Assembly: GCA_018823135.1 (NCBI GenBank)
Contig: JAHJJF010000034.1
Location: 1 to 45,977, forward strand
Reading direction: 5' to 3'
DNA from: Pseudomonadota bacterium
Lineage (GTDB): Bacteria; Desulfobacterota; Desulfobulbia; Desulfobulbales; CALZHT01
DNA: 45,977 nt
Part shown: one piece after another, positions 1-45,977 of the stretch
Position numbering within the stretch: position 1 is the first letter of the stretch
Layout: every line of letters begins with the position of its first letter
Position numbers and translations under genes: made by a program
The notes under the pieces: generated by a model
Seen by the model: only the letters and a program-made list of their open reading frames with translations
What the model was told of the DNA's origin: nothing
Database searches by the model: none

Positions 1-8
1 GAGGTCAA

Positions 9-2283
<2,275 letters not shown>

Positions 2284-2575
2284 GGGAACCCTCCTTTAGG
2301 GCAAATTTGGGTTAAGCTGATTGGATTGATTTAGGCAAACAAAAAATGCCGTGAAGCAAGGCAAAATCCTTTGCCAAGTCTATAAATGTGAACAGGAAAT
2401 TTAATTTTTTTTACAATAGTATATAAAGTAAAAGATGGGAGAAAAATAGACAAGGGGAATGATATTTGACTGAAGAGTTGGCTGACGAATCAGCAATTAC
2501 TATAAACAATTCCTTTAGCACGAGAAGTCGGGTAAATTGTTGAGACACGATAATCATTCTAAGGGAATTTTTCAT

Positions 2576-3346
2576 ATGAACAAACCACTTATTCTGCTTA
2601 CCAATGATGACGGAGTCTATGCTCCCGGGCTCAAGGCAATTTGCGATGTAATGAGAAATATTGGTCGAATCGTTGTTGTCGCTCCTGAACGGGACAACAG
2701 CGCCGCAAGTCATTCCCTTACCATGCACCGACCGCTCAGAGTGAGAAAGATTGATGAAGACGTTTACATGATTGACGGAACACCAACCGACTGCGTGACA
2801 ATCGGCATAGGAATGGTGCTTGACGAAAAGCCGGCACTGGTGGTTTCAGGAATCAATCCGGGGGGAAACCTCGGTGATGATATAAGTTATTCCGGCACGG
2901 TTTCCGCAGCGGTGGAAGGAACCATGCTCGGGGTGCCCTCCTTTGCAGTATCCCTGGCAGGGGAGGCGCCCTTTGATTTTTCAGCCGCCGCTGAATTTTC
3001 CGGGCAATTGGCCGGGAAGATTCTTGATAAGGGCCTTTTCCGGGAGACATTGCTCAATGTCAATGTTCCCAATATCAGCAAGGAGTTGATCAAGGGGGTG
3101 CGCTATACCAGGCAGGGGAGAAGGATTTACGAGGGGGCAATCAAGGAAACCAGCGACCCCTGGGGAAGAAAACATTACTGGATTGGTGGCGGCACGCCTC
3201 TATGGGATGGGCGAGAGGATACGGATGCCAGTGCCGTTTTAAAGCAGTATGTTTCAATCACCCCCATCCACCTTGATTTGACAAACTATGATGCCTTGTC
3301 ACGGCTTCGCCAGGACTGGCCCGTTGACATTGATTGGACTCGTTGA
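2576..3346 (+). CDS. surE: 5'/3'-nucleotidase SurE
   Basis: SurE is a divalent-metal-dependent nucleoside monophosphate phosphatase. The protein is 256 aa from the ATG at 2576, which follows AAGGGAA at a good distance and matches the family start MNKPLILLTNDDG. The metal site is visible as D11/D12 in NDDG, the Ser in DNSAASHS, and the Asn of SGINPGGNLGDD. An upstream in-frame start at 2537 would add 13 unconserved residues. The stop TGA is directly followed by the ATG of the biotin ligase gene, so the two are very likely translated from one message. Confidence 0.96.
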   Translation: MNKPLILLTNDDGVYAPGLKAICDVMRNIGRIVVVAPERDNSAASHSLTMHRPLRVRKIDEDVYMIDGTPTDCVTIGIGMVLDEKPALVVSGINPGGNLGDDISYSGTVSAAVEGTMLGVPSFAVSLAGEAPFDFSAAAEFSGQLAGKILDKGLFRETLLNVNVPNISKELIKGVRYTRQGRRIYEGAIKETSDPWGRKHYWIGGGTPLWDGREDTDASAVLKQYVSITPIHLDLTNYDALSRLRQDWPVDIDWTR

Positions 3347-4162
3347 ATGGAATCATCCGGAAATCTTGCAAATGATCCATTATGGCGGGAAATGCTGGAA
3401 ACCGGTTTTCTGGGTGATTTTCCGGTCAGCTATCGGGATGTTGTTGACTCCACAAATGTCATAGCAATGGACATGGCTCGTTCCGGCGCTCCCACCGGAA
3501 CCGTAGTTGTTGCCGGGAGTCAGACGTCCGGCAAGGGAAGGCTTGGAAGAAAATGGCTTTCGCCGCCGGGATCCGGCCTTTATTTTTCAATAATCCTGAG
3601 GCCGCGGCTGGCGCTTGATGATTTGTCGAGAATCACCCTTGCCGCAGGCGTTGCGGTCTGCCAGGCACTTGAAGCGACAACCGGTTTGTCGCCACGGCTG
3701 AAATGGCCCAATGATCTTTTGCTGAACGGTAAGAAATTCTGCGGTATTTTAACTGAAACCGCCGGGATATCATCTCCTGACTCAATCCCGGTTATCGTCG
3801 GCATCGGTATGAATGTTCTGAACGCTAAGAGTTCTATGCCTGCTGATTTGCAGGGAAAGGTTACGTCTCTCTTTGAAGAGGGGGAAACTGTTTACGGCAA
3901 AGGAGTGCTGCTCGAAGAATGTGTAGCGCGGGTGCTGGGGCAGGTGGATGTTTTGGAGAAAGGGGACTTTAATGCCATTATTCGGGAATTTGACAGAAGA
4001 GATGCGATCAAGGGGAAACATTGTTACTGGCTGACGCCGGCAGGCGCGGTGGTTTCAGGGGTTTCGCTGGGTGTGGATGAGCGGGGAGTTCTCCATATCC
4101 GCGATAATCAGGGCAGAGTTTCAGAAGTCATTTCTGGAGATATAAATCAGAAAAAACCATAA
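3347..4162 (+). CDS. birA: Biotin--[acetyl-CoA-carboxylase] ligase
   Basis: This 271-aa class I (monofunctional) biotin protein ligase attaches biotin to carrier lysines of biotin-dependent carboxylases or decarboxylases. The core motifs are present: the biotinyl-AMP loop SGKGRLGRKW, then SGLYFSIILRP, then KWPNDLLLNGKKFCGILTE, and a C-terminal SH3-like segment. There is no N-terminal winged helix, so unlike E. coli BirA it should not act as a repressor. The ATG abuts the surE stop. A hairpin terminator lies at the 3' end. Confidence 0.95.
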   Translation: MESSGNLANDPLWREMLETGFLGDFPVSYRDVVDSTNVIAMDMARSGAPTGTVVVAGSQTSGKGRLGRKWLSPPGSGLYFSIILRPRLALDDLSRITLAAGVAVCQALEATTGLSPRLKWPNDLLLNGKKFCGILTETAGISSPDSIPVIVGIGMNVLNAKSSMPADLQGKVTSLFEEGETVYGKGVLLEECVARVLGQVDVLEKGDFNAIIREFDRRDAIKGKHCYWLTPAGAVVSGVSLGVDERGVLHIRDNQGRVSEVISGDINQKKP

Positions 4163-4190
4163 AAAAGAGCCCCGAAGGACTCTTTTTTAT
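4161..4190. terminator. Bidirectional Rho-independent terminator between birA and ahcY
   Basis: An A-tract, AAAGAG, a GC-rich loop (CCCCGAAGGA), then CTCTTTTTT. The stem is flanked by A-run and T-run, so it can stop transcription from birA (+) and from the convergent ahcY (-). Confidence 0.8.
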
Positions 4191-4210
4191 GGGCTACGTG
4201 AACGCTTTAA

Positions 4211-5515
4211 TTAGTATCGATAATACTCAGGCTTGTATGGCCCGTCGGCAGGCACATTAATATATTCAGCCTGTTCCTTGGAAAGCCTGGTCAGCTTCGC
4301 GCCGATTTTTTGCAGATGCAGCATGGCCACCTTCTCGTCAAGGTGCTTGGGCAGAAAGTAAACCTTGTTTTCATATTTGCCGGGGTTCAGCCAGAGTTCA
4401 ATCTGGGCCATGACCTGATTGGTAAAGGAATTGCTCATGACAAAGCTCGGATGACCGGTTGCACAGCCAAGGTTAACCAGGCGGCCCTCAGCGAGGACGA
4501 TAATCCGTTTACCGTCAGGAAAGATCACGTGGTCCACCTGGGGTTTGATGTTCTCCCACTCAAGCTTTCTGATGGAGGCAATATCAATTTCGCTGTCAAA
4601 ATGGCCGATATTGCAGACTATTGCCTGGTCTTTCATCTGCTCCATGTGGTTTCTGCCGATCACCTTGAGGTTGCCGGTTGCGGTAACAAAGATATTACCG
4701 ATGGCCGCGGCTTCATCCATTGTTGTAACCCGGTAGCCTTCCATGGCCGCCTGCAGGGCGCAGATGGGGTCGATTTCCGTGACATAGACGGTTGCGCCCA
4801 TTCCTCTGAGCGCCTGGGCACAACCCTTGCCCACATCGCCGTAACCGCAGACCACGGCGATTTTTCCTGCAATCATCACGTCGGTGGCGCGTTTGATGCC
4901 GTCAATGAGTGATTCGCGGCAGCCGTAAAGATTGTCGAATTTTGATTTGGTCACCGAATCGTTGACATTGAATGCCGGCGTCATCAGGGTGCCTTTGTTC
5001 ATCATTTCAACAAGCCGGTGGACACCGGTTGTGGTTTCTTCGCTGATGCCGCGGATGTCCTTCATCATTTCAGGATATTTTTCATGCATGATCTGGGTGA
5101 GGTCGCCGCCATCGTCGAGAATCATATTGGGCCGCCAGTTGTTCGGGCCGAAGATTGTCTGTTCGATACACCACCAGAATTCCTCCTCTGTTTCACCTTT
5201 CCAGGCAAAGACCGGGATTCCAGCGGCCGCGATAGCTGCTGCAGCATGATCCTGGGTGGAAAAAATATTGCATGAGGACCAGCGGACTTCAGCGCCGAGC
5301 TCCACAAGGGTTTCGATGAGGACGGCGGTCTGAATTGTCATGTGGAGGCAGCCGCCGATTCGTGCTCCCTTGAGCGGGTTTTTTCCGGCATATTCTTTTC
5401 GAACCGCCATCAGCCCGGGCATTTCGGTTTCAGCGATGTTGATTTCCTTTCTGCCCCATGCGGCTCCGGCCATATCTGCGACTTTATAATCCGCTGCAGT
5501 TGTCTGCTTACTCAT
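4211..5515 (-). CDS. ahcY: Adenosylhomocysteinase
   Basis: This enzyme splits S-adenosylhomocysteine into adenosine and homocysteine and so relieves product inhibition of methyltransferases. The protein is 434 aa and begins [18 protein letters not shown]. Visible features are the substrate region [15 protein letters not shown], the NAD-binding [15 protein letters not shown] loop, [10 protein letters not shown], and the C-terminal YKPEYYRY that reaches into the partner subunit's NAD site. The ribosome site GAAGGAG precedes the ATG. It lies 92 bp downstream of metK on the same strand, so the two probably form a SAM-cycle operon. I looked for an SAH riboswitch in the 92-bp gap and could not make a convincing one. 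Confidence 0.97.
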
Positions 5516-5607
5516 AATGTATACTCCTTCAAAAAACTTTCTTGTATCAACGGCGCCGGCAATGTGAAGAAAAACAAAAGCGCCTGTTGAGTAATTGTTT
5601 CAGGTGA

Positions 5608-6774
<1,167 letters not shown>

Positions 6775-6887
6775 TATCGTCCTTCCTTTGTTGAAAAGGT
6801 TTTGAAAAGTATAATAAGTTATTTAGTGTTGCGATAAACCGTTAATTATTGAGCAAAAGCGACGCCTCTGTCAAGAGAAAATGTCAA

Positions 6888-7814
6888 TCAGTTGAGATAT
6901 TTCATCTGCAGATTCCGTACCTCATCTGCAAGTTCTTCATTGACCGGGGTTTCGAGACCTAGAAGCCGGGCCTCGCGAATAAGCGCACCGTTAATGGCTT
7001 CTATTTCGGTTTGGCGCTGATTCCTTATATCCTGCAGCATGCTTGAAATGTTTTGAGAAGTTGCCCTGCACACGGTCTCGGTAAGAGAGACAGGGTTTTC
7101 TGAAATCGTTATCCCTTTTGCTTTTGCGACGTGCAGGGCTTCTTTGACCGCGGCTCTCAACTGGTTTTTGATGGACGGCGTTTCCAATAACCTGCCGTTT
7201 GGGCAATTATGAATTGCGGTTAAGGCGTTGATGCCGATATTAATGAGAAATTTATTCCAGATCTTTGAAAGAATATCGTTGGTAATTACTGTTTCAAAAC
7301 CGGCACTATTTAATAGTTCGGCTGCATGGGCAAGCTTTGCAGCTTCCTGGTCATTCGCAGGAGATAAAAAGCCTAAGGAGGTAATACCTGTGCCACCGAA
7401 ACGTACACGTCCCTGATCGACCAGCGTCGCACCCATAGAGGTTACGCCGGCAACCCAGGGGGAGGACATCTTTTGTTGCAGGATATCCAGATGGTTGATG
7501 CCGTTTTGAAAAGCCAGGAGCAGACTTTCCCGCGATAATAGTTGCGACATGGAGACCAGGGCGCTTTCTGTGTGGTGCGATTTAACGCAGAGAAAAACGA
7601 AATCGGCAATTCCTATGGTTGACGCATCATGGGTAACCGGGATTGACTTTTTTGTTTCAGTGCCGCCCCGTTCTAGAAAAATGCCCTGCCGCGACAGCAG
7701 CAGGGCACGTTTGGGGTCATGGTCTAAAAGCCATATGGCATGATCGGTTCCTGCAGCAAGTGATGATGCCAGCAGGCAGCCTAATGCTCCCGGGCCTATT
7801 ACAACGATTTTCAT
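6888..7814 (-). CDS. panE: 2-dehydropantoate 2-reductase (ketopantoate reductase)
   Basis: This protein reduces ketopantoate to pantoate with NADPH in pantothenate/CoA synthesis. It is 308 aa. The N-terminal Rossmann loop is IGPGALG (residues 5-11). The central FQNGINHLD and GVTSMGA stretches and the catalytic-lysine helix SKIWNKFLINIGINALTAI are clear, followed by the helical ApbA C-terminal domain. The chosen ATG at 7814 follows AGGGAGA; a start five codons earlier would overlap that ribosome site. ApbA/PanE paralogues of other specificity exist, so the function is likely but not certain. Confidence 0.88.
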   Translation of the reverse strand: MKIVVIGPGALGCLLASSLAAGTDHAIWLLDHDPKRALLLSRQGIFLERGGTETKKSIPVTHDASTIGIADFVFLCVKSHHTESALVSMSQLLSRESLLLAFQNGINHLDILQQKMSSPWVAGVTSMGATLVDQGRVRFGGTGITSLGFLSPANDQEAAKLAHAAELLNSAGFETVITNDILSKIWNKFLINIGINALTAIHNCPNGRLLETPSIKNQLRAAVKEALHVAKAKGITISENPVSLTETVCRATSQNISSMLQDIRNQRQTEIEAINGALIREARLLGLETPVNEELADEVRNLQMKYLN

Positions 7815-7855
7815 GGTGTCTCCCTTCATGGACAGACACTATTTGAACAAGTGCG

Positions 7856-8755
7856 TTACTTAATAGCTGCTTCCTCGACAAGTACTTTATATTTATAGCC
7901 GGCGCCAAAATCTTTATCAGCCGCCAGAATGCCTTCAATGGTAATAACATCACCAAGGTTGGGGGCGGAGGAAGAAGTTACGACAAGATCATGTGTGTTT
8001 TTTGCGGGGTCGCCGGAACCGTCCTGTAAATGGATCCAGTTTCTGCTCATAACGTTCGGGGTGACCTTTACGACTTTTCCTTTAACTGTGACTTTTTTGG
8101 CGTTCAAAGCCGCACTCTTTTTAAAGAGATCTCCTACCTTATGTGCATTTTCTCCGGTCGCTTTGTCAATTTTGAGTTCAGTAAACGGAACAACGGATTT
8201 TGAACTGCCGGTGCCGGAAGCATCCGAAGTCGGTTGATTCATGCTGCCGCCTTCAGCGCTTAACGCATCGTTGAATGATCCGCCGCCCATGCCACCCATA
8301 GCACCTCCACCGTGGGGAGATGATGCGCCCCAGCTCGGCGAGGCATTTGGAGCTGCCGTTGGTTGGCCATCGGCAAAACCGGATGCGAAAATCAGTTTGT
8401 CAAAGGTTCGGTCGAGAGATTTGCTGGGAAAATCATGCATAACCATGCTGTATATAACACTTACTTCATCACCGACTTTTACATCAGCTGAAGGAAGGGC
8501 AACCCATGTTTTTTCCGTGCCCTGATCCAGGTGTATATACGTGTATCCGCCGGCAGGAAGAGCCTCAAGTACTTTTCCCTTAATGGTGGTGCCCCTTAAG
8601 GGGTCCTGGTCAATATTGGCAGCCATGTCTTCTTGCTGTCCGGTTGCTTGATTCGAAGAAGTGGTGGCAGTTTTGTCATCACCGCATGAAGCTATGAACG
8701 CTGTCATCAATACAACACAAATTATACAACCTAGATTTTTGAGATTAGTGGTCAT
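7856..8755 (-). CDS. OB-fold lipoprotein with two nucleic-acid-binding-like domains
   Basis: This 299-aa exported lipoprotein has a lipobox IASC with the lipidated cysteine at residue 24, then a polar linker. Two similar beta-rich domains follow: about 50-130 (GTTIKGKVLEAL...YTYIHLDQG...W) and about 215-299 (KVTVKGKVVKVT...RNWIHLQDGSG). Both have the GKV...WIHLQDG pattern of OB-fold domains found in NrfJ-like and tRNA-anti-like periplasmic proteins. Between them is a Gly/Met/Ser-rich linker (about 170-205). The ATG at 8755 follows GAGGAG; a longer frame exists upstream without signal-peptide character. The gene ends 41 bp before the panE start. Ligand and role are unknown; metal or haem handling in the envelope is possible. 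Confidence 0.75.
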   Translation of the reverse strand: MTTNLKNLGCIICVVLMTAFIASCGDDKTATTSSNQATGQQEDMAANIDQDPLRGTTIKGKVLEALPAGGYTYIHLDQGTEKTWVALPSADVKVGDEVSVIYSMVMHDFPSKSLDRTFDKLIFASGFADGQPTAAPNASPSWGASSPHGGGAMGGMGGGSFNDALSAEGGSMNQPTSDASGTGSSKSVVPFTELKIDKATGENAHKVGDLFKKSAALNAKKVTVKGKVVKVTPNVMSRNWIHLQDGSGDPAKNTHDLVVTSSSAPNLGDVITIEGILAADKDFGAGYKYKVLVEEAAIK

Positions 8756-8920
8756 GGAAAATAACTCCTCACTTGGTTTTTTATAAAAGTATTTTGTTAG
8801 CTCGTTAATTTTTCGGCAGCGTAAAAAGCAGGATGCGGACGTATTCCGCATCTAGCTTGTTGATATTACGAGAGGCGCTAATTTAGCATTCAATTTGTTG
8901 CGAGACCATCAAAATTAAAT

Positions 8921-8945
8921 ATGCCGCAAAATAATCTTACGGCAT
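8921..8945 (-). terminator. Probable terminator after clpA
   Basis: Read on the minus strand, ATGCCGTAA and TTTGCGGCAT form a stem of about nine pairs (one G-T) with a short loop, followed by ATTTAATTTT. It lies about 40 bp past the clpA stop. The T-run is weak. Confidence 0.5.
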
Positions 8946-8985
8946 GTTGGCCGGTTCCTAGTCGGTTGAAAAGCGGCGATGGGCG

Positions 8986-11205
8986 CTATTGTCCGGAATA
9001 GGAAAAGGTTAACTGTTTGTTTTTCAGGCCGACTTTTGTGGTGCCGCCCTTTGAAAGTTGACCAAAAAGAATTTCATCGGTCAGTTTATTGCCAATCTCC
9101 TGCATGATCAGGCGGCGCAAGGGGCGAGCGCCATAATCAGGATCGTGCCCCTTATCCGCGAGCCAAGACCTGGCAGCAGGAGAAAGATGAATAATAACAT
9201 TTTTTTCGGAAAGCTGCATCTGAAGTTCATAGACCAGTTTGTCAACGATTTGTTCCATGACTTTTTTCTGGAGCTGGTCAAATGTAATTATCGCATCAAG
9301 TCTGTTTCTGAATTCAGGTGAAAAGAGATTTTTAATCGCCTTTTGTTCTTGGCCCTTTTTTTCCGACATGAAACCGATGGGCTGGCCGCTCATCTCTCGT
9401 GCTCCGGCATTGGTGGTCATGATAATAATGACATTTCGAAAATCGGCGCGGCGGCCGGAATTGTCAGTTAAGGTTGAATGGTCCATTACCTGCAGAAGAA
9501 TATTAAAAACATCGGCATGGGCTTTTTCAATTTCATCAAGGAGAAGTACGCTGTAGGGGTGTTTCCTAATCGCATCGGTCAACAGACCGCCCTGGTCAAA
9601 ACCAACATAGCCCGGAGGAGCGCCGATGAGTCTGGCCACTGCATGTTTCTCCATGTATTCGCTCATATCAAAGCGTTCAAAATGGATGCCCATTGCAAAG
9701 GCCAGCTGGCGTGCGACCTCGGTCTTGCCAACACCGGTGGGCCCTGCAAAGAGAAAGGCTCCGGTGGGTCGTTCTGGTTGTTTAATGCCAGCTCTTGAGC
9801 GCTTGACAGCAGTGACAATTGCATCAATGGCATGATCCTGGCCGAATATCTGGCTTTTCATGGTAAGATCCAGCAGGCGCAGATGCTCTACATCAGAACT
9901 TGTTGTGGATTGTACGGGAACCCGTGCCATGCTTGCCACAACAGCTTCCACATCCCGAACAGTGACGGTTTTCCTCCTTTTGCCTGGTTTTGCAAGCCTG
10001 AAGCGTGCGCCGACCTCGTCAAGAATATCAATGGCCTTGTCCGGCAGAAAGCGGTCATTGAGGTATCGTACTGCAAGTTCAGCCGTGGCTCTGATGCAGG
10101 GCGCGGTGTATTTAACGCCGTGGTGCTCTTCATATTTTGACTTGAGACCTTTTAATATTTCGCATGTTTCAGCAATTGAGGGCTCTTCGATGTCGACTTT
10201 CTGAAATCGCCGGGAAAGGGCGCGGTCCTTTTCTACATAATTTTTATACTCTTCATAGGTAGTGGAGCCGATACATCGCAGCGTCCCGGCCTGGAGCGCA
10301 GGTTTCAGGAGGTTTGAGGCATCCATGCTGCCGCCGCTGGTAGCGCCGGCGCCGACAATGGTATGCATCTCGTCAATGAAAAGGATAACGTTTTCATCGT
10401 TTTCAACTGCCTTGATAACTGCTTTGAGCCGTTGCTCAAAGTCACCCCGGTATTTCGTGCCTGATAAGAGGGTGCCCAGGTCCAGCATGCGGATTTCTAC
10501 ATCCTGCAATAAGTCTGGAACATCTCCATGATGAATTTGAAGCGCCAGTCCTTCAGCGATGGCGGTTTTCCCTACACCGGGCTCACCGACGAGCAGGGGG
10601 TTGTTCTTCTTTCGTCTGCAAAGGATCTGCATGATCCGCTGCAGTTCATGATGTCTGCCGATGAGGGGATCAATCTTGCCTTCACGTGCAAGTTTGGATA
10701 AATTTACTGTAAACTTGTCCAGATCGGATTCAGGCTTTTCTTCGTGACTGGTATTTTCCCTGGGGGCAATTTTTAAGCCGGGCATTGCATGCGAAACATA
10801 TTCGACAATATCAAGTCGGTTGATCCCTTCTTTTTTGAGGAAATAGACGGCAAAGGAGTCCGGTTCGGCAAACAGTGCAACCAATGCGTCACTGGGAGAG
10901 ACTTCCTCCTTGCCGCTGCTTTGAACGTGGGCAATGGCCCGTTGCAGCACCCGGTTAAACCCTATGGTCTGAATGGGGTCGTTGGCAATCCCTTCTTTTA
11001 TGACCGGCACATGAGTTTCAAAGAACTCTTCAAGGTTTTGTTTTATTTTTTCAGTGTCACCGCCGCAACTTAAAATGATCTGAACGGCAAGATCATCGTG
11101 CAGGAGACCGTATAGAATATGCTCTACGGTCACATATTCATGTTTGTGGATTTTTGCTTCACGAATGGCCATAACCAAAGCCATTTCGAGTTTATGATTT
11201 ATCAT
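8986..11205 (-). CDS. clpA: ATP-dependent Clp protease ATP-binding subunit ClpA
   Basis: ClpA is the AAA+ unfoldase that feeds substrates to ClpP. The protein is 739 aa. The N domain (about 1-145) carries the two Clp repeats and docks ClpS. The first AAA module has Walker A GEPGVGKT (about 207) and Walker B ILFIDEMHT. The second has GPTGVGKTE (about 490) and LLLDEIEKAH. The ClpP-docking loop is visible as GQPIGFMSEKKG. No ClpB-type middle coiled coil is present, which separates it from ClpB and ClpC. It lies 29 bp after clpS, the classical clpS-clpA order. Confidence 0.96.
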   Translation of the reverse strand: MINHKLEMALVMAIREAKIHKHEYVTVEHILYGLLHDDLAVQIILSCGGDTEKIKQNLEEFFETHVPVIKEGIANDPIQTIGFNRVLQRAIAHVQSSGKEEVSPSDALVALFAEPDSFAVYFLKKEGINRLDIVEYVSHAMPGLKIAPRENTSHEEKPESDLDKFTVNLSKLAREGKIDPLIGRHHELQRIMQILCRRKKNNPLLVGEPGVGKTAIAEGLALQIHHGDVPDLLQDVEIRMLDLGTLLSGTKYRGDFEQRLKAVIKAVENDENVILFIDEMHTIVGAGATSGGSMDASNLLKPALQAGTLRCIGSTTYEEYKNYVEKDRALSRRFQKVDIEEPSIAETCEILKGLKSKYEEHHGVKYTAPCIRATAELAVRYLNDRFLPDKAIDILDEVGARFRLAKPGKRRKTVTVRDVEAVVASMARVPVQSTTSSDVEHLRLLDLTMKSQIFGQDHAIDAIVTAVKRSRAGIKQPERPTGAFLFAGPTGVGKTEVARQLAFAMGIHFERFDMSEYMEKHAVARLIGAPPGYVGFDQGGLLTDAIRKHPYSVLLLDEIEKAHADVFNILLQVMDHSTLTDNSGRRADFRNVIIIMTTNAGAREMSGQPIGFMSEKKGQEQKAIKNLFSPEFRNRLDAIITFDQLQKKVMEQIVDKLVYELQMQLSEKNVIIHLSPAARSWLADKGHDPDYGARPLRRLIMQEIGNKLTDEILFGQLSKGGTTKVGLKNKQLTFSYSGQ

Positions 11206-11234
11206 ATCTTAGAGCTCCTGAAAAGAGTTCGGTT

Positions 11235-11549
11235 TTAAGCCTTTTCAATTGTGCATTTAAGCGGATGTTCGTTCTGCCTGGCGTACTCGTTGACCTGGGT
11301 CATTTTTGTGTCGGCAATTTCACGGGGGAAGACACCGGCTACGCCGACGCCGTGATTATGTACTGTGAGCATAATGGCAGTAGCCTCAGTCTTTGTTTTG
11401 TGAAAGATCGCTTCAAGGATCATCACAACAAAGTCCATTGTCGTATAATCATCATTATGCAGTAAAACCTTGAACAGGGGTGGCTCTTCTACTTCCTGCC
11501 GTTGCTCGACTATGGCTTGCCCATCAAGATCTTTTTGTTCATGACTCAT
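11235..11549 (-). CDS. clpS: ATP-dependent Clp protease adaptor ClpS
   Basis: ClpS delivers N-degron substrates to ClpA. The 104-aa protein has the family core LLHNDDYTTMDFVVMIL (about residues 30-46), where Asn-Asp-Asp and the following Thr-Thr-Met-Asp form the N-end-rule pocket, and the later HNHGVGVAGVFPREIADTKM segment that ends in the usual amphipathic strand. The N-terminal 20 residues are acidic and unstructured, as expected for the tail pulled by ClpA. It is directly upstream of clpA on the same strand. Confidence 0.95.
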   Translation of the reverse strand: MSHEQKDLDGQAIVEQRQEVEEPPLFKVLLHNDDYTTMDFVVMILEAIFHKTKTEATAIMLTVHNHGVGVAGVFPREIADTKMTQVNEYARQNEHPLKCTIEKA

Positions 11550-11753
11550 GGCAACATATACTCCCTTTTATCTCATCATGGCTCGTTTCAGTCCTGCATT
11601 GAAACAATGTGTCATTATTATGCCGATCCCTGAACCGACTATTTCGTAAGTCCATTGCGGAAATATTGGCGTCTGGTCATGCACTGGTAACTTCTACTAA
11701 ATATCTAATAATCATTTATCGTTCAAGATGCACGTTTTTGGAAGATATTTTTC

Positions 11754-13148
11754 TTATGAAAAATCAGCACGCTGTATTTCGGGGGCAGCGGGCAGGAGTT
11801 GCCCAAAGAGATAATTTTCAAGGAGCAATGCATCGGAAATACCCGTACTCTTTATCTGAAACTCGGTTTCAAGCAACCGGGAAAGGCCTTTTTTTAAATG
11901 AGCAATGGAGAAAGATTCTGCCTGGGTGAAAAGTTTATACACAACATAAGGATGGCCGGAAAGAATATCAGCCGGCTCATCAAGGCAGGCCTTCAGGGAT
12001 GGCAGGTATCCTTTTTGAAAGCCGTCAAAGGATTGTCTGCTGTATCTGGGATTTTTCAAGCCCTGAAATGCTTTGGCCGTCAGCAGCTTTCTGGTAATAT
12101 TCCGCAGCCCGGAAAGGACCGCCAGCGGATGAATGCCGTGTTCCCGCAATCGGGTGAAAATCAGGATCGCCTCCGATAGATTGCCGGCGGCAAACGCTTC
12201 GGTGAGTTCATACATTGCCTCCTCACGGGTGCGCCCGATAACCGCATCGATATCCCTTGAAGAAATGGTTGTTTGGTCGCCGGTATACAGGGCAATTTTT
12301 TCTGTCTCCATGACCACTGCCACCGGATGGAAACCAACTCTTTCAAGCAGTCGGGTCAGGGCTTTTGGTTCGATTTTTTTATTGAAGTCTGCAAGGGTTC
12401 TCTCAACCAGTTCGCGTAAAACCACGTCCTGTTCATTGCGGGCTGCTGTGCTGAAGCCCGTGTCAACCGAAAGGTCGATAACCGCGCAGTTTTTCGCCAT
12501 GAACTTATACAGGCGTTTTCTTTTGTCTACAGTATCTGCAAGAAGGATAAGGATATTGTTTTTTGGAATACCGGCTTCGAGAGTATCGACATACCTGTCG
12601 GCGATATCCGTACTTTTAGAATGAGTTGATGCGCTATTTTTTGCCGGAGGTGTGGAGGCGATTGTCTCTTTTATCCAGGAAAGATTTTCGCTGGGTTTTG
12701 GAAAGCCGAAGAGGTTTTTCCAGCCATTGGCGTTTAATTCTTCAAGCTCATCCAAGTCTGCCCCGGAAGTATCGATAAGTTGCGCAAGATATCGCCCGGC
12801 CTCTTTCGAATCATTTGCGTCATGGGCGTTTTTTGCTTTTTCCCAGATTGATTTAGAGACGGTTTTTGAATGAAACAGTCTGGAATCGGTGACCCGGATT
12901 ATCTGGCTACCGGGAAAGAGATTGAAAGTCCGCAACAGGTTCAGGGTGTTCTCCGGATCTTCCTGGTCGCCGTCAAGATTCTTGAGATTGGCGGTCTGGT
13001 TTTTCTCCGGGAGCAGGGTTGAGATGATTTCGCCGGCAATTTCCCGGCAGAGAAAGCGTTCCCCGAAGATCAGAAAGGCGGGATAGGTCTTGCCCTGTTT
13101 GAGCTCTTTAAGCAGAGCGGTAATGTCTTTTCGTTTCCAGGCAGGCAT
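11754..13148 (-). CDS. holA: DNA polymerase III subunit delta
   Basis: The delta subunit of the clamp loader opens the sliding clamp. The start (PAFLIFGERFLCREIAGEII) and the central NNILILLADTVDKRKRLYKF match HolA domain I. The following VLRELVERTLADFNKKIEPKALTRLLERVG is the small AAA-like lid, and the helical collar domain fills the C-terminal third. At 464 aa it is about 120 residues longer than E. coli HolA. The extra length lies around residues 90-195, with a polar stretch rich in Ser/Thr/Lys/Ala (about 165-180) that looks like an inserted linker. It is transcribed alone, with over 200 bp to clpS. Confidence 0.88.
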   Translation of the reverse strand: MPAWKRKDITALLKELKQGKTYPAFLIFGERFLCREIAGEIISTLLPEKNQTANLKNLDGDQEDPENTLNLLRTFNLFPGSQIIRVTDSRLFHSKTVSKSIWEKAKNAHDANDSKEAGRYLAQLIDTSGADLDELEELNANGWKNLFGFPKPSENLSWIKETIASTPPAKNSASTHSKSTDIADRYVDTLEAGIPKNNILILLADTVDKRKRLYKFMAKNCAVIDLSVDTGFSTAARNEQDVVLRELVERTLADFNKKIEPKALTRLLERVGFHPVAVVMETEKIALYTGDQTTISSRDIDAVIGRTREEAMYELTEAFAAGNLSEAILIFTRLREHGIHPLAVLSGLRNITRKLLTAKAFQGLKNPRYSRQSFDGFQKGYLPSLKACLDEPADILSGHPYVVYKLFTQAESFSIAHLKKGLSRLLETEFQIKSTGISDALLLENYLFGQLLPAAPEIQRADFS

Positions 13149-13350
13149 AATGGTTATTTTTAAATGGAATTAATATGTTTAGGTGAATAGATATTTTAGT
13201 GCGGAGTAATTTCCATGGCCACTCATTTTTAAAAGAAATAGGATGGGAGCAATTTAAGCACGGATCAAGCATAAAGAAAAGTTGTTTCCCCGCCTGACAA
13301 GGATTACATTATATTGATAAATAATACTAAAAAAGGAAAAACACATATTT

Positions 13351-14538
13351 ATGGGAACATCTGGCAGTAAAAGAACAGGGGTGATTCTTGGAGGGTCCGG
13401 CTTGATCGGTGGTACCCTCATGTATTATTTCAAGACCAGGATGCCGGTGGAGATGGAGATTCTTGCGCCAAACAGCAAGAAACTGAGTCTAAGGGTGCCC
13501 GGCGACATTAATCAGTATTTTACCAATGTGCGGCCGGATTTTATAGTCAATGCAGCCATCGCAGCCATTGATAGCGATCCGCAGATGGCCTTTGAGGTGA
13601 ATTATCTCGGTACTGTAAACCTTGCGAGAAAGGCCCTGGAGCTAGGTGTTCCTTATATCCATATCAGCTCGGCGGCGATTTTGCCACCTGGAGAAAATCT
13701 GACAGAAGACGATCAGTTGCCCCTTTCAGCAGATCTTTCAAATTATGCCAAATCAAAATTGATGGCTGAGATGACCCTCAAACATATGCATGAAAAAGAG
13801 GGTCTTGACTATTCAATAATCAGGCTGGCTGTGGTCTATGGCAAGCATGACCATAAAATCCAGGGGTTTCACCGTTTGTTTTTTTCAATTGCCGACCAGT
13901 CAATGCCGGTTTTGCTCACCAGGCGCGGAGTCATGCATTCGTATTCCAATTCCTCAAAATTGCCTTATTTTATCCACCATATTCTTGATAACCGGGATGA
14001 ATTTTCCGGAGAAACCTATAATTTCGTGGATTCCAGCCCGGTAGAACTTGCACAGATAATCCTGACAATCAAGGCCTACATGGAGATGAGCGTTCCTAAA
14101 GAAATATATTTACCGTATCCCGTGGCCAAGGCAGGAAGGAAGATCATAGATCTGCTCATTCGGGGACTGGCAAAAATTGGCATCGAAGCAAGAATGCCGG
14201 GTGAGTTGATGTTTCTTGAAAATTTTTATAAGACCCAGACCTTGTCTGCAGAAAAACTTAATCGCTCAAGCTATGTAGATCCAGCTCCCGAAAAGACAGT
14301 ATTCACTCAACTGCCCGACCTTATCCAGTACTATACGACCAGATGGGAGCAGTTGAACCTTATCGAGCCGATCAACAGGGAGTTTTTTGATCCCAGAAAA
14401 TGTGCTGACGAGTTTCTCCGTTCACCAGAAGAACTCATTGAAGCCATTCACACCGGAAAAGTCGATCCTGCGGCAAATGGATTCGATGTCTGTAAACAGG
14501 CCGGGGCAAGCATTGAGAGCAGCAAGGGAGTGAGTTGA
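13351..14538 (+). CDS. NAD-dependent epimerase/dehydratase (RmlD-like extended SDR)
   Basis: This 395-aa protein has an N-terminal Rossmann domain with GGSGLIGG (about residues 14-21). The catalytic region reads ISSAAILPPG...YAKSKLMAE, giving the Ser and Tyr-x-x-x-Lys of extended short-chain dehydrogenases. Asn-Ala-Ala-Ile in the fourth strand resembles dTDP-4-dehydrorhamnose reductase (RmlD). The last 130 residues are an extra helical domain of unknown role. A purine-rich AAAAGGAAAA precedes the ATG. It stands alone between divergent holA and convergent glutaredoxin, so neighbours give no clue to the sugar nucleotide it acts on. Confidence 0.75.
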   Translation: MGTSGSKRTGVILGGSGLIGGTLMYYFKTRMPVEMEILAPNSKKLSLRVPGDINQYFTNVRPDFIVNAAIAAIDSDPQMAFEVNYLGTVNLARKALELGVPYIHISSAAILPPGENLTEDDQLPLSADLSNYAKSKLMAEMTLKHMHEKEGLDYSIIRLAVVYGKHDHKIQGFHRLFFSIADQSMPVLLTRRGVMHSYSNSSKLPYFIHHILDNRDEFSGETYNFVDSSPVELAQIILTIKAYMEMSVPKEIYLPYPVAKAGRKIIDLLIRGLAKIGIEARMPGELMFLENFYKTQTLSAEKLNRSSYVDPAPEKTVFTQLPDLIQYYTTRWEQLNLIEPINREFFDPRKCADEFLRSPEELIEAIHTGKVDPAANGFDVCKQAGASIESSKGVS

Positions 14539-14557
14539 CCGTCGCATCCTGAAAGGT

Positions 14558-14986
14558 TTATTTGCTCAGGGCATACTCAAACTGCTCTACTGAGTATCCA
14601 TGGATGTAATGGGTTGTATTGCGACCCCTGATTACCACAAACGGCACGCCGCCACGTGTATCGAGTTTTGCTTTTCTCGCCGCAGCTTCGGGGTCTTTTT
14701 CAATGTCATAAGCAACATACGGGATTCCCTTTGACTCGAAATAATTTGTCGCTTTTTTGCAGTATGGACACCAGCTGGTGACATATATCTCGACCTTTGG
14801 GGCCTGGGCAATCATTTGAGGGTCTGAAAAGAGTGCTCGCTGCCCGGGTTCAATTTCGGGGGAGAATGATGAAACATGGCCCGTGTTTCCCGCCAGTTGG
14901 AAAGCAGGAACAGCCGAAACCGATAAAGGGCCGAGTAAGAGTAGAAGGAATACCATGATGCAGGGAATAGCGTATGATTTGGTCAT
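14558..14986 (-). CDS. Secreted glutaredoxin-domain protein
   Basis: This 142-aa protein has an N-terminal signal peptide (positively charged start, hydrophobic run LLLLLGPLSVSA, cleavage near VSA-VPA) and a C-terminal glutaredoxin domain. The active site is SWCPYCKK (C73/C76) and the cis-proline loop is RGGVPF. Glutaredoxins are usually cytoplasmic, so export suggests a role in envelope thiol chemistry. The chosen ATG at 14986 follows GGAGAC; the frame extends upstream without signal-peptide features. It lies close to and convergent with the epimerase gene. Confidence 0.8.
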   Translation of the reverse strand: MTKSYAIPCIMVFLLLLLGPLSVSAVPAFQLAGNTGHVSSFSPEIEPGQRALFSDPQMIAQAPKVEIYVTSWCPYCKKATNYFESKGIPYVAYDIEKDPEAAARKAKLDTRGGVPFVVIRGRNTTHYIHGYSVEQFEYALSK

Positions 14987-15072
14987 TATTGTCTGTCTCC
15001 GGAAAGTTATAAAACACAAGTTGTTAGCAATATAAGCATTGATGCCAGATGGGTCAAAGCAAATAACCAGAA

Positions 15073-15831
15073 CTATGCAAATTCAAGGGTAACGGGGCAG
15101 TGGTCAGAGCCGATGATCTCTTTTGCGATAGATGCTCCTTTGACGCGCTTATCGCTTTTTTTATCCACGGCAAAATAATCAATCCGCCAACCGATATTCC
15201 TGGCCCGGGCATTGAACCGATAACTCCACCAGGTATAATTGTCCGGTTCCTGGTTGAATTTCCGGAAAGTGTCGATATATCCGGAATTGGTGAAGTCATC
15301 CATCCATGCCCTTTCCCGTTCTGAATAACCAGGATTTTTTTCGTTTTCTTTTGGATTCTTGAGATCAATGGGCTTATGGGCGACATTGAAATCGCCGCAG
15401 ATTACCACGGATTTCTGTTTTGCCAGCGTGTCGGCAAAAGCCTGGAGGGCTAAATTGAATGCGATTTTATAGTCAATGCGGTTCAGTCCGTGCTGGGCAT
15501 TGGGGAAATAGGCATTGATGAAATAGAAGTCGTCAAACTCAAGGGTCAGCACCCTGCCTTCCGAATCGAATTGTGGCTCATCGATTCCAACGAGAACCTT
15601 TATCGGCTTCTTTTTTGTGTATACGCAGACTCCGGAATAACCTTTCTTTTCAGCGGAATGCCAATATGCCTGATAACCAGGAATTGCCCGAAGGGCCTCA
15701 GAGAGTTGGTCCGGCTGGGCCTTGATTTCCTGAAGCGCAAGGATGTCCGGTGCGGTGGCGGCAACAAAATCGAGAAAACCTTTTTTTTCTATGGCGCGGA
15801 TGCCATTTACATTCCAGGAAATAAATTTCAT
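15073..15831 (-). CDS. xthA: Exodeoxyribonuclease III (AP endonuclease)
   Basis: This is an EEP-fold AP endonuclease/3'-exonuclease of base-excision repair. The 252-aa protein starts MKFISWNVNGIRAIEKKGF. It carries LALQEIKAQ (metal Glu), GDFNVAHKPIDL (catalytic Asp/Asn), and the C-terminal GSDHCPVTLE with the catalytic Asp-His. Its start lies 14 bp after the nth stop on the same strand, so it is probably co-transcribed with nth, pairing two base-excision-repair enzymes. Confidence 0.95.
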   Translation of the reverse strand: MKFISWNVNGIRAIEKKGFLDFVAATAPDILALQEIKAQPDQLSEALRAIPGYQAYWHSAEKKGYSGVCVYTKKKPIKVLVGIDEPQFDSEGRVLTLEFDDFYFINAYFPNAQHGLNRIDYKIAFNLALQAFADTLAKQKSVVICGDFNVAHKPIDLKNPKENEKNPGYSERERAWMDDFTNSGYIDTFRKFNQEPDNYTWWSYRFNARARNIGWRIDYFAVDKKSDKRVKGASIAKEIIGSDHCPVTLEFA

Positions 15832-15845
15832 TTTACCGTTATCTT

Positions 15846-16538
15846 TTACCTTTTTTTAACAATGGGTGTCTTTCGCGGAGTTACACCGATTTTCGGGCAA
15901 TCCTGATTAATCACACATCGATCACAATGCGGCGAAACCGGCCGGCAGGTTCCCTGCCCGAAGGCAACAAGGGTTGAGTTGATTGTCAGCCAGTATTTTT
16001 TGGGAAGTTTTTCCCGAAGAATCATTTCCGTTTCAAGGGGCGTTTTTGTCTGAACATACCCCCAGATATTTACAATGCGATGTACATGCGTGTCAACGCA
16101 AATGGCTGGAATTTTATGGGCAACGGCCAGGACGAGGTTTGCTGTTTTTCTGCCGACTCCGGGCAGGGTTAATAACTCATCAATGGTGTCTGGAACCTTG
16201 CCGGCAAATGTCTCAAGAGCCTCGGGAAGTTTCGCGAGATAGCCGGCCTTGGATTTGTAAAAGCCCACCGGATAAATCAGTTTCATTATTTTTTGTTCAG
16301 AAAGTCGGGCAAGATTGTGTATGTCCGGCGCTTTTTTGAAGAGCCTGGCTGTGGCCAGGGCGGTGGTTTCATCTTTGGTCCGCGCCGAAAGAATAGTGGC
16401 AACAAGGACTTTATAAGGATCAGCGGTCTGCACGGCAATAAGATCAACAACCGGGACGGCATATGATGCGACTTCTTTTTTCAGAACATCGAGTATCCGG
16501 CCAATGTTTTTGGAAATAATTTTGCCTTGTACTTTCAT
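15846..16538 (-). CDS. nth: Endonuclease III
   Basis: This DNA glycosylase/AP lyase removes oxidised pyrimidines. The 230-aa protein contains the helix-hairpin-helix LPGVGRKTANLVL with the catalytic lysine, followed by the Asp in CVDTHVHRI. The four cysteines of the C-terminal [4Fe-4S] cluster are in CRPVSPHCDRCVINQDC, the standard CX6CX2CX5C spacing. It is the first gene of an nth-xthA pair. Confidence 0.95.
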   Translation of the reverse strand: MKVQGKIISKNIGRILDVLKKEVASYAVPVVDLIAVQTADPYKVLVATILSARTKDETTALATARLFKKAPDIHNLARLSEQKIMKLIYPVGFYKSKAGYLAKLPEALETFAGKVPDTIDELLTLPGVGRKTANLVLAVAHKIPAICVDTHVHRIVNIWGYVQTKTPLETEMILREKLPKKYWLTINSTLVAFGQGTCRPVSPHCDRCVINQDCPKIGVTPRKTPIVKKR

Positions 16539-16686
16539 ATTGCTTAACAGGAAGAGTTATTTGTGCTTCGACCTCAGTCCGGGTGGATTGGGTGTTCAGT
16601 GAGCAGAACGACAAAATAAAATGTCATGATAAAATGAATTCCCTGGGATTTGATTTGAAAAGCTTCAACTATTTAAATATTTTTGC

Positions 16687-16715
16687 TTGACAGAAACCGT
16701 ATCGGAGCATTAAGA
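16687..16715 (+). promoter_or_regulatory. Possible sigma-70 promoter for the TauE operon
   Basis: A perfect TTGACA at 16687-16692 is followed after 17 bases by TTAAGA, a poor -10. The region is AT-rich and lies about 120 bp upstream of the permease gene. Confidence 0.3.
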
Positions 16716-16833
16716 ATTACCCCCAATTTCTCTGATTTTGTTTCATGCCGTAGGGACTTGGAACAGAATCAGGAATATACCATATTTAATAACATTTTAC
16801 ATAAGTTAAGATTAGGGTATGGAGGAGGAAAAA

Positions 16834-17805
16834 ATGTTGAAAGAAACAATGGGGAAGATGGGGAAAGCCGCCACAGCGTTTATCTGTGTAACGGCTCTGA
16901 CCCCGGCGCTGGTTTTTGCCAGTGAAACAGCGGCAGCTGTGCCTGCCGGTGAAGCACAGGCATGGTGGGTCATGCCGCTTATACTGCTCGTGGTGACCTT
17001 TGTCATGGGGATCCTTGCAGTTCTCGGTGGAGTTGGTGGCGGTGTTTTGTACGTGCCGATCATCAGTGGTTTTTTTCCGTTTCATCTTGATTTCGTCCGC
17101 GGCTGCGGTTTACTGGTAGCGTTGTGCGGCGCCCTGGCAGCAGGACCTGGCTTGTTGAAGGCCAATCTTGCAAGCTTGAGGCTTGCGATTCCGGTTGCCC
17201 TGATCGCTTCAACCATGGCTATTGTCGGCGCCATGGTCGGCCTGGCCCTGCCTACAAATGTTGTGCAGATATCCCTGGGCGCAGTAATTCTTGGTATCGT
17301 GGTCATAATGCTGTCCGCCAAGAAGTCTACCATTCCTGATGTCCCGAAGGCCGATGCCCTGTCCTCGGCCCTGCGGATAACCGGTGTCTTTTATGAACCC
17401 TCCATGAAGCAGGAGATCGACTGGAAGGTGCACCGTACTCCCTTGGGGTTGGCCACTTTTGTCATCATTGGTTTCATGGCCGGCATGTTCGGTCTGGGCG
17501 CCGGTTGGGCAAATGTCCCTGTATTGAATCTGATGATGGGTGCACCGCTCAAAATCAGTGTTGCAACTTCAAAATTTCTGCTTTCCATCACTGATACCTC
17601 TGCTGCCTGGATTTATTTGAATAAGGGTTGCGTTATTCCGTTGATGGTTGTTCCGTCACTCATCGGCATCATGCTCGGTTCCTTTATCGGTGTGCGGCTG
17701 CTCAAGGTCGCCAAACCGACATTCATCCGCTGGATGGTTATCGCTATTCTCACCTTTGCCGGCGCCAAGGCCTTGACCAAGGGCTTGGGTATCGAGTTGT
17801 TCTAA
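16834..17805 (+). CDS. TauE/SafE family sulfite/organosulfonate exporter-like permease
   Basis: This 323-aa multi-pass inner membrane protein has eight or so hydrophobic segments. The paired repeats GGVGGGVLYVPIISG (first half) and GLGAGWANVPVLNLM (second half) are typical of the TauE/SafE anion permease family. A signal-like first segment ends near VFASETAAA. The ATG at 16834 is chosen because GGAGGA sits just before it; the ATG at 16819 would place that ribosome site inside the gene. The next gene follows 21 bp later and encodes a small membrane protein. In sulfur-metabolising bacteria such permeases move sulfite, thiosulfate or sulfonates; the substrate here is not shown. Confidence 0.85.
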   Translation: MLKETMGKMGKAATAFICVTALTPALVFASETAAAVPAGEAQAWWVMPLILLVVTFVMGILAVLGGVGGGVLYVPIISGFFPFHLDFVRGCGLLVALCGALAAGPGLLKANLASLRLAIPVALIASTMAIVGAMVGLALPTNVVQISLGAVILGIVVIMLSAKKSTIPDVPKADALSSALRITGVFYEPSMKQEIDWKVHRTPLGLATFVIIGFMAGMFGLGAGWANVPVLNLMMGAPLKISVATSKFLLSITDTSAAWIYLNKGCVIPLMVVPSLIGIMLGSFIGVRLLKVAKPTFIRWMVIAILTFAGAKALTKGLGIELF

Positions 17806-17826
17806 AGTATTAAGGAGAAAAACATC

Positions 17827-18303
17827 ATGACTCAATCAAATATACAAGCCACGGAAGAACAGGTTCTGTACGCCAAGATCCTTGAAAAAGGGATGTACTT
17901 CGGCCTTGCTCTAATGTTTATTACTTTTGCCCTCTATGTATTCGGGGTTATGAAGCCGGCAATTCCGCTGGATCAACTGGCCAACTACTGGCACCTGCCG
18001 GTCACATCCCATGAAGCCACAGCTGATCATGAAGCGGTTGTCGGTTATATTGAAAAAATGAATCAGGAATATTTACATGAGGAACAAGGTATTACCGGCT
18101 GGGCCTGGGTGAAGTTTGTTGGGAAAGGGGATTTTTTGAATTTTATTCCCATTGCCATTCTTTCCGGAGTAACCATTCTCTGCTATGGCGCCATTGTTCC
18201 GGGTCTCTTCCGCAGGGGTGATACCGCCTATGCGGTGATGGCTATTGTTGAAGTGCTCATTCTGTCCCTTGCGGCAAGTGGGTTACTCACTGTCGGTCAT
18301 TAA
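17827..18303 (+). CDS. Small membrane protein, putative partner of the TauE/SafE permease
   Basis: The 158-aa protein has three predicted membrane helices (about residues 19-43, 100-125 and 131-156). A soluble loop of about 55 residues lies between the first two and is rich in His and Glu. The ribosome site AAGGAG precedes the ATG, and the gene is 21 bp after the permease gene, so the two are almost certainly co-transcribed. The organisation resembles DUF1634-type proteins, which often sit beside TauE/SafE genes, but I cannot confirm family membership. A strong terminator follows. Confidence 0.7.
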   Translation: MTQSNIQATEEQVLYAKILEKGMYFGLALMFITFALYVFGVMKPAIPLDQLANYWHLPVTSHEATADHEAVVGYIEKMNQEYLHEEQGITGWAWVKFVGKGDFLNFIPIAILSGVTILCYGAIVPGLFRRGDTAYAVMAIVEVLILSLAASGLLTVGH

Positions 18304-18329
18304 GCTTCCAGTTATTTATTAGTTTTTAT

Positions 18330-18379
18330 AAGAGCTCATCTGCATTCGAAGTTTCGGAAGCTGATGAGCTCTTTTTTTT
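18330..18379 (+). terminator. Rho-independent terminator after the TauE operon
   Basis: AGAGCTCATC (18331-18340) pairs with GATGAGCTCT (18363-18372), a perfect 10-bp stem, followed by TTTTTTT. It closes the two-gene permease operon and separates it from nhaD. Confidence 0.92.
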
Positions 18380-18601
18380 GTGTATTCAGCCGGGGATGGT
18401 TTGGTCTTTTATCATAACCCCCGTTGTATCTGGTGATTATAAATTAACAAAACCTTGAAAAACGGCATAGTGATTGAGTTAAAGGTCTCAGGTGAAGTTT
18501 ATATAAGGGGGTGGGTGGTTCGTCTTGTATCGAAGTCCTCAAGGTTACTGCTGTCCGGGTATAAACCAACGAAACAACTATTTCCTCCAGGATATATGTT
18601 T

Positions 18602-20044
18602 ATGAAAACGATTTTCTCTCTGTTGATTATTTTGATTATAGGATCATTGCCGGCATGGGCCAGCGGCGGCGGCCAGGAAACGGCTGCTATTGATATGAGC
18701 TCCACCGCATTGGGGTATGCCGCAGTGATTCTTTTCATTGCCGCATACACCCTGGTTATTTTTGAAGAAAAACTTCATATGCGCAAAAGTAAACCGGTGA
18801 TTCTTGCAGCCGGGATTATCTGGGTTCTTGTGGCAATTGCCTATGCCCAGCTGGGTGATACGCATACGGCCCATGAGGCAATCAAACAAAATTTCATCGA
18901 GTATGCCGAACTGTTACTTTTCCTGCTGGCTGCCATGACCTATATCAACTCCATGGAGGAGAGAAATGTCTTTCAGGCGTTGCGGGCCTGGCTTGTCACC
19001 CGGGGATTTTCTCTGCGGGTGATTTTCTGGATTACCGGATTGCTTTCATTTGTCATTTCACCGATTGCAGATAATCTCACCACCGCGCTTCTCATGGGGG
19101 CGGTTGCCATGGCTGTGGGTGGTGAAAACAAAAAATTCGTCACCCTTGCCTGTATTAATATTGTGGTGGCGGCAAATGCCGGAGGGGCATTTTCTCCCTT
19201 CGGAGACATCACGACGCTTATGGTCTGGCAAAAGGGCAAGGTCGAGTTTGTCGAATTTTTTGCGATTTTTTTCCCGTCGCTTATCAATTGGCTGGTGCCG
19301 GCGGTTTTCATGCATTTTGCAATCAGCAAGGAATGCCCTGCAAAGTTGGATGAAAAGATCTCCATGAAGCTTGGTGCCAAACGAATCATATTTCTTTTTC
19401 TGTGTACGATTGCCACAGCGGTTTCATTTCATAATTTCCTGAACCTTCCGCCGGCAGCAGGCATGATGCTTGGCTTTGGATATCTTGGCTTTTTTTCCTA
19501 TTATATTAAAAGAACAGAGCAGCGATTAAATGACCATGTCGGACTTCTTGGTTTACGCCAGGAGGAGTTTCCCCGGCCCCCGGACGCGCAGGTTGCCCAT
19601 TTTGATTTGATGCGCCGGGTGGCCCGATCCGAGTGGGATACGCTGCTGTTTTTCTATGGAGTAATTCTCTGTGTAGGCGGGTTGGGACAATTCGGATACC
19701 TGATACTGGTTTCAAATTTCATGTACACGGGGCTTGGCCCCACCTATGCAAATATCCTGGTGGGGATCCTGTCGGCGATTGTAGATAACATTCCGGTGAT
19801 GTTCGCGGTACTGACCATGGATCCGGTCATGTCCCATGGTCAGTGGCTGCTGGTGACGCTGACCGCCGGAGTCGGGGGCAGTCTTCTGTCAATTGGTTCT
19901 GCTGCCGGGGTTGCTTTAATGGGAACGGCGCGGGGTGTATATACATTCGGGGCCCACATGAAGTGGACCCCGGTTATTGCTTTAGGGTATGCGGCAAGTA
20001 TAATCTGTCATCTGCTGATCAATAGCCGTTATTTTACGCATTGA
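18602..20044 (+). CDS. nhaD: Na+/H+ antiporter NhaD
   Basis: This 480-aa multi-pass antiporter (ArsB/NhaD superfamily) exchanges sodium for protons. It begins with a signal-like segment ending PAWASGGG. The conserved core ISPIADNLTTALLMGAV, then NAGGAFSPFGDITTLMVW, and later SAIVDNIPVMFAVLTM and GSAAGVALMG carry the Asp/Asn pairs of the family ion site. In-frame starts also exist at 18596 (AGGA 4 bases upstream) and at a TTG at 18455; the last adds unrelated residues. NhaD is common in marine and sediment anaerobes that live with sodium gradients. Confidence 0.9.
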   Translation: MKTIFSLLIILIIGSLPAWASGGGQETAAIDMSSTALGYAAVILFIAAYTLVIFEEKLHMRKSKPVILAAGIIWVLVAIAYAQLGDTHTAHEAIKQNFIEYAELLLFLLAAMTYINSMEERNVFQALRAWLVTRGFSLRVIFWITGLLSFVISPIADNLTTALLMGAVAMAVGGENKKFVTLACINIVVAANAGGAFSPFGDITTLMVWQKGKVEFVEFFAIFFPSLINWLVPAVFMHFAISKECPAKLDEKISMKLGAKRIIFLFLCTIATAVSFHNFLNLPPAAGMMLGFGYLGFFSYYIKRTEQRLNDHVGLLGLRQEEFPRPPDAQVAHFDLMRRVARSEWDTLLFFYGVILCVGGLGQFGYLILVSNFMYTGLGPTYANILVGILSAIVDNIPVMFAVLTMDPVMSHGQWLLVTLTAGVGGSLLSIGSAAGVALMGTARGVYTFGAHMKWTPVIALGYAASIICHLLINSRYFTH

Positions 20045-20073
20045 TCAGCAGAAAAGCCTGCCTTGATTCGTTG

Positions 20074-21960
20074 TTAGTCGGTCTTTGTAGCACGTTCCAG
20101 GATCTTGTATGTCCTTTGGACCATTTCTCGCGGTTCCACCATGAGGCCTGCCTGAATCAGGGCATTATCCAGAATCTGTTCAACAATACTCTTGGCAAAA
20201 TCCTCGTCTTTGCCTTTCAGGGCCGACAGATTTTTAATCAGCGGATGGTGCGGGTTTATCTCGAGGTTTTTGGCGCCGAATTTCTGGAATTCATTGCCTT
20301 GAGCCTGCATGATCCGTTCCATGCTGCTGGTCATGAAGCCGTCCGGATTAACAATGATTGCCGGACTGTCAACCAGGCGTTTGGATGCATGCACTTCTTT
20401 TATTTTATCGCCCAGGGCTTCCTTGATCCACACCGTGAGATCGTCAGTGGTTTTTGCATCAAGGGATTCTTCAGTTTCTTTATCAGTCCCTTTTTTGTCA
20501 TTTTTGATCTCCGGCAGCTCGATATCGGCACGATCTGCTGAAATCAGTTTCTTTTCGTCAAACTGTCCAAGATGGCTCATGACAAAATCATCAATGGGCT
20601 CCAGGGTGTAGATGATTTCAATGTCACGATTTTTAAAGGCTTCCACATATGGTCCAGCTTCAACGGCTTTACGATTCGGTCCATTTATATAATAAATTTC
20701 TTTCTGGTCTTCCTGCATGCGCTCGACGTATGCGGCAAGGGAAATTATTTTCCCTGGTTCGGATTTGGAAGATTCAAACCGCAGCAGCTTGGAAATATCT
20801 TCACGGTGCGTATAGTCGGAGGTTGCACCTTCTTTGAGGAAAATACCGAAATTTTTCCAGAATGTTTCGTAAGCCTCCGGGTTGTTTTTGGCTTCTTCTG
20901 AGAGATGCTTTAAAAAGCGCTTGGTAATGATTTTATTGAGTTTGACAAGCAGGGCATTGTCCTGAAGGGCCTGCCGGGAGATATTCAACGGCAGGTCATC
21001 GCTGTCAATTACGCCTTTGAGGAAGCGGAGCCATTCCGGCAGGATGTTCTTGCTGTGCTGCTCGATGAGGACTTTCTGGCAGTAGAGGCTGACGCCGGGT
21101 TCCATGCGCCCGAAGCCCATGTTTTCAAAATTGTCCTTTGGGGTGAAAAGCAGGGCTTTGATTGCCAGGGGCGCGTCCGTTTCAAAATGCAGGCGATAGA
21201 AAGGGTCGTCAATGGCATTGGCCACGAATTTATAAAACTCGTTGTATTCTTCATCCTTCAAATCGCTTTTCTTTCTGGCCCAGATTGCCTGGACGGTATT
21301 GATGGTTTCATCATCCATTTTGATCGGGAAGGGAACGAAGCTTGAGTATTGCTTGATAATCCTTTTGAGCTCATTTTCATCGGCAAATTTTTCGGCATCA
21401 TCGTTGAGATCAATAATAATTCTTGTGCCCCGTCTGATTCCGGGAGCCTCTGAGATCGTATATGAACCGCTTGCATCAGAAGACCATTCATGTCCGTCTT
21501 CCTCAGGCTTGTAGGATCTGGATTGTACAAGCACTCTTTTAGCAACCATGAAGGCGGAGTAAAAGCCGACGCCGAACTGACCGATAAGATTGACGTCTTT
21601 TTTTGCCGCATCTGCCAATTCGGTGAGAAACGTTTTTGATCCTGAATGGGCAATGGTGCCAAGGTTGCTGATTAATTCATCCTTGGTCATACCGATGCCG
21701 GTATCGGTTATTGTGAGGATTTTTTCTTTTTTATTCACGTTAATATTGATTTCAAGGGGGACATGGCTGTCAAAGACCTCTTCCTCAATGAGACTGTGGT
21801 GACGGAATTTTTCAAGGGCATCGGCGGCGTTTGAAATCAATTCGCGTAAAAAGATTTCACGCTCGGTGTATAATGAATGAATGACAATATCTAAAAGCTT
21901 TTTAACTTCGGCCTGGAATTCTTTGGTTTCGGGTTTTGATGTGGATTTTTTCTTGGTCAT
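20074..21960 (-). CDS. htpG: Molecular chaperone HtpG (Hsp90)
   Basis: This is the bacterial Hsp90 chaperone. The 628-aa protein starts MTKKKSTSKPETKEFQAEVK. The ATPase domain shows ELISNAADALEK, DTGIGMTKDEL, GQFGVGFYSAFMVA and the GTRIIIDL strand of the Bergerat fold. The middle domain has LPLNISRQALQ with the ATP-contacting Arg, and the C-terminal dimerisation domain completes the length. The ATG at 21960 follows GAGGGA; the frame is open to 22062, but the added residues are not conserved. Confidence 0.97.
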   Translation of the reverse strand: MTKKKSTSKPETKEFQAEVKKLLDIVIHSLYTEREIFLRELISNAADALEKFRHHSLIEEEVFDSHVPLEININVNKKEKILTITDTGIGMTKDELISNLGTIAHSGSKTFLTELADAAKKDVNLIGQFGVGFYSAFMVAKRVLVQSRSYKPEEDGHEWSSDASGSYTISEAPGIRRGTRIIIDLNDDAEKFADENELKRIIKQYSSFVPFPIKMDDETINTVQAIWARKKSDLKDEEYNEFYKFVANAIDDPFYRLHFETDAPLAIKALLFTPKDNFENMGFGRMEPGVSLYCQKVLIEQHSKNILPEWLRFLKGVIDSDDLPLNISRQALQDNALLVKLNKIITKRFLKHLSEEAKNNPEAYETFWKNFGIFLKEGATSDYTHREDISKLLRFESSKSEPGKIISLAAYVERMQEDQKEIYYINGPNRKAVEAGPYVEAFKNRDIEIIYTLEPIDDFVMSHLGQFDEKKLISADRADIELPEIKNDKKGTDKETEESLDAKTTDDLTVWIKEALGDKIKEVHASKRLVDSPAIIVNPDGFMTSSMERIMQAQGNEFQKFGAKNLEINPHHPLIKNLSALKGKDEDFAKSIVEQILDNALIQAGLMVEPREMVQRTYKILERATKTD

Positions 21961-22435
21961 GTTCGCGTCCCTCGCAAGGCGTAATACTTGATTTCTCAAG
22001 TGTTGGTGGGCATTAATTGTCTCAATAATATGTTCATCAGTCCGGAAGAAGCAGTTTTTCAAGGTTTGTACAAAGTAGCCCCGATAAAATAATCATCCTC
22101 ACTCCACTGTCAAGACGTGAAGAAATCTGAAAAGCTTTGGGGTATGATCGAGGGTAAAAAATAACCTTTCATTATGAAAGGAAACCGGAGAAACTATTCA
22201 TTTTTGCCACAGCTACTGAAAAATGGGATGAGGGGCTGAAACAGAATAGGGGGAAAACAAGCTTTTCCCGAGAGGATATGGGTATGTTTCGCCGAGCTGG
22301 CGGGAAGGGAAAAAAGAACTTCTGGATTACAACCCCGGTGCAGGAAAAGTTTTTCCGGAAATTTTACTTTTTGCAAAGAGGAAAAAGAGAGAGTTGATTG
22401 TGTAAATAATCCGCCAGTGAGGAGCAAGCTTTTTT
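21961..22435. other. Intergenic region between htpG and the small paralogue cluster
   Basis: 475 bp without a credible gene. It contains short hairpins (CTTTCATTATGAAAG near 22167, GGGAAAA/TTTTCCC at 22251-22269, CGCC/GGCG near 22291-22303), none with a proper T-run. On the htpG strand, CTTGAAA (near 22060) resembles a heat-shock -35, but no CCCCAT-type -10 follows. No CIRCE element was seen. Confidence 0.5.
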
Positions 22436-22675
22436 TCAGCCTGCAAGTGAGGAAAGCCAACTCTTAACGATCTGCGATATGCCTTGATCGTTAATTGCGC
22501 TTGCCAGACAAGCTATTGCCCAGAATCCTACTATTGCTGCGGCTCCGCCAATGAGCAGGAGATTGGTTTTTGAGACTGCCTCCACTCCATCCTTGGCAGA
22601 GCCGGAATTACCGAAGCGGGTATCGGGTTTTTCTTTAACTTTTACTGTGGCGATCGCTCGTGGTCCATCATCCAT
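22436..22675 (-). CDS. Small membrane protein, divergent third member of tandem paralogue family
   Basis: This 79-aa protein has a polar N-terminal 35 residues and then one hydrophobic helix (about 38-62). Its C-terminal half aligns without gaps to the two upstream small proteins: Ser-Lys, a hydrophobic run with Gly-Gly, Ile/Leu-Gly-x-Trp-Ala-x-x-Cys, then a Lys-(Ser/Ala)-Trp and a terminal Ala-Gly. The N terminus differs, carrying KVKEKPDTRFGNSG. It is the last gene of a three-gene minus-strand cluster. No function can be named. Confidence 0.65.
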   Translation of the reverse strand: MDDGPRAIATVKVKEKPDTRFGNSGSAKDGVEAVSKTNLLLIGGAAAIVGFWAIACLASAINDQGISQIVKSWLSSLAG

Positions 22676-22713
22676 GAAACCGGTTCCTTCAGGTATTCGT
22701 AAATTTTATATAA

Positions 22714-22923
22714 TTACATTCCTGCTACAGCGGTGAACCAAGCTTTTGTCATCGCTAAAGGGCCATTGGACACTACTGCGGCGACAAAACAGGTTGCTGC
22801 CCAGAGTCCGATCAACGCGGAGGTGCCGCCCATGACAGCGATGGCTCCCTTGGAGATAGTATCGATTCCAGCTTGAGTATTTGCGTGTGCGCCGGTTGTT
22901 GTCTGAGTTCTTATGTTTGTCAT
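22714..22923 (-). CDS. Small membrane protein, tandem paralogue 2
   Basis: This 69-aa protein starts MTNIRTQTTTGAHANTQAG and has one strongly hydrophobic segment (about residues 24-50) with GG, Leu-Trp-Ala-Ala-Thr-Cys, then Asn-Gly-Pro and a conserved tail KAWFTAVAGM. It is near-identical to the next gene upstream (differences mainly at Ala/Glu, Thr/Ile, Val/Thr positions), so it arose by recent duplication. AAGGAGATCATC precedes the ATG. Function unknown. Confidence 0.75.
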   Translation of the reverse strand: MTNIRTQTTTGAHANTQAGIDTISKGAIAVMGGTSALIGLWAATCFVAAVVSNGPLAMTKAWFTAVAGM

Positions 22924-22968
22924 GATGATCTCCTTAAATATCAATTAATTAATTTTCATTCAGTCAGA

Positions 22969-23178
22969 TTACATTCCAGCCACAGCGGTAAACCAGGCTT
23001 TGGTCATTGCCAGCGGTCCATTGGAAAGGACTGCGGTGGCAAAACATGCAACAGCCCAGAGTCCGATCAGTGCGGAGGTGCCGCCCATGACAGCGATGGC
23101 TCCCTTGGAGATAATATCGATTCCAGCTTGAGTGTGTTCGTGTGCGCCGGTTGTTGTCTGAGTTCTTATGTTCGTCAT
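22969..23178 (-). CDS. Small membrane protein, tandem paralogue 1 (first gene of sigma-54 operon)
   Basis: This 69-aa protein starts MTNIRTQTTTGAHEHTQAG, with a single hydrophobic helix (about 24-50) containing Gly-Gly, Trp-Ala-Val-Ala-Cys and a short amphipathic tail KAWFTAVAGM. The ribosome site GGAGG is ideally placed before the ATG at 23178; the frame runs on to 23229 but without homology to its paralogue. It is the first gene downstream of a near-consensus sigma-54 promoter about 56 bases before the start codon. The Cys and Trp in the helix are conserved in all three copies. Function unknown. Confidence 0.78.
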   Translation of the reverse strand: MTNIRTQTTTGAHEHTQAGIDIISKGAIAVMGGTSALIGLWAVACFATAVLSNGPLAMTKAWFTAVAGM

Positions 23179-23244
23179 GATGTCCTCCTTGGTATGTTTT
23201 GAAAAATGAATTTTTAAGTTCGTTGTCATTTGCTTTCTCTATAT

Positions 23245-23260
23245 TGCCAGAAGCGTGCCA
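23245..23260 (-). promoter_or_regulatory. Sigma-54 promoter of the small membrane protein cluster
   Basis: On the minus strand the sequence reads TGGCACG-CTTC-TGGCA. The -24 box is perfect, the GG and GC dinucleotides are exactly 10 bases apart, and the -12 box has one mismatch to TTGCA. Predicted start of transcription is near 23234. Confidence 0.8.
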
Positions 23261-23315
23261 ACTAGTATTTATGTAATCATATCAAGCTGTTGATGTTTTC
23301 GCGGCATGGGTTTCA

Positions 23316-23349
23316 TGTCAGAATGGCATGAAAAATTGTCATTCTGGCA
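23316..23349. promoter_or_regulatory. Dyad upstream of the sigma-54 promoter, likely enhancer-binding site
   Basis: TGTCAGAATGGCA (23316-23328) and TGTCATTCTGGCA (23337-23349) form an inverted repeat of 13 bases with two mismatches around an 8-base spacer. Its centre is roughly 100 bp upstream of the predicted transcription start, the usual place for a sigma-54 activator. Confidence 0.65.
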
Positions 23350-23722
23350 AAGAGAAATGTGTTGGTTTTGTTTTTTTCTGTGAAATTAGTTTTTGAACCG
23401 GACTTATGTGGGCGCAGGGCATGCCGAGGAGGAAGATTTCCAATTACAACGTGAAGGATTGCGATCCAGATCTGAACAATAAAAAGGATGTAGGATTGAT
23501 AAAAGATTTTTGGAAAGAAGAGTTAATCCGCTTTTCTCCCAATTTTTACATGCCGATTTTATAAAACTCAGACATCATTATCTGAGGACTGTGTAATTTT
23601 AAACCATTGCTTATTGGTAGCGAGGTGCCCTTGAGAAATGCGGGCTAAGTGCTACTGAGGAAGGTCCGGCTTTTTGAAATAATCCGGCAACTCCAGTTTG
23701 GGGGGCAGCCGTATTTTCCGCG
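23350..23722. other. Intergenic stretch without recognisable gene
   Basis: About 370 bp between the sigma-54 control region and the next small gene. I see no credible ORF with a ribosome site, no tRNA, and no clean terminator. Confidence 0.4.
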
Positions 23723-23968
23723 TTATTCCAGAAGCTCTGCTGGAAGGATGATTTCAACAGCATTTTTATTGACATCCATGAACTTGGATTTGAAAAGGAT
23801 ATTTTCAGAGCTGCGGTCGGACACTTCTGCGTTTGTAACCGCAAAGAAGGTTTGGACTTCGTCAACATAATCGGTAAGGCGTGATCCAGGCATGAGGTCA
23901 ATTTCACCTTTGATTCTATAAGTGTTTGTGAAAATGATTACCGTGGTATTTGGCTTTTCTTCTTTCAT
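23723..23968 (-). CDS. Conserved small protein (DUF6812-like)
   Basis: This 81-aa soluble protein reads as a small beta-rich domain: TTVIIFTNTYRIKGEIDL, then PGSRLTDYVDEVQTFFAVTNAEV, then an ILFKSKFMDVNKNAVEIILP strand pair. The YRIKGEI...PGSRLTDY pattern resembles DUF6812 proteins, but this is from memory only. GGGAGG lies about 6 bases before the ATG. No signal peptide or membrane segment. It stands alone, so context gives no role. Confidence 0.65.
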   Translation of the reverse strand: MKEEKPNTTVIIFTNTYRIKGEIDLMPGSRLTDYVDEVQTFFAVTNAEVSDRSSENILFKSKFMDVNKNAVEIILPAELLE

Positions 23969-24259
23969 CTGGGCCTCCCATGATTCAAGGACTGAAAAAG
24001 CAATTAGATATAATTCCGCCTGACAATGTTATAAAATATGCGTTTAAGTATTGTCAAAAGAAAACACCTCCAAAGAGTCGCGCGCCGAAACCTGTTGCCA
24101 CCCGGAAGCCGATCGTTCACCGCCTCTTCAACCGTAAGAGTTTACGTCGGTTTTGCGGTATGAGGCGTGAATTTGTGCCGCAGTTGCAGGGCACGCAGGG
24201 AAAGATTTGCTGGTTTAAGATAGGGACTGAGGAAGAAATGGGATTATAATAAAAGGGCG

Positions 24260-24339
24260 TTCCGGTAAAACGGAAAATACTGACTTGCTTTTTCCGGAAA
24301 AACAGAATATAGTAAGTTTAATATTTCGGTAAACCGGAA
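24260..24339. promoter_or_regulatory. Three dyads at exact 32-bp spacing, likely enhancer-binding sites
   Basis: TTCCGGTAAAACGGAA (24260-24275), TTCCGGAAAAACAGAA (24292-24307) and TTTCGGTAAACCGGAA (24324-24339). Each is an inverted repeat TTCCG-N6-CGGAA with at most one arm mismatch. The period is exactly 32 bp, about three helical turns, so all three lie on one DNA face. They sit about 140-205 bp upstream of the predicted sigma-54 start site. Confidence 0.75.
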
Positions 24340-24448
24340 TGCGAGAGGTTGGGAGCAGTTTAATCCTTGTTGGGTTAAAGATGTATCTCCCTGTAATAAT
24401 AAAGCAAAAATAATTTATTCATAAATCAGGCAAAACAGGTAGCGCTGG

Positions 24449-24464
24449 TGGTATAAAATTTGCA
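24449..24464 (+). promoter_or_regulatory. Sigma-54 promoter of the PEP-CTERM gene
   Basis: TGGTATAAAATTTGCA: GG and GC are exactly 10 bases apart and the -12 box TTTGCA is perfect; the -24 box keeps only TGG. The predicted start is near 24475, leaving a leader of about 86 bases. Confidence 0.65.
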
Positions 24465-24560
24465 AAAATAAGTGATGACATTTTAATTGATCTTGCTAAT
24501 AGCAGACTGATTGCGTACTATTAATTTAATATCTTCCTGAAACCAATAAGAGGTTTTACC

Positions 24561-25322
24561 ATGAACAAAAAAGTTTTGATAATCTCCGCCGCACTTATTT
24601 CTCTTGTATTCATCGCTGCAGGCACAGCTCCGGCATTAGAGATAGTTCCGGATAGCTACACTTTTACACCCAGCGCAGGTTACCAGCACGAAGGGACTTG
24701 GACATATGACGACCCGGGGCTTTCCAAGCTTACCGACGGGATCTATGGTGAAGACAATTGGACTGTAAATCAAGGTGCCGAATGGGTTGGCTGGCAAGGG
24801 ATTGCTTGGGACGGCTCATACGTAGACGGTAAGATTACCAAGGAAAATTATGATTTTCGCTCAATTGAGTTGAATTTTGATTTTGGAGAAGTAGTCACTT
24901 TGAGTTCGCTGGTTTTAGGTATTAATCAGGATGCGCTGTTTACCTGGAATGTTGTTTTCCCCAGTTATATTTCCGCAGAAACAATATCTTCCACCCTGGA
25001 AACACCATATGATTCAGCCAATTCAGGGCCTAATCCTCTTGGAAACGTCTATAATAATGGTAGACGTCATGATGTGATTTTTAATTTTGACCCCATTACA
25101 ACCTCTACATTTTCAATCACTCTGAACAATGCAGACAATTTTGATAAGCTCCTGTGGGAAAATTTTAACGATGGGATGTTCTGGATTTTTGTTGATGAGG
25201 TTGATTTTTATGATAAGCATGTGAATCCGGTTCCTGAGCCCGCAACCATGCTTCTTTTCGGAACAGGCCTTGCTGGATTGGCTGGAGTAATCCGGAGAAA
25301 AACAAAGAATTTATTAAAATAA
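24561..25322 (+). CDS. PEP-CTERM sorting-domain protein
   Basis: This 253-aa exported protein begins with a signal peptide (MNKKVLIISAALISLVFIAAGTAPA) and ends with a PEP-CTERM tag: VPEPATMLLF, a transmembrane run GTGLAGLAGVI, then a basic RRKTK end. Exosortase removes such tags as the protein reaches the surface. The middle is rich in aromatic and Asn/Asp residues and looks like a beta-sandwich of secreted matrix proteins. AAGAGG precedes the ATG. The sigma-54 promoter fits PEP-CTERM genes elsewhere that are governed by the PrsK/PrsR two-component system. No exosortase lies in the window, but an exopolysaccharide locus of the associated type starts at 43.6 kb. Confidence 0.9.
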   Translation: MNKKVLIISAALISLVFIAAGTAPALEIVPDSYTFTPSAGYQHEGTWTYDDPGLSKLTDGIYGEDNWTVNQGAEWVGWQGIAWDGSYVDGKITKENYDFRSIELNFDFGEVVTLSSLVLGINQDALFTWNVVFPSYISAETISSTLETPYDSANSGPNPLGNVYNNGRRHDVIFNFDPITTSTFSITLNNADNFDKLLWENFNDGMFWIFVDEVDFYDKHVNPVPEPATMLLFGTGLAGLAGVIRRKTKNLLK

Positions 25323-25352
25323 CATTTATCGAATTTATCCATTATTTTCTTT

Positions 25353-25389
25353 ATGCCGATCCGGGTGAAACCGGATCGGCATTTCTATT
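25353..25389 (+). terminator. Rho-independent terminator after the PEP-CTERM gene
   Basis: ATGCCGATCCGG and CCGGATCGGCAT form a perfect 12-bp stem around a GTGAAA loop, followed by TTCTATT. It insulates the PEP-CTERM gene from the glycosyltransferase gene. Confidence 0.88.
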
Positions 25390-25506
25390 GGCATTTGCCA
25401 TCATCAACAATTCCTGTAAAGGTGTTGTTTTTTGTAGAAGAATTTTTAGCAGAAGTGTAGCGTGATCTCTCAAAGGGGTCCGTTCGACGCGGTACGGGTA
25501 TATGCG

Positions 25507-25531
25507 CTTACCGAAGAGTTGTTCCGGTAAG
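25507..25531. promoter_or_regulatory. Inverted repeat upstream of the nfrB-like gene
   Basis: CTTACCG (25507-25513) and CGGTAAG (25525-25531) frame an 11-base spacer, 36 bases before the TTG start. The right arm with its flank reads TTCCGGTAA, the same nine bases that begin the first dyad at 24260. It could be a shared operator or a leader hairpin. Confidence 0.4.
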
Positions 25532-25566
25532 GATCAAGATGTGACAATAATCTCCGGGTAATTCAA

Positions 25567-27636
25567 TTGGACTTGGATAACATCATTTTCATAATCTATT
25601 TAATTTCCAAGGTTTCGCTGGTTGTGGCCGCAGTGATTTTTCTTATTAGCGGAATCGATGATATTATCTTTGATTTCTATTTTTTCATCTGGCAGGCCTA
25701 CCGCAAGCTCTTTGTGTATAAAAGGCACAAACGCCTGGAAGAAAATGATCTTTTGCAAAAAGAAGAGCAGTATATTGCCATGTTTGTCCCTGCCTGGCGA
25801 GAAGAAGCAGTAATAGGCAAGATGCTGCTCAACACGGTTGGGTCCATTGACTACAAAAAATACCATATTTTTGTCGGCACCTACCCGAATGATGACGGAA
25901 CCAGGCTTGAGGTTGAAAAGGTGCGTCAGGTTTATGGAAATATAACACGAGTTGTTTGCCCTGAAGATGGACCGACGAATAAGGCTGACAACCTGAACTG
26001 GATCTATCAGGGCTTGATTGCCTTTGAAAAGGAAAACAAGCTTCGCTTTAATATCATGGTCATGCATGACAGCGAGGACATTATTCATCCCCTGTCCCTG
26101 AAACTCTATAATTATCTGATGCCACGATTTTCCATGGTGCAGGTCCCCGTATATCCTCTCCCATGTCCGGTCACTGATTTAACCTGCGGTATTTACATTG
26201 ATGAATTCTCTGAAAATCACAGCAAGGATCTTCTGGTTCGCGAACGCTTTGACGGCTGCATCCCGGCAGCGGGAGTTGGCTGTGCATTCTCAAGGGAGGC
26301 CCTTGAAGCTAAGGCCGAGATGAACAATAATCTCTTGTTCAACACCGATTCCCTTACCGAGGATTATGAGTTCGGCATGGGGCTGCGGGATGTTCCCGGA
26401 AAGAAAATTTTTGTAAAACAACCCATCTTCCGGGTTGTTACCGGCGCTGACGGCAAATCGAAAAAAAAGGAAGAAATTATAGCCACAAGAGAATTTTTTC
26501 CAAGCCGCTTTTGGGCGGCAGTCTCGCAGCGAAGCCGCTGGACACTGGGGATTGCCATTCAAGGTTGGCAATCTCTTGGCTGGAGGGGAAGTGTATCGAC
26601 TAAGTTCGTACTGTACAAGGACAGAAAGGTTCTGGTAACGAGCTTGATTAATCTCCTTGGCTATGTAGCCTTCTTTTATTTTATCGCGGAACTCATATTG
26701 AAAAAAAGGATGGGCTATTCCATCCTGCCGCCGTTGGTCAGAGGCGATTCCTGGATTGTATATGTCATAATTATCGATACGTTTATAATGCTGCAGCGTC
26801 TTGGCAGCAGGTTTTATTTCGTCACCAGGATTTTCGGCCTGGCGCACGGGTTCATGTCTATTCCAAGAGTATTCTGGGCAAATATTCTGAATTTTTTCGC
26901 CACCTATCTGGCAATCTATCAATTTATTAGATCCTTATTTACCAAAGAAACCATTGCCTGGTCAAAAACCTCCCACGAGTATCCAACCGACGAGCAACTC
27001 ACACATTATCGCCGGAAGCTGGGAGATCTGCTTCTGGAGAGACGTTTTGTTTCGGTGGAACAGCTCAACCAGGGACTTGCCATCCAAAAGGAGACGGGTA
27101 AACCTCTTGGAGAAATTCTTGTAGAGATGGGACACCTGGAGGAAGAAGACCTCATGTATTCTCTCGGGAAACAATACAATGCACCAAGTGAAGTTTTAAA
27201 TCCCCATGAAACGGAACTTTCCCTCCTCCAGAGTGTAAGAAAAGACATTTGTGAAGAGTTTCAATGCTATCCGGTCAGGCGCGAAGCGGAGATTCTTGTC
27301 ATGGCTACCTGCGATATCAGTTTATATAATGATCCGGTAAAGCTGAAACAAGCCTTGAGCGACGAACCGTCTATTGCCATGATTTTGAGTTGCAAGCCGG
27401 ATATTGATTTTGCTATCCAGCGCGGATACGGGCGTTTAGCCTCCGGTGAACCCACAGCAAAGAATACTTTGGGCAGCAGGCTGATTGAGGAAGGCATGAT
27501 AACCCCCGAACAGCTTGAGACAGCAATCAGGCGTCAGAAACGGACCAACGAAAGACTCGGGGCGGTTTTAATTGATATAAAAGCCATAAATGCTGAAGAC
27601 CTGGATAATGCGTTAAGTCGAAATCCTCATCCGTAA
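25567..27636 (+). CDS. nfrB: NfrB-like processive glycosyltransferase with two MshEN c-di-GMP modules
   Basis: This 689-aa inner membrane protein has an N-terminal membrane helix (about 6-42), a family 2 glycosyltransferase domain (about 70-330), three or more C-terminal membrane helices (about 355-460) and a cytoplasmic tail. The processive motifs are visible: D168-x-x-D171, T264-E265-D266 and Q321-x-x-R324-W325. The tail holds two pairs of the 24-residue MshEN motif (x-L-G...L...G...L...Q), each split by a 5-residue spacer: 484-507/513-536 and 634-657/663-686. MshEN pairs bind c-di-GMP, as in E. coli NfrB. Translation starts at TTG; the first in-frame ATG is about 70 codons in and would delete the first helix. 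The next gene begins 5 bp after the stop. Likely role: c-di-GMP-activated synthesis and export of a surface glycan. Confidence 0.88.
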   Translation: MDLDNIIFIIYLISKVSLVVAAVIFLISGIDDIIFDFYFFIWQAYRKLFVYKRHKRLEENDLLQKEEQYIAMFVPAWREEAVIGKMLLNTVGSIDYKKYHIFVGTYPNDDGTRLEVEKVRQVYGNITRVVCPEDGPTNKADNLNWIYQGLIAFEKENKLRFNIMVMHDSEDIIHPLSLKLYNYLMPRFSMVQVPVYPLPCPVTDLTCGIYIDEFSENHSKDLLVRERFDGCIPAAGVGCAFSREALEAKAEMNNNLLFNTDSLTEDYEFGMGLRDVPGKKIFVKQPIFRVVTGADGKSKKKEEIIATREFFPSRFWAAVSQRSRWTLGIAIQGWQSLGWRGSVSTKFVLYKDRKVLVTSLINLLGYVAFFYFIAELILKKRMGYSILPPLVRGDSWIVYVIIIDTFIMLQRLGSRFYFVTRIFGLAHGFMSIPRVFWANILNFFATYLAIYQFIRSLFTKETIAWSKTSHEYPTDEQLTHYRRKLGDLLLERRFVSVEQLNQGLAIQKETGKPLGEILVEMGHLEEEDLMYSLGKQYNAPSEVLNPHETELSLLQSVRKDICEEFQCYPVRREAEILVMATCDISLYNDPVKLKQALSDEPSIAMILSCKPDIDFAIQRGYGRLASGEPTAKNTLGSRLIEEGMITPEQLETAIRRQKRTNERLGAVLIDIKAINAEDLDNALSRNPHP

Positions 27637-27641
27637 AGGCC

Positions 27642-30600
27642 ATGAAAAATAACTCTGTTAATAAACTTGCAGTATGTTTCCTGGTTCTGGGCGCGCTCCA
27701 TTTGTACGGAGGGTCCGGTTCCATTGAACAAAACATGTCTTCAGGGGAAGGCGCCCTGGCGGTTCTTGGCCTGGATATTCCCCTTGCTCGTGCCGCAGCT
27801 GAGAAGAAAGGGGATATTTACGACATCATACCAGAAAGAATCGAGCTTCCGGCGCCCCAGGACCTGCGCAATTGGTTTGCAGATCAGAAGGCCTATGTGA
27901 AAACCTATCGCTACTTCGACCGCGGCTACAGGAATATCCAATCCGGGAAATTTCAGGCTGCGGCAGAGGATTTTATCACTATACTTTCCAAGGATCCTGG
28001 AAACCGTCTTGCGCCGCTTTATCTTGCGGAAATTGAAATAAAGTTGGGTAATATCGAACGCGCCATCTCGATTCTCGAGAAATACCTTGTTCAATATGGC
28101 GATAGTGGTGAAGTTCGGATGCAGTTGGCTTTTATCTATCTTGATCAGGAAGAGATTGACAAGGCACTGACTTCTTTTGAAAAAGCAGCTGAGCACCTTA
28201 ATCCAGACACCCGGGAATATTTAACCGCACAGGCAAATCTTGCTGAAATATATTTGAAAAAAGAGCAGTTTCAAGAGGCTCTGGTGCCCCTGGAATATCT
28301 GCAGAAAAGATATCCGGATAATGGATTGCTCTTATACAAGATCGGTTTTTGTCTCAAATCACTTCTCCGGAAGGAGGAATCAAAGGATTTTTTTCAACGT
28401 GCCCTGAAAAGCCAGAATCTTAAAGGTGAAGCAATAAATAATTGCCGATTGGAACTCGCTTATATTGCATACAGTCAGAGATCCATGAGAGAGGCAAAGG
28501 AACTCCTGGAACAAATAATTGAGTCTTCCGAACCGGACAGCTTGGCGCAGCTCACAGCCCGGTCTCAGCTTATGGATGTATTCCTGGAAAGTGGGAATGA
28601 TGCGGCGGTTATAACACAGTATAATGCAATTGCCCCTGCTGACAGGTCCCCACAGATCAAGATAAAAGCGGCCTATGCTGAAAAGAATCTGGGAAATAAT
28701 AAACAGGCCGTGTTTCTTTTTGAAGAGGTACTCTCTTCAGGGGGACTTGATAAACAAGAAATAATGGTCCGCCTTGACCTTGCCCGGCTCTTTGTAATGC
28801 AAGAGGAATGGGTCCGTGCTGAGAATCAGCTCAAGATTATTCTTGAAGATCAGGAAGTAGAAAGTCAAACAATTGAAAACGCACAGGTTCTCATTGCTGA
28901 GATAATGATTGGCCAGGGGAGGTTGGATGAGGCAGTAAAGATCATTAATAAGCTGCAAAAGACAACGGCCGGAATCTATGCGGCCTTCAGGATTGCAGAA
29001 CTCTATAATGCAAAGGGTGAATTTGCCCAAGCTGAAGGGATTCTTCGAAAACTTGCCGAAAGTGACGCTTTTAAGGCGCCGGACAGAGCCCGGGCAACAA
29101 TGGAACTGGCTTTTTTGCTGAGCGGTCATGGCCGGACGCAGGAAGCGGCAACCCTTCTTGAGAAAGTATTGCAGAGTAAGGAGCTAGCCTCCGAAAATAG
29201 AACTCTTGCTGAAAGAAATCTTGCGCAATTGCAATACAGACTCGGCAATTATCCGGAAGCTCTTGCCCTGGCAACATCTTCTTATAGGCAATCATCAGAC
29301 CCGTCTCTTCTGTTTCTGCTCGCCTCAACGCACGCCGCTCTTTATAAGGACAAAAATATCGCTCTACCGAAAACCCGGGAATCAACGGCTCATTATCAAA
29401 GTGCAGCTGGCTTTTTTCAGAAGATAATAGATGACCCGACTGTTGATATTGCAATGCGCGATAAGGCGCTCAATCATCTTGCTTTTCTCCATCTCGAAGG
29501 CGGTCGCGCTGATTTGGCCAAAGATTTATTCAGCTCAATTTTGTCCAAGGGCCCGGATAATTTATTGGTCATTGAAACGTTAATGGAACTGGCAAAGCAG
29601 GAAAGGAATGCTGAAGAATATCAGTCTTATTTGCAGAGGTATGAGTCCCTGGTAAACACCAGTGAATTACAAGTCCAAACAGCTGAAACCCTGATGGAAT
29701 TGGGTTATTATCAAGAGGCTCTGAAGCGATACGAAAAGCTGTTACTGAATGAAAAACGATTAGCTGTAAAGGCTGATATCTATCGGAACATGGGCTTTCT
29801 TGGTTTGAAAATTGATAATACCAGCCTGGCAATAGACTCTTTTCAGAAGTACCTGCAGATAACTCCGCAGCATGACTTGGAAGTTATTGCGCAGCTCGCA
29901 GAAATCTATATTAATTCTGAAAATTGTGCCGCTGCAATCCCCTTGCTTGAAGACTTGATCAAACAGCGACAAGGATTCAAGGGGTATCTCCAACTTGCAC
30001 GATGCAACAATGAAATCGGCAATAATCAAGAGGCTGTTCTTTGGTACGGGAAAATCCTTGAGTTGAGCTATAGGCCTGACATTGTTCTTGAGACTGCCCA
30101 AGTCCATGCGCAACTAGGTAATATTAATCAGGCGATACTCTATCTTGATTCGCTGACCAATTTGACTAGTCTCGATAATATGCAACGGTTAAAAACACAT
30201 CTTTTACTTTCTAAATATCATGGAAGTCTGGGAAATAGAGAACTCCAGAGAGAATTTGCCGGCAAATCTCTTCTGGCCGCTCCTGAAAACGCAGATATTG
30301 CAGACCTGTTTTATGCTTCGGTAATAAGTGGGATTCAGAGCCCGGCTCGCGAACAATATGTGAAAAAGGTGCAGGCGGATCCGGATCCCCGTTCCCGGGC
30401 TGCAAGATTGTATGAGATGGCTGAACTTTATGAGATCGGCGGAGATGCTGATCAGGCCCTGGAAACCATAATTCAGGCCGTGAACGCCGAACCCCTTGCT
30501 CTTTATATATTTAAACGAGGAGAGCTCCTGTACAACAAAGGGGATTTTGAAAAAGCGCTGGCAGATTTTCAAGCGACCTGGGAGCATGAGCCGCGCTCCG

Positions 30601-32165
30601 CGCTGTATCTTTCCTTTATTTATGCCCACCAGAAAAAACCCGGCCTGGCGATTGATTACCTTGAACAGTCCATTGACATGCATAAAGAGATGGATACTGA
30701 ACTCAAGGCAAGGATGTTTGAGCAGCTGGTCTTTCTTTATTTTGATGAGGGGCAGGTTGAGAAATCCCTTGCTGTTGCTGATAAGGCGCTGCTTTTATGG
30801 CAAGGTGATAATCCGGAAATTATCATGGCCAAGGGCCAATCACTGATCCGGCTGAATCGACCGGAAGAAGCCATGGTTCTAGGCCGTGCCGGGCTTGAAA
30901 AAGCCGCAACCGGGGAAGAAACGGCAAAGTGGCAGAAAATAATGGGCGATGCCGCCCGGGCAATGAATGATTTGGAAGCATCGAATAATTTTTATCAGGA
31001 GTACCTCATTGATTTTAAAGATGACGCGGATGTGAATTATTTAATCGCAAGCAACCTGTTCAAGATGGGTAACTATGAAGAAAGCCGGAAATATATTGAA
31101 AAAGCAATAGCACTCGACCCCGGGAATCTGACATACCTGCCCGACTATAGTTTCGTACTGATCAAGCTGAACGACATCGAAACTGCGCAAAAAGTCCTGG
31201 ATCGTTATCTGGCTCATTATCCGCAAGGCCTTGTTGTGTTGGAAGATGCCGCTTTTTTGAATATGAGAGAATGTAATAATCAAAAAGCCGCCAACCAGTT
31301 CAAACAGGCAATGGACATAAGGCAGCTCCGTCTTGCCACAGCAGACATTGCGCCGGAAGAATTGAACGTCCAGAGGGCATATATTTACGGGTTGAAAGAA
31401 ACCGTTTTGAGCCTTGAAAAAGAATTTTCTTTTTCGGCGTATTTGAATAGGCTTGATCTTGCAGGCAGCGGGACCACCCTTTATCGTGGCACCATAGCCT
31501 CACAGCTGGGCTTTGAGTTTGGCTGGCGGCCCGAAACCATAGGGATGCGTGACCAGCGAATATTTGAGTTTACCGGCCGGTTGCTTGGTAGTTTTGAAGG
31601 TCGGTCATGGACTTATGATGAGAAAAGCACGCAACTGGCAGTGGGTGCCAGATATAAACCCTTTAAACCCGTTAATTTTTTTGCTTCCTTTGAACGGTTG
31701 ATTAAACTGGGTTCCAACAGTGAAGATAACTGGCTGCTCCGTGGCCTGCTCTCTGAAAGCTGGGGGCGCAACCCGCAGTTCGGTCCACAGTCCTGGCATT
31801 CCGGATCTGTATATTTTGACGTAGCCGGATTTCTTGAAAACAGCAACTCCGGCACCCAACGGATTGCGGTGTATAGTGAATTCAAAGACGGGATCCTTTT
31901 TCGCCTCAATGAAAACTGGGGCATGGTTCCTCATTTGATCATCGACATGCATTGGGACGATACCCAGGATGCCCTGGGTACCTACCTGGAGGGAGGGCTT
32001 GGGGTTGAGCTTCTTGGCTGGCATCACGAAACGAGATATAAGGCCCATGACTGGCGCACCTCTGTTTTTCTTCAATATAAGTGGGGGACCTTCGATGATC
32101 TTCCGGTTGGAGAAGAGGGCAAGGGTTATCATGGCCCAGTATTAGGAATCAGTGTTACACATTGA
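27642..32165 (+). CDS. nfrA: NfrA-like TPR/outer-membrane glycan export protein
   Basis: This 1507-aa exported protein begins with a signal peptide (hydrophobic run AVCFLVLGALHLYG). From about residue 85 to 1200 it is almost entirely tetratricopeptide repeats, with recurring AxxxLxxAxxxxP and LGxxxxAIxxxxK patterns. The last 250 residues are beta-rich with alternating hydrophobic strands (RYKPFKPVNFFASFERLIKLGSNSEDNWLLRG...). They resemble the C-terminal domain of E. coli bacteriophage N4 adsorption protein A. E. coli NfrA is about 990 aa; this one is longer, mainly through extra repeats. The layout also recalls BcsC/PgaA, with periplasmic TPRs plus an outer-membrane pore. It starts 5 bp after nfrB and is followed 10 bp later by the DUF4434 gene, so the three form one operon. 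Confidence 0.85.
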   Translation: MKNNSVNKLAVCFLVLGALHLYGGSGSIEQNMSSGEGALAVLGLDIPLARAAAEKKGDIYDIIPERIELPAPQDLRNWFADQKAYVKTYRYFDRGYRNIQSGKFQAAAEDFITILSKDPGNRLAPLYLAEIEIKLGNIERAISILEKYLVQYGDSGEVRMQLAFIYLDQEEIDKALTSFEKAAEHLNPDTREYLTAQANLAEIYLKKEQFQEALVPLEYLQKRYPDNGLLLYKIGFCLKSLLRKEESKDFFQRALKSQNLKGEAINNCRLELAYIAYSQRSMREAKELLEQIIESSEPDSLAQLTARSQLMDVFLESGNDAAVITQYNAIAPADRSPQIKIKAAYAEKNLGNNKQAVFLFEEVLSSGGLDKQEIMVRLDLARLFVMQEEWVRAENQLKIILEDQEVESQTIENAQVLIAEIMIGQGRLDEAVKIINKLQKTTAGIYAAFRIAELYNAKGEFAQAEGILRKLAESDAFKAPDRARATMELAFLLSGHGRTQEAATLLEKVLQSKELASENRTLAERNLAQLQYRLGNYPEALALATSSYRQSSDPSLLFLLASTHAALYKDKNIALPKTRESTAHYQSAAGFFQKIIDDPTVDIAMRDKALNHLAFLHLEGGRADLAKDLFSSILSKGPDNLLVIETLMELAKQERNAEEYQSYLQRYESLVNTSELQVQTAETLMELGYYQEALKRYEKLLLNEKRLAVKADIYRNMGFLGLKIDNTSLAIDSFQKYLQITPQHDLEVIAQLAEIYINSENCAAAIPLLEDLIKQRQGFKGYLQLARCNNEIGNNQEAVLWYGKILELSYRPDIVLETAQVHAQLGNINQAILYLDSLTNLTSLDNMQRLKTHLLLSKYHGSLGNRELQREFAGKSLLAAPENADIADLFYASVISGIQSPAREQYVKKVQADPDPRSRAARLYEMAELYEIGGDADQALETIIQAVNAEPLALYIFKRGELLYNKGDFEKALADFQATWEHEPRSALYLSFIYAHQKKPGLAIDYLEQSIDMHKEMDTELKARMFEQLVFLYFDEGQVEKSLAVADKALLLWQGDNPEIIMAKGQSLIRLNRPEEAMVLGRAGLEKAATGEETAKWQKIMGDAARAMNDLEASNNFYQEYLIDFKDDADVNYLIASNLFKMGNYEESRKYIEKAIALDPGNLTYLPDYSFVLIKLNDIETAQKVLDRYLAHYPQGLVVLEDAAFLNMRECNNQKAANQFKQAMDIRQLRLATADIAPEELNVQRAYIYGLKETVLSLEKEFSFSAYLNRLDLAGSGTTLYRGTIASQLGFEFGWRPETIGMRDQRIFEFTGRLLGSFEGRSWTYDEKSTQLAVGARYKPFKPVNFFASFERLIKLGSNSEDNWLLRGLLSESWGRNPQFGPQSWHSGSVYFDVAGFLENSNSGTQRIAVYSEFKDGILFRLNENWGMVPHLIIDMHWDDTQDALGTYLEGGLGVELLGWHHETRYKAHDWRTSVFLQYKWGTFDDLPVGEEGKGYHGPVLGISVTH

Positions 32166-32175
32166 GACGTAACGC

Positions 32176-33237
32176 ATGATGCAAGGTATTAAACGTAATT
32201 CCTTTCTGTTTCTCCTTGGTTTGATCCTGGCGCATTCCATTTTTGGGAGTATTTCTTCCGGGATGGAAGTATCCGTTCGTGGACAACAAAATCCTGCCCC
32301 CGGAATCTTTATCCAGCCCAATAATCAGATGGCTGCCTGGCCTGAGAAACAATGGCAGCTTGAGTTCCAACGCATGCAGGACCTTGGCTTCAAGGTGTTA
32401 ATTGTGCAATGGTGCCGCGATAAAGATATTTTCTATTACCCCTTGCCGCCGGATTCAGATGACAATCGTCCCGGACAGGTCGCCATCCCTCACAGGAATA
32501 TGCTCGGCACGATTAAACGTTTTGCCGAGCAGTTCGGCATGGAGTTCTATCTTGGGCTCTATCATGAAGCGTCTTTCTGGGAGCAAATCAAACAAAAACC
32601 GGAACTCCTTGAAGGCTATCTGCTCAGCTTGGGAGAGCGAAATTTTGAGGTGGCTAAGGCATTGTTGCCACTGGTGAAGGATTCTCCAGGTTTTAAAGGT
32701 TTTTACATTCCTCAGGAGGTCGATGATCTCACCTGGATGGATAAAGATAAGGCCCGACGTTTGAGCTTGTTCCTTTCCCGTTTGACCGAGCGGTTGAAAA
32801 GATTGCAACCTGATGCGGATGTTTTAATCAGTACTTTTTTCCGGGGCCGCTCTTCTCCGGGATCTTTTGCCGAAATGTGGCAGATGATTTTATCCCGGAC
32901 CAGGATAGATGTACTTCTTGTTCAGGATGGAGTGGGAAGTGGAGAGGTGTCACTGCATTTTCTTGAGCGATACCTGGTGGAGTTGCGGAAACGATTACCA
33001 GAAGGGAAAAACCGGTTATGGGGTGTGGTAGAGGCCTTTGATGTGATCACCGATGAAAAGCAGGAGTTTGTTGCCGGCAGCGCCCCTATGGCAAGAGTCC
33101 AGCAACAAATGTCCACAGCAGATCCCTTAGTGGACAAACTTGTCTTCTTTTCTCTTAAGTACTTTATCCCTTCCGCAGAGGTTCCCGGTTCCAGGGAATT
33201 ATCCACTGATTATTTGAAACGGAGAGAAGTCCGTTAA
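32176..33237 (+). CDS. DUF4434/YbcH-like periplasmic TIM-barrel protein
   Basis: This 353-aa exported protein has a signal peptide (FLFLLGLILAHSIFGSISSG). The rest reads as a TIM barrel with the pattern of DUF4434 proteins: IFIQPNNQMAAWPEKQWQLEF, LGFKVLIVQWCRD, EFYLGLYHEASFW, FKGFYIPQEVDD and IDVLLVQDGVG. Acidic residues at strand ends (the Glu of PQEVDD, the Asp of VQDG) could form a glycosidase-type active site. In E. coli the DUF4434-type gene ybcH neighbours nfrB and nfrA. It begins 10 bp after nfrA. Its stop overlaps the convergent wecB stop by 4 bp. Likely role: trimming or modifying the exported glycan; not shown. Confidence 0.8.
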   Translation: MMQGIKRNSFLFLLGLILAHSIFGSISSGMEVSVRGQQNPAPGIFIQPNNQMAAWPEKQWQLEFQRMQDLGFKVLIVQWCRDKDIFYYPLPPDSDDNRPGQVAIPHRNMLGTIKRFAEQFGMEFYLGLYHEASFWEQIKQKPELLEGYLLSLGERNFEVAKALLPLVKDSPGFKGFYIPQEVDDLTWMDKDKARRLSLFLSRLTERLKRLQPDADVLISTFFRGRSSPGSFAEMWQMILSRTRIDVLLVQDGVGSGEVSLHFLERYLVELRKRLPEGKNRLWGVVEAFDVITDEKQEFVAGSAPMARVQQQMSTADPLVDKLVFFSLKYFIPSAEVPGSRELSTDYLKRREVR

Positions 33238-34388
33238 GGTCGGCTGGCTTTGTTTCTCAGAAATTCCAGGCAGCCGTCAACAATCAGTTTTGCCGCCCTG
33301 CCATCTCCGAACACCTTACTCGGTACTGCCATTTTGTTGTATCGTTCCTGGTTTTTCAGGATATCAAGGGCCTCATTGATAATTGTTTGGGCGTCCGTGC
33401 CGACCAGTTTGGCAACCCCGCTTTCCACCGCTTCGGGTCTTTCCGTAACATCCCGCATGATTAATGTTGGTTTGCCGAGAACAGTTGCCTCCTCCTGGAT
33501 GCCGCCAGAATCGGTGAGCACTAAGTAGGCATTTTTTAAAAGAGCGACAAAGGAGAGGTAATCCAAGGGTGAAACCAGAAGGATATTGTCCAGGTCACCG
33601 ATTAATTCGTGCACCGGTTTCCATACATTGGGATTCAGATGCACAGGGTAGACAAGGCAGGCGTCAGGTATCTCTCTGGCGATTTCCCGCAGGGCTTTGC
33701 AGATGTTTGAAAAACCGTGCCCAAAGCTTTCGCGGCGGTGACCTGTGACCAGGATGAGACGTCTGTTGTCAACTGTTTTCAGGATTTTTGCAACCTCGTG
33801 TGAAGCTTTGTATCGACCCTTGTCAATGCCATCTGAAATGATCTGCAGGCTGTCAACAACCGTGTTTCCGGTGATTACAATTTGATTTTCCGGGACATTT
33901 TCCTTGCGGAGATCGTTGTAGGCTTTTGTTGCCGGGGCAAAATGCAGATCCGCCAGAGGGGTGACGAGCTGCCGGTTGATTTCTTCAGGAAACGGCAGGA
34001 ATTTATCGTGGGTCCGGAGGCCTGCCTCGACATGACCTACAGGGATTTTCAGATAAAAAGCGGCAAGGGCCCCCATGCATGCAGAGGTGGTGTCGCCCTG
34101 GACAAGAACCATGTCCGGCTTGAGTTGTTCGAGAGCTGGGGCAAGTGCACGTATCAGGCGGCCGGTCAGGTCCGGCAAGGTCTGGCTTTCCTGCATCACA
34201 TCAAGATCCATGTCCAGGCTGATACCCAGAGAGTTGACGATCTGGGCCTGCATGTCTCGCTGCTGGCCGGTGGCAAGGGTGAGGCCGACACAATTTTCCC
34301 TGGCCTGCAATTCTTTGATGACCGGAAAGAGTTTGATAACTTCGGGCCTGGTTCCAAAGATGGTCACTATTCTGGTTTGTTGAGTCAT
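33234..34388 (-). CDS. wecB: UDP-N-acetylglucosamine 2-epimerase (non-hydrolysing)
   Basis: This 384-aa enzyme interconverts UDP-GlcNAc and UDP-ManNAc. Family signatures are GTRPEVIKLFPVI (residues about 11-23), LVQGDTTSACMGALAAF, HVEAGLRT, FPEEINRQ, and the C-terminal TDSGGIQEEATVLGKP and TERPEAVESG. It lies tail-to-tail with the DUF4434 gene, sharing 4 bp. WecB is required for the NGR glycan in E. coli, so its place beside nfrAB suggests it supplies UDP-ManNAc (or a derivative) to the glycosyltransferase. No wecC or other ManNAc enzyme lies in the window. Confidence 0.95.
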   Translation of the reverse strand: MTQQTRIVTIFGTRPEVIKLFPVIKELQARENCVGLTLATGQQRDMQAQIVNSLGISLDMDLDVMQESQTLPDLTGRLIRALAPALEQLKPDMVLVQGDTTSACMGALAAFYLKIPVGHVEAGLRTHDKFLPFPEEINRQLVTPLADLHFAPATKAYNDLRKENVPENQIVITGNTVVDSLQIISDGIDKGRYKASHEVAKILKTVDNRRLILVTGHRRESFGHGFSNICKALREIAREIPDACLVYPVHLNPNVWKPVHELIGDLDNILLVSPLDYLSFVALLKNAYLVLTDSGGIQEEATVLGKPTLIMRDVTERPEAVESGVAKLVGTDAQTIINEALDILKNQERYNKMAVPSKVFGDGRAAKLIVDGCLEFLRNKASRP

Positions 34389-34470
34389 AAGATGAAGGCA
34401 GAATGGGAATCGAAGAGATTAAAAAAATAAATCGGTTAAAAAACTAGTCGAGATAAAGATATTTTTTGTT

Positions 34471-34618
34471 AATATATTGATGGTCTTGTAACGGGCACAT
34501 GTGTTTATCCGCGGTTGTTTTGTTGGCCGACACTGAAGCGGATTTCGTTTCTAACCTGCTGAAATAATTAGGTGATAATTCAAGTTTAGACTTTTTACGA
34601 AGCCATCAATATATTGAT
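34471..34618. promoter_or_regulatory. ArsR-like operators upstream of arsC
   Basis: ATCAATATATTGAT (34605-34618) is a perfect 14-bp palindrome, ATCAA-N4-TTGAT, like ArsR/SmtB operators. It lies 33 bases before the arsC start codon. AATATATTGATGG (34471-34483) is an exact inverted copy of 34603-34615, giving a 13-bp long-range inverted repeat spaced 119 bp apart. Confidence 0.6.
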
Positions 34619-34651
34619 ACTTTATCTATTCATAATCAGCAAACTTTAAAA

Positions 34652-35074
34652 ATGAAAAAGTGTATCCTCTTTCTCTGCACCGGGAATTCCTGCCGTAGTC
34701 AGATGGCTGAAGGCTGGGCCAGACATCTGCACGGCGGAAGTTTTGATATTTATTCCGCAGGGATTCAAAAACATGGAATGAATCCTTTAGCCGTCCGAGT
34801 GATGGCCGAGGCAGGCGTGGATATCTCAGAACAACAATCCAAGCTGATCGACGAGTTGCCTGTTAAGGATTTTGATCTGGTGATCACGGTTTGCGCCAAT
34901 GCCCATGAAAGCTGCCCGGTCTTTTCCGGAAAGGCAAAAATTGTGCATCATGGTTTTGACGACCCGCCGAAACTTGCCCAGACTGCTCAATCCGAAGATG
35001 AAGCGATAACTCACTACCGCCGCGTCCGTAACGAGATAAGGGATTACATAAAAGACCTGCACGAGCTTATATAG
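34652..35074 (+). CDS. arsC: Arsenate reductase (thioredoxin-coupled, low-MW phosphatase fold)
   Basis: This 140-aa protein reduces arsenate to arsenite. The P-loop CTGNSCRS (CX5R) is near the N terminus (Cys10-Arg16), with the second and third redox cysteines in VCANAHESCPVF. The length and cysteine spacing match ArsC of the thioredoxin-dependent type rather than a plain tyrosine phosphatase. It stands alone; no arsR, arsB or acr3 lies in the window. The palindromic operator just upstream suggests control by an ArsR encoded elsewhere. There is no good ribosome site before the ATG (AACTTTAAAA). Confidence 0.92.
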   Translation: MKKCILFLCTGNSCRSQMAEGWARHLHGGSFDIYSAGIQKHGMNPLAVRVMAEAGVDISEQQSKLIDELPVKDFDLVITVCANAHESCPVFSGKAKIVHHGFDDPPKLAQTAQSEDEAITHYRRVRNEIRDYIKDLHELI

Positions 35075-35093
35075 TATTGGTGGAGAACATGTG

Positions 35094-35127
35094 AAAAAAG
35101 GCGCCGGCAGAAGAATCCGTCAGCGCC
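35094..35127 (-). terminator. Rho-independent terminator after the rhodanese selenoprotein gene
   Basis: Read on the minus strand: GGCGC-TGA-CGG, a loop, CCG-GCGCC, then TTTTTT. A GC-rich stem with a 3-base bulge and a clean T-run, about 150 bp past the gene's stop. Confidence 0.75.
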
Positions 35128-35275
35128 CTTGCTTTCCAGCAGCGGAAAGCTGTCATTTTTGTCGGTCTCGTATTTATGCTCCGTGAGTAAAAAGCGCGCG
35201 GAGAAGGTTTCTCCCGCTTTCAACTTGCTGGAACCAGAAGAAGCGACAGTTTGGCTTTGCATTAGTAATGAACGG

Positions 35276-36631
35276 TTATTTTTCAGTTATTTCATAATTG
35301 CCTTGCGCATCAATCTGCACGACCGCATTTAGCACCTTGTTTTCATAGCCGTTTTTTCTCAGCGCTTCAGCTGCCATTCCGGCCATGATCCCGGTATTGC
35401 AATGGATAATGATTTCCTCGTCTTTGGGGATTTCACCAAGCCGTGATTCCAATTCGGCAAGCGGGATATTCGTCGCACCGGCGAGCTTTCCCTGTTTCGC
35501 TGTGGCGCGATCGCGGACATCGAGAATGAACTTGTCCGCAGGCATGCTTTTGGCAATGGCCTTAAAATCCCAGATACTGATTTCTCCTTTTGGGGTCTTT
35601 TTAATATAGGTTATGGCCGTGGGCATATTGCCGGGAATGATTTTCCCTTGTGATGCTGCCCAGCCTGCCACTCCATTATTCAGCGTGGAGGTGTTTTTGT
35701 ACCCCCAGCCGCGGACAAGATTAAACGCTTCAAGATCATTTGCTTCTGCAGAGTAAAGGATGATAGGTGCCGTTTTATCTGATGGGAACTTGTCCTTGGC
35801 GGTTGCAAGTTCACCTGCAGGTATTGAAACGGCATCAGGGATATGGCCTTGTAGCGCCACAGCCGGAGCCCTTATGTCAACCAGGACGAATGAAGCATCA
35901 TTTTTCATCATGCGCTTGATGAATTCCGGTTCGGAAACTAAAATGCCGCCGGCTTTTTTCCATTCAGGCATTCCGGCATGGAAAACACGGATGCTGGTAT
36001 AACCGAGCTTTTCCGCAAGACTTGCGGAAGAAGGACTCAAAGCTCAGGTAAAGCCCCCGCAGTAAAAAATGATTTGCATGTCCTTTTTCGGCGGGAGAAC
36101 CTCTGCCCCAAGTTCTTTGAGTTTGGGGAATGGAATTGACACGGCTCCGGGGATATGGCCGGAAGCAAAAGCATCAGGAGGGCGGGAGTCAATAATGATA
36201 ATATTTCCACCGGCTTTTTCTGGAGCGGTGATTTCCAGCATCTCGTCGACGGAAACAATTTGTTCTTCTGGAAGTTTGAAAGGTTGTTTGGCGGAGATCT
36301 TTGCTGCGATAGGTTCTTTTTCAGTGCCTTGAAAAGTAACGGCGATTTCCGTGTCTTTAGTGAGGGCATCAAGAGAGTCGGCACCGATAATTTCGGTGTT
36401 TTTGTCATATTTTACTATCCAGACGAGGGGGCCGACGTCGACCTGAACGGTCTGGAATTTTTCAGAATGCGAGACTTTTTTGCCGCGTATGACGTTTTGC
36501 TCGGCAATGTGGCACGTTTTGCAGCCCGGCATAATGTTGGGTTTTGAAGCAAAGGCGTGGGTTGTGTTCAACAGAAACCCGAGGGTGATGCCCATGACTA
36601 TGATGACATGGACTGATTTTTTTGAAAACAT
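35276..36631 (-). CDS. Rhodanese selenoprotein with haem c motif (Sec encoded by TGA at 36044-36046)
   Basis: Read through one in-frame TGA, this is a 451-aa exported protein with signal peptide (cleavage near AFA-SKP), a CxxCH haem c motif (C37, C40, H41), a beta-rich segment (about 50-115) and three rhodanese domains: about 125-226, 228-330 and 345-451. The first has a CGGFT-U-ALS loop (C191, U196); related proteins carry Cys at this second position. The second lacks its cysteine (YSAEAN). The third has HCNTG (C411). The frame and domain continue unbroken across the TGA, and a strong hairpin with bacterial SECIS geometry follows it. Cut at the TGA, neither half is a complete set of domains. 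AGGAGG precedes the ATG. Sec-containing rhodanese-like proteins have been reported in deltaproteobacteria. Likely role: sulfane-sulfur or selenium transfer in the periplasm, with electrons via the haem. Confidence 0.88.
36005..36046 (-). promoter_or_regulatory. Bacterial SECIS-like element with Sec TGA codon
   Basis: The TGA codon is 36046-36044. On the minus strand, GAGCTT (starting in the TGA) pairs with AAGCTC. Inside, TTCCGCAA pairs with TTGCGGAA around a GTC apical loop, with a 10-base bulge on the 5' side. The loop starts 22 bases after the TGA and begins with G, matching the geometry of known bacterial SECIS elements. Confidence 0.85.
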
Positions 36632-36721
36632 GAGCCTAACCTCCTGGCAATTTTGTTAGTGCCGTTGATTGTGTAACAGCTGAATAAATATACGTTATTT
36701 CTGCTTGATTCCTCCTTTTGG

Positions 36722-36740
36722 TTAACGGTGTAAACCGTAA
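36722..36740. promoter_or_regulatory. Short dyad between marR and the rhodanese gene
   Basis: ACGG-N6-CCGT flanked by TTA/TAA, 12 bp past the marR stop. It could be a MarR operator or a leader hairpin for the rhodanese gene; no T-run follows. Confidence 0.3.
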
Positions 36741-36751
36741 TGATAAAAAAA

Positions 36752-37231
36752 TTATTGACGATACGTTTCCCGCATGGACTCCATGGCGGTCCGCAATGTC
36801 TCAATGGCTGATATTACTCCGGCGCGCTGGCTCGGATCAATCTTGTTTAGCAGCTTGAAGTGAATCTCAAAGATGAACTCGTCAATTTCCAGCATTTTTT
36901 TAAGGCCCGTGGCGGTCAAGCTGATAAGTTTTACCCGGGCGTCATTGGGGTCGGCTGCACGGGCGACGAGTACTTTATTCACAAGGCCGTCAATGATAAC
37001 CGTGGCCCGGCTTTTAGCAACTTCGAGGCGGTTGGCTATTTCGATACAGGTAAGGTATTTCCGGTCCTCAAAAAGGAGAATGGTTTTAAGTTCTGAAACC
37101 AGCAGATCAAATGAATGGGCCTGATAAAAAATTCTCTCCTTGCAGCAGTCATGCATTTCCGCAAGGAGTTCTTGGAGTTTGTTGGTCTGGTAACCGGTCA
37201 GACGAAGATCCTGATCTTGTTTATCGTTCAT
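36752..37231 (-). CDS. MarR family transcriptional regulator
   Basis: This 159-aa winged-helix protein shows the MarR fold. A dimerisation helix is followed by CIEIANRLEVAKSRATVIIDGLVNKVLVARAADPNDARVKLISLTATGLKK, in which the recognition helix and the wing (DPNDARVKLISLT) are clear; C-terminal dimer helices follow. No strong ribosome site precedes the ATG. It lies 120 bp upstream of the rhodanese selenoprotein on the same strand and may regulate it. The ligand is unknown; Cys pairs (DCCKE, residues about 28-29) could sense redox state. Confidence 0.85.
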   Translation of the reverse strand: MNDKQDQDLRLTGYQTNKLQELLAEMHDCCKERIFYQAHSFDLLVSELKTILLFEDRKYLTCIEIANRLEVAKSRATVIIDGLVNKVLVARAADPNDARVKLISLTATGLKKMLEIDEFIFEIHFKLLNKIDPSQRAGVISAIETLRTAMESMRETYRQ

Positions 37232-37567
37232 AGTGGTAACTATTGTAATGGGTGTTTGAGGCTGCTGTCAAGATTCAAATTGGGTCTTGTCTTTTGTTGA
37301 AATGAGTGAGAATGAAGTATGGATGATTGACCTTGGCATATTCTTCGAGACCCGGAGTTGAAGGGTCTTCAACCGAGAGGGCCTGATGTGGAAGTTTCAA
37401 GAAATGCATACGGATTTTCATCGCAGTGATGCGTTTACTTGCTTTATTACCAGAAGCAATTATTATTGTTTTTGTGGGCGGTCTTAGTCAAGAGTATGCG
37501 CCTTAAGACCTGCAATAAACTTCTCAAATTTTTTACACACTATCCTTACGAGTCGAACCAATAAACC
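37232..37567. other. Intergenic region between divergent marR and queC
   Basis: 336 bp with two hairpins: AGACCC/GGGTCT (37348-37368) and GGTCTTA/TAAGACC (37480-37510, 17-base loop). I checked for a preQ1 riboswitch ahead of queC and could not fit one. Confidence 0.4.
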
Positions 37568-38305
37568 ATGCCTGATAATTATGATACTCCTCCTAAGGCT
37601 GTGGTGCTTTTAAGCGGCGGACTAGACTCAACCACCGTCCTTGCCATTGCCGACTCCCTTGGCTATTGTTGTTATTGCTTAAGTTTTTCCTATGGGCAGC
37701 GCCAGGCTGTTGAGCTTGAGCGAGCCAGGGAGGTTGCACATACTTATCGCTGCAAAAAACACTTAATCCTGCAACTTGATCTTGATAAGATCGGCGGCTC
37801 GGCCCTCACAGGTGATATCGAGGTCCCCAAGGGAAGGGCAACCGAAGAAATGCAAAAGGCAATTCCGGTGACGTATGTGCCGGGGAGAAATATAATATTT
37901 CTTTCGCATGCCGTCGCCTGGGCAGAGGTGGTGGGCGCTAACCATATATTTATAGGCGTAAATGTACAGGACTACAGCGGCTATCCTGACTGCCGGCCTG
38001 AATTTCTTGATGCCTTCACCGCCATGGTCAATCTCGGCACCCGGGCTGGAACCGAAAAGGGGCAACCTTTTACTGTCCACGCACCGCTGATGAAGCTGAC
38101 CAAAAAGGAAATTATTCTTAAAGGGATTTCATTGGGGGTTGATTATTTTAAGACCCATAGCTGTTATGATCCGGACAAGTCCGGTTTGGCTTGCGGGGCA
38201 TGTGACGCCTGCCTGCTGCGCCTGAAAGGATTTGAACAGGCAGGGCTCAGAGATCCATTAGAATATTCGGGCCAAGACTGCGGACCTGAGGGAACTACAG
38301 AATAA
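37568..38305 (+). CDS. queC: 7-cyano-7-deazaguanine synthase QueC
   Basis: QueC converts 7-carboxy-7-deazaguanine to preQ0 with ATP and ammonia in queuosine synthesis. The 245-aa protein has the PP-loop LSGGLDSTT near the N terminus, SFSYGQR and YVPGRNIIFLSHAVAWAE. The zinc site cysteines lie in HSCYDPDKSGLACGACDACLLR near the C terminus. The stop shares one base with the nagZ start (TAATG), so the two are translationally coupled. Confidence 0.96.
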   Translation: MPDNYDTPPKAVVLLSGGLDSTTVLAIADSLGYCCYCLSFSYGQRQAVELERAREVAHTYRCKKHLILQLDLDKIGGSALTGDIEVPKGRATEEMQKAIPVTYVPGRNIIFLSHAVAWAEVVGANHIFIGVNVQDYSGYPDCRPEFLDAFTAMVNLGTRAGTEKGQPFTVHAPLMKLTKKEIILKGISLGVDYFKTHSCYDPDKSGLACGACDACLLRLKGFEQAGLRDPLEYSGQDCGPEGTTE

Positions 38306-39327
38306 TGATTGAAAAACGCGTTAGTGTTTCTCCTCTCGGCCAGATATTCATGGCCGGTTTGCCGGGAAAGGACCTGGACCCTTCAACGCTGCGGCTGATT
38401 TGTGAAAAAGGGATAAATAATTTTATAATCTTTAAAAGGAATGTTCAAACCCCGGCGCAGTTAACAGGCCTTTGCAGAGATATTGTCTGGGCCTGCAGGG
38501 AAAATGATCTGCAGTCGCCTATTATTTCAATTGATCAGGAGGGCGGATCTGTTGCCAGATTGCCTCCTCCTTTTTCTCAGTTTGCCGGTGCACGAAAACT
38601 GTCTGAGTCTCACAACCCCGAAAATGCAGTATCGGATTACGCCCGGATTTGCGCGCAGGAACTCAAAAATGTCGGTATTACCATGAACCTGGCGCCGGTA
38701 CTTGATGTGTGTCCCAAAGACCGGGGTTTTTTTATGGAAGACCGGGTGTACGGCAGCACATATCAAGAAGTTGTGGAGCTGGGATGTTCGGTAATCCGGG
38801 TAATGCAGGAACAAGGGATTGCTGCCTGCGGCAAACATTTCCCCGGGCTTGGGAGAGCGGTGCTTGATCCCCACGAACGATTGCCTGTGGTGGAATCATC
38901 ATTGGAGATCCTCGAAAAAGAGGATTTTATTCCTTTTGTCGAGGCTGTTTCTGCAGGGGTTGCAGCGATCATGACCTCTCATACGATTTATACCGGTTTG
39001 GATCACCAATATCCGGCAACAATGTCAGAAAAGATTTTAACCGGGCTTCTCAGGAATACAATGAAGTTTGACGGGGTCATCATCACCGATGACCTTGAAA
39101 TGGGTGCGATTGAAACCAACGGTTTGGTCAGTGATGCCAGTGTCAAGGCGTTTAAGGCCGGCGCAGATCTTCTGCTGATCTGCCATGATCATAATAAGGT
39201 TGAGCGGGCCTATGATGCAATGCATGCAAAAATTTCTAAAGGGGAGATTACTGATGCAAGGCTTCAGGCATCGCTCAAGAGAATTCAAGGCCTCAGTGAC
39301 AGGTTTGCGAAAGATTGCGCAACTTAG
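38305..39327 (+). CDS. nagZ: Beta-N-acetylhexosaminidase NagZ (GH3)
   Basis: This 340-aa family 3 glycoside hydrolase removes terminal GlcNAc from muropeptides in cell-wall recycling. The motifs ISIDQEGGSVARLPPPFSQF, NLAPVLDV, the family signature KHFPGLGRAVLDPHERLP (catalytic His on the flexible loop) and VIITDDLEMGAIE (nucleophile Asp) are all present. No signal peptide, consistent with a cytoplasmic enzyme. The ATG overlaps the queC stop by one base. Confidence 0.95.
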   Translation: MIEKRVSVSPLGQIFMAGLPGKDLDPSTLRLICEKGINNFIIFKRNVQTPAQLTGLCRDIVWACRENDLQSPIISIDQEGGSVARLPPPFSQFAGARKLSESHNPENAVSDYARICAQELKNVGITMNLAPVLDVCPKDRGFFMEDRVYGSTYQEVVELGCSVIRVMQEQGIAACGKHFPGLGRAVLDPHERLPVVESSLEILEKEDFIPFVEAVSAGVAAIMTSHTIYTGLDHQYPATMSEKILTGLLRNTMKFDGVIITDDLEMGAIETNGLVSDASVKAFKAGADLLLICHDHNKVERAYDAMHAKISKGEITDARLQASLKRIQGLSDRFAKDCAT

Positions 39328-39720
39328 TGAAAATACGAGATAAAAACAATATTTTCATTGATGGGTCGTTAAAAAATAATAAGTTGCATAATGAAAAAGG
39401 AGTTGTATATTACTCGATTTTTTATGGTAACCTGAAGGTACAGACGCAGCTCTTTAATTTTATAGAATGCGTAACAGCTTCGAATTCATCCGGTTATTGC
39501 CTTGTAATATATGCCTTTACTGGATGGACATGGCGTGACAACTACTTGTAAGGATTTTATCAGTTTTCAATTATTAGCATAAATTTTTTGGGAAAGTTTT
39601 TTACTCAGGCCCTTGAAACAGGATTTTTTACTAAATTCCCAGCGCTTCAGAGCCCGGGGTTGCTTATCTGGGTGTTGAAGCATTTTTCAGGGCGCCGAAT
39701 TCATATTAAGGAGGAAATCA
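39328..39720. other. Intergenic region before the HPF-cold-shock gene
   Basis: 393 bp. An open frame of 78 codons (39315-39551) lacks protein-like pattern and a ribosome site. At 39644-39688, GCTTCA-GA-GCCC pairs with GGGT-GT-TGAAGC and is followed by ATTTTTC, a weak terminator or leader hairpin about 35 bases before the next start codon. Confidence 0.4.
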
Positions 39721-40254
39721 ATGGAAGTTCAGGTTGAAGCTCGGAATTTGGAAATACGAAAATCGTGGCAGGAAAAAATCGAAGACGAGAAAGAGAGATT
39801 GAATCGGCATCATCCCGGATTGGTTCACAACCTACGTATTACCATTGAGGAAACAACCCATCACAAGACCGGCGGTTTCGAGCTGCGAATTGTTGCTTCA
39901 GTCCCCAGTGATACCGTTGTCGTGAAACGAAAAGGGGAGGCGGTTCGACCACTTCTGGTTGAAGCCTTTGATACATTGGGTCTGCAGTTGAAGGAATTTC
40001 AAAGAAAACGGCGGCAGACAAGCAAGGCTCCGGAGGTTGGACGTTCATTGAGTGGTGAAGGGGTAATCAAGAGTCTTTTTGCCTATGAAGCCTATGGATT
40101 TATCGCTACCCCGGAAGGGCAGGAAGTCTATTTTCATGAAAATTCTTTGAAGGATTCGGCCATGGATCAATTGTCGGTGGGCGATGTCGTGAAATTCGGT
40201 GAAGGCGAGGGTGATAAAGGCCCATGCGCTGCCTGGGTGAAAGCAGTAAAATAA
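39721..40254 (+). CDS. HPF/RaiA-type ribosome-associated protein fused to a cold-shock domain
   Basis: This 177-aa protein has two domains. Residues 1 to about 105 match the hibernation-promoting factor/RaiA fold (VEARNLEIRKSWQEKIEDEKERL, then a strand with RITIEETTHH, then VVVKRKGEAVRPLLVEAFD). Residues about 112-177 are a cold-shock (OB) domain: GVIKSLFAYEAYGFIATPEG contains the YGFI RNP1 core, VYFHEN is RNP2, and VGDVVKFGEGEGDKGPCAAWV completes the fold. AGGAGG precedes the ATG. Likely role: binds the small ribosomal subunit and nearby RNA in stress or stationary phase. Confidence 0.88.
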   Translation: MEVQVEARNLEIRKSWQEKIEDEKERLNRHHPGLVHNLRITIEETTHHKTGGFELRIVASVPSDTVVVKRKGEAVRPLLVEAFDTLGLQLKEFQRKRRQTSKAPEVGRSLSGEGVIKSLFAYEAYGFIATPEGQEVYFHENSLKDSAMDQLSVGDVVKFGEGEGDKGPCAAWVKAVK

Positions 40255-40281
40255 CACATTACAATATTCGACGGCGATAAA

Positions 40282-40319
40282 GGGAGCAGTCATTTCGGTG
40301 GCTGTTCCCAAGTTTTTTT
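40282..40319 (+). terminator. Rho-independent terminator before nadA
   Basis: GGGAGCAG pairs with CTGTTCCC (8 bp, one G-T) around a 12-base loop, followed by AAGTTTTTTT. It ends the HPF-cold-shock transcript, 11 bp before nadA. Confidence 0.85.
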
Positions 40320-40330
40320 GGGGTTAAAGA

Positions 40331-41425
40331 ATGGAGTTGCTTGAGCAGGTTGACATAGGACCGGAATTCCTGGAAGGGCAGGAAGAGGCAATCCTTGAGA
40401 GGATAAGGGCCAGAAAAAAGGAGTTCGGTAGCACGCTTCTAATATTGGGGCACCATTATCAGCAGGAAGCGGTTTTTCAATTTGCCGATAAAACCGGTGA
40501 CTCGCTCAAACTTGCCAAGTTCGCTGCACAAGCTGAAGACAGTCGCTTTATCGTTTTTTGCGGGGTGCATTTTATGGCGGAATCAGCGGATATTCTTACG
40601 TCCGTTGAGCAAAAGGTCATACTGCCCGACCTTCGTGCCGGCTGCCCCATGGCCGACATGGCATCAATCGATGAGGTGGAATGGGCCTGGCAGGAACTTG
40701 AAGATGTTGTTGGTGGAGCAAGGATAATTCCTGTTACTTATGTTAATTCCTCAGCAAGGATCAAGGCCTTTGTCGGTGAGCGACAGGGGTCGGTCTGTAC
40801 TTCTTCGAATGCTGAGCGGGTTTTGACCTGGGCGCTGTCAAAGGGAGACAAGGTTTTTTTCTTTCCGGACGAGCATCTTGGGCGGAACTCGGCATATGCG
40901 CTGGGTATTCCTGAAAATGAGGTGGTTCTGTGGAAACGGGGCAAGCGATTGGGGGGCTATACCCCGGCGCAGCTGCAAAAGGCCAGGGTCATTCTCTGGG
41001 ACGGGTATTGCACGGTCCATATGCAGTTTCATGCCGCACAGGTTGAAATGTGGCGCAAAAAAGAGCCTGATATCCGGATCATTGTTCATCCTGAATGCCG
41101 CAATGAAGTGGTGAGTCGCGCCGACCATTATGGATCAACAGAATCAATCATTAATACGATAAGGGAATCACCCGCAGGATCAAAATGGGCGGTTGGTACG
41201 GAGGTCAATCTTGTTAACCGGCTGAGTAAGCAATTTCCGGATAAGGAGATACACTCGTTGTCGCCGTTTCAATGTCTGTGTTCGACAATGTATCGGATAA
41301 AACCGGGGTATCTGCTCTGGGTGCTTGACAATCTCGCGTGTGGTTCTGTGGTGAATCAAATCACTGTTGAAGAAGAAATTGCCGAACGTGCCCGGCTGTC
41401 GCTGGATAGAATGCTTGAAATATGA
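40331..41425 (+). CDS. nadA: Quinolinate synthase NadA
   Basis: NadA condenses iminoaspartate with dihydroxyacetone phosphate to quinolinate for NAD synthesis. The 364-aa protein has LGHHYQQEAVFQFAD, FCGVHFMAESADIL, NSSARIKAF, FFPDEHLGRN, VHPECRNEV and GSTESII. The likely [4Fe-4S] ligands are C105 (AGCPMA), C227 (YCTVH) and a Cys in CLCSTM (C315 or C317). Its cluster needs sulfur from a cysteine desulfurase, and one lies just downstream. A terminator immediately upstream means it needs its own promoter or readthrough. Confidence 0.96.
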   Translation: MELLEQVDIGPEFLEGQEEAILERIRARKKEFGSTLLILGHHYQQEAVFQFADKTGDSLKLAKFAAQAEDSRFIVFCGVHFMAESADILTSVEQKVILPDLRAGCPMADMASIDEVEWAWQELEDVVGGARIIPVTYVNSSARIKAFVGERQGSVCTSSNAERVLTWALSKGDKVFFFPDEHLGRNSAYALGIPENEVVLWKRGKRLGGYTPAQLQKARVILWDGYCTVHMQFHAAQVEMWRKKEPDIRIIVHPECRNEVVSRADHYGSTESIINTIRESPAGSKWAVGTEVNLVNRLSKQFPDKEIHSLSPFQCLCSTMYRIKPGYLLWVLDNLACGSVVNQITVEEEIAERARLSLDRMLEI

Positions 41426-41471
41426 CAAATTCCTCAAAATTTCTCTAACCACCGAGGGGATTCTGCTCAAT

Positions 41472-41498
41472 AACCCCTTGGAGGCGGCAGGGGTTTTT
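41472..41498 (+). terminator. Rho-independent terminator after nadA
   Basis: AACCCCT (41472-41478) pairs with AGGGGTT (41489-41495), then a short T-run. It separates nadA from the cysteine desulfurase gene. Confidence 0.7.
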
Positions 41499-41577
41499 CG
41501 GTTAAAAGAAAGCGCTTTTTTCTGTGAACGCGGAGATCTCAGTGTTTAAAATCCCGCCTTTGCCCTTGGTAAAAAAA

Positions 41578-42726
41578 ATGAAAATCTATTTAGACAATAA
41601 CGCAACAACGCCGGTGGATTCCCAGGTCATTGAGGCAATGCTGCCGTATTTCGATGTGCGGTTCGGCAATCCATCAAGCGGGCATCGGTTTGGTGAGACT
41701 GCAAGACTTGGAGTTGAAAGGGCACGGGGCCAGATCGGCGCTTTGATGAACTGTCATCCCGATAGATTGATTTTTACAAGCGGCGGCTCGGAAGCAAATA
41801 ATCTGGCTATTTTCAGTGCGGTTCATGCCGCTCCTGGAAAAAAACATATCATTGCCTCGGCAGTTGAACATGCATCGGTTCTGGAACCCCTGCGCTATCT
41901 GGAAAAACAACATGGCTATACGGTAGAGTTGCTGCCGGTTGATGAAAAGGGCGGACTCAGCCTTGAAAATCTGGCCCTTGCAATAAAAAGCGACACGGTC
42001 CTTGTATCCCTGATGGCAGCCAACAATGAAACCGGAGTGATCTGGCCGCTGGAGAAAATCAGTGCCATCTGCATGGAGAAAAACGTTTATTATCACTGTG
42101 ATGCGGTTCAATTGATCGGTAAGGCGGCGCTGGATCTAACAGCTCTGCCCATTGATTATCTGGCCGTTTCCGGACATAAACTGCATGGACCCAAAGGTGT
42201 CGGGGTGCTGTATGCGAAAAGAACCGCGCCGCTTTCACCAATAATCCATGGAGCCGGGCAGGAGAAGGGCAACCGGGCTGGCACGGAAAATGTCCCGGGC
42301 ATTGTCGGCCTTGGCATGGCATGTGAGCTTGCAGGAGAGCACCTGGGTATCTTTGAAAAAGAGGTTTCCGTGCTTCGGGACCTGCTCGAAAATGAAATCA
42401 AAACAAGAATTGAAGATGTGATGATTAATGGCGCGGGTATGCCGCGTCTTATAAATACCAGCAATATCAGCTTTCAATATTGTTCTTCTGCGGCCCTGAT
42501 CCAGGAGCTCGACGAAAAAGGTATCGCGGTTTCGGCGCATTCTGCCTGCCAGAGCGGCGACCTTGATCCTTCCCATGTGTTGGCTGCCATGGAGATCCCG
42601 GAAACTTATCTGCACGGAACGCTCAGGATAAGTTTGAGCAGAATGAATAGCCGGGCAGACGTTGATGCCCTGCTGGAAATCCTTCCGGCCATTGTTGCAA
42701 AGCTCCGAAAAGGGTTTGCTCTCTAA
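41578..42726 (+). CDS. Cysteine desulfurase (NifS/IscS family)
   Basis: This 382-aa PLP enzyme removes sulfur from cysteine for Fe-S clusters and thiolation. It starts MKIYLDNNATTPV. SGGSEANNLAI binds the cofactor phosphate, NETGVIWPL follows, SGHKLHGPKGVG carries the PLP lysine, and SAHSACQSGDLDPSHVL carries the catalytic cysteine. The ATG at 41578 fits the family start but has a poor ribosome site. An in-frame GTG at 41542 is preceded by GGAG and would add 12 residues, so the true start is uncertain. No iscU or regulator follows; with nadA upstream it may serve that enzyme's cluster. Confidence 0.93.
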   Translation: MKIYLDNNATTPVDSQVIEAMLPYFDVRFGNPSSGHRFGETARLGVERARGQIGALMNCHPDRLIFTSGGSEANNLAIFSAVHAAPGKKHIIASAVEHASVLEPLRYLEKQHGYTVELLPVDEKGGLSLENLALAIKSDTVLVSLMAANNETGVIWPLEKISAICMEKNVYYHCDAVQLIGKAALDLTALPIDYLAVSGHKLHGPKGVGVLYAKRTAPLSPIIHGAGQEKGNRAGTENVPGIVGLGMACELAGEHLGIFEKEVSVLRDLLENEIKTRIEDVMINGAGMPRLINTSNISFQYCSSAALIQELDEKGIAVSAHSACQSGDLDPSHVLAAMEIPETYLHGTLRISLSRMNSRADVDALLEILPAIVAKLRKGFAL

Positions 42727-42735
42727 ATCAGCAGT

Positions 42736-43404
42736 TCAGAAAGGCCCTGACGCGTGGCACTCTCCGTCAACCGAGACAAACTCAAGATCAGGCAGGATAA
42801 GACAGGTGAGCCTGCCGCCGTAGACCGAACCGGTATCAATGCCGATTTTGTTTTGTTGGATGAATGGCTCCTTGAATGGTGTATGTCCGAAAATCACTTT
42901 TTTCCCGAAATCGTAATCAGACTGAATAAACGAACTTCTTGACCAGAGCATCCAGTCGGATGATTGCTGGGTGAGGTGGACGCCAGGCTTGAGGCCTGCA
43001 TGGACATATATATAGGAGTCATCCTCCCAGTAAAAGTGTAGTTCTTTCAGAAACGAAAGGTGTTCGGGGGGGATGTGTTGCTGTGGTGCTTTGTACGGGG
43101 GGGCCGCCCCATAACTTTGTAATGTCGGGACTCCGCCGAATTCAAGGAAAAAACTCTTTTTTTCACCATCTAGAAATTTAAGAAAGGAAAGCTCGTGGTT
43201 GCCCATAAGGGTCACGACATTGTCATGCCGGGCCTGAAGCAAGAGGATTTCATTGATTACTTCTTTTGAGTCTGGTCCTCTGTCAATATAGTCGCCAAGG
43301 AAGATGATGGTGTCGTTGTGGATGTCCGGTTTGATATTATCAAGGAGCTGTAGCAGGGATCTGTGGCAGCCGTGTATGTCACCGATTACATATGTTCGAT
43401 TCAT
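42736..43404 (-). CDS. PPP-family serine/threonine protein phosphatase
   Basis: This 222-aa metallophosphoesterase has the PPP signatures GDIHGC, LGDYIDRGPDSKEV and LMGNHE with the metal-binding Asp, His and Asn, plus a later HAGL and FGHTPF for the remaining histidines. It resembles bacterial PrpA/PrpB-type protein phosphatases and lambda phosphatase. The ATG at 43404 matches the family start; a start at 43440 would add 12 residues. Neither has a strong ribosome site. It is convergent with the desulfurase gene, 9 bp apart. Target unknown. Confidence 0.88.
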   Translation of the reverse strand: MNRTYVIGDIHGCHRSLLQLLDNIKPDIHNDTIIFLGDYIDRGPDSKEVINEILLLQARHDNVVTLMGNHELSFLKFLDGEKKSFFLEFGGVPTLQSYGAAPPYKAPQQHIPPEHLSFLKELHFYWEDDSYIYVHAGLKPGVHLTQQSSDWMLWSRSSFIQSDYDFGKKVIFGHTPFKEPFIQQNKIGIDTGSVYGGRLTCLILPDLEFVSVDGECHASGPF

Positions 43405-43475
43405 AAGACTGAGTTGCGTCGTCCGGAAAGTAAAGGCCAAAAAACAGGATTCTCTAAAATATTTTTATAGATCAT

Positions 43476-43513
43476 TTTACTTATAAAAACAATAAGGTAT
43501 AATGATTATCATT
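43476..43513 (+). promoter_or_regulatory. Promoter with overlapping Fur-box-like palindrome
   Basis: TTTACT (43476-43481) and TATAAT (43498-43503) with a 16-base spacer. AATGATTATCATT (43501-43513) is a perfect 13-bp palindrome matching the core of the 19-bp Fur box and overlapping the -10. It reads toward the exopolysaccharide operon, about 135 bases before the start codon. Confidence 0.6.
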
Positions 43514-43646
43514 TCGTAGGTGGATGTTTCGGTAACATGGAGCCAATTGTTTCATTTTTTGTTGTTCTAAGATTTCCTTGAGCGTATACTGCTTCCTTTG
43601 TGAAGTGTAACTGCAAATCAATTTTTTAATAAAGCGGAAGGTTACT

Positions 43647-44276
43647 GTGATTTCAAGCAAAAGGGTAAGAAAGACGATTCTATTGATCAGTATTTGCTGC
43701 TTTTGCGGCCTTTTATGTGCTGAATTTTTGGCCGCCGAAGAAGCCCCTGCGAAGATTGAACCTTCTCAGTCGGCAGTGAAAATTTCGGACAAGAGCAGTT
43801 ATATCATTGGGCTTGCAGACCGTCTGGAGGTTCAGGTATGGAAGGAAGAATCTCTTTCCCGGATGGTTACTGTGAGGATCGACGGCAGGATTTCATTGCC
43901 GCTGGTCGGAGATGTCGATGCTGCCGGTCGGTCTCTTGAAGGATTGACCGAGGTTTTGAAGGAGAAGTTGTCCAAGGTTGTATCTGAGCCGGCAGTTACG
44001 GTGATCCTCATAGAAAGTAGAGGTCAGCGATACTACGTGGTCGGCAAAATCAACCAGCCTGGTGAGTTCACAATCGATTTTCCTTTAACTATCCTGCAGG
44101 CCATCGCCCGAAGCGGCGGATTTCTTGAATGGGCCGAAAGGGATGATGTGGTTGTGGTGCGAAGGGAAAACGGCAAGGAAACGTTTCTGAGGTTTGATTA
44201 TGATGCTTTTATCAAAGGAAAAAATCCCGGCCAGAATATTTTGATTAAACCCGGAGATACGATTTTAGTGCCTTGA
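43647..44276 (+). CDS. Wza-like polysaccharide export protein
   Basis: This 209-aa exported protein has an N-terminal hydrophobic signal with several cysteines (ISICCFCGLLC), which may include a lipobox. The Poly_export domain follows: YIIGLADRLEVQVWKEESLSRMVTVRIDGRISLPLVGDVDAAGRSLEGL. A SLBB-type segment (YYVVGKINQPGEFTIDFPLTILQAIARSGG) and the closing IKPGDTILVP complete it. It is short for Wza and close to exopolysaccharide export proteins of XrtA/PEP-CTERM loci. The start is a GTG behind GGAAGG. First gene of an operon with the barrel and chain-length genes. Confidence 0.9.
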   Translation: MISSKRVRKTILLISICCFCGLLCAEFLAAEEAPAKIEPSQSAVKISDKSSYIIGLADRLEVQVWKEESLSRMVTVRIDGRISLPLVGDVDAAGRSLEGLTEVLKEKLSKVVSEPAVTVILIESRGQRYYVVGKINQPGEFTIDFPLTILQAIARSGGFLEWAERDDVVVVRRENGKETFLRFDYDAFIKGKNPGQNILIKPGDTILVP

Positions 44277-44318
44277 TCGAAGGGCGCTTACATGTTGTCA
44301 GTGTAATGAGAAATTCTG

Positions 44319-45587
44319 TTGATACTTTTAATCCGACGGCTCCCGATAATAATTCTGGTAATTGAAACGATTCTGTTGTTGCCATGCATGGCCAATAGCC
44401 GAGAGATAACTCTGGGCGGCAGTGTTTCGGTGAGACAGGATTACGATTCCAACTATTTCCGGACCAAAGAAGATCCTGAATCAGTCTGGACAACGGTTTT
44501 ATCGCCGGGGGTGGATATTTCTGTTGTCGGTATAAAGGACAGCTATATTCTTCATTATACGCCTGAGTATTCCATAAACCAGCGAACCGACGAATACGAG
44601 ATTGATCACCGCCTTTTGTTTACTGCCCAGAGGCAATTTACGTCAGGATTGTCCGGTTCAGTCAACGAGACGTTTACCCGTTCGAATCAGCTTGATAATG
44701 AGAGTGCCGCCCTGCTATCCGACAGAAGGGGGCGTAGTCGATTCTGGATAAATTCTGCTGATGTTTCCGCTAATTACAGTTATGGAAATGGAAGTTTTCT
44801 GGGTTTGGGGTATGCAAACCAGATTTTTGACGAAGAAGAAGAGGATGATAATGATTACGAGAAGCATACCCCATCGGCTAGCATAAGACAGCAATTGACT
44901 CGCAACTGGGGGGCCAGGCTGGGTTATTCATTTATCCGGGGTGATTTTGAACAATCAGTTGACCTGTCATCCCATCAATCCAATGTGACGGTTGATTATC
45001 GCACCTCTGACACCGCCCTCTATTATATGCAATACAGTTATGCGAAAGCCGACTATGAAGAGGAGCTTGACGATTATTCGACCCAGAATATTACGGTTGG
45101 ATTGGAATATGAACTCGGCAAGGGCACAAACGTCAATGTTTCAGGTGGCAGATATTTTCTTACGAAAGATTTAACCTCTGACGCACAAGGTTACAGTTAT
45201 GCGCTTGATTGTGCGAAAACATTTCCAAACGGGTCGCTTTCACTCCGGGGTCGAGGCGGCATGGATGAGCTGCAATTTAATGGAGAAGCGGACGGCCTTT
45301 CAAAATTTTGGGAAATGAATCTTGCGTTTACCTATTCATTAATTCGGAACCTGTCCGTTGGCATGAATAGTTTTTTTAGAAATGATAGATTATTAGATCA
45401 GGATTCGGATCGAAATGAAGACAGTTTCGGGGCCGGATTATCATTTAATTATTCCTTTCAGAAATGGTATTCTGTTCGGCTCGGCTATAATTACCGGCAA
45501 CTTGACGCAGAAGTTGTTGACGACAGTTATGAGGATCATGCTGTTGTTTTGGGAATTACCGGCAAATACGATATCTGGCATTGGTAA
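44319..45587 (+). CDS. Outer-membrane beta-barrel protein of the exopolysaccharide locus
   Basis: This 422-aa exported protein has a short hydrophobic signal (IIILVIETILLLPCMA) and then alternating-residue beta strands throughout, ending in an aromatic residue (DIWHW), as outer-membrane barrels do. Acidic loops (DEEEEDDND about residues 170-178) face outward. It resembles the barrel proteins coded in PEP-CTERM-associated exopolysaccharide operons. The start is TTG at 44319 with only a weak GAG upstream; no in-frame ATG lies before the signal. It follows the export gene by 42 bp. A pore for glycan exit is likely. Confidence 0.78.
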   Translation: MILLIRRLPIIILVIETILLLPCMANSREITLGGSVSVRQDYDSNYFRTKEDPESVWTTVLSPGVDISVVGIKDSYILHYTPEYSINQRTDEYEIDHRLLFTAQRQFTSGLSGSVNETFTRSNQLDNESAALLSDRRGRSRFWINSADVSANYSYGNGSFLGLGYANQIFDEEEEDDNDYEKHTPSASIRQQLTRNWGARLGYSFIRGDFEQSVDLSSHQSNVTVDYRTSDTALYYMQYSYAKADYEEELDDYSTQNITVGLEYELGKGTNVNVSGGRYFLTKDLTSDAQGYSYALDCAKTFPNGSLSLRGRGGMDELQFNGEADGLSKFWEMNLAFTYSLIRNLSVGMNSFFRNDRLLDQDSDRNEDSFGAGLSFNYSFQKWYSVRLGYNYRQLDAEVVDDSYEDHAVVLGITGKYDIWHW

Positions 45588-45681
45588 TGAGCCGGAATAT
45601 CTAACGCATGGAATGATTTGTTAGCGGTTTTTTTGTTACGCCGCAAAGAAAAAAGAAGACAAGAGGCTGGAAAAGCTCCCC

Positions 45682-45977
45682 ATGGAAAAAGAACAGCGCC
45701 AATTACTTAAGAAATACACGGATATCGTCCTTCGCAGGAAAAAAACAATTGTTTTCTTCCTGCTGGCCGGGATAGTTGTCGGTCTGGGCATATATCTGAA
45801 AACCCCGAAAGTCTATCAGTCGACTTCTCTGATCATGTATCAGCAGCAGCAGATAAATCCATCAAAATTCTCTCCTGATCTGAAAAAAAGAACGGAAGAA
45901 ATGGTCCATAACGTGAGTCTTCAGGTTACCAGCAGGACAAGTCTCGAGGAAGTGGTAAAACGCTATGATCTCTACCC
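45682..45977 (+). CDS. Wzz-like chain-length determinant protein (5' part; runs off window)
   Basis: From the ATG at 45682 the frame is open to the end of the window (98 codons). A basic N terminus (LLKKYTDIVLRRKK) is followed by a membrane helix (TIVFFLLAGIVVGLGIYL) and then TPKVYQSTSLIMYQQQQINPSKF, the standard start of a Wzz/GumC-type polysaccharide co-polymerase. Such proteins set the length of exported glycan and often pair with a tyrosine kinase. The order export protein-barrel-Wzz supports an exopolysaccharide operon continuing to the right. Confidence 0.85.
   Translation, partial: MEKEQRQLLKKYTDIVLRRKKTIVFFLLAGIVVGLGIYLKTPKVYQSTSLIMYQQQQINPSKFSPDLKKRTEEMVHNVSLQVTSRTSLEEVVKRYDLY

Follow-up and report, generated by a model that had tools for sequence, protein, structure and literature searches.

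The locus described here lies in the window, that is, the whole 45,977-nucleotide stretch of DNA that was analysed, and consists of three genes on one strand and a fourth that converges on them (Table 1). The nfrB-like, nfrA-like, and DUF4434 (YbcH-like) genes are separated by intergenic gaps of 5 nt and 10 nt, respectively, and the wecB-like gene runs toward them with its stop codon overlapping that of DUF4434, which places wecB outside the nfrB-nfrA-DUF4434 operon. All four genes named in the original prediction were confirmed as open reading frames, and each exceeded the curated cut-off of at least one matching family. By its sequence, the locus belongs to the NfrBA-YbcH-WecB system as a divergent representative. 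Three local peculiarities were observed, namely a convergent wecB, which is rare, two complete MshEN modules, which is a minority state, and an unusually long NfrA.

Table 1. Positions of the genes, domains, and predicted functional residues of the locus in the window
Feature	Position	Strand	Description
nfrB-like gene	25567..27636	+	processive GT2 synthase of the inner membrane whose C-terminal region binds c-di-GMP (predicted); TTG start, 689 aa
GT2 catalytic domain of NfrB, residues 70-327	25774..26547	+	PF13641
MshEN module 1, NfrB residues 484-536	27016..27174	+	8/10 and 9/10 canonical positions
MshEN module 2, NfrB residues 634-686	27466..27624	+	complete; 9/10 and 8/10 canonical positions
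nfrA-like gene	27642..32165	+	TPR-repeat periplasmic region and outer-membrane barrel; 1507 aa
NfrA C-terminal barrel	31425..32159	+	12 predicted strands; AlphaFold2 pLDDT 92.1; PF13283
DUF4434 (YbcH-like) gene	32176..33237	+	hydrophobic N-terminal segment and TIM barrel; predicted periplasmic glycoside hydrolase
Codon of E181, end of strand 4	32716..32718	+	predicted acid/base; 35/35 homologues; strand E173-183
Codon of E286, end of strand 7	33031..33033	+	predicted nucleophile; 34/34 homologues; strand E280-286
Stop-codon overlap DUF4434/wecB	33234..33237	.	tail-to-tail; from the sequence
wecB (nfrC)-like gene	33234..34388	-	UDP-GlcNAc 2-epimerase, TIGR00236; convergent to the nfr operon

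Directly upstream of nfrB, a PEP-CTERM sorting-signal protein of 253 aa is encoded at 24561-25322, from which the genome probably has an exosortase system, and an inverted repeat at about 25355-25380, after this gene, suggests that nfrB is transcribed from its own promoter. Between htpG and the PEP-CTERM gene, a 2.5-kb stretch without a long open reading frame contains tandem 223-nt direct repeats that are 87% identical (22713-22935 and 22968-23190). On the other side of the locus, two adjacent genes (35276-36631) carry three rhodanese-type stretches in all and adjoin those for a MarR regulator and a thioredoxin-type arsenate reductase. An XrtA/PEP-CTERM exopolysaccharide export-like protein, scoring below its family cut-off (128 vs 180 bits), is encoded at 43647-44276, and a second polysaccharide system may start near the contig end. 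On the contigs compared, two genomes of the same family had only htpG in common with the neighbourhood of the window, so that no empty site was identified that would point to a recent insertion into a syntenic position.

The GT2 domains of the window NfrB scored above the Pfam cut-off, and the general glycosyltransferase model NF012033 of NCBIfam matched with 618 bits against a cut-off of 537. The score for the enterobacterial NfrB equivalog NF008411 was 539 bits, below the cut-off of 1170, and the protein was hence filed as a divergent NfrB-type synthase rather than as enterobacterial NfrB. The DxD, TED, and QxxRW motifs are all present and are invariant across 88 homologues, save for one homologue at T264. 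In the NfrB tree, the window sequence grouped with sequences of the PVC group and not with those of Desulfovibrionaceae or Geobacteraceae (support 96, with a long window branch), a placement that may at most hint at an origin by transfer. Three genomes of the same phylum clustered with Desulfovibrionaceae, which makes the desulfobacterial assignment plausible, although only in an indirect way.

The MshEN module, which is composed of two 24-residue motifs with a 5-residue spacer between them, has been defined from the crystal structure of MshE (PMC5013675), and E. coli NfrB has been shown to bind c-di-GMP with a Kd of 1 μM (PMC8669469). The c-di-GMP motif model NF053729 recognised two stretches in the window NfrB (115 bits, cut-off 38), and the agreement of the motifs with the c-di-GMP consensus is no poorer than in E. 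coli NfrB, which has one motif pair and a further half. The c-di-GMP-binding motifs of the window NfrB are intact. By a relaxed test, 49 of the 88 NfrBs have one module, 22 two or more, and 17 none; as a control, shuffled C-termini gave 0.03 motifs compared with 2.8 in the real ones. Two NfrBs (loci L053 and L023) have three complete modules each, which suggests that the number of c-di-GMP sensors on these synthases is variable. At another locus (L028, G280:C273), an NfrB-like synthase of some 479 aa, which stops short of the MshEN region, lies beside wecB, with NfrA and DUF4434 on a different contig, and this synthase is apparently without this c-di-GMP control.

As for the source of the signal, a linked diguanylate cyclase was not found, no GGDEF domain being present in the window, and the genome as a whole contains 20 GGDEF domains. 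No Rfam family reached its gathering score in the window either; the weak matches at 22000-28000 were chance-like, and riboswitch control was rejected. cGAMP signalling is known from Geobacter, and this was counted in favour of the alternative in which cGAMP, and not c-di-GMP, is the signal for the system. MshEN does bind cGAMP, although more weakly than c-di-GMP (PMC5013675). However, the fit of the window motifs to the c-di-GMP consensus and the abundance of GGDEF domains in the genome both argue for c-di-GMP, and a response to cGAMP is considered very unlikely.

The original prediction had been made to depend on the C-terminal domain of the large protein being that of NfrA, and the domain was identified as NfrA_C (PF13283) with 73.8 bits against a cut-off of 25, the sole one in the genome. 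The AlphaFold2 model of the C-terminal 327 residues consists of helices followed by the barrel, which resembles outer-membrane channels including BcsC, PelB, and AlgE, although with a low TM-score. At its length, the protein exceeds almost all NfrA frames measured, compared with 990 aa in E. coli.

The third gene of the operon was identified as DUF4434 by PF14488 (169 bits, cut-off 30), and the AlphaFold2 model built from 24 sequences has the fold of a (beta/alpha)8 barrel (pLDDT 85.6). In clan GH-A enzymes, the acid/base glutamate is located where strand 4 ends and the nucleophile where strand 7 ends. The DUF4434 model conforms to this pattern, having the barrel and a Glu pair, E181 and E286, at the C-terminal ends of these two strands. 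E181 is among the residues invariant in 35 homologues, together with Q47, W60, Q78, Y177, D183, D184, W187, S219, F221, and Q250, and E286 is kept in all 34 homologues that cover its position. E. coli YbcH retains both glutamates. The nearest solved structure is PDB 4h41 (Z 27.4, rmsd 2.9, 282 residues), followed by GH164, GH5, and GH2 enzymes with Z of 18-20. This structure is that of BT_0435 of Bacteroides thetaiotaomicron, which has a profile E-value of 2.8e-17 with DUF4434 and both glutamates aligned; its label as a putative alpha-L-fucosidase comes from the database only, and it has no known membership in an Nfr locus. We also considered deducing the sugar specificity from the closest mannosidase and mannanase folds, and this was dropped because numerous clan members score within 1-2 Z units of one another. 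The papers searched contain no mention of DUF4434 or PF14488, nor of YbcH together with glycoside hydrolase.

Based on these structural predictions, DUF4434 is probably a periplasmic glycoside hydrolase of the Nfr polymer. The alternative is that it is a catalytically dead TIM barrel which binds the polymer as a periplasmic scaffold. The E. coli authors indeed regarded YbcH as an auxiliary or scaffold protein in the periplasm that is probably anchored, and found that N4 infection does not require it and that the effect on motility depends on it only in part (PMC8669469), and the fold alone is no proof of activity. A role as a hydrolase must therefore be an accessory one, and the dispensability for N4 infection fits a trimming enzyme. 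A scaffold, however, would have no reason to keep the exact catalytic pair at the ends of strands 4 and 7 across several phyla, here alongside the invariant D183, D184, W187, Q250, and Y177, and we consider the scaffold unlikely. On balance, we favour the interpretation that DUF4434, including E. coli YbcH, represents a hitherto undescribed family of clan GH-A glycoside hydrolases that act in the periplasm and are devoted to the Nfr (N4 glycan receptor) polymer. The NfrB-NfrA-DUF4434-WecB cassette, which occurs in many phyla, would then be a synthase-dependent system that brings along an enzyme of its own for cutting the polymer.

The distribution of the genes was determined among related and distant genomes. 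NfrA_C was found in one of 58 near relatives searched, the genome of the window itself, and above the cut-off in eight of 395 genomes of the phylum. The NfrB search gave the identical eight (of 390), and DUF4434 was above the cut-off in those eight and one more, in which the match starts 531 bases from a contig end. The occurrence of NfrA_C, NfrB, and DUF4434 in the same genomes is thus not a matter of chance. In five of the seven other genomes of the phylum, wecB adjoins the nfr genes; one of the remaining two has none within the stretch examined, and in the other the contig ends. Among 80 NfrB loci of named organisms, ranging from Pseudomonadota to Verrucomicrobiota, Kiritimatiellota, WOR-3, Elusimicrobiota, and Acidobacteriota, 59 have wecB and 41 all four genes, the corresponding numbers being 41 and 31 for the 50 loci with ample flanks; WOR-3 and Elusimicrobiota have at least NfrB and wecB. 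The linkage of wecB is, therefore, not unique to this genome, a result on which the original prediction had been staked. Since the four-gene set is common and wecB is usually on the strand of the synthase (58/59 loci; upstream in 52), the convergent wecB of the window represents an unusual arrangement of a common set. A second NfrB lineage (L076, L084, L092, L099, L103, L107, L108, L110, L114, L115, and L117), found in Xanthobacteraceae and Stenotrophomonas, has DUF4434 and nfrB on opposite strands, and its wecB lies about 2 kb upstream of nfrB, which leaves space for another gene between these two.

The window WecB matched TIGR00236 with 429 bits (cut-off 210) and keeps all of the E. coli WecB residues K15, D95, E117, E131, and H213. 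A second WecB-type epimerase is encoded in the genome among other polysaccharide genes on contig C47 (L005, G000:C47), where positions 1-7718 contain a FemAB-like gene, a polysaccharide-deacetylase-like gene, and two epimerase-fold genes, one of which is this second WecB. The presence of the latter and the lack of co-transcription of wecB with nfrB would be compatible with the convergent wecB being a chance neighbour that serves lipopolysaccharide or capsule synthesis, with NfrB using another sugar nucleotide. In the maximum-likelihood tree, however, the window WecB was placed inside a set of 66 sequences (support 98/92) that comprises 62 of the 63 nfr-linked WecBs and only four others, including the ECA enzyme of E. 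coli, whereas the C47 WecB was placed outside it; the exact place of the window WecB inside the set is unsure owing to its long branch. Furthermore, wecB was within reach of NfrB in most of the 80 loci, and no further gene of a ManNAc pathway was recognised among the neighbours examined. Such a chance neighbourhood thus seems improbable, and, judging from the tree, the supply of UDP-ManNAc is likely dedicated to NfrB. The dedicated pathway postulated in the original prediction has thereby gained support beyond what was then claimed.

The resemblance to the E. coli Nfr system proposed at the outset holds gene for gene. The two have in common the four protein families, the order nfrB-nfrA-ybcH, the intact glycosyltransferase and MshEN motifs, the catalytic residues of WecB, and the Glu pair of YbcH; they differ in that NfrB is only 32% identical, in the number of MshEN modules (two complete compared with one and a half), and in that wecB is in the ECA operon in E. 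coli and adjacent and convergent here. The idea that this linkage is undescribed finds no support: the linkage of nfrBA-ybcH with wecB in many bacteria, with deltaproteobacteria among the NfrB carriers, was published in 2021 (Junkermeier & Hengge, 2021; PMC8669469), as was an Achromobacter cluster with linked wecB (PMC8669472). In the nfr clusters of Pseudomonas soli and Achromobacter xylosoxidans, wecB is physically linked to nfrBA, as it is here (PMC8669469, PMC8669472). In contrast to other wecB-linked nfr clusters, no gene for a diguanylate cyclase, an O-acetyltransferase, or a BcsB-like protein was recognised in the window. The Pga, Bcs, Pel, and Alg systems share the plan of a GT2 synthase (or equivalent), a TPR and outer-membrane barrel protein, a periplasmic carbohydrate enzyme, and control by c-di-GMP, whereas MshEN takes the place of PilZ or PgaC/D control here and a 12-strand barrel is predicted. 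Identity with PgaABCD was rejected, the PgaA porin profile TIGR03939 giving 30.7 bits against a cut-off of 366.65. The locus is, therefore, a new divergent member of a published system, and what is new is the predicted hydrolase, the occurrence in a wider range of phyla, the phylogenetic evidence that WecB is of the nfr type, and the three peculiarities of this locus.

Taken together, we consider it highly probable that the locus encodes an Nfr-type synthase-dependent exopolysaccharide pathway. The gene content, the intact catalytic and ligand motifs, the conserved linkage, and the nfr-type WecB were obtained here, with the folds by prediction, and we infer the use of ManNAc, activation by c-di-GMP, export of the polymer, and its hydrolysis to occur as follows. 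WecB would convert UDP-GlcNAc to UDP-ManNAc in the cytoplasm, and NfrB would polymerise UDP-ManNAc and move the chain through the inner membrane upon binding of c-di-GMP, made by one of the 20 GGDEF proteins encoded elsewhere in the genome, to its two MshEN modules. The TPR array of NfrA could then take the chain across the periplasm to the outer-membrane barrel, and DUF4434, as a membrane-anchored periplasmic TIM-barrel hydrolase, may trim or clear the chain, as BcsZ does in the case of cellulose and PslG in that of Psl. The separate, convergent transcription of wecB suggests that the regulation of the sugar supply is distinct from that of the synthase. The mechanism is also supported by the E. 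coli genetics of NfrB, NfrA, and WecB (PMC8669469, PMC8669472). Counted against it are the position of wecB outside the nfr operon, the lack of a GGDEF gene or an Rfam riboswitch in the window, and the nature of the polymer, which was still called enigmatic in 2025 (PMC11990801). A ManNAc polymer would, in this organism, be an extrapolation from E. coli, and a role as a phage receptor would be speculation.

The Nfr polymer of E. coli is the receptor for several groups of phages. If DUF4434 cuts the polymer, the recombinant protein would serve as a specific reagent for releasing, sizing, and identifying the E. coli glycan, and the invariant Glu pair would give a clean catalytic mutant. More broadly, the wide presence of the cassette, including in Verrucomicrobiota, Kiritimatiellota, WOR-3, and Elusimicrobiota (in the latter two, NfrB and wecB at least), indicates that this exopolysaccharide is not confined to enterobacteria.

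Follow-up and report, generated by a model that had tools for sequence, protein, structure and literature searches.

The nfrB-nfrA-ybcH module of E. coli specifies a c-di-GMP-activated exopolysaccharide, which is the receptor of phage N4 (PMC8669469, PMC8669472). According to the open-licence text of these papers, an NfrB fragment of residues 414-745 binds c-di-GMP with a Kd of 1.0 uM (PMC8669469), and plating of or infection by N4 is lowered by point changes in NfrB, e.g. G491L and G519S (PMC8669472). Both of these 2021 papers assign c-di-GMP binding to one MshEN domain, which in the text of Sellner et al. is flanked by a "domain of unknown function".

MshEN domains have also been described in other proteins. 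In the open-licence text on the Vibrio cholerae protein MshE, the isolated subdomain MshEN_N, lacking the C-subdomain, is reported to bind c-di-GMP at 0.35 uM, and proteins of the (MshEN_N)2 type are mentioned in general, not for NfrB (Wang et al. 2016, PMC5013675). The pilus ATPase PilF of Thermus thermophilus is described as having three full GSPII domains, i.e. several MshEN-type domains per chain, two of which are working sites with values of 324 and 12 nM (PMC12002112). The same text gives the first of the three, GSPII-A, as non-binding; it has lost the Arg, both Gln and one Gly, and measurable binding required that the motif II Arg and both Gln be restored (PMC12002112).

The occurrence of two or more MshEN units in one protein, both in PilF and more generally, is thus already known, as is the control of NfrB by c-di-GMP. 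A second MshEN unit in NfrB was not found in the open-licence papers searched, among them PMC8669469, PMC8669472, PMC5013675, PMC12943098, PMC9765702, and PMC12002112. It is apparently new, and it is of more interest as a fact about the family than as a local one.

A complete nfrB-nfrA-ybcH gene set next to wecB

The stretch of DNA that was analysed, here called the window, comprises 45,977 nt of contig JAHJJF010000034.1. The gene at 25567-27636 (+ strand, TTG start) encodes a protein of 689 aa, which scores 618.3 bits with the family model NF012033 (PRK15489; cut-off 537) and thus belongs to the NfrB-type family. The score with NF008411, the equivalog model of E. coli NfrB, is 539.4 bits and lies below the cut-off of 1170, so that the protein is kept out of this narrow class. 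It aligns with E. coli NfrB from end to end with 35% identity.

Residues 70-327 (25774-26547, + strand) form a family 2 glycosyltransferase domain (Pfam PF13641, 104.1 bits). The motifs of processive family 2 enzymes are present, i.e. DxD (D168), TED (264-266), and QxxRW (321-325, with Q321 and W325), and they are invariant in comparison with E. coli NfrB. A first-pass annotation made from the sequence alone had called the protein a glycosyltransferase, which the family score and the catalytic motifs bear out; its identity as NfrB had been missed.

Both gene partners of an NfrB-type protein are encoded alongside. The nfrA-type gene (27642-32165, + strand) specifies TPR repeats, with matches to many TPR families, and an outer-membrane NfrA_C domain (PF13283, 73.8 bits, cut-off 25). 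It is followed by a ybcH-type gene (32176-33237, + strand) with a DUF4434 domain (PF14488, 169.1 bits); its score with NF007404 is 111.3 bits, below the cut-off of 344, and E. coli YbcH reaches 520 bits with this model. The wecB gene for a UDP-GlcNAc 2-epimerase (33234-34388, - strand; TIGR00236, 428.6 bits, cut-off 210) is convergent with the three genes, and its end overlaps that of ybcH by 4 bases. The window therefore contains a complete nfrB-nfrA-ybcH set beside an epimerase that would supply UDP-ManNAc.

The genome has 20 GGDEF matches, suggesting that c-di-GMP is likely to be made. At the thresholds used, NfrB is scarce among the kin of this organism and was found in three of 257 genomes of the class and eight of 395 genomes of the phylum, the own genome being counted in both. 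Searches of phages and of viral contigs revealed no relatives.

Directly upstream of nfrB lies a gene for a PEP-CTERM surface protein (24561-25322, + strand), and a strong, terminator-like stem-loop (25353-25382) is located between the two. The gap ahead of the PEP-CTERM gene contains direct repeats (22713-23190), i.e. two copies of 223 bases that are 87% identical and have a spacing of 255.

Two MshEN_N units in the NfrB-type protein

The C-terminal part of the protein contains two MshEN_N tandem motifs, each composed of a pair of 24-residue motifs separated by five residues. Unit 1 (residues 484-536; 27016-27174, + strand) consists of residues 484-507, the spacer KETGK, and residues 513-536, and unit 2 (residues 634-686; 27466-27624, + strand) consists of residues 634-657, the spacer KRTNE, and residues 663-686. 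The first-pass annotation had located both, including the spacers, exactly to the residue. In a search of the own genome with NF053729, the NCBIfam model of the MshE-type c-di-GMP motif (cut-off 38), unit 1 scored 65.1 bits over positions 1-53 of 53 and unit 2 scored 64.4 bits; as isolated fragments they scored 64.3 and 64.5 bits, respectively. Both halves, and not one alone, therefore score as MshEN, in line with the layout that had been proposed for each.

The region between the units, residues 544-623 (27196-27435, + strand), is an MshEN C-subdomain according to an alignment with PilB and to PF05157, with which it scores 24.2 bits as a fragment and 21.0 bits within the whole protein (cut-off 23.1). 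Its Asp583 aligns with a conserved Asp of PilB and, by an extrapolation over three residues, may correspond to Asp108 of MshE. Unit 2 forms the C-terminal end of the protein and is not followed by a C-subdomain. As isolated MshEN_N of Vibrio binds without it, the missing C-subdomain would be no bar to binding.

PF05157 matches only the C-subdomain. The families DUF4388 and DUF2949 match unit 2 weakly, which we read as an overlap of motif models.

For comparison, contigs with relatives were scanned. The 80 loci are the best 80 of 570 relatives and are thus a biased set; together with E. coli and the window they yield 82 proteins. They were searched for motif pairs with a hand-weighted matrix based on the published motif, independently of the present sequences. 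In none of the proteins of more than 550 aa in the 82-protein set did residues 1-430 contain a pair above the threshold, and 82 shuffled proteins contained none either. A chance origin of unit 2 was rejected on the basis of the profile scores, the shuffled proteins, and the predicted fold (see below).

The arrangement can be compared with three described ones. V. cholerae MshE (5htl) has the same two 24-residue motifs with a 5-residue spacer as both units of the window, but in the latter MshEN is doubled, lies behind a glycosyltransferase, and lacks the C-subdomain after unit 2. The (MshEN_N)2 type to which Wang et al. refer shares the doubled subdomain, whereas in the window a C-subdomain lies between the units. 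PilF likewise has several units per chain, one of them non-binding, but each of its GSPII domains is described as full, in contrast to the window's unit 2.

MshEN half-motifs also occur elsewhere in the own genome. On contig C120 (L014, 1477-1857), an ORF of 127 residues consists of about four half-motifs only and is perhaps a free-standing doubled MshEN_N. Contigs C16 and C125 (L002 and L012) have related ORFs of 384 and 386 residues without an ATPase part, in which several half-motifs are followed by an apparent MshEN C-subdomain.

Predicted structure of the second unit

An AlphaFold2 model of the full-length protein, based on 41 sequences, has a mean pLDDT of 90.3 and a pTM of 0.80. In this model unit 1 is composed of four short helices (485-491, 497-510, 514-520, and 526-536), the C-subdomain has an alpha/beta fold (551-626), and unit 2 again has four short helices (635-684). 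A fold comparison of the whole protein retrieved only glycosyltransferases and synthases, which cover residues 6-477, and the glycosyltransferase part resembles BcsA and hyaluronan synthase. The C-terminal part is barely probed by this comparison, and therefore unit 2 was also modelled separately (69 residues, mean pLDDT 78.1, below 50 for the first 10 residues).

The best match of the isolated unit 2 model was MshE bound to c-di-GMP (5htl), with a Foldseek TM value of 0.75 and an rmsd of 1.3 over 54 columns. The Foldseek E-values of such a short model are weak (best 9e-3), and the 17 best rows are all domains of MshE, PilF, or PilB. The superposition with 5htl has a Z value of 10.2 and an rmsd of 2.2 over 58 residues; seven entries exceed a Z value of 7, every one of them a domain of MshE or PilF. 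By its layout and its predicted fold, unit 2 is thus a genuine second MshEN_N-type unit and only a putative c-di-GMP site. It is named after layout and fold rather than after a ligand because its contact set is incomplete.

Conservation of the contact residues

In the window's unit 1, the Leu, Gly, and Gln residues are present in both motifs, and position 1 is Lys in motif I and Pro in motif II. Pro is also the commonest residue at this position of motif II (61 of the 82 proteins, i.e. the best 80 of 570 relatives plus E. coli and the window). In unit 2, Thr634 replaces the Arg at position 1 of motif I, and Asn686 replaces the last Gln; the Arg at position 1 of motif II and one Gln are retained. 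One centre Gly is replaced in each unit, by Arg493 in unit 1 and by Lys672 in unit 2. The terminal Asn had been noticed in the first-pass annotation, but neither the Thr nor the replaced centre Gly. Under a relaxed rule, unit 2 has 10 of 12 contact positions, the same number as unit 1 of E. coli NfrB. Unit 2 is more complete in some relatives, with 12 of 12 contacts in L040 and 11 of 12 in L043-L046.

E. coli NfrB shares with the window's protein the glycosyltransferase motifs, the MshEN past the last membrane helix, the partners NfrA and YbcH, and a C-terminal region that matches NF053729. Residues 625-745 of E. coli NfrB alone score 46.3 bits, above the cut-off of 38, and may correspond to the region to which Sellner et al. 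assigned no function. The difference is that unit 2 of E. coli is worn, with neither Gly nor Gln in its first motif, whereas that of the window has the full 5-spacer layout. In unit 1 of E. coli, the first Arg and Gln are missing and the spacer is four residues long, and yet this is the best-kept unit of the fragment that binds at 1 uM; G491L and G519S fall into this unit. The second unit in the tail is a reason to revisit the stoichiometry of the fragment 414-745.

Conservation across the family was quantified with a non-redundant subset of 45 proteins. It excludes 37 of the 82 proteins, the glycosyltransferase parts of which share 85% identity or more with that of a retained protein or are shorter than 300 residues, and is likewise drawn from the best 80 of 570 relatives, as are all values in this section; L038 was aligned into register by hand. 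In unit 1, the Gly and Gln of motif II are invariant in all 82 proteins, and unit 2 is looser. In the 45 proteins, the Gly of both motifs and the last Gln of unit 1 are invariant (45/45), and the mean entropy is 0.61 for contact columns vs. 2.08 elsewhere.

The second units fall into two forms, with spacers of five and of six residues. For the 12 5-spacer proteins, including the window, the mean entropy of unit 2 is 1.21 for contact columns vs. 2.02 elsewhere. The Gly is mostly kept (motif I 9/12, motif II 11/12), but the Gln is found in 9/12 (motif I) and 6/12 (motif II), and Arg or Lys at position 1 of motif I in only 5/12. The refuting observation named in the first-pass annotation, substitution of the ligand-contacting Arg, Leu, or Gly in homologues, thus has a mixed outcome: the Gly is mostly retained, and the Arg is often replaced, as is the last Gln. 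For the 20 6-spacer proteins, which represent a large proteobacterial clade, the values are 0.65 vs. 1.78. Their motif I has Leu at position 1 and Tyr at position 24 (19/20 each), and their motif II has Arg in 18/20 and Gly and Gln in 20/20. Before removal of redundancy, Tyr is present in 40 of 41 6-spacer units, the exception being Phe in L042; one 5-spacer unit (L097) also has it. By these entropies and residue counts, unit 2 drifts among the window's kin, but in the 6-spacer clade it is under tight constraint with a changed set of residues.

Distribution and age of the second unit

Unit 1 is present in all 82 proteins (the best 80 of 570 relatives, E. coli, and the window). A second motif pair was found in 55 of them by threshold and in 57 when L037 and L041 are included; in these two the stop codon cuts off the last motif ahead of position 24, and they were counted by hand as having unit 2. 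Of the remaining proteins, 18 stop after unit 1; the other seven extend further beyond it, but no second pair was scored in their tails. When ten C-terminal tails were searched alone with NF053729, eight were above the cut-off, and L056 (33.8) and L053 (28.0) were below.

A third scored pair occurs in L040 and L047. After the C-subdomain region, these two have two scored pairs and L038 has four half-motifs, i.e. an array longer than that of the window. In L087 (Pseudomonas amygdali), the nfrB frame ends within unit 2, and the copy of this strain may be damaged; the row was left as it is.

A second draw, made without ranking by resemblance to the window, covered 398 genomes from the phylum to which a Pseudomonas belongs. 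Of these genomes, 18 had a match at E ≤ 1e-100, and 14 were above the family cut-off; 11 of these 14 proteins have a second pair and three end after unit 1. The other four matches of this draw contained no scored MshEN pair. The second unit is thus family-wide and not special to the window's genome, which had escaped the first-pass annotation. That it is a peculiarity of the window's lineage was rejected on these two counts (57/82 and 11/14). The C-terminal tail of NfrB, a recently characterised c-di-GMP effector, hence gains an identity as a second, variably worn MshEN_N unit.

The presence of both units in one chain could also be the result of a recent local duplication or of an assembly artefact, and nothing else speaks for such an origin. 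In 32 non-redundant proteins from the best 80 of 570 relatives, the mean similarity score of unit 1 and unit 2 is 57.6 within the same protein and 57.5 between different proteins, and that of the second units of different proteins is 82.2. Unit 1 and unit 2 are therefore about as dissimilar within a protein as between proteins, the second units resemble one another, and they recur in independent genomes. A recent duplication was rejected on the similarity scores, and this origin, artefact included, is extremely improbable. The duplication is ancient, and unit 2 goes back to an old NfrB ancestor. When the glycosyltransferase parts of the 45 proteins are arranged in a tree, eight changes are needed to explain the presence of unit 2; they are not divided into gains and losses, as the branching order at depth is in part open and several rows sit on long branches.

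A BcsB-like gene is found nearby at 38 of 41 6-spacer loci, at none of 14 5-spacer loci, and at 15 of 18 loci with unit 1 only (best 80 of 570 relatives); the presences are lower bounds because some loci are incomplete. The association of this gene with the fixed Leu/Tyr signature of the BcsB-associated clade, together with the invariant Gly and Gln of motif II, would be compatible with unit 2 being a site for another ligand, e.g. another cyclic dinucleotide or a protein partner. However, this signature is not seen in unit 2 of the window, which has Gln and a spacer of five residues, and BcsB is also common next to short proteins without unit 2. Moreover, the 6-spacer clade is mostly one lineage, and common descent accounts for part of both the residue pattern and the BcsB pattern. 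We regard such a ligand change as quite unlikely.

A related and still rather unlikely proposal is that NfrB-type synthases read two signals, unit 1 being the c-di-GMP switch and unit 2 a separately evolving ligand site. The first half of unit 2 in the BcsB clade would then have been rebuilt (Leu/Tyr for Arg/Gln, a spacer of six) next to a canonical second half, as if an asymmetric or a different nucleotide were held, and unit 2 of the window would resemble the older, symmetric form. In the Tyr/6-spacer form, a known nucleotide-binding site has been altered throughout a clade, which could help to reveal how sites of this kind acquire new roles.

Proposed roles of the two units

The relative importance of the two units was judged from the comparison with PilF, in which the window's unit 2 keeps the motif II Arg and one Gln and has Asn and Thr at two contact positions, weighed against unit 1 of E. 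coli NfrB. On this basis we somewhat favour the reading that unit 1 is the c-di-GMP switch of an NfrB-type exopolysaccharide synthase and that unit 2 is an auxiliary module that binds weakly or not at all. The lower contact-column entropy of unit 1 compared with the 5-spacer unit 2 is in agreement with this division, and so are the location in unit 1 of the E. coli changes that lower N4 plating and the presence of unit 1 in all 82 proteins (best 80 of 570 relatives, E. coli, and the window). In contrast, the equal scores of both units with NF053729 and the 10 of 12 relaxed contacts of unit 2 speak against it, and in the 6-spacer clade the contact columns of unit 2 are about as constrained as those of unit 1, which argues against a relic there.

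The NF053729 scores above the cut-off and the 10 of 12 relaxed contacts would also be expected if both units bind c-di-GMP, leading to a two-step or cooperative activation across a wider signal range. Unit 2 retains the motif II Arg, the loss of which is reported to abolish binding in PilF (PMC12002112), fuller second units exist in relatives, PilF is a precedent for two working sites in one chain, and MshEN_N alone is able to bind. However, the window's unit 2 has Thr at the first and Asn at the last position, two relatives (L037 and L041) end ahead of the last Gln, and the 18 short proteins from the best 80 of 570 relatives keep unit 1 without unit 2. Binding by both units is therefore possible, but we consider it doubtful. 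The first-pass annotation had offered cooperative or graded control by two sites, or one site that had become structural; the latter fits this protein somewhat better. The contact set of its unit 2 is partly eroded.

Under the favoured division of roles, the protein would be an inner-membrane synthase that is activated by c-di-GMP, by analogy with E. coli. The switch that responds to c-di-GMP would be formed, like that of E. coli NfrB, by unit 1 and its C-subdomain, and unit 2 would most likely serve in packing or docking, or at best be a low-affinity site. The enzyme would probably polymerise a sugar of the ManNAc type, using UDP-ManNAc supplied by the WecB encoded next to it, and the chain would then be handed to the outer-membrane pore NfrA. 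A second wecB gene above the cut-off is present elsewhere in the genome (contig C47).

Follow-up and report, generated by a model that had tools for sequence, protein, structure and literature searches.

The gene on the minus strand at 35276 to 36631 of the window (the whole stretch of 45,977 nucleotides analysed here) encodes a genuine selenoprotein, and its rhodanese type is already known. Taken with all its parts, as one polypeptide with a SECIS-directed selenocysteine (Sec) at residue 196, predicted export, a possible c-type haem, a beta domain, and three rhodanese domains, this reading is very probable, and for the central step, the insertion of Sec at UGA196, we are close to certain.

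The frame that runs from 36631 to 35279 contains only one TGA. If that codon (36044-36046) is taken as a residue, the frame continues in register on both sides of it and gives 451 residues, with U196, before a terminal TAA. The original prediction, made from the sequence, held that the TGA splits a rhodanese domain whose two sides share a frame, that it lies five residues past the catalytic Cys191, and that a gene caller would report two proteins. All three hold: the first stretch matched by the Pfam rhodanese model, residues 141-227, spans the TGA; the sequence around it reads FYCGGFT-U-ALSPSS; and under the standard code the gene becomes two open reading frames of 195 and 254 amino acids. 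The features of the locus are as follows.

35276..36631, minus strand: read-through coding sequence of a (predicted) exported three-rhodanese selenoprotein, 451 amino acids plus TAA (35276-35278); same-length homologues read through one TGA.
36044..36046, minus strand: Sec-encoding UGA (U196); homologues have U or C there, and C/U is invariant in a 34-sequence alignment.
36011..36029, minus strand: SECIS apical stem-loop, UUCCGCA-AGUCU-UGCGGAA, with the loop 21 nt after the UGA, from folding and covariation.
36005..36045, minus strand: lower stem, GAGCUU (36040-36045) with AAGCUC (36005-36010), from folding; specific to the window and not conserved.
36059..36061, minus strand: codon of Cys191, the catalytic Cys of rhodanese domain 1 and partner of Sec196, from its invariance in the alignment and its place in the active-site loop of the model.
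36548..36631, minus strand: predicted signal peptide, about residues 1-28 (...THAFA|S), from inspection of the sequence; the N-terminus has low pLDDT.
36509..36523, minus strand: CKTCH, putative c-type haem attachment motif, residues 37-41, from the sequence; 30 of 57 homologues have a CxxCH.
36287..36493, minus strand: N-terminal all-beta domain, residues 47-115, from the AlphaFold2 model.
35951..36211, minus strand: rhodanese domain 1, residues 141-227, holding C191-x4-U196, from Pfam and the model.
35645..35914, minus strand: rhodanese domain 2, about residues 240-329, without a catalytic Cys (position 294 is not Cys), from the Pfam stretches.
35324..35569, minus strand: rhodanese domain 3, about residues 355-436, with invariant Cys411, from profile matches.
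36752..37231, minus strand: MarR-type regulator directly upstream of the gene, as also in sister genus G007 (65% identity).
37242..37271, minus strand: sigma-70-like match TTGACA-18-TACAAT upstream of marR, a candidate promoter for marR and the rhodanese gene, from a consensus scan only.

No further convincing in-frame TGA was found elsewhere in the window. Genome-wide recoding of UGA was considered and is ruled out by surE, panE, nhaD, and nadA, which terminate in TGA and show UGA to be an ordinary stop elsewhere.

Relatives of the protein are common within the same order, found at E ≤ 1e-20 in 131 of the 194 genomes searched there, and each of the ten best matches, all from that order, reads through exactly one TGA. 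In the 30 loci retrieved from the order, position 196 is Sec (TGA) in 25 and Cys in 5. With 27 loci added from across the phylum, the count over 57 becomes 45 Sec, 10 Cys, and 2 with a shifted Cys (YCVGGCLSP and YDIGGCLSP, where the Cys lies one place off or is gapped in the pairwise alignment); no residue other than Sec or Cys was found in this place among the 57. Cys had indeed been expected here in relatives. The Sec homologues reach down to about 34-40% identity, and the frame past the TGA is always intact. Since TGA is exchanged only with Cys across the phylum, this is the classical signature of Sec. In the 34-sequence alignment, Cys411 is as invariant as Cys191 and the C/U of position 196, and S199 is nearly so. 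A separate search of genome contigs returned C-terminal rhodanese matches only, all from Bacteroidota.

Some of the Cys forms deserve mention on their own account. One of them (L035, genome G019) has TGT at the codon, a loop AGTGT at the position of the SECIS, and three inner stem pairs left; possibly it represents a recent change from Sec to Cys with a decaying SECIS. The two loci with shifted Cys (L120 and L127) come from small genomes and have either the loop YCVGGCLSP or, in YDIGGCLSP, an Asp where the catalytic Cys would stand. Their genomes (G508 and G471) also carry a Sec paralogue.

RNAfold gives -17.1 kcal/mol for the UGA with the following 54 nt (6 of 200 shuffled sequences fold as well) and -9.0 kcal/mol for the apical stem alone, whose GUC-containing loop, AGUCU, begins 21-22 nt past the UGA. 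Published limits for bSECIS elements are a spacing of 16-37 nt, a loop of 3-9 nt, a G at the first or second base of that loop, and an MFE of -7.5 or lower (PMC13188914). The hairpin of the window, with spacing 21, loop AGUCU, and -9.0 to -17.1 kcal/mol, lies within these limits, so the bacterial SECIS geometry originally proposed for it is borne out, both by the fit and by a covarying stem. Compared with 400 synonymous recodings, the window hairpin alone is weakly beyond chance (p about 0.07). Because this test of a single sequence is not significant, the case for a SECIS rests on comparative evidence.

That evidence is of several kinds. Within the order, the loop is spaced by 21 nt in 25 of 25 Sec genes. 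Across the phylum, 41 distinct Sec genes align without gaps, the G at loop position 2 (G26) being invariant. Bases paired in the stem switch together, between CG, UA, and GC at some pairs and between CG and AU at others, and they covary also in an alignment confined to the order. Double changes in the stem fill 26 cells, compared with 15.1 by shuffling, and the covariation score is 0.227, compared with 0.127 in shuffled alignments (0 of 500 as high) and no more than 0.099 when the register is slid. Also, the four inner pairs are kept in 45 of 45 Sec genes versus 1 of 10 Cys genes. The lower stem, which would take up the GA of the UGA codon in its pairing, is a different matter: paired cells in relatives amount to 86% in the upper stem but 35% in the lower. 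The two-part SECIS that had been proposed survives, then, in its apical stem, its GUC loop, and its spacing of 21-22 nt, all kept in relatives, while the form that includes the lower stem is rejected.

The machinery required to decode UGA as Sec was sought in the genome of the window, a draft of 157 contigs that is 95% complete. A tRNA-Sec scores 70.5 bits, above its cut-off, and is given the anticodon tca by ARAGORN. SelA is present (641.6 bits), as is selD, which itself contains an in-frame TGA, in the context TCGUAAK (G000:C52:6489-7415; L018:1399-2451, minus strand). The selD gene is the second in the genome to carry an in-frame TGA and so supports the decoding of Sec. The last component, selB, was not found in the 157-contig assembly, and hflX is likewise missing from the genome. 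In the sister genus, the order of genes is mrp, an MBL-fold gene, selB, and hflX. In the draft, mrp lies at C8:29625-30548, and contig C8, 30572 bases long, stops 24 bases after it (G000:C8:29625-30572). The contig thus breaks off at the very place that the MBL-fold gene, selB, and hflX occupy in the sister genus, which would explain the missing selB; an assembly gap is the simplest reading, on strong but indirect evidence. The check for selA, selB, selC, and selD that the original prediction called for is therefore answered in large part, with a Sec-containing selD as a bonus and a contig break at the syntenic place of the one gene not seen. Since tRNA-Sec, selA, and selD are present and a contig breaks at the site of selB, it is very likely that the genome decodes UGA as Sec. 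A few other genomes with the TGA form, G010 and G092 among them, are rather complete and show no selB at E ≤ 1e-70; in these drafts the gene is probably split or missing.

One might take the TGA instead for a nonsense mutation or a sequencing error in a decaying gene, as it stands alone, in a single draft genome, in a frame that is undamaged elsewhere. There is scarcely any chance of this: 45 homologues have TGA at the same codon, the frame after it is intact, and a hairpin lies 3' of it, so that the reading as a pseudogene is refuted by conservation across the phylum. Somewhat less remote, though still very improbable, is that the TGA is a true stop, followed by re-initiation of a second protein at a TTG six bases downstream; a mechanically derived open reading frame (35276-36040, 254 amino acids) does open with TTG right past the TGA. 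However, the break would then fall inside the active-site loop of a rhodanese, Cys replaces the TGA in one uninterrupted frame in homologues, and the genome contains tRNA-Sec, selA, and selD. Nor is the codon after the UGA a conserved start, for it is GCT, ACC, GGC, or GTG in relatives. On the strength of that last observation and of the uninterrupted Cys homologues, re-initiation is rejected in favor of read-through at UGA196.

What would the full-length protein look like? The Pfam rhodanese model (PF00581) matches it in three stretches with 143.9 bits, compared with a gathering threshold of 22.2, and with an E-value of 2.5e-42 for the whole protein. AlphaFold2, run on the family alignment, gives a mean pLDDT of 89.9 and, in order, a disordered N-terminus (the signal peptide), a short helix at CKTCH, the beta domain, and the three rhodanese domains. 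The stretch from C191 to U196 makes up a loop between a strand (186-190) and a helix (198-208), with pLDDT of about 90, and in the model this is the canonical rhodanese active-site loop, Cys191 and Sec196 being the first and last residues of C-G-G-F-T-U. The active site of domain 2 has no Cys, and that of domain 3 has the invariant Cys411. By its predicted signal peptide the protein is exported, and together with CKTCH this makes up the pair of traits, CxxCH and predicted export, by which a mono-haem c-type cytochrome is recognized. The motif, judged from sequence, may bind one c-type haem. CxxCH is absent from the remaining homologues, and a few begin with something like a lipobox.

Rhodanese selenoproteins have been sorted into five forms, the first of which has the motif UxxS and is represented by WP_010941598.1 (PMC13188914, PMC9312934); a passage of PMC13188914 credits form 1 to Zhang & Gladyshev 2005. 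The window protein resembles form 1 in being a PF00581 selenoprotein whose Sec precedes xxS (U196-A-L-S199), a placement made by the motif alone, and its type is probably in published selenoprotein catalogues already. The suggestion that the haem-tagged, three-domain form is new is therefore weak, as a UxxS rhodanese selenoprotein has been catalogued and CxxCH is found in about half of the homologues. Over domain 1, the best match to a curated selenoprotein model is to TsoB (NF045694, rhodanese/DsbD fusion-like), but its 57.8 bits fall short of the cut-off of 805; the window protein has no DsbD part and begins the motif with Cys, where TsoB has Sec. The spacing of UxxxxU in TsoB (form 5) does equal the five-residue spacing of C191-x4-U196, which by analogy suggests that Sec recurs at the second of the two positions in this loop. 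Rhodanese_LYCAU (NF041203, form 3) is also a rhodanese-related selenoprotein, but the window protein scores 55.6 bits against a cut-off of 115, and the spacing in LYCAU is CxU, not Cx4U. No curated NCBIfam model covers the family of the window protein at its cut-off. Among the best matches by sequence or fold are two tandem rhodaneses, the multi-rhodanese thiosulfate sulfurtransferase of P. aeruginosa (1yt8) and YnjE of E. coli (2wlr), but these match at the level of domains only, with a TM of about 0.2 for the whole chain, and have neither Sec nor a haem motif; the fold search gave nothing beyond such domain-level matches to rhodaneses.

In the window, the gene is surrounded by wecB, an arsC-like gene, marR, and queC. 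Neighbours vary among relatives, apart from MarR in the sister genus and an ext locus beside one Cys homologue; a conserved operon was sought among the homologue loci and not found, and the gene looks mostly solitary. The adjoining arsC-like gene (34652-35074, plus strand) belongs with the thioredoxin-type arsenate reductase-like/LMW phosphatase family, its score of 160.3 bits being just below the cut-off of 174.3. Farther off, the gene at 24561-25322 (plus strand) encodes a C-terminal sorting signal of the PEP-CTERM type, PVPEPATMLLFGTGLAGLAG, and a second PEP-CTERM protein is encoded close to tRNA-Sec (L001:17-583).

The ext locus is in genome G541, where a Cys homologue, 34% identical to the window protein over 426 residues (full length), lies beside homologues of extM, extN, extP, and extQ in divergent orientation; in Geobacter, the ext genes make up a cluster for selenite/tellurite reduction. 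The position of this homologue suggests that the window protein is akin to ExtH (GSU2940), the 49 kDa rhodanese-like lipoprotein of the extHIJKL cluster of G. sulfurreducens (PMC5877670; PMC6148476), which likewise is located outside the cytoplasm. ExtH differs in having a lipobox and has not been reported to contain Sec; the window gene lies outside an ext cluster, and its product has a signal peptide and CxxCH and no lipobox.

How might the protein work? SelB and Sec-tRNA(Sec) would read the hairpin 3' of UGA196, and selenocysteine would be inserted. Cys191 would accept sulfane sulfur, or some other chalcogen, and carry it as a persulfide in the manner of rhodaneses. Sec196 would then attack the persulfide, sulfide (or the reduced chalcogen) would leave, and a Cys-Sec bond would form, to be reduced again by the haem or by a thiol partner. 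We put forward this chemistry, reduction of a persulfide or chalcogen by a Cys/Sec pair, as a tentative hypothesis with somewhat less than an even chance of being right. A bolder form of it, in which the exported, haem-tagged triple rhodanese is a dissimilatory persulfide or metalloid reductase, the Cys-x4-Sec pair of its first domain wired directly to a c-type haem, so that a respiratory selenoenzyme would have arisen from the fold of a sulfurtransferase, is distinctly doubtful.

Perhaps the substrate is selenite or tellurite rather than sulfane sulfur, and the protein serves metalloid reduction in an outer-membrane electron conduit like that of ExtH. The orthologue beside the ext genes speaks for this, as does the impaired reduction of selenite and tellurite upon deletion of extI (PMC5877670), but that phenotype is known for ExtI and not for ExtH, and no ext genes were found near the window gene or the Sec homologues examined; a metalloid role is possible, though rather unlikely. 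Less likely again is that Sec196 and Cys191 act as a regulatory or chaperone-like redox switch, by exchange of the disulfide type with periplasmic proteins, and not as a sulfurtransferase. C-x4-U does resemble a redox pair, no catalytic Cys is present in domain 2, and the nearest curated selenoprotein model is the rhodanese/DsbD fusion TsoB, with its equal spacing; yet Cys191 and Cys411 occupy canonical catalytic positions of rhodaneses and are invariant.

Whichever chemistry applies, standard annotation renders this gene as two fragments, and the Sec of the active site is lost. Since the family is common across the phylum and yet without a curated NCBIfam model at cut-off, annotations may present many of its copies as broken genes. 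If it is true that the Cys-Sec pair reduces persulfides or metalloids outside the cytoplasm, then a type of rhodanese selenoprotein known from prediction would gain a biochemical role, and so would the rhodanese of ext conduits.
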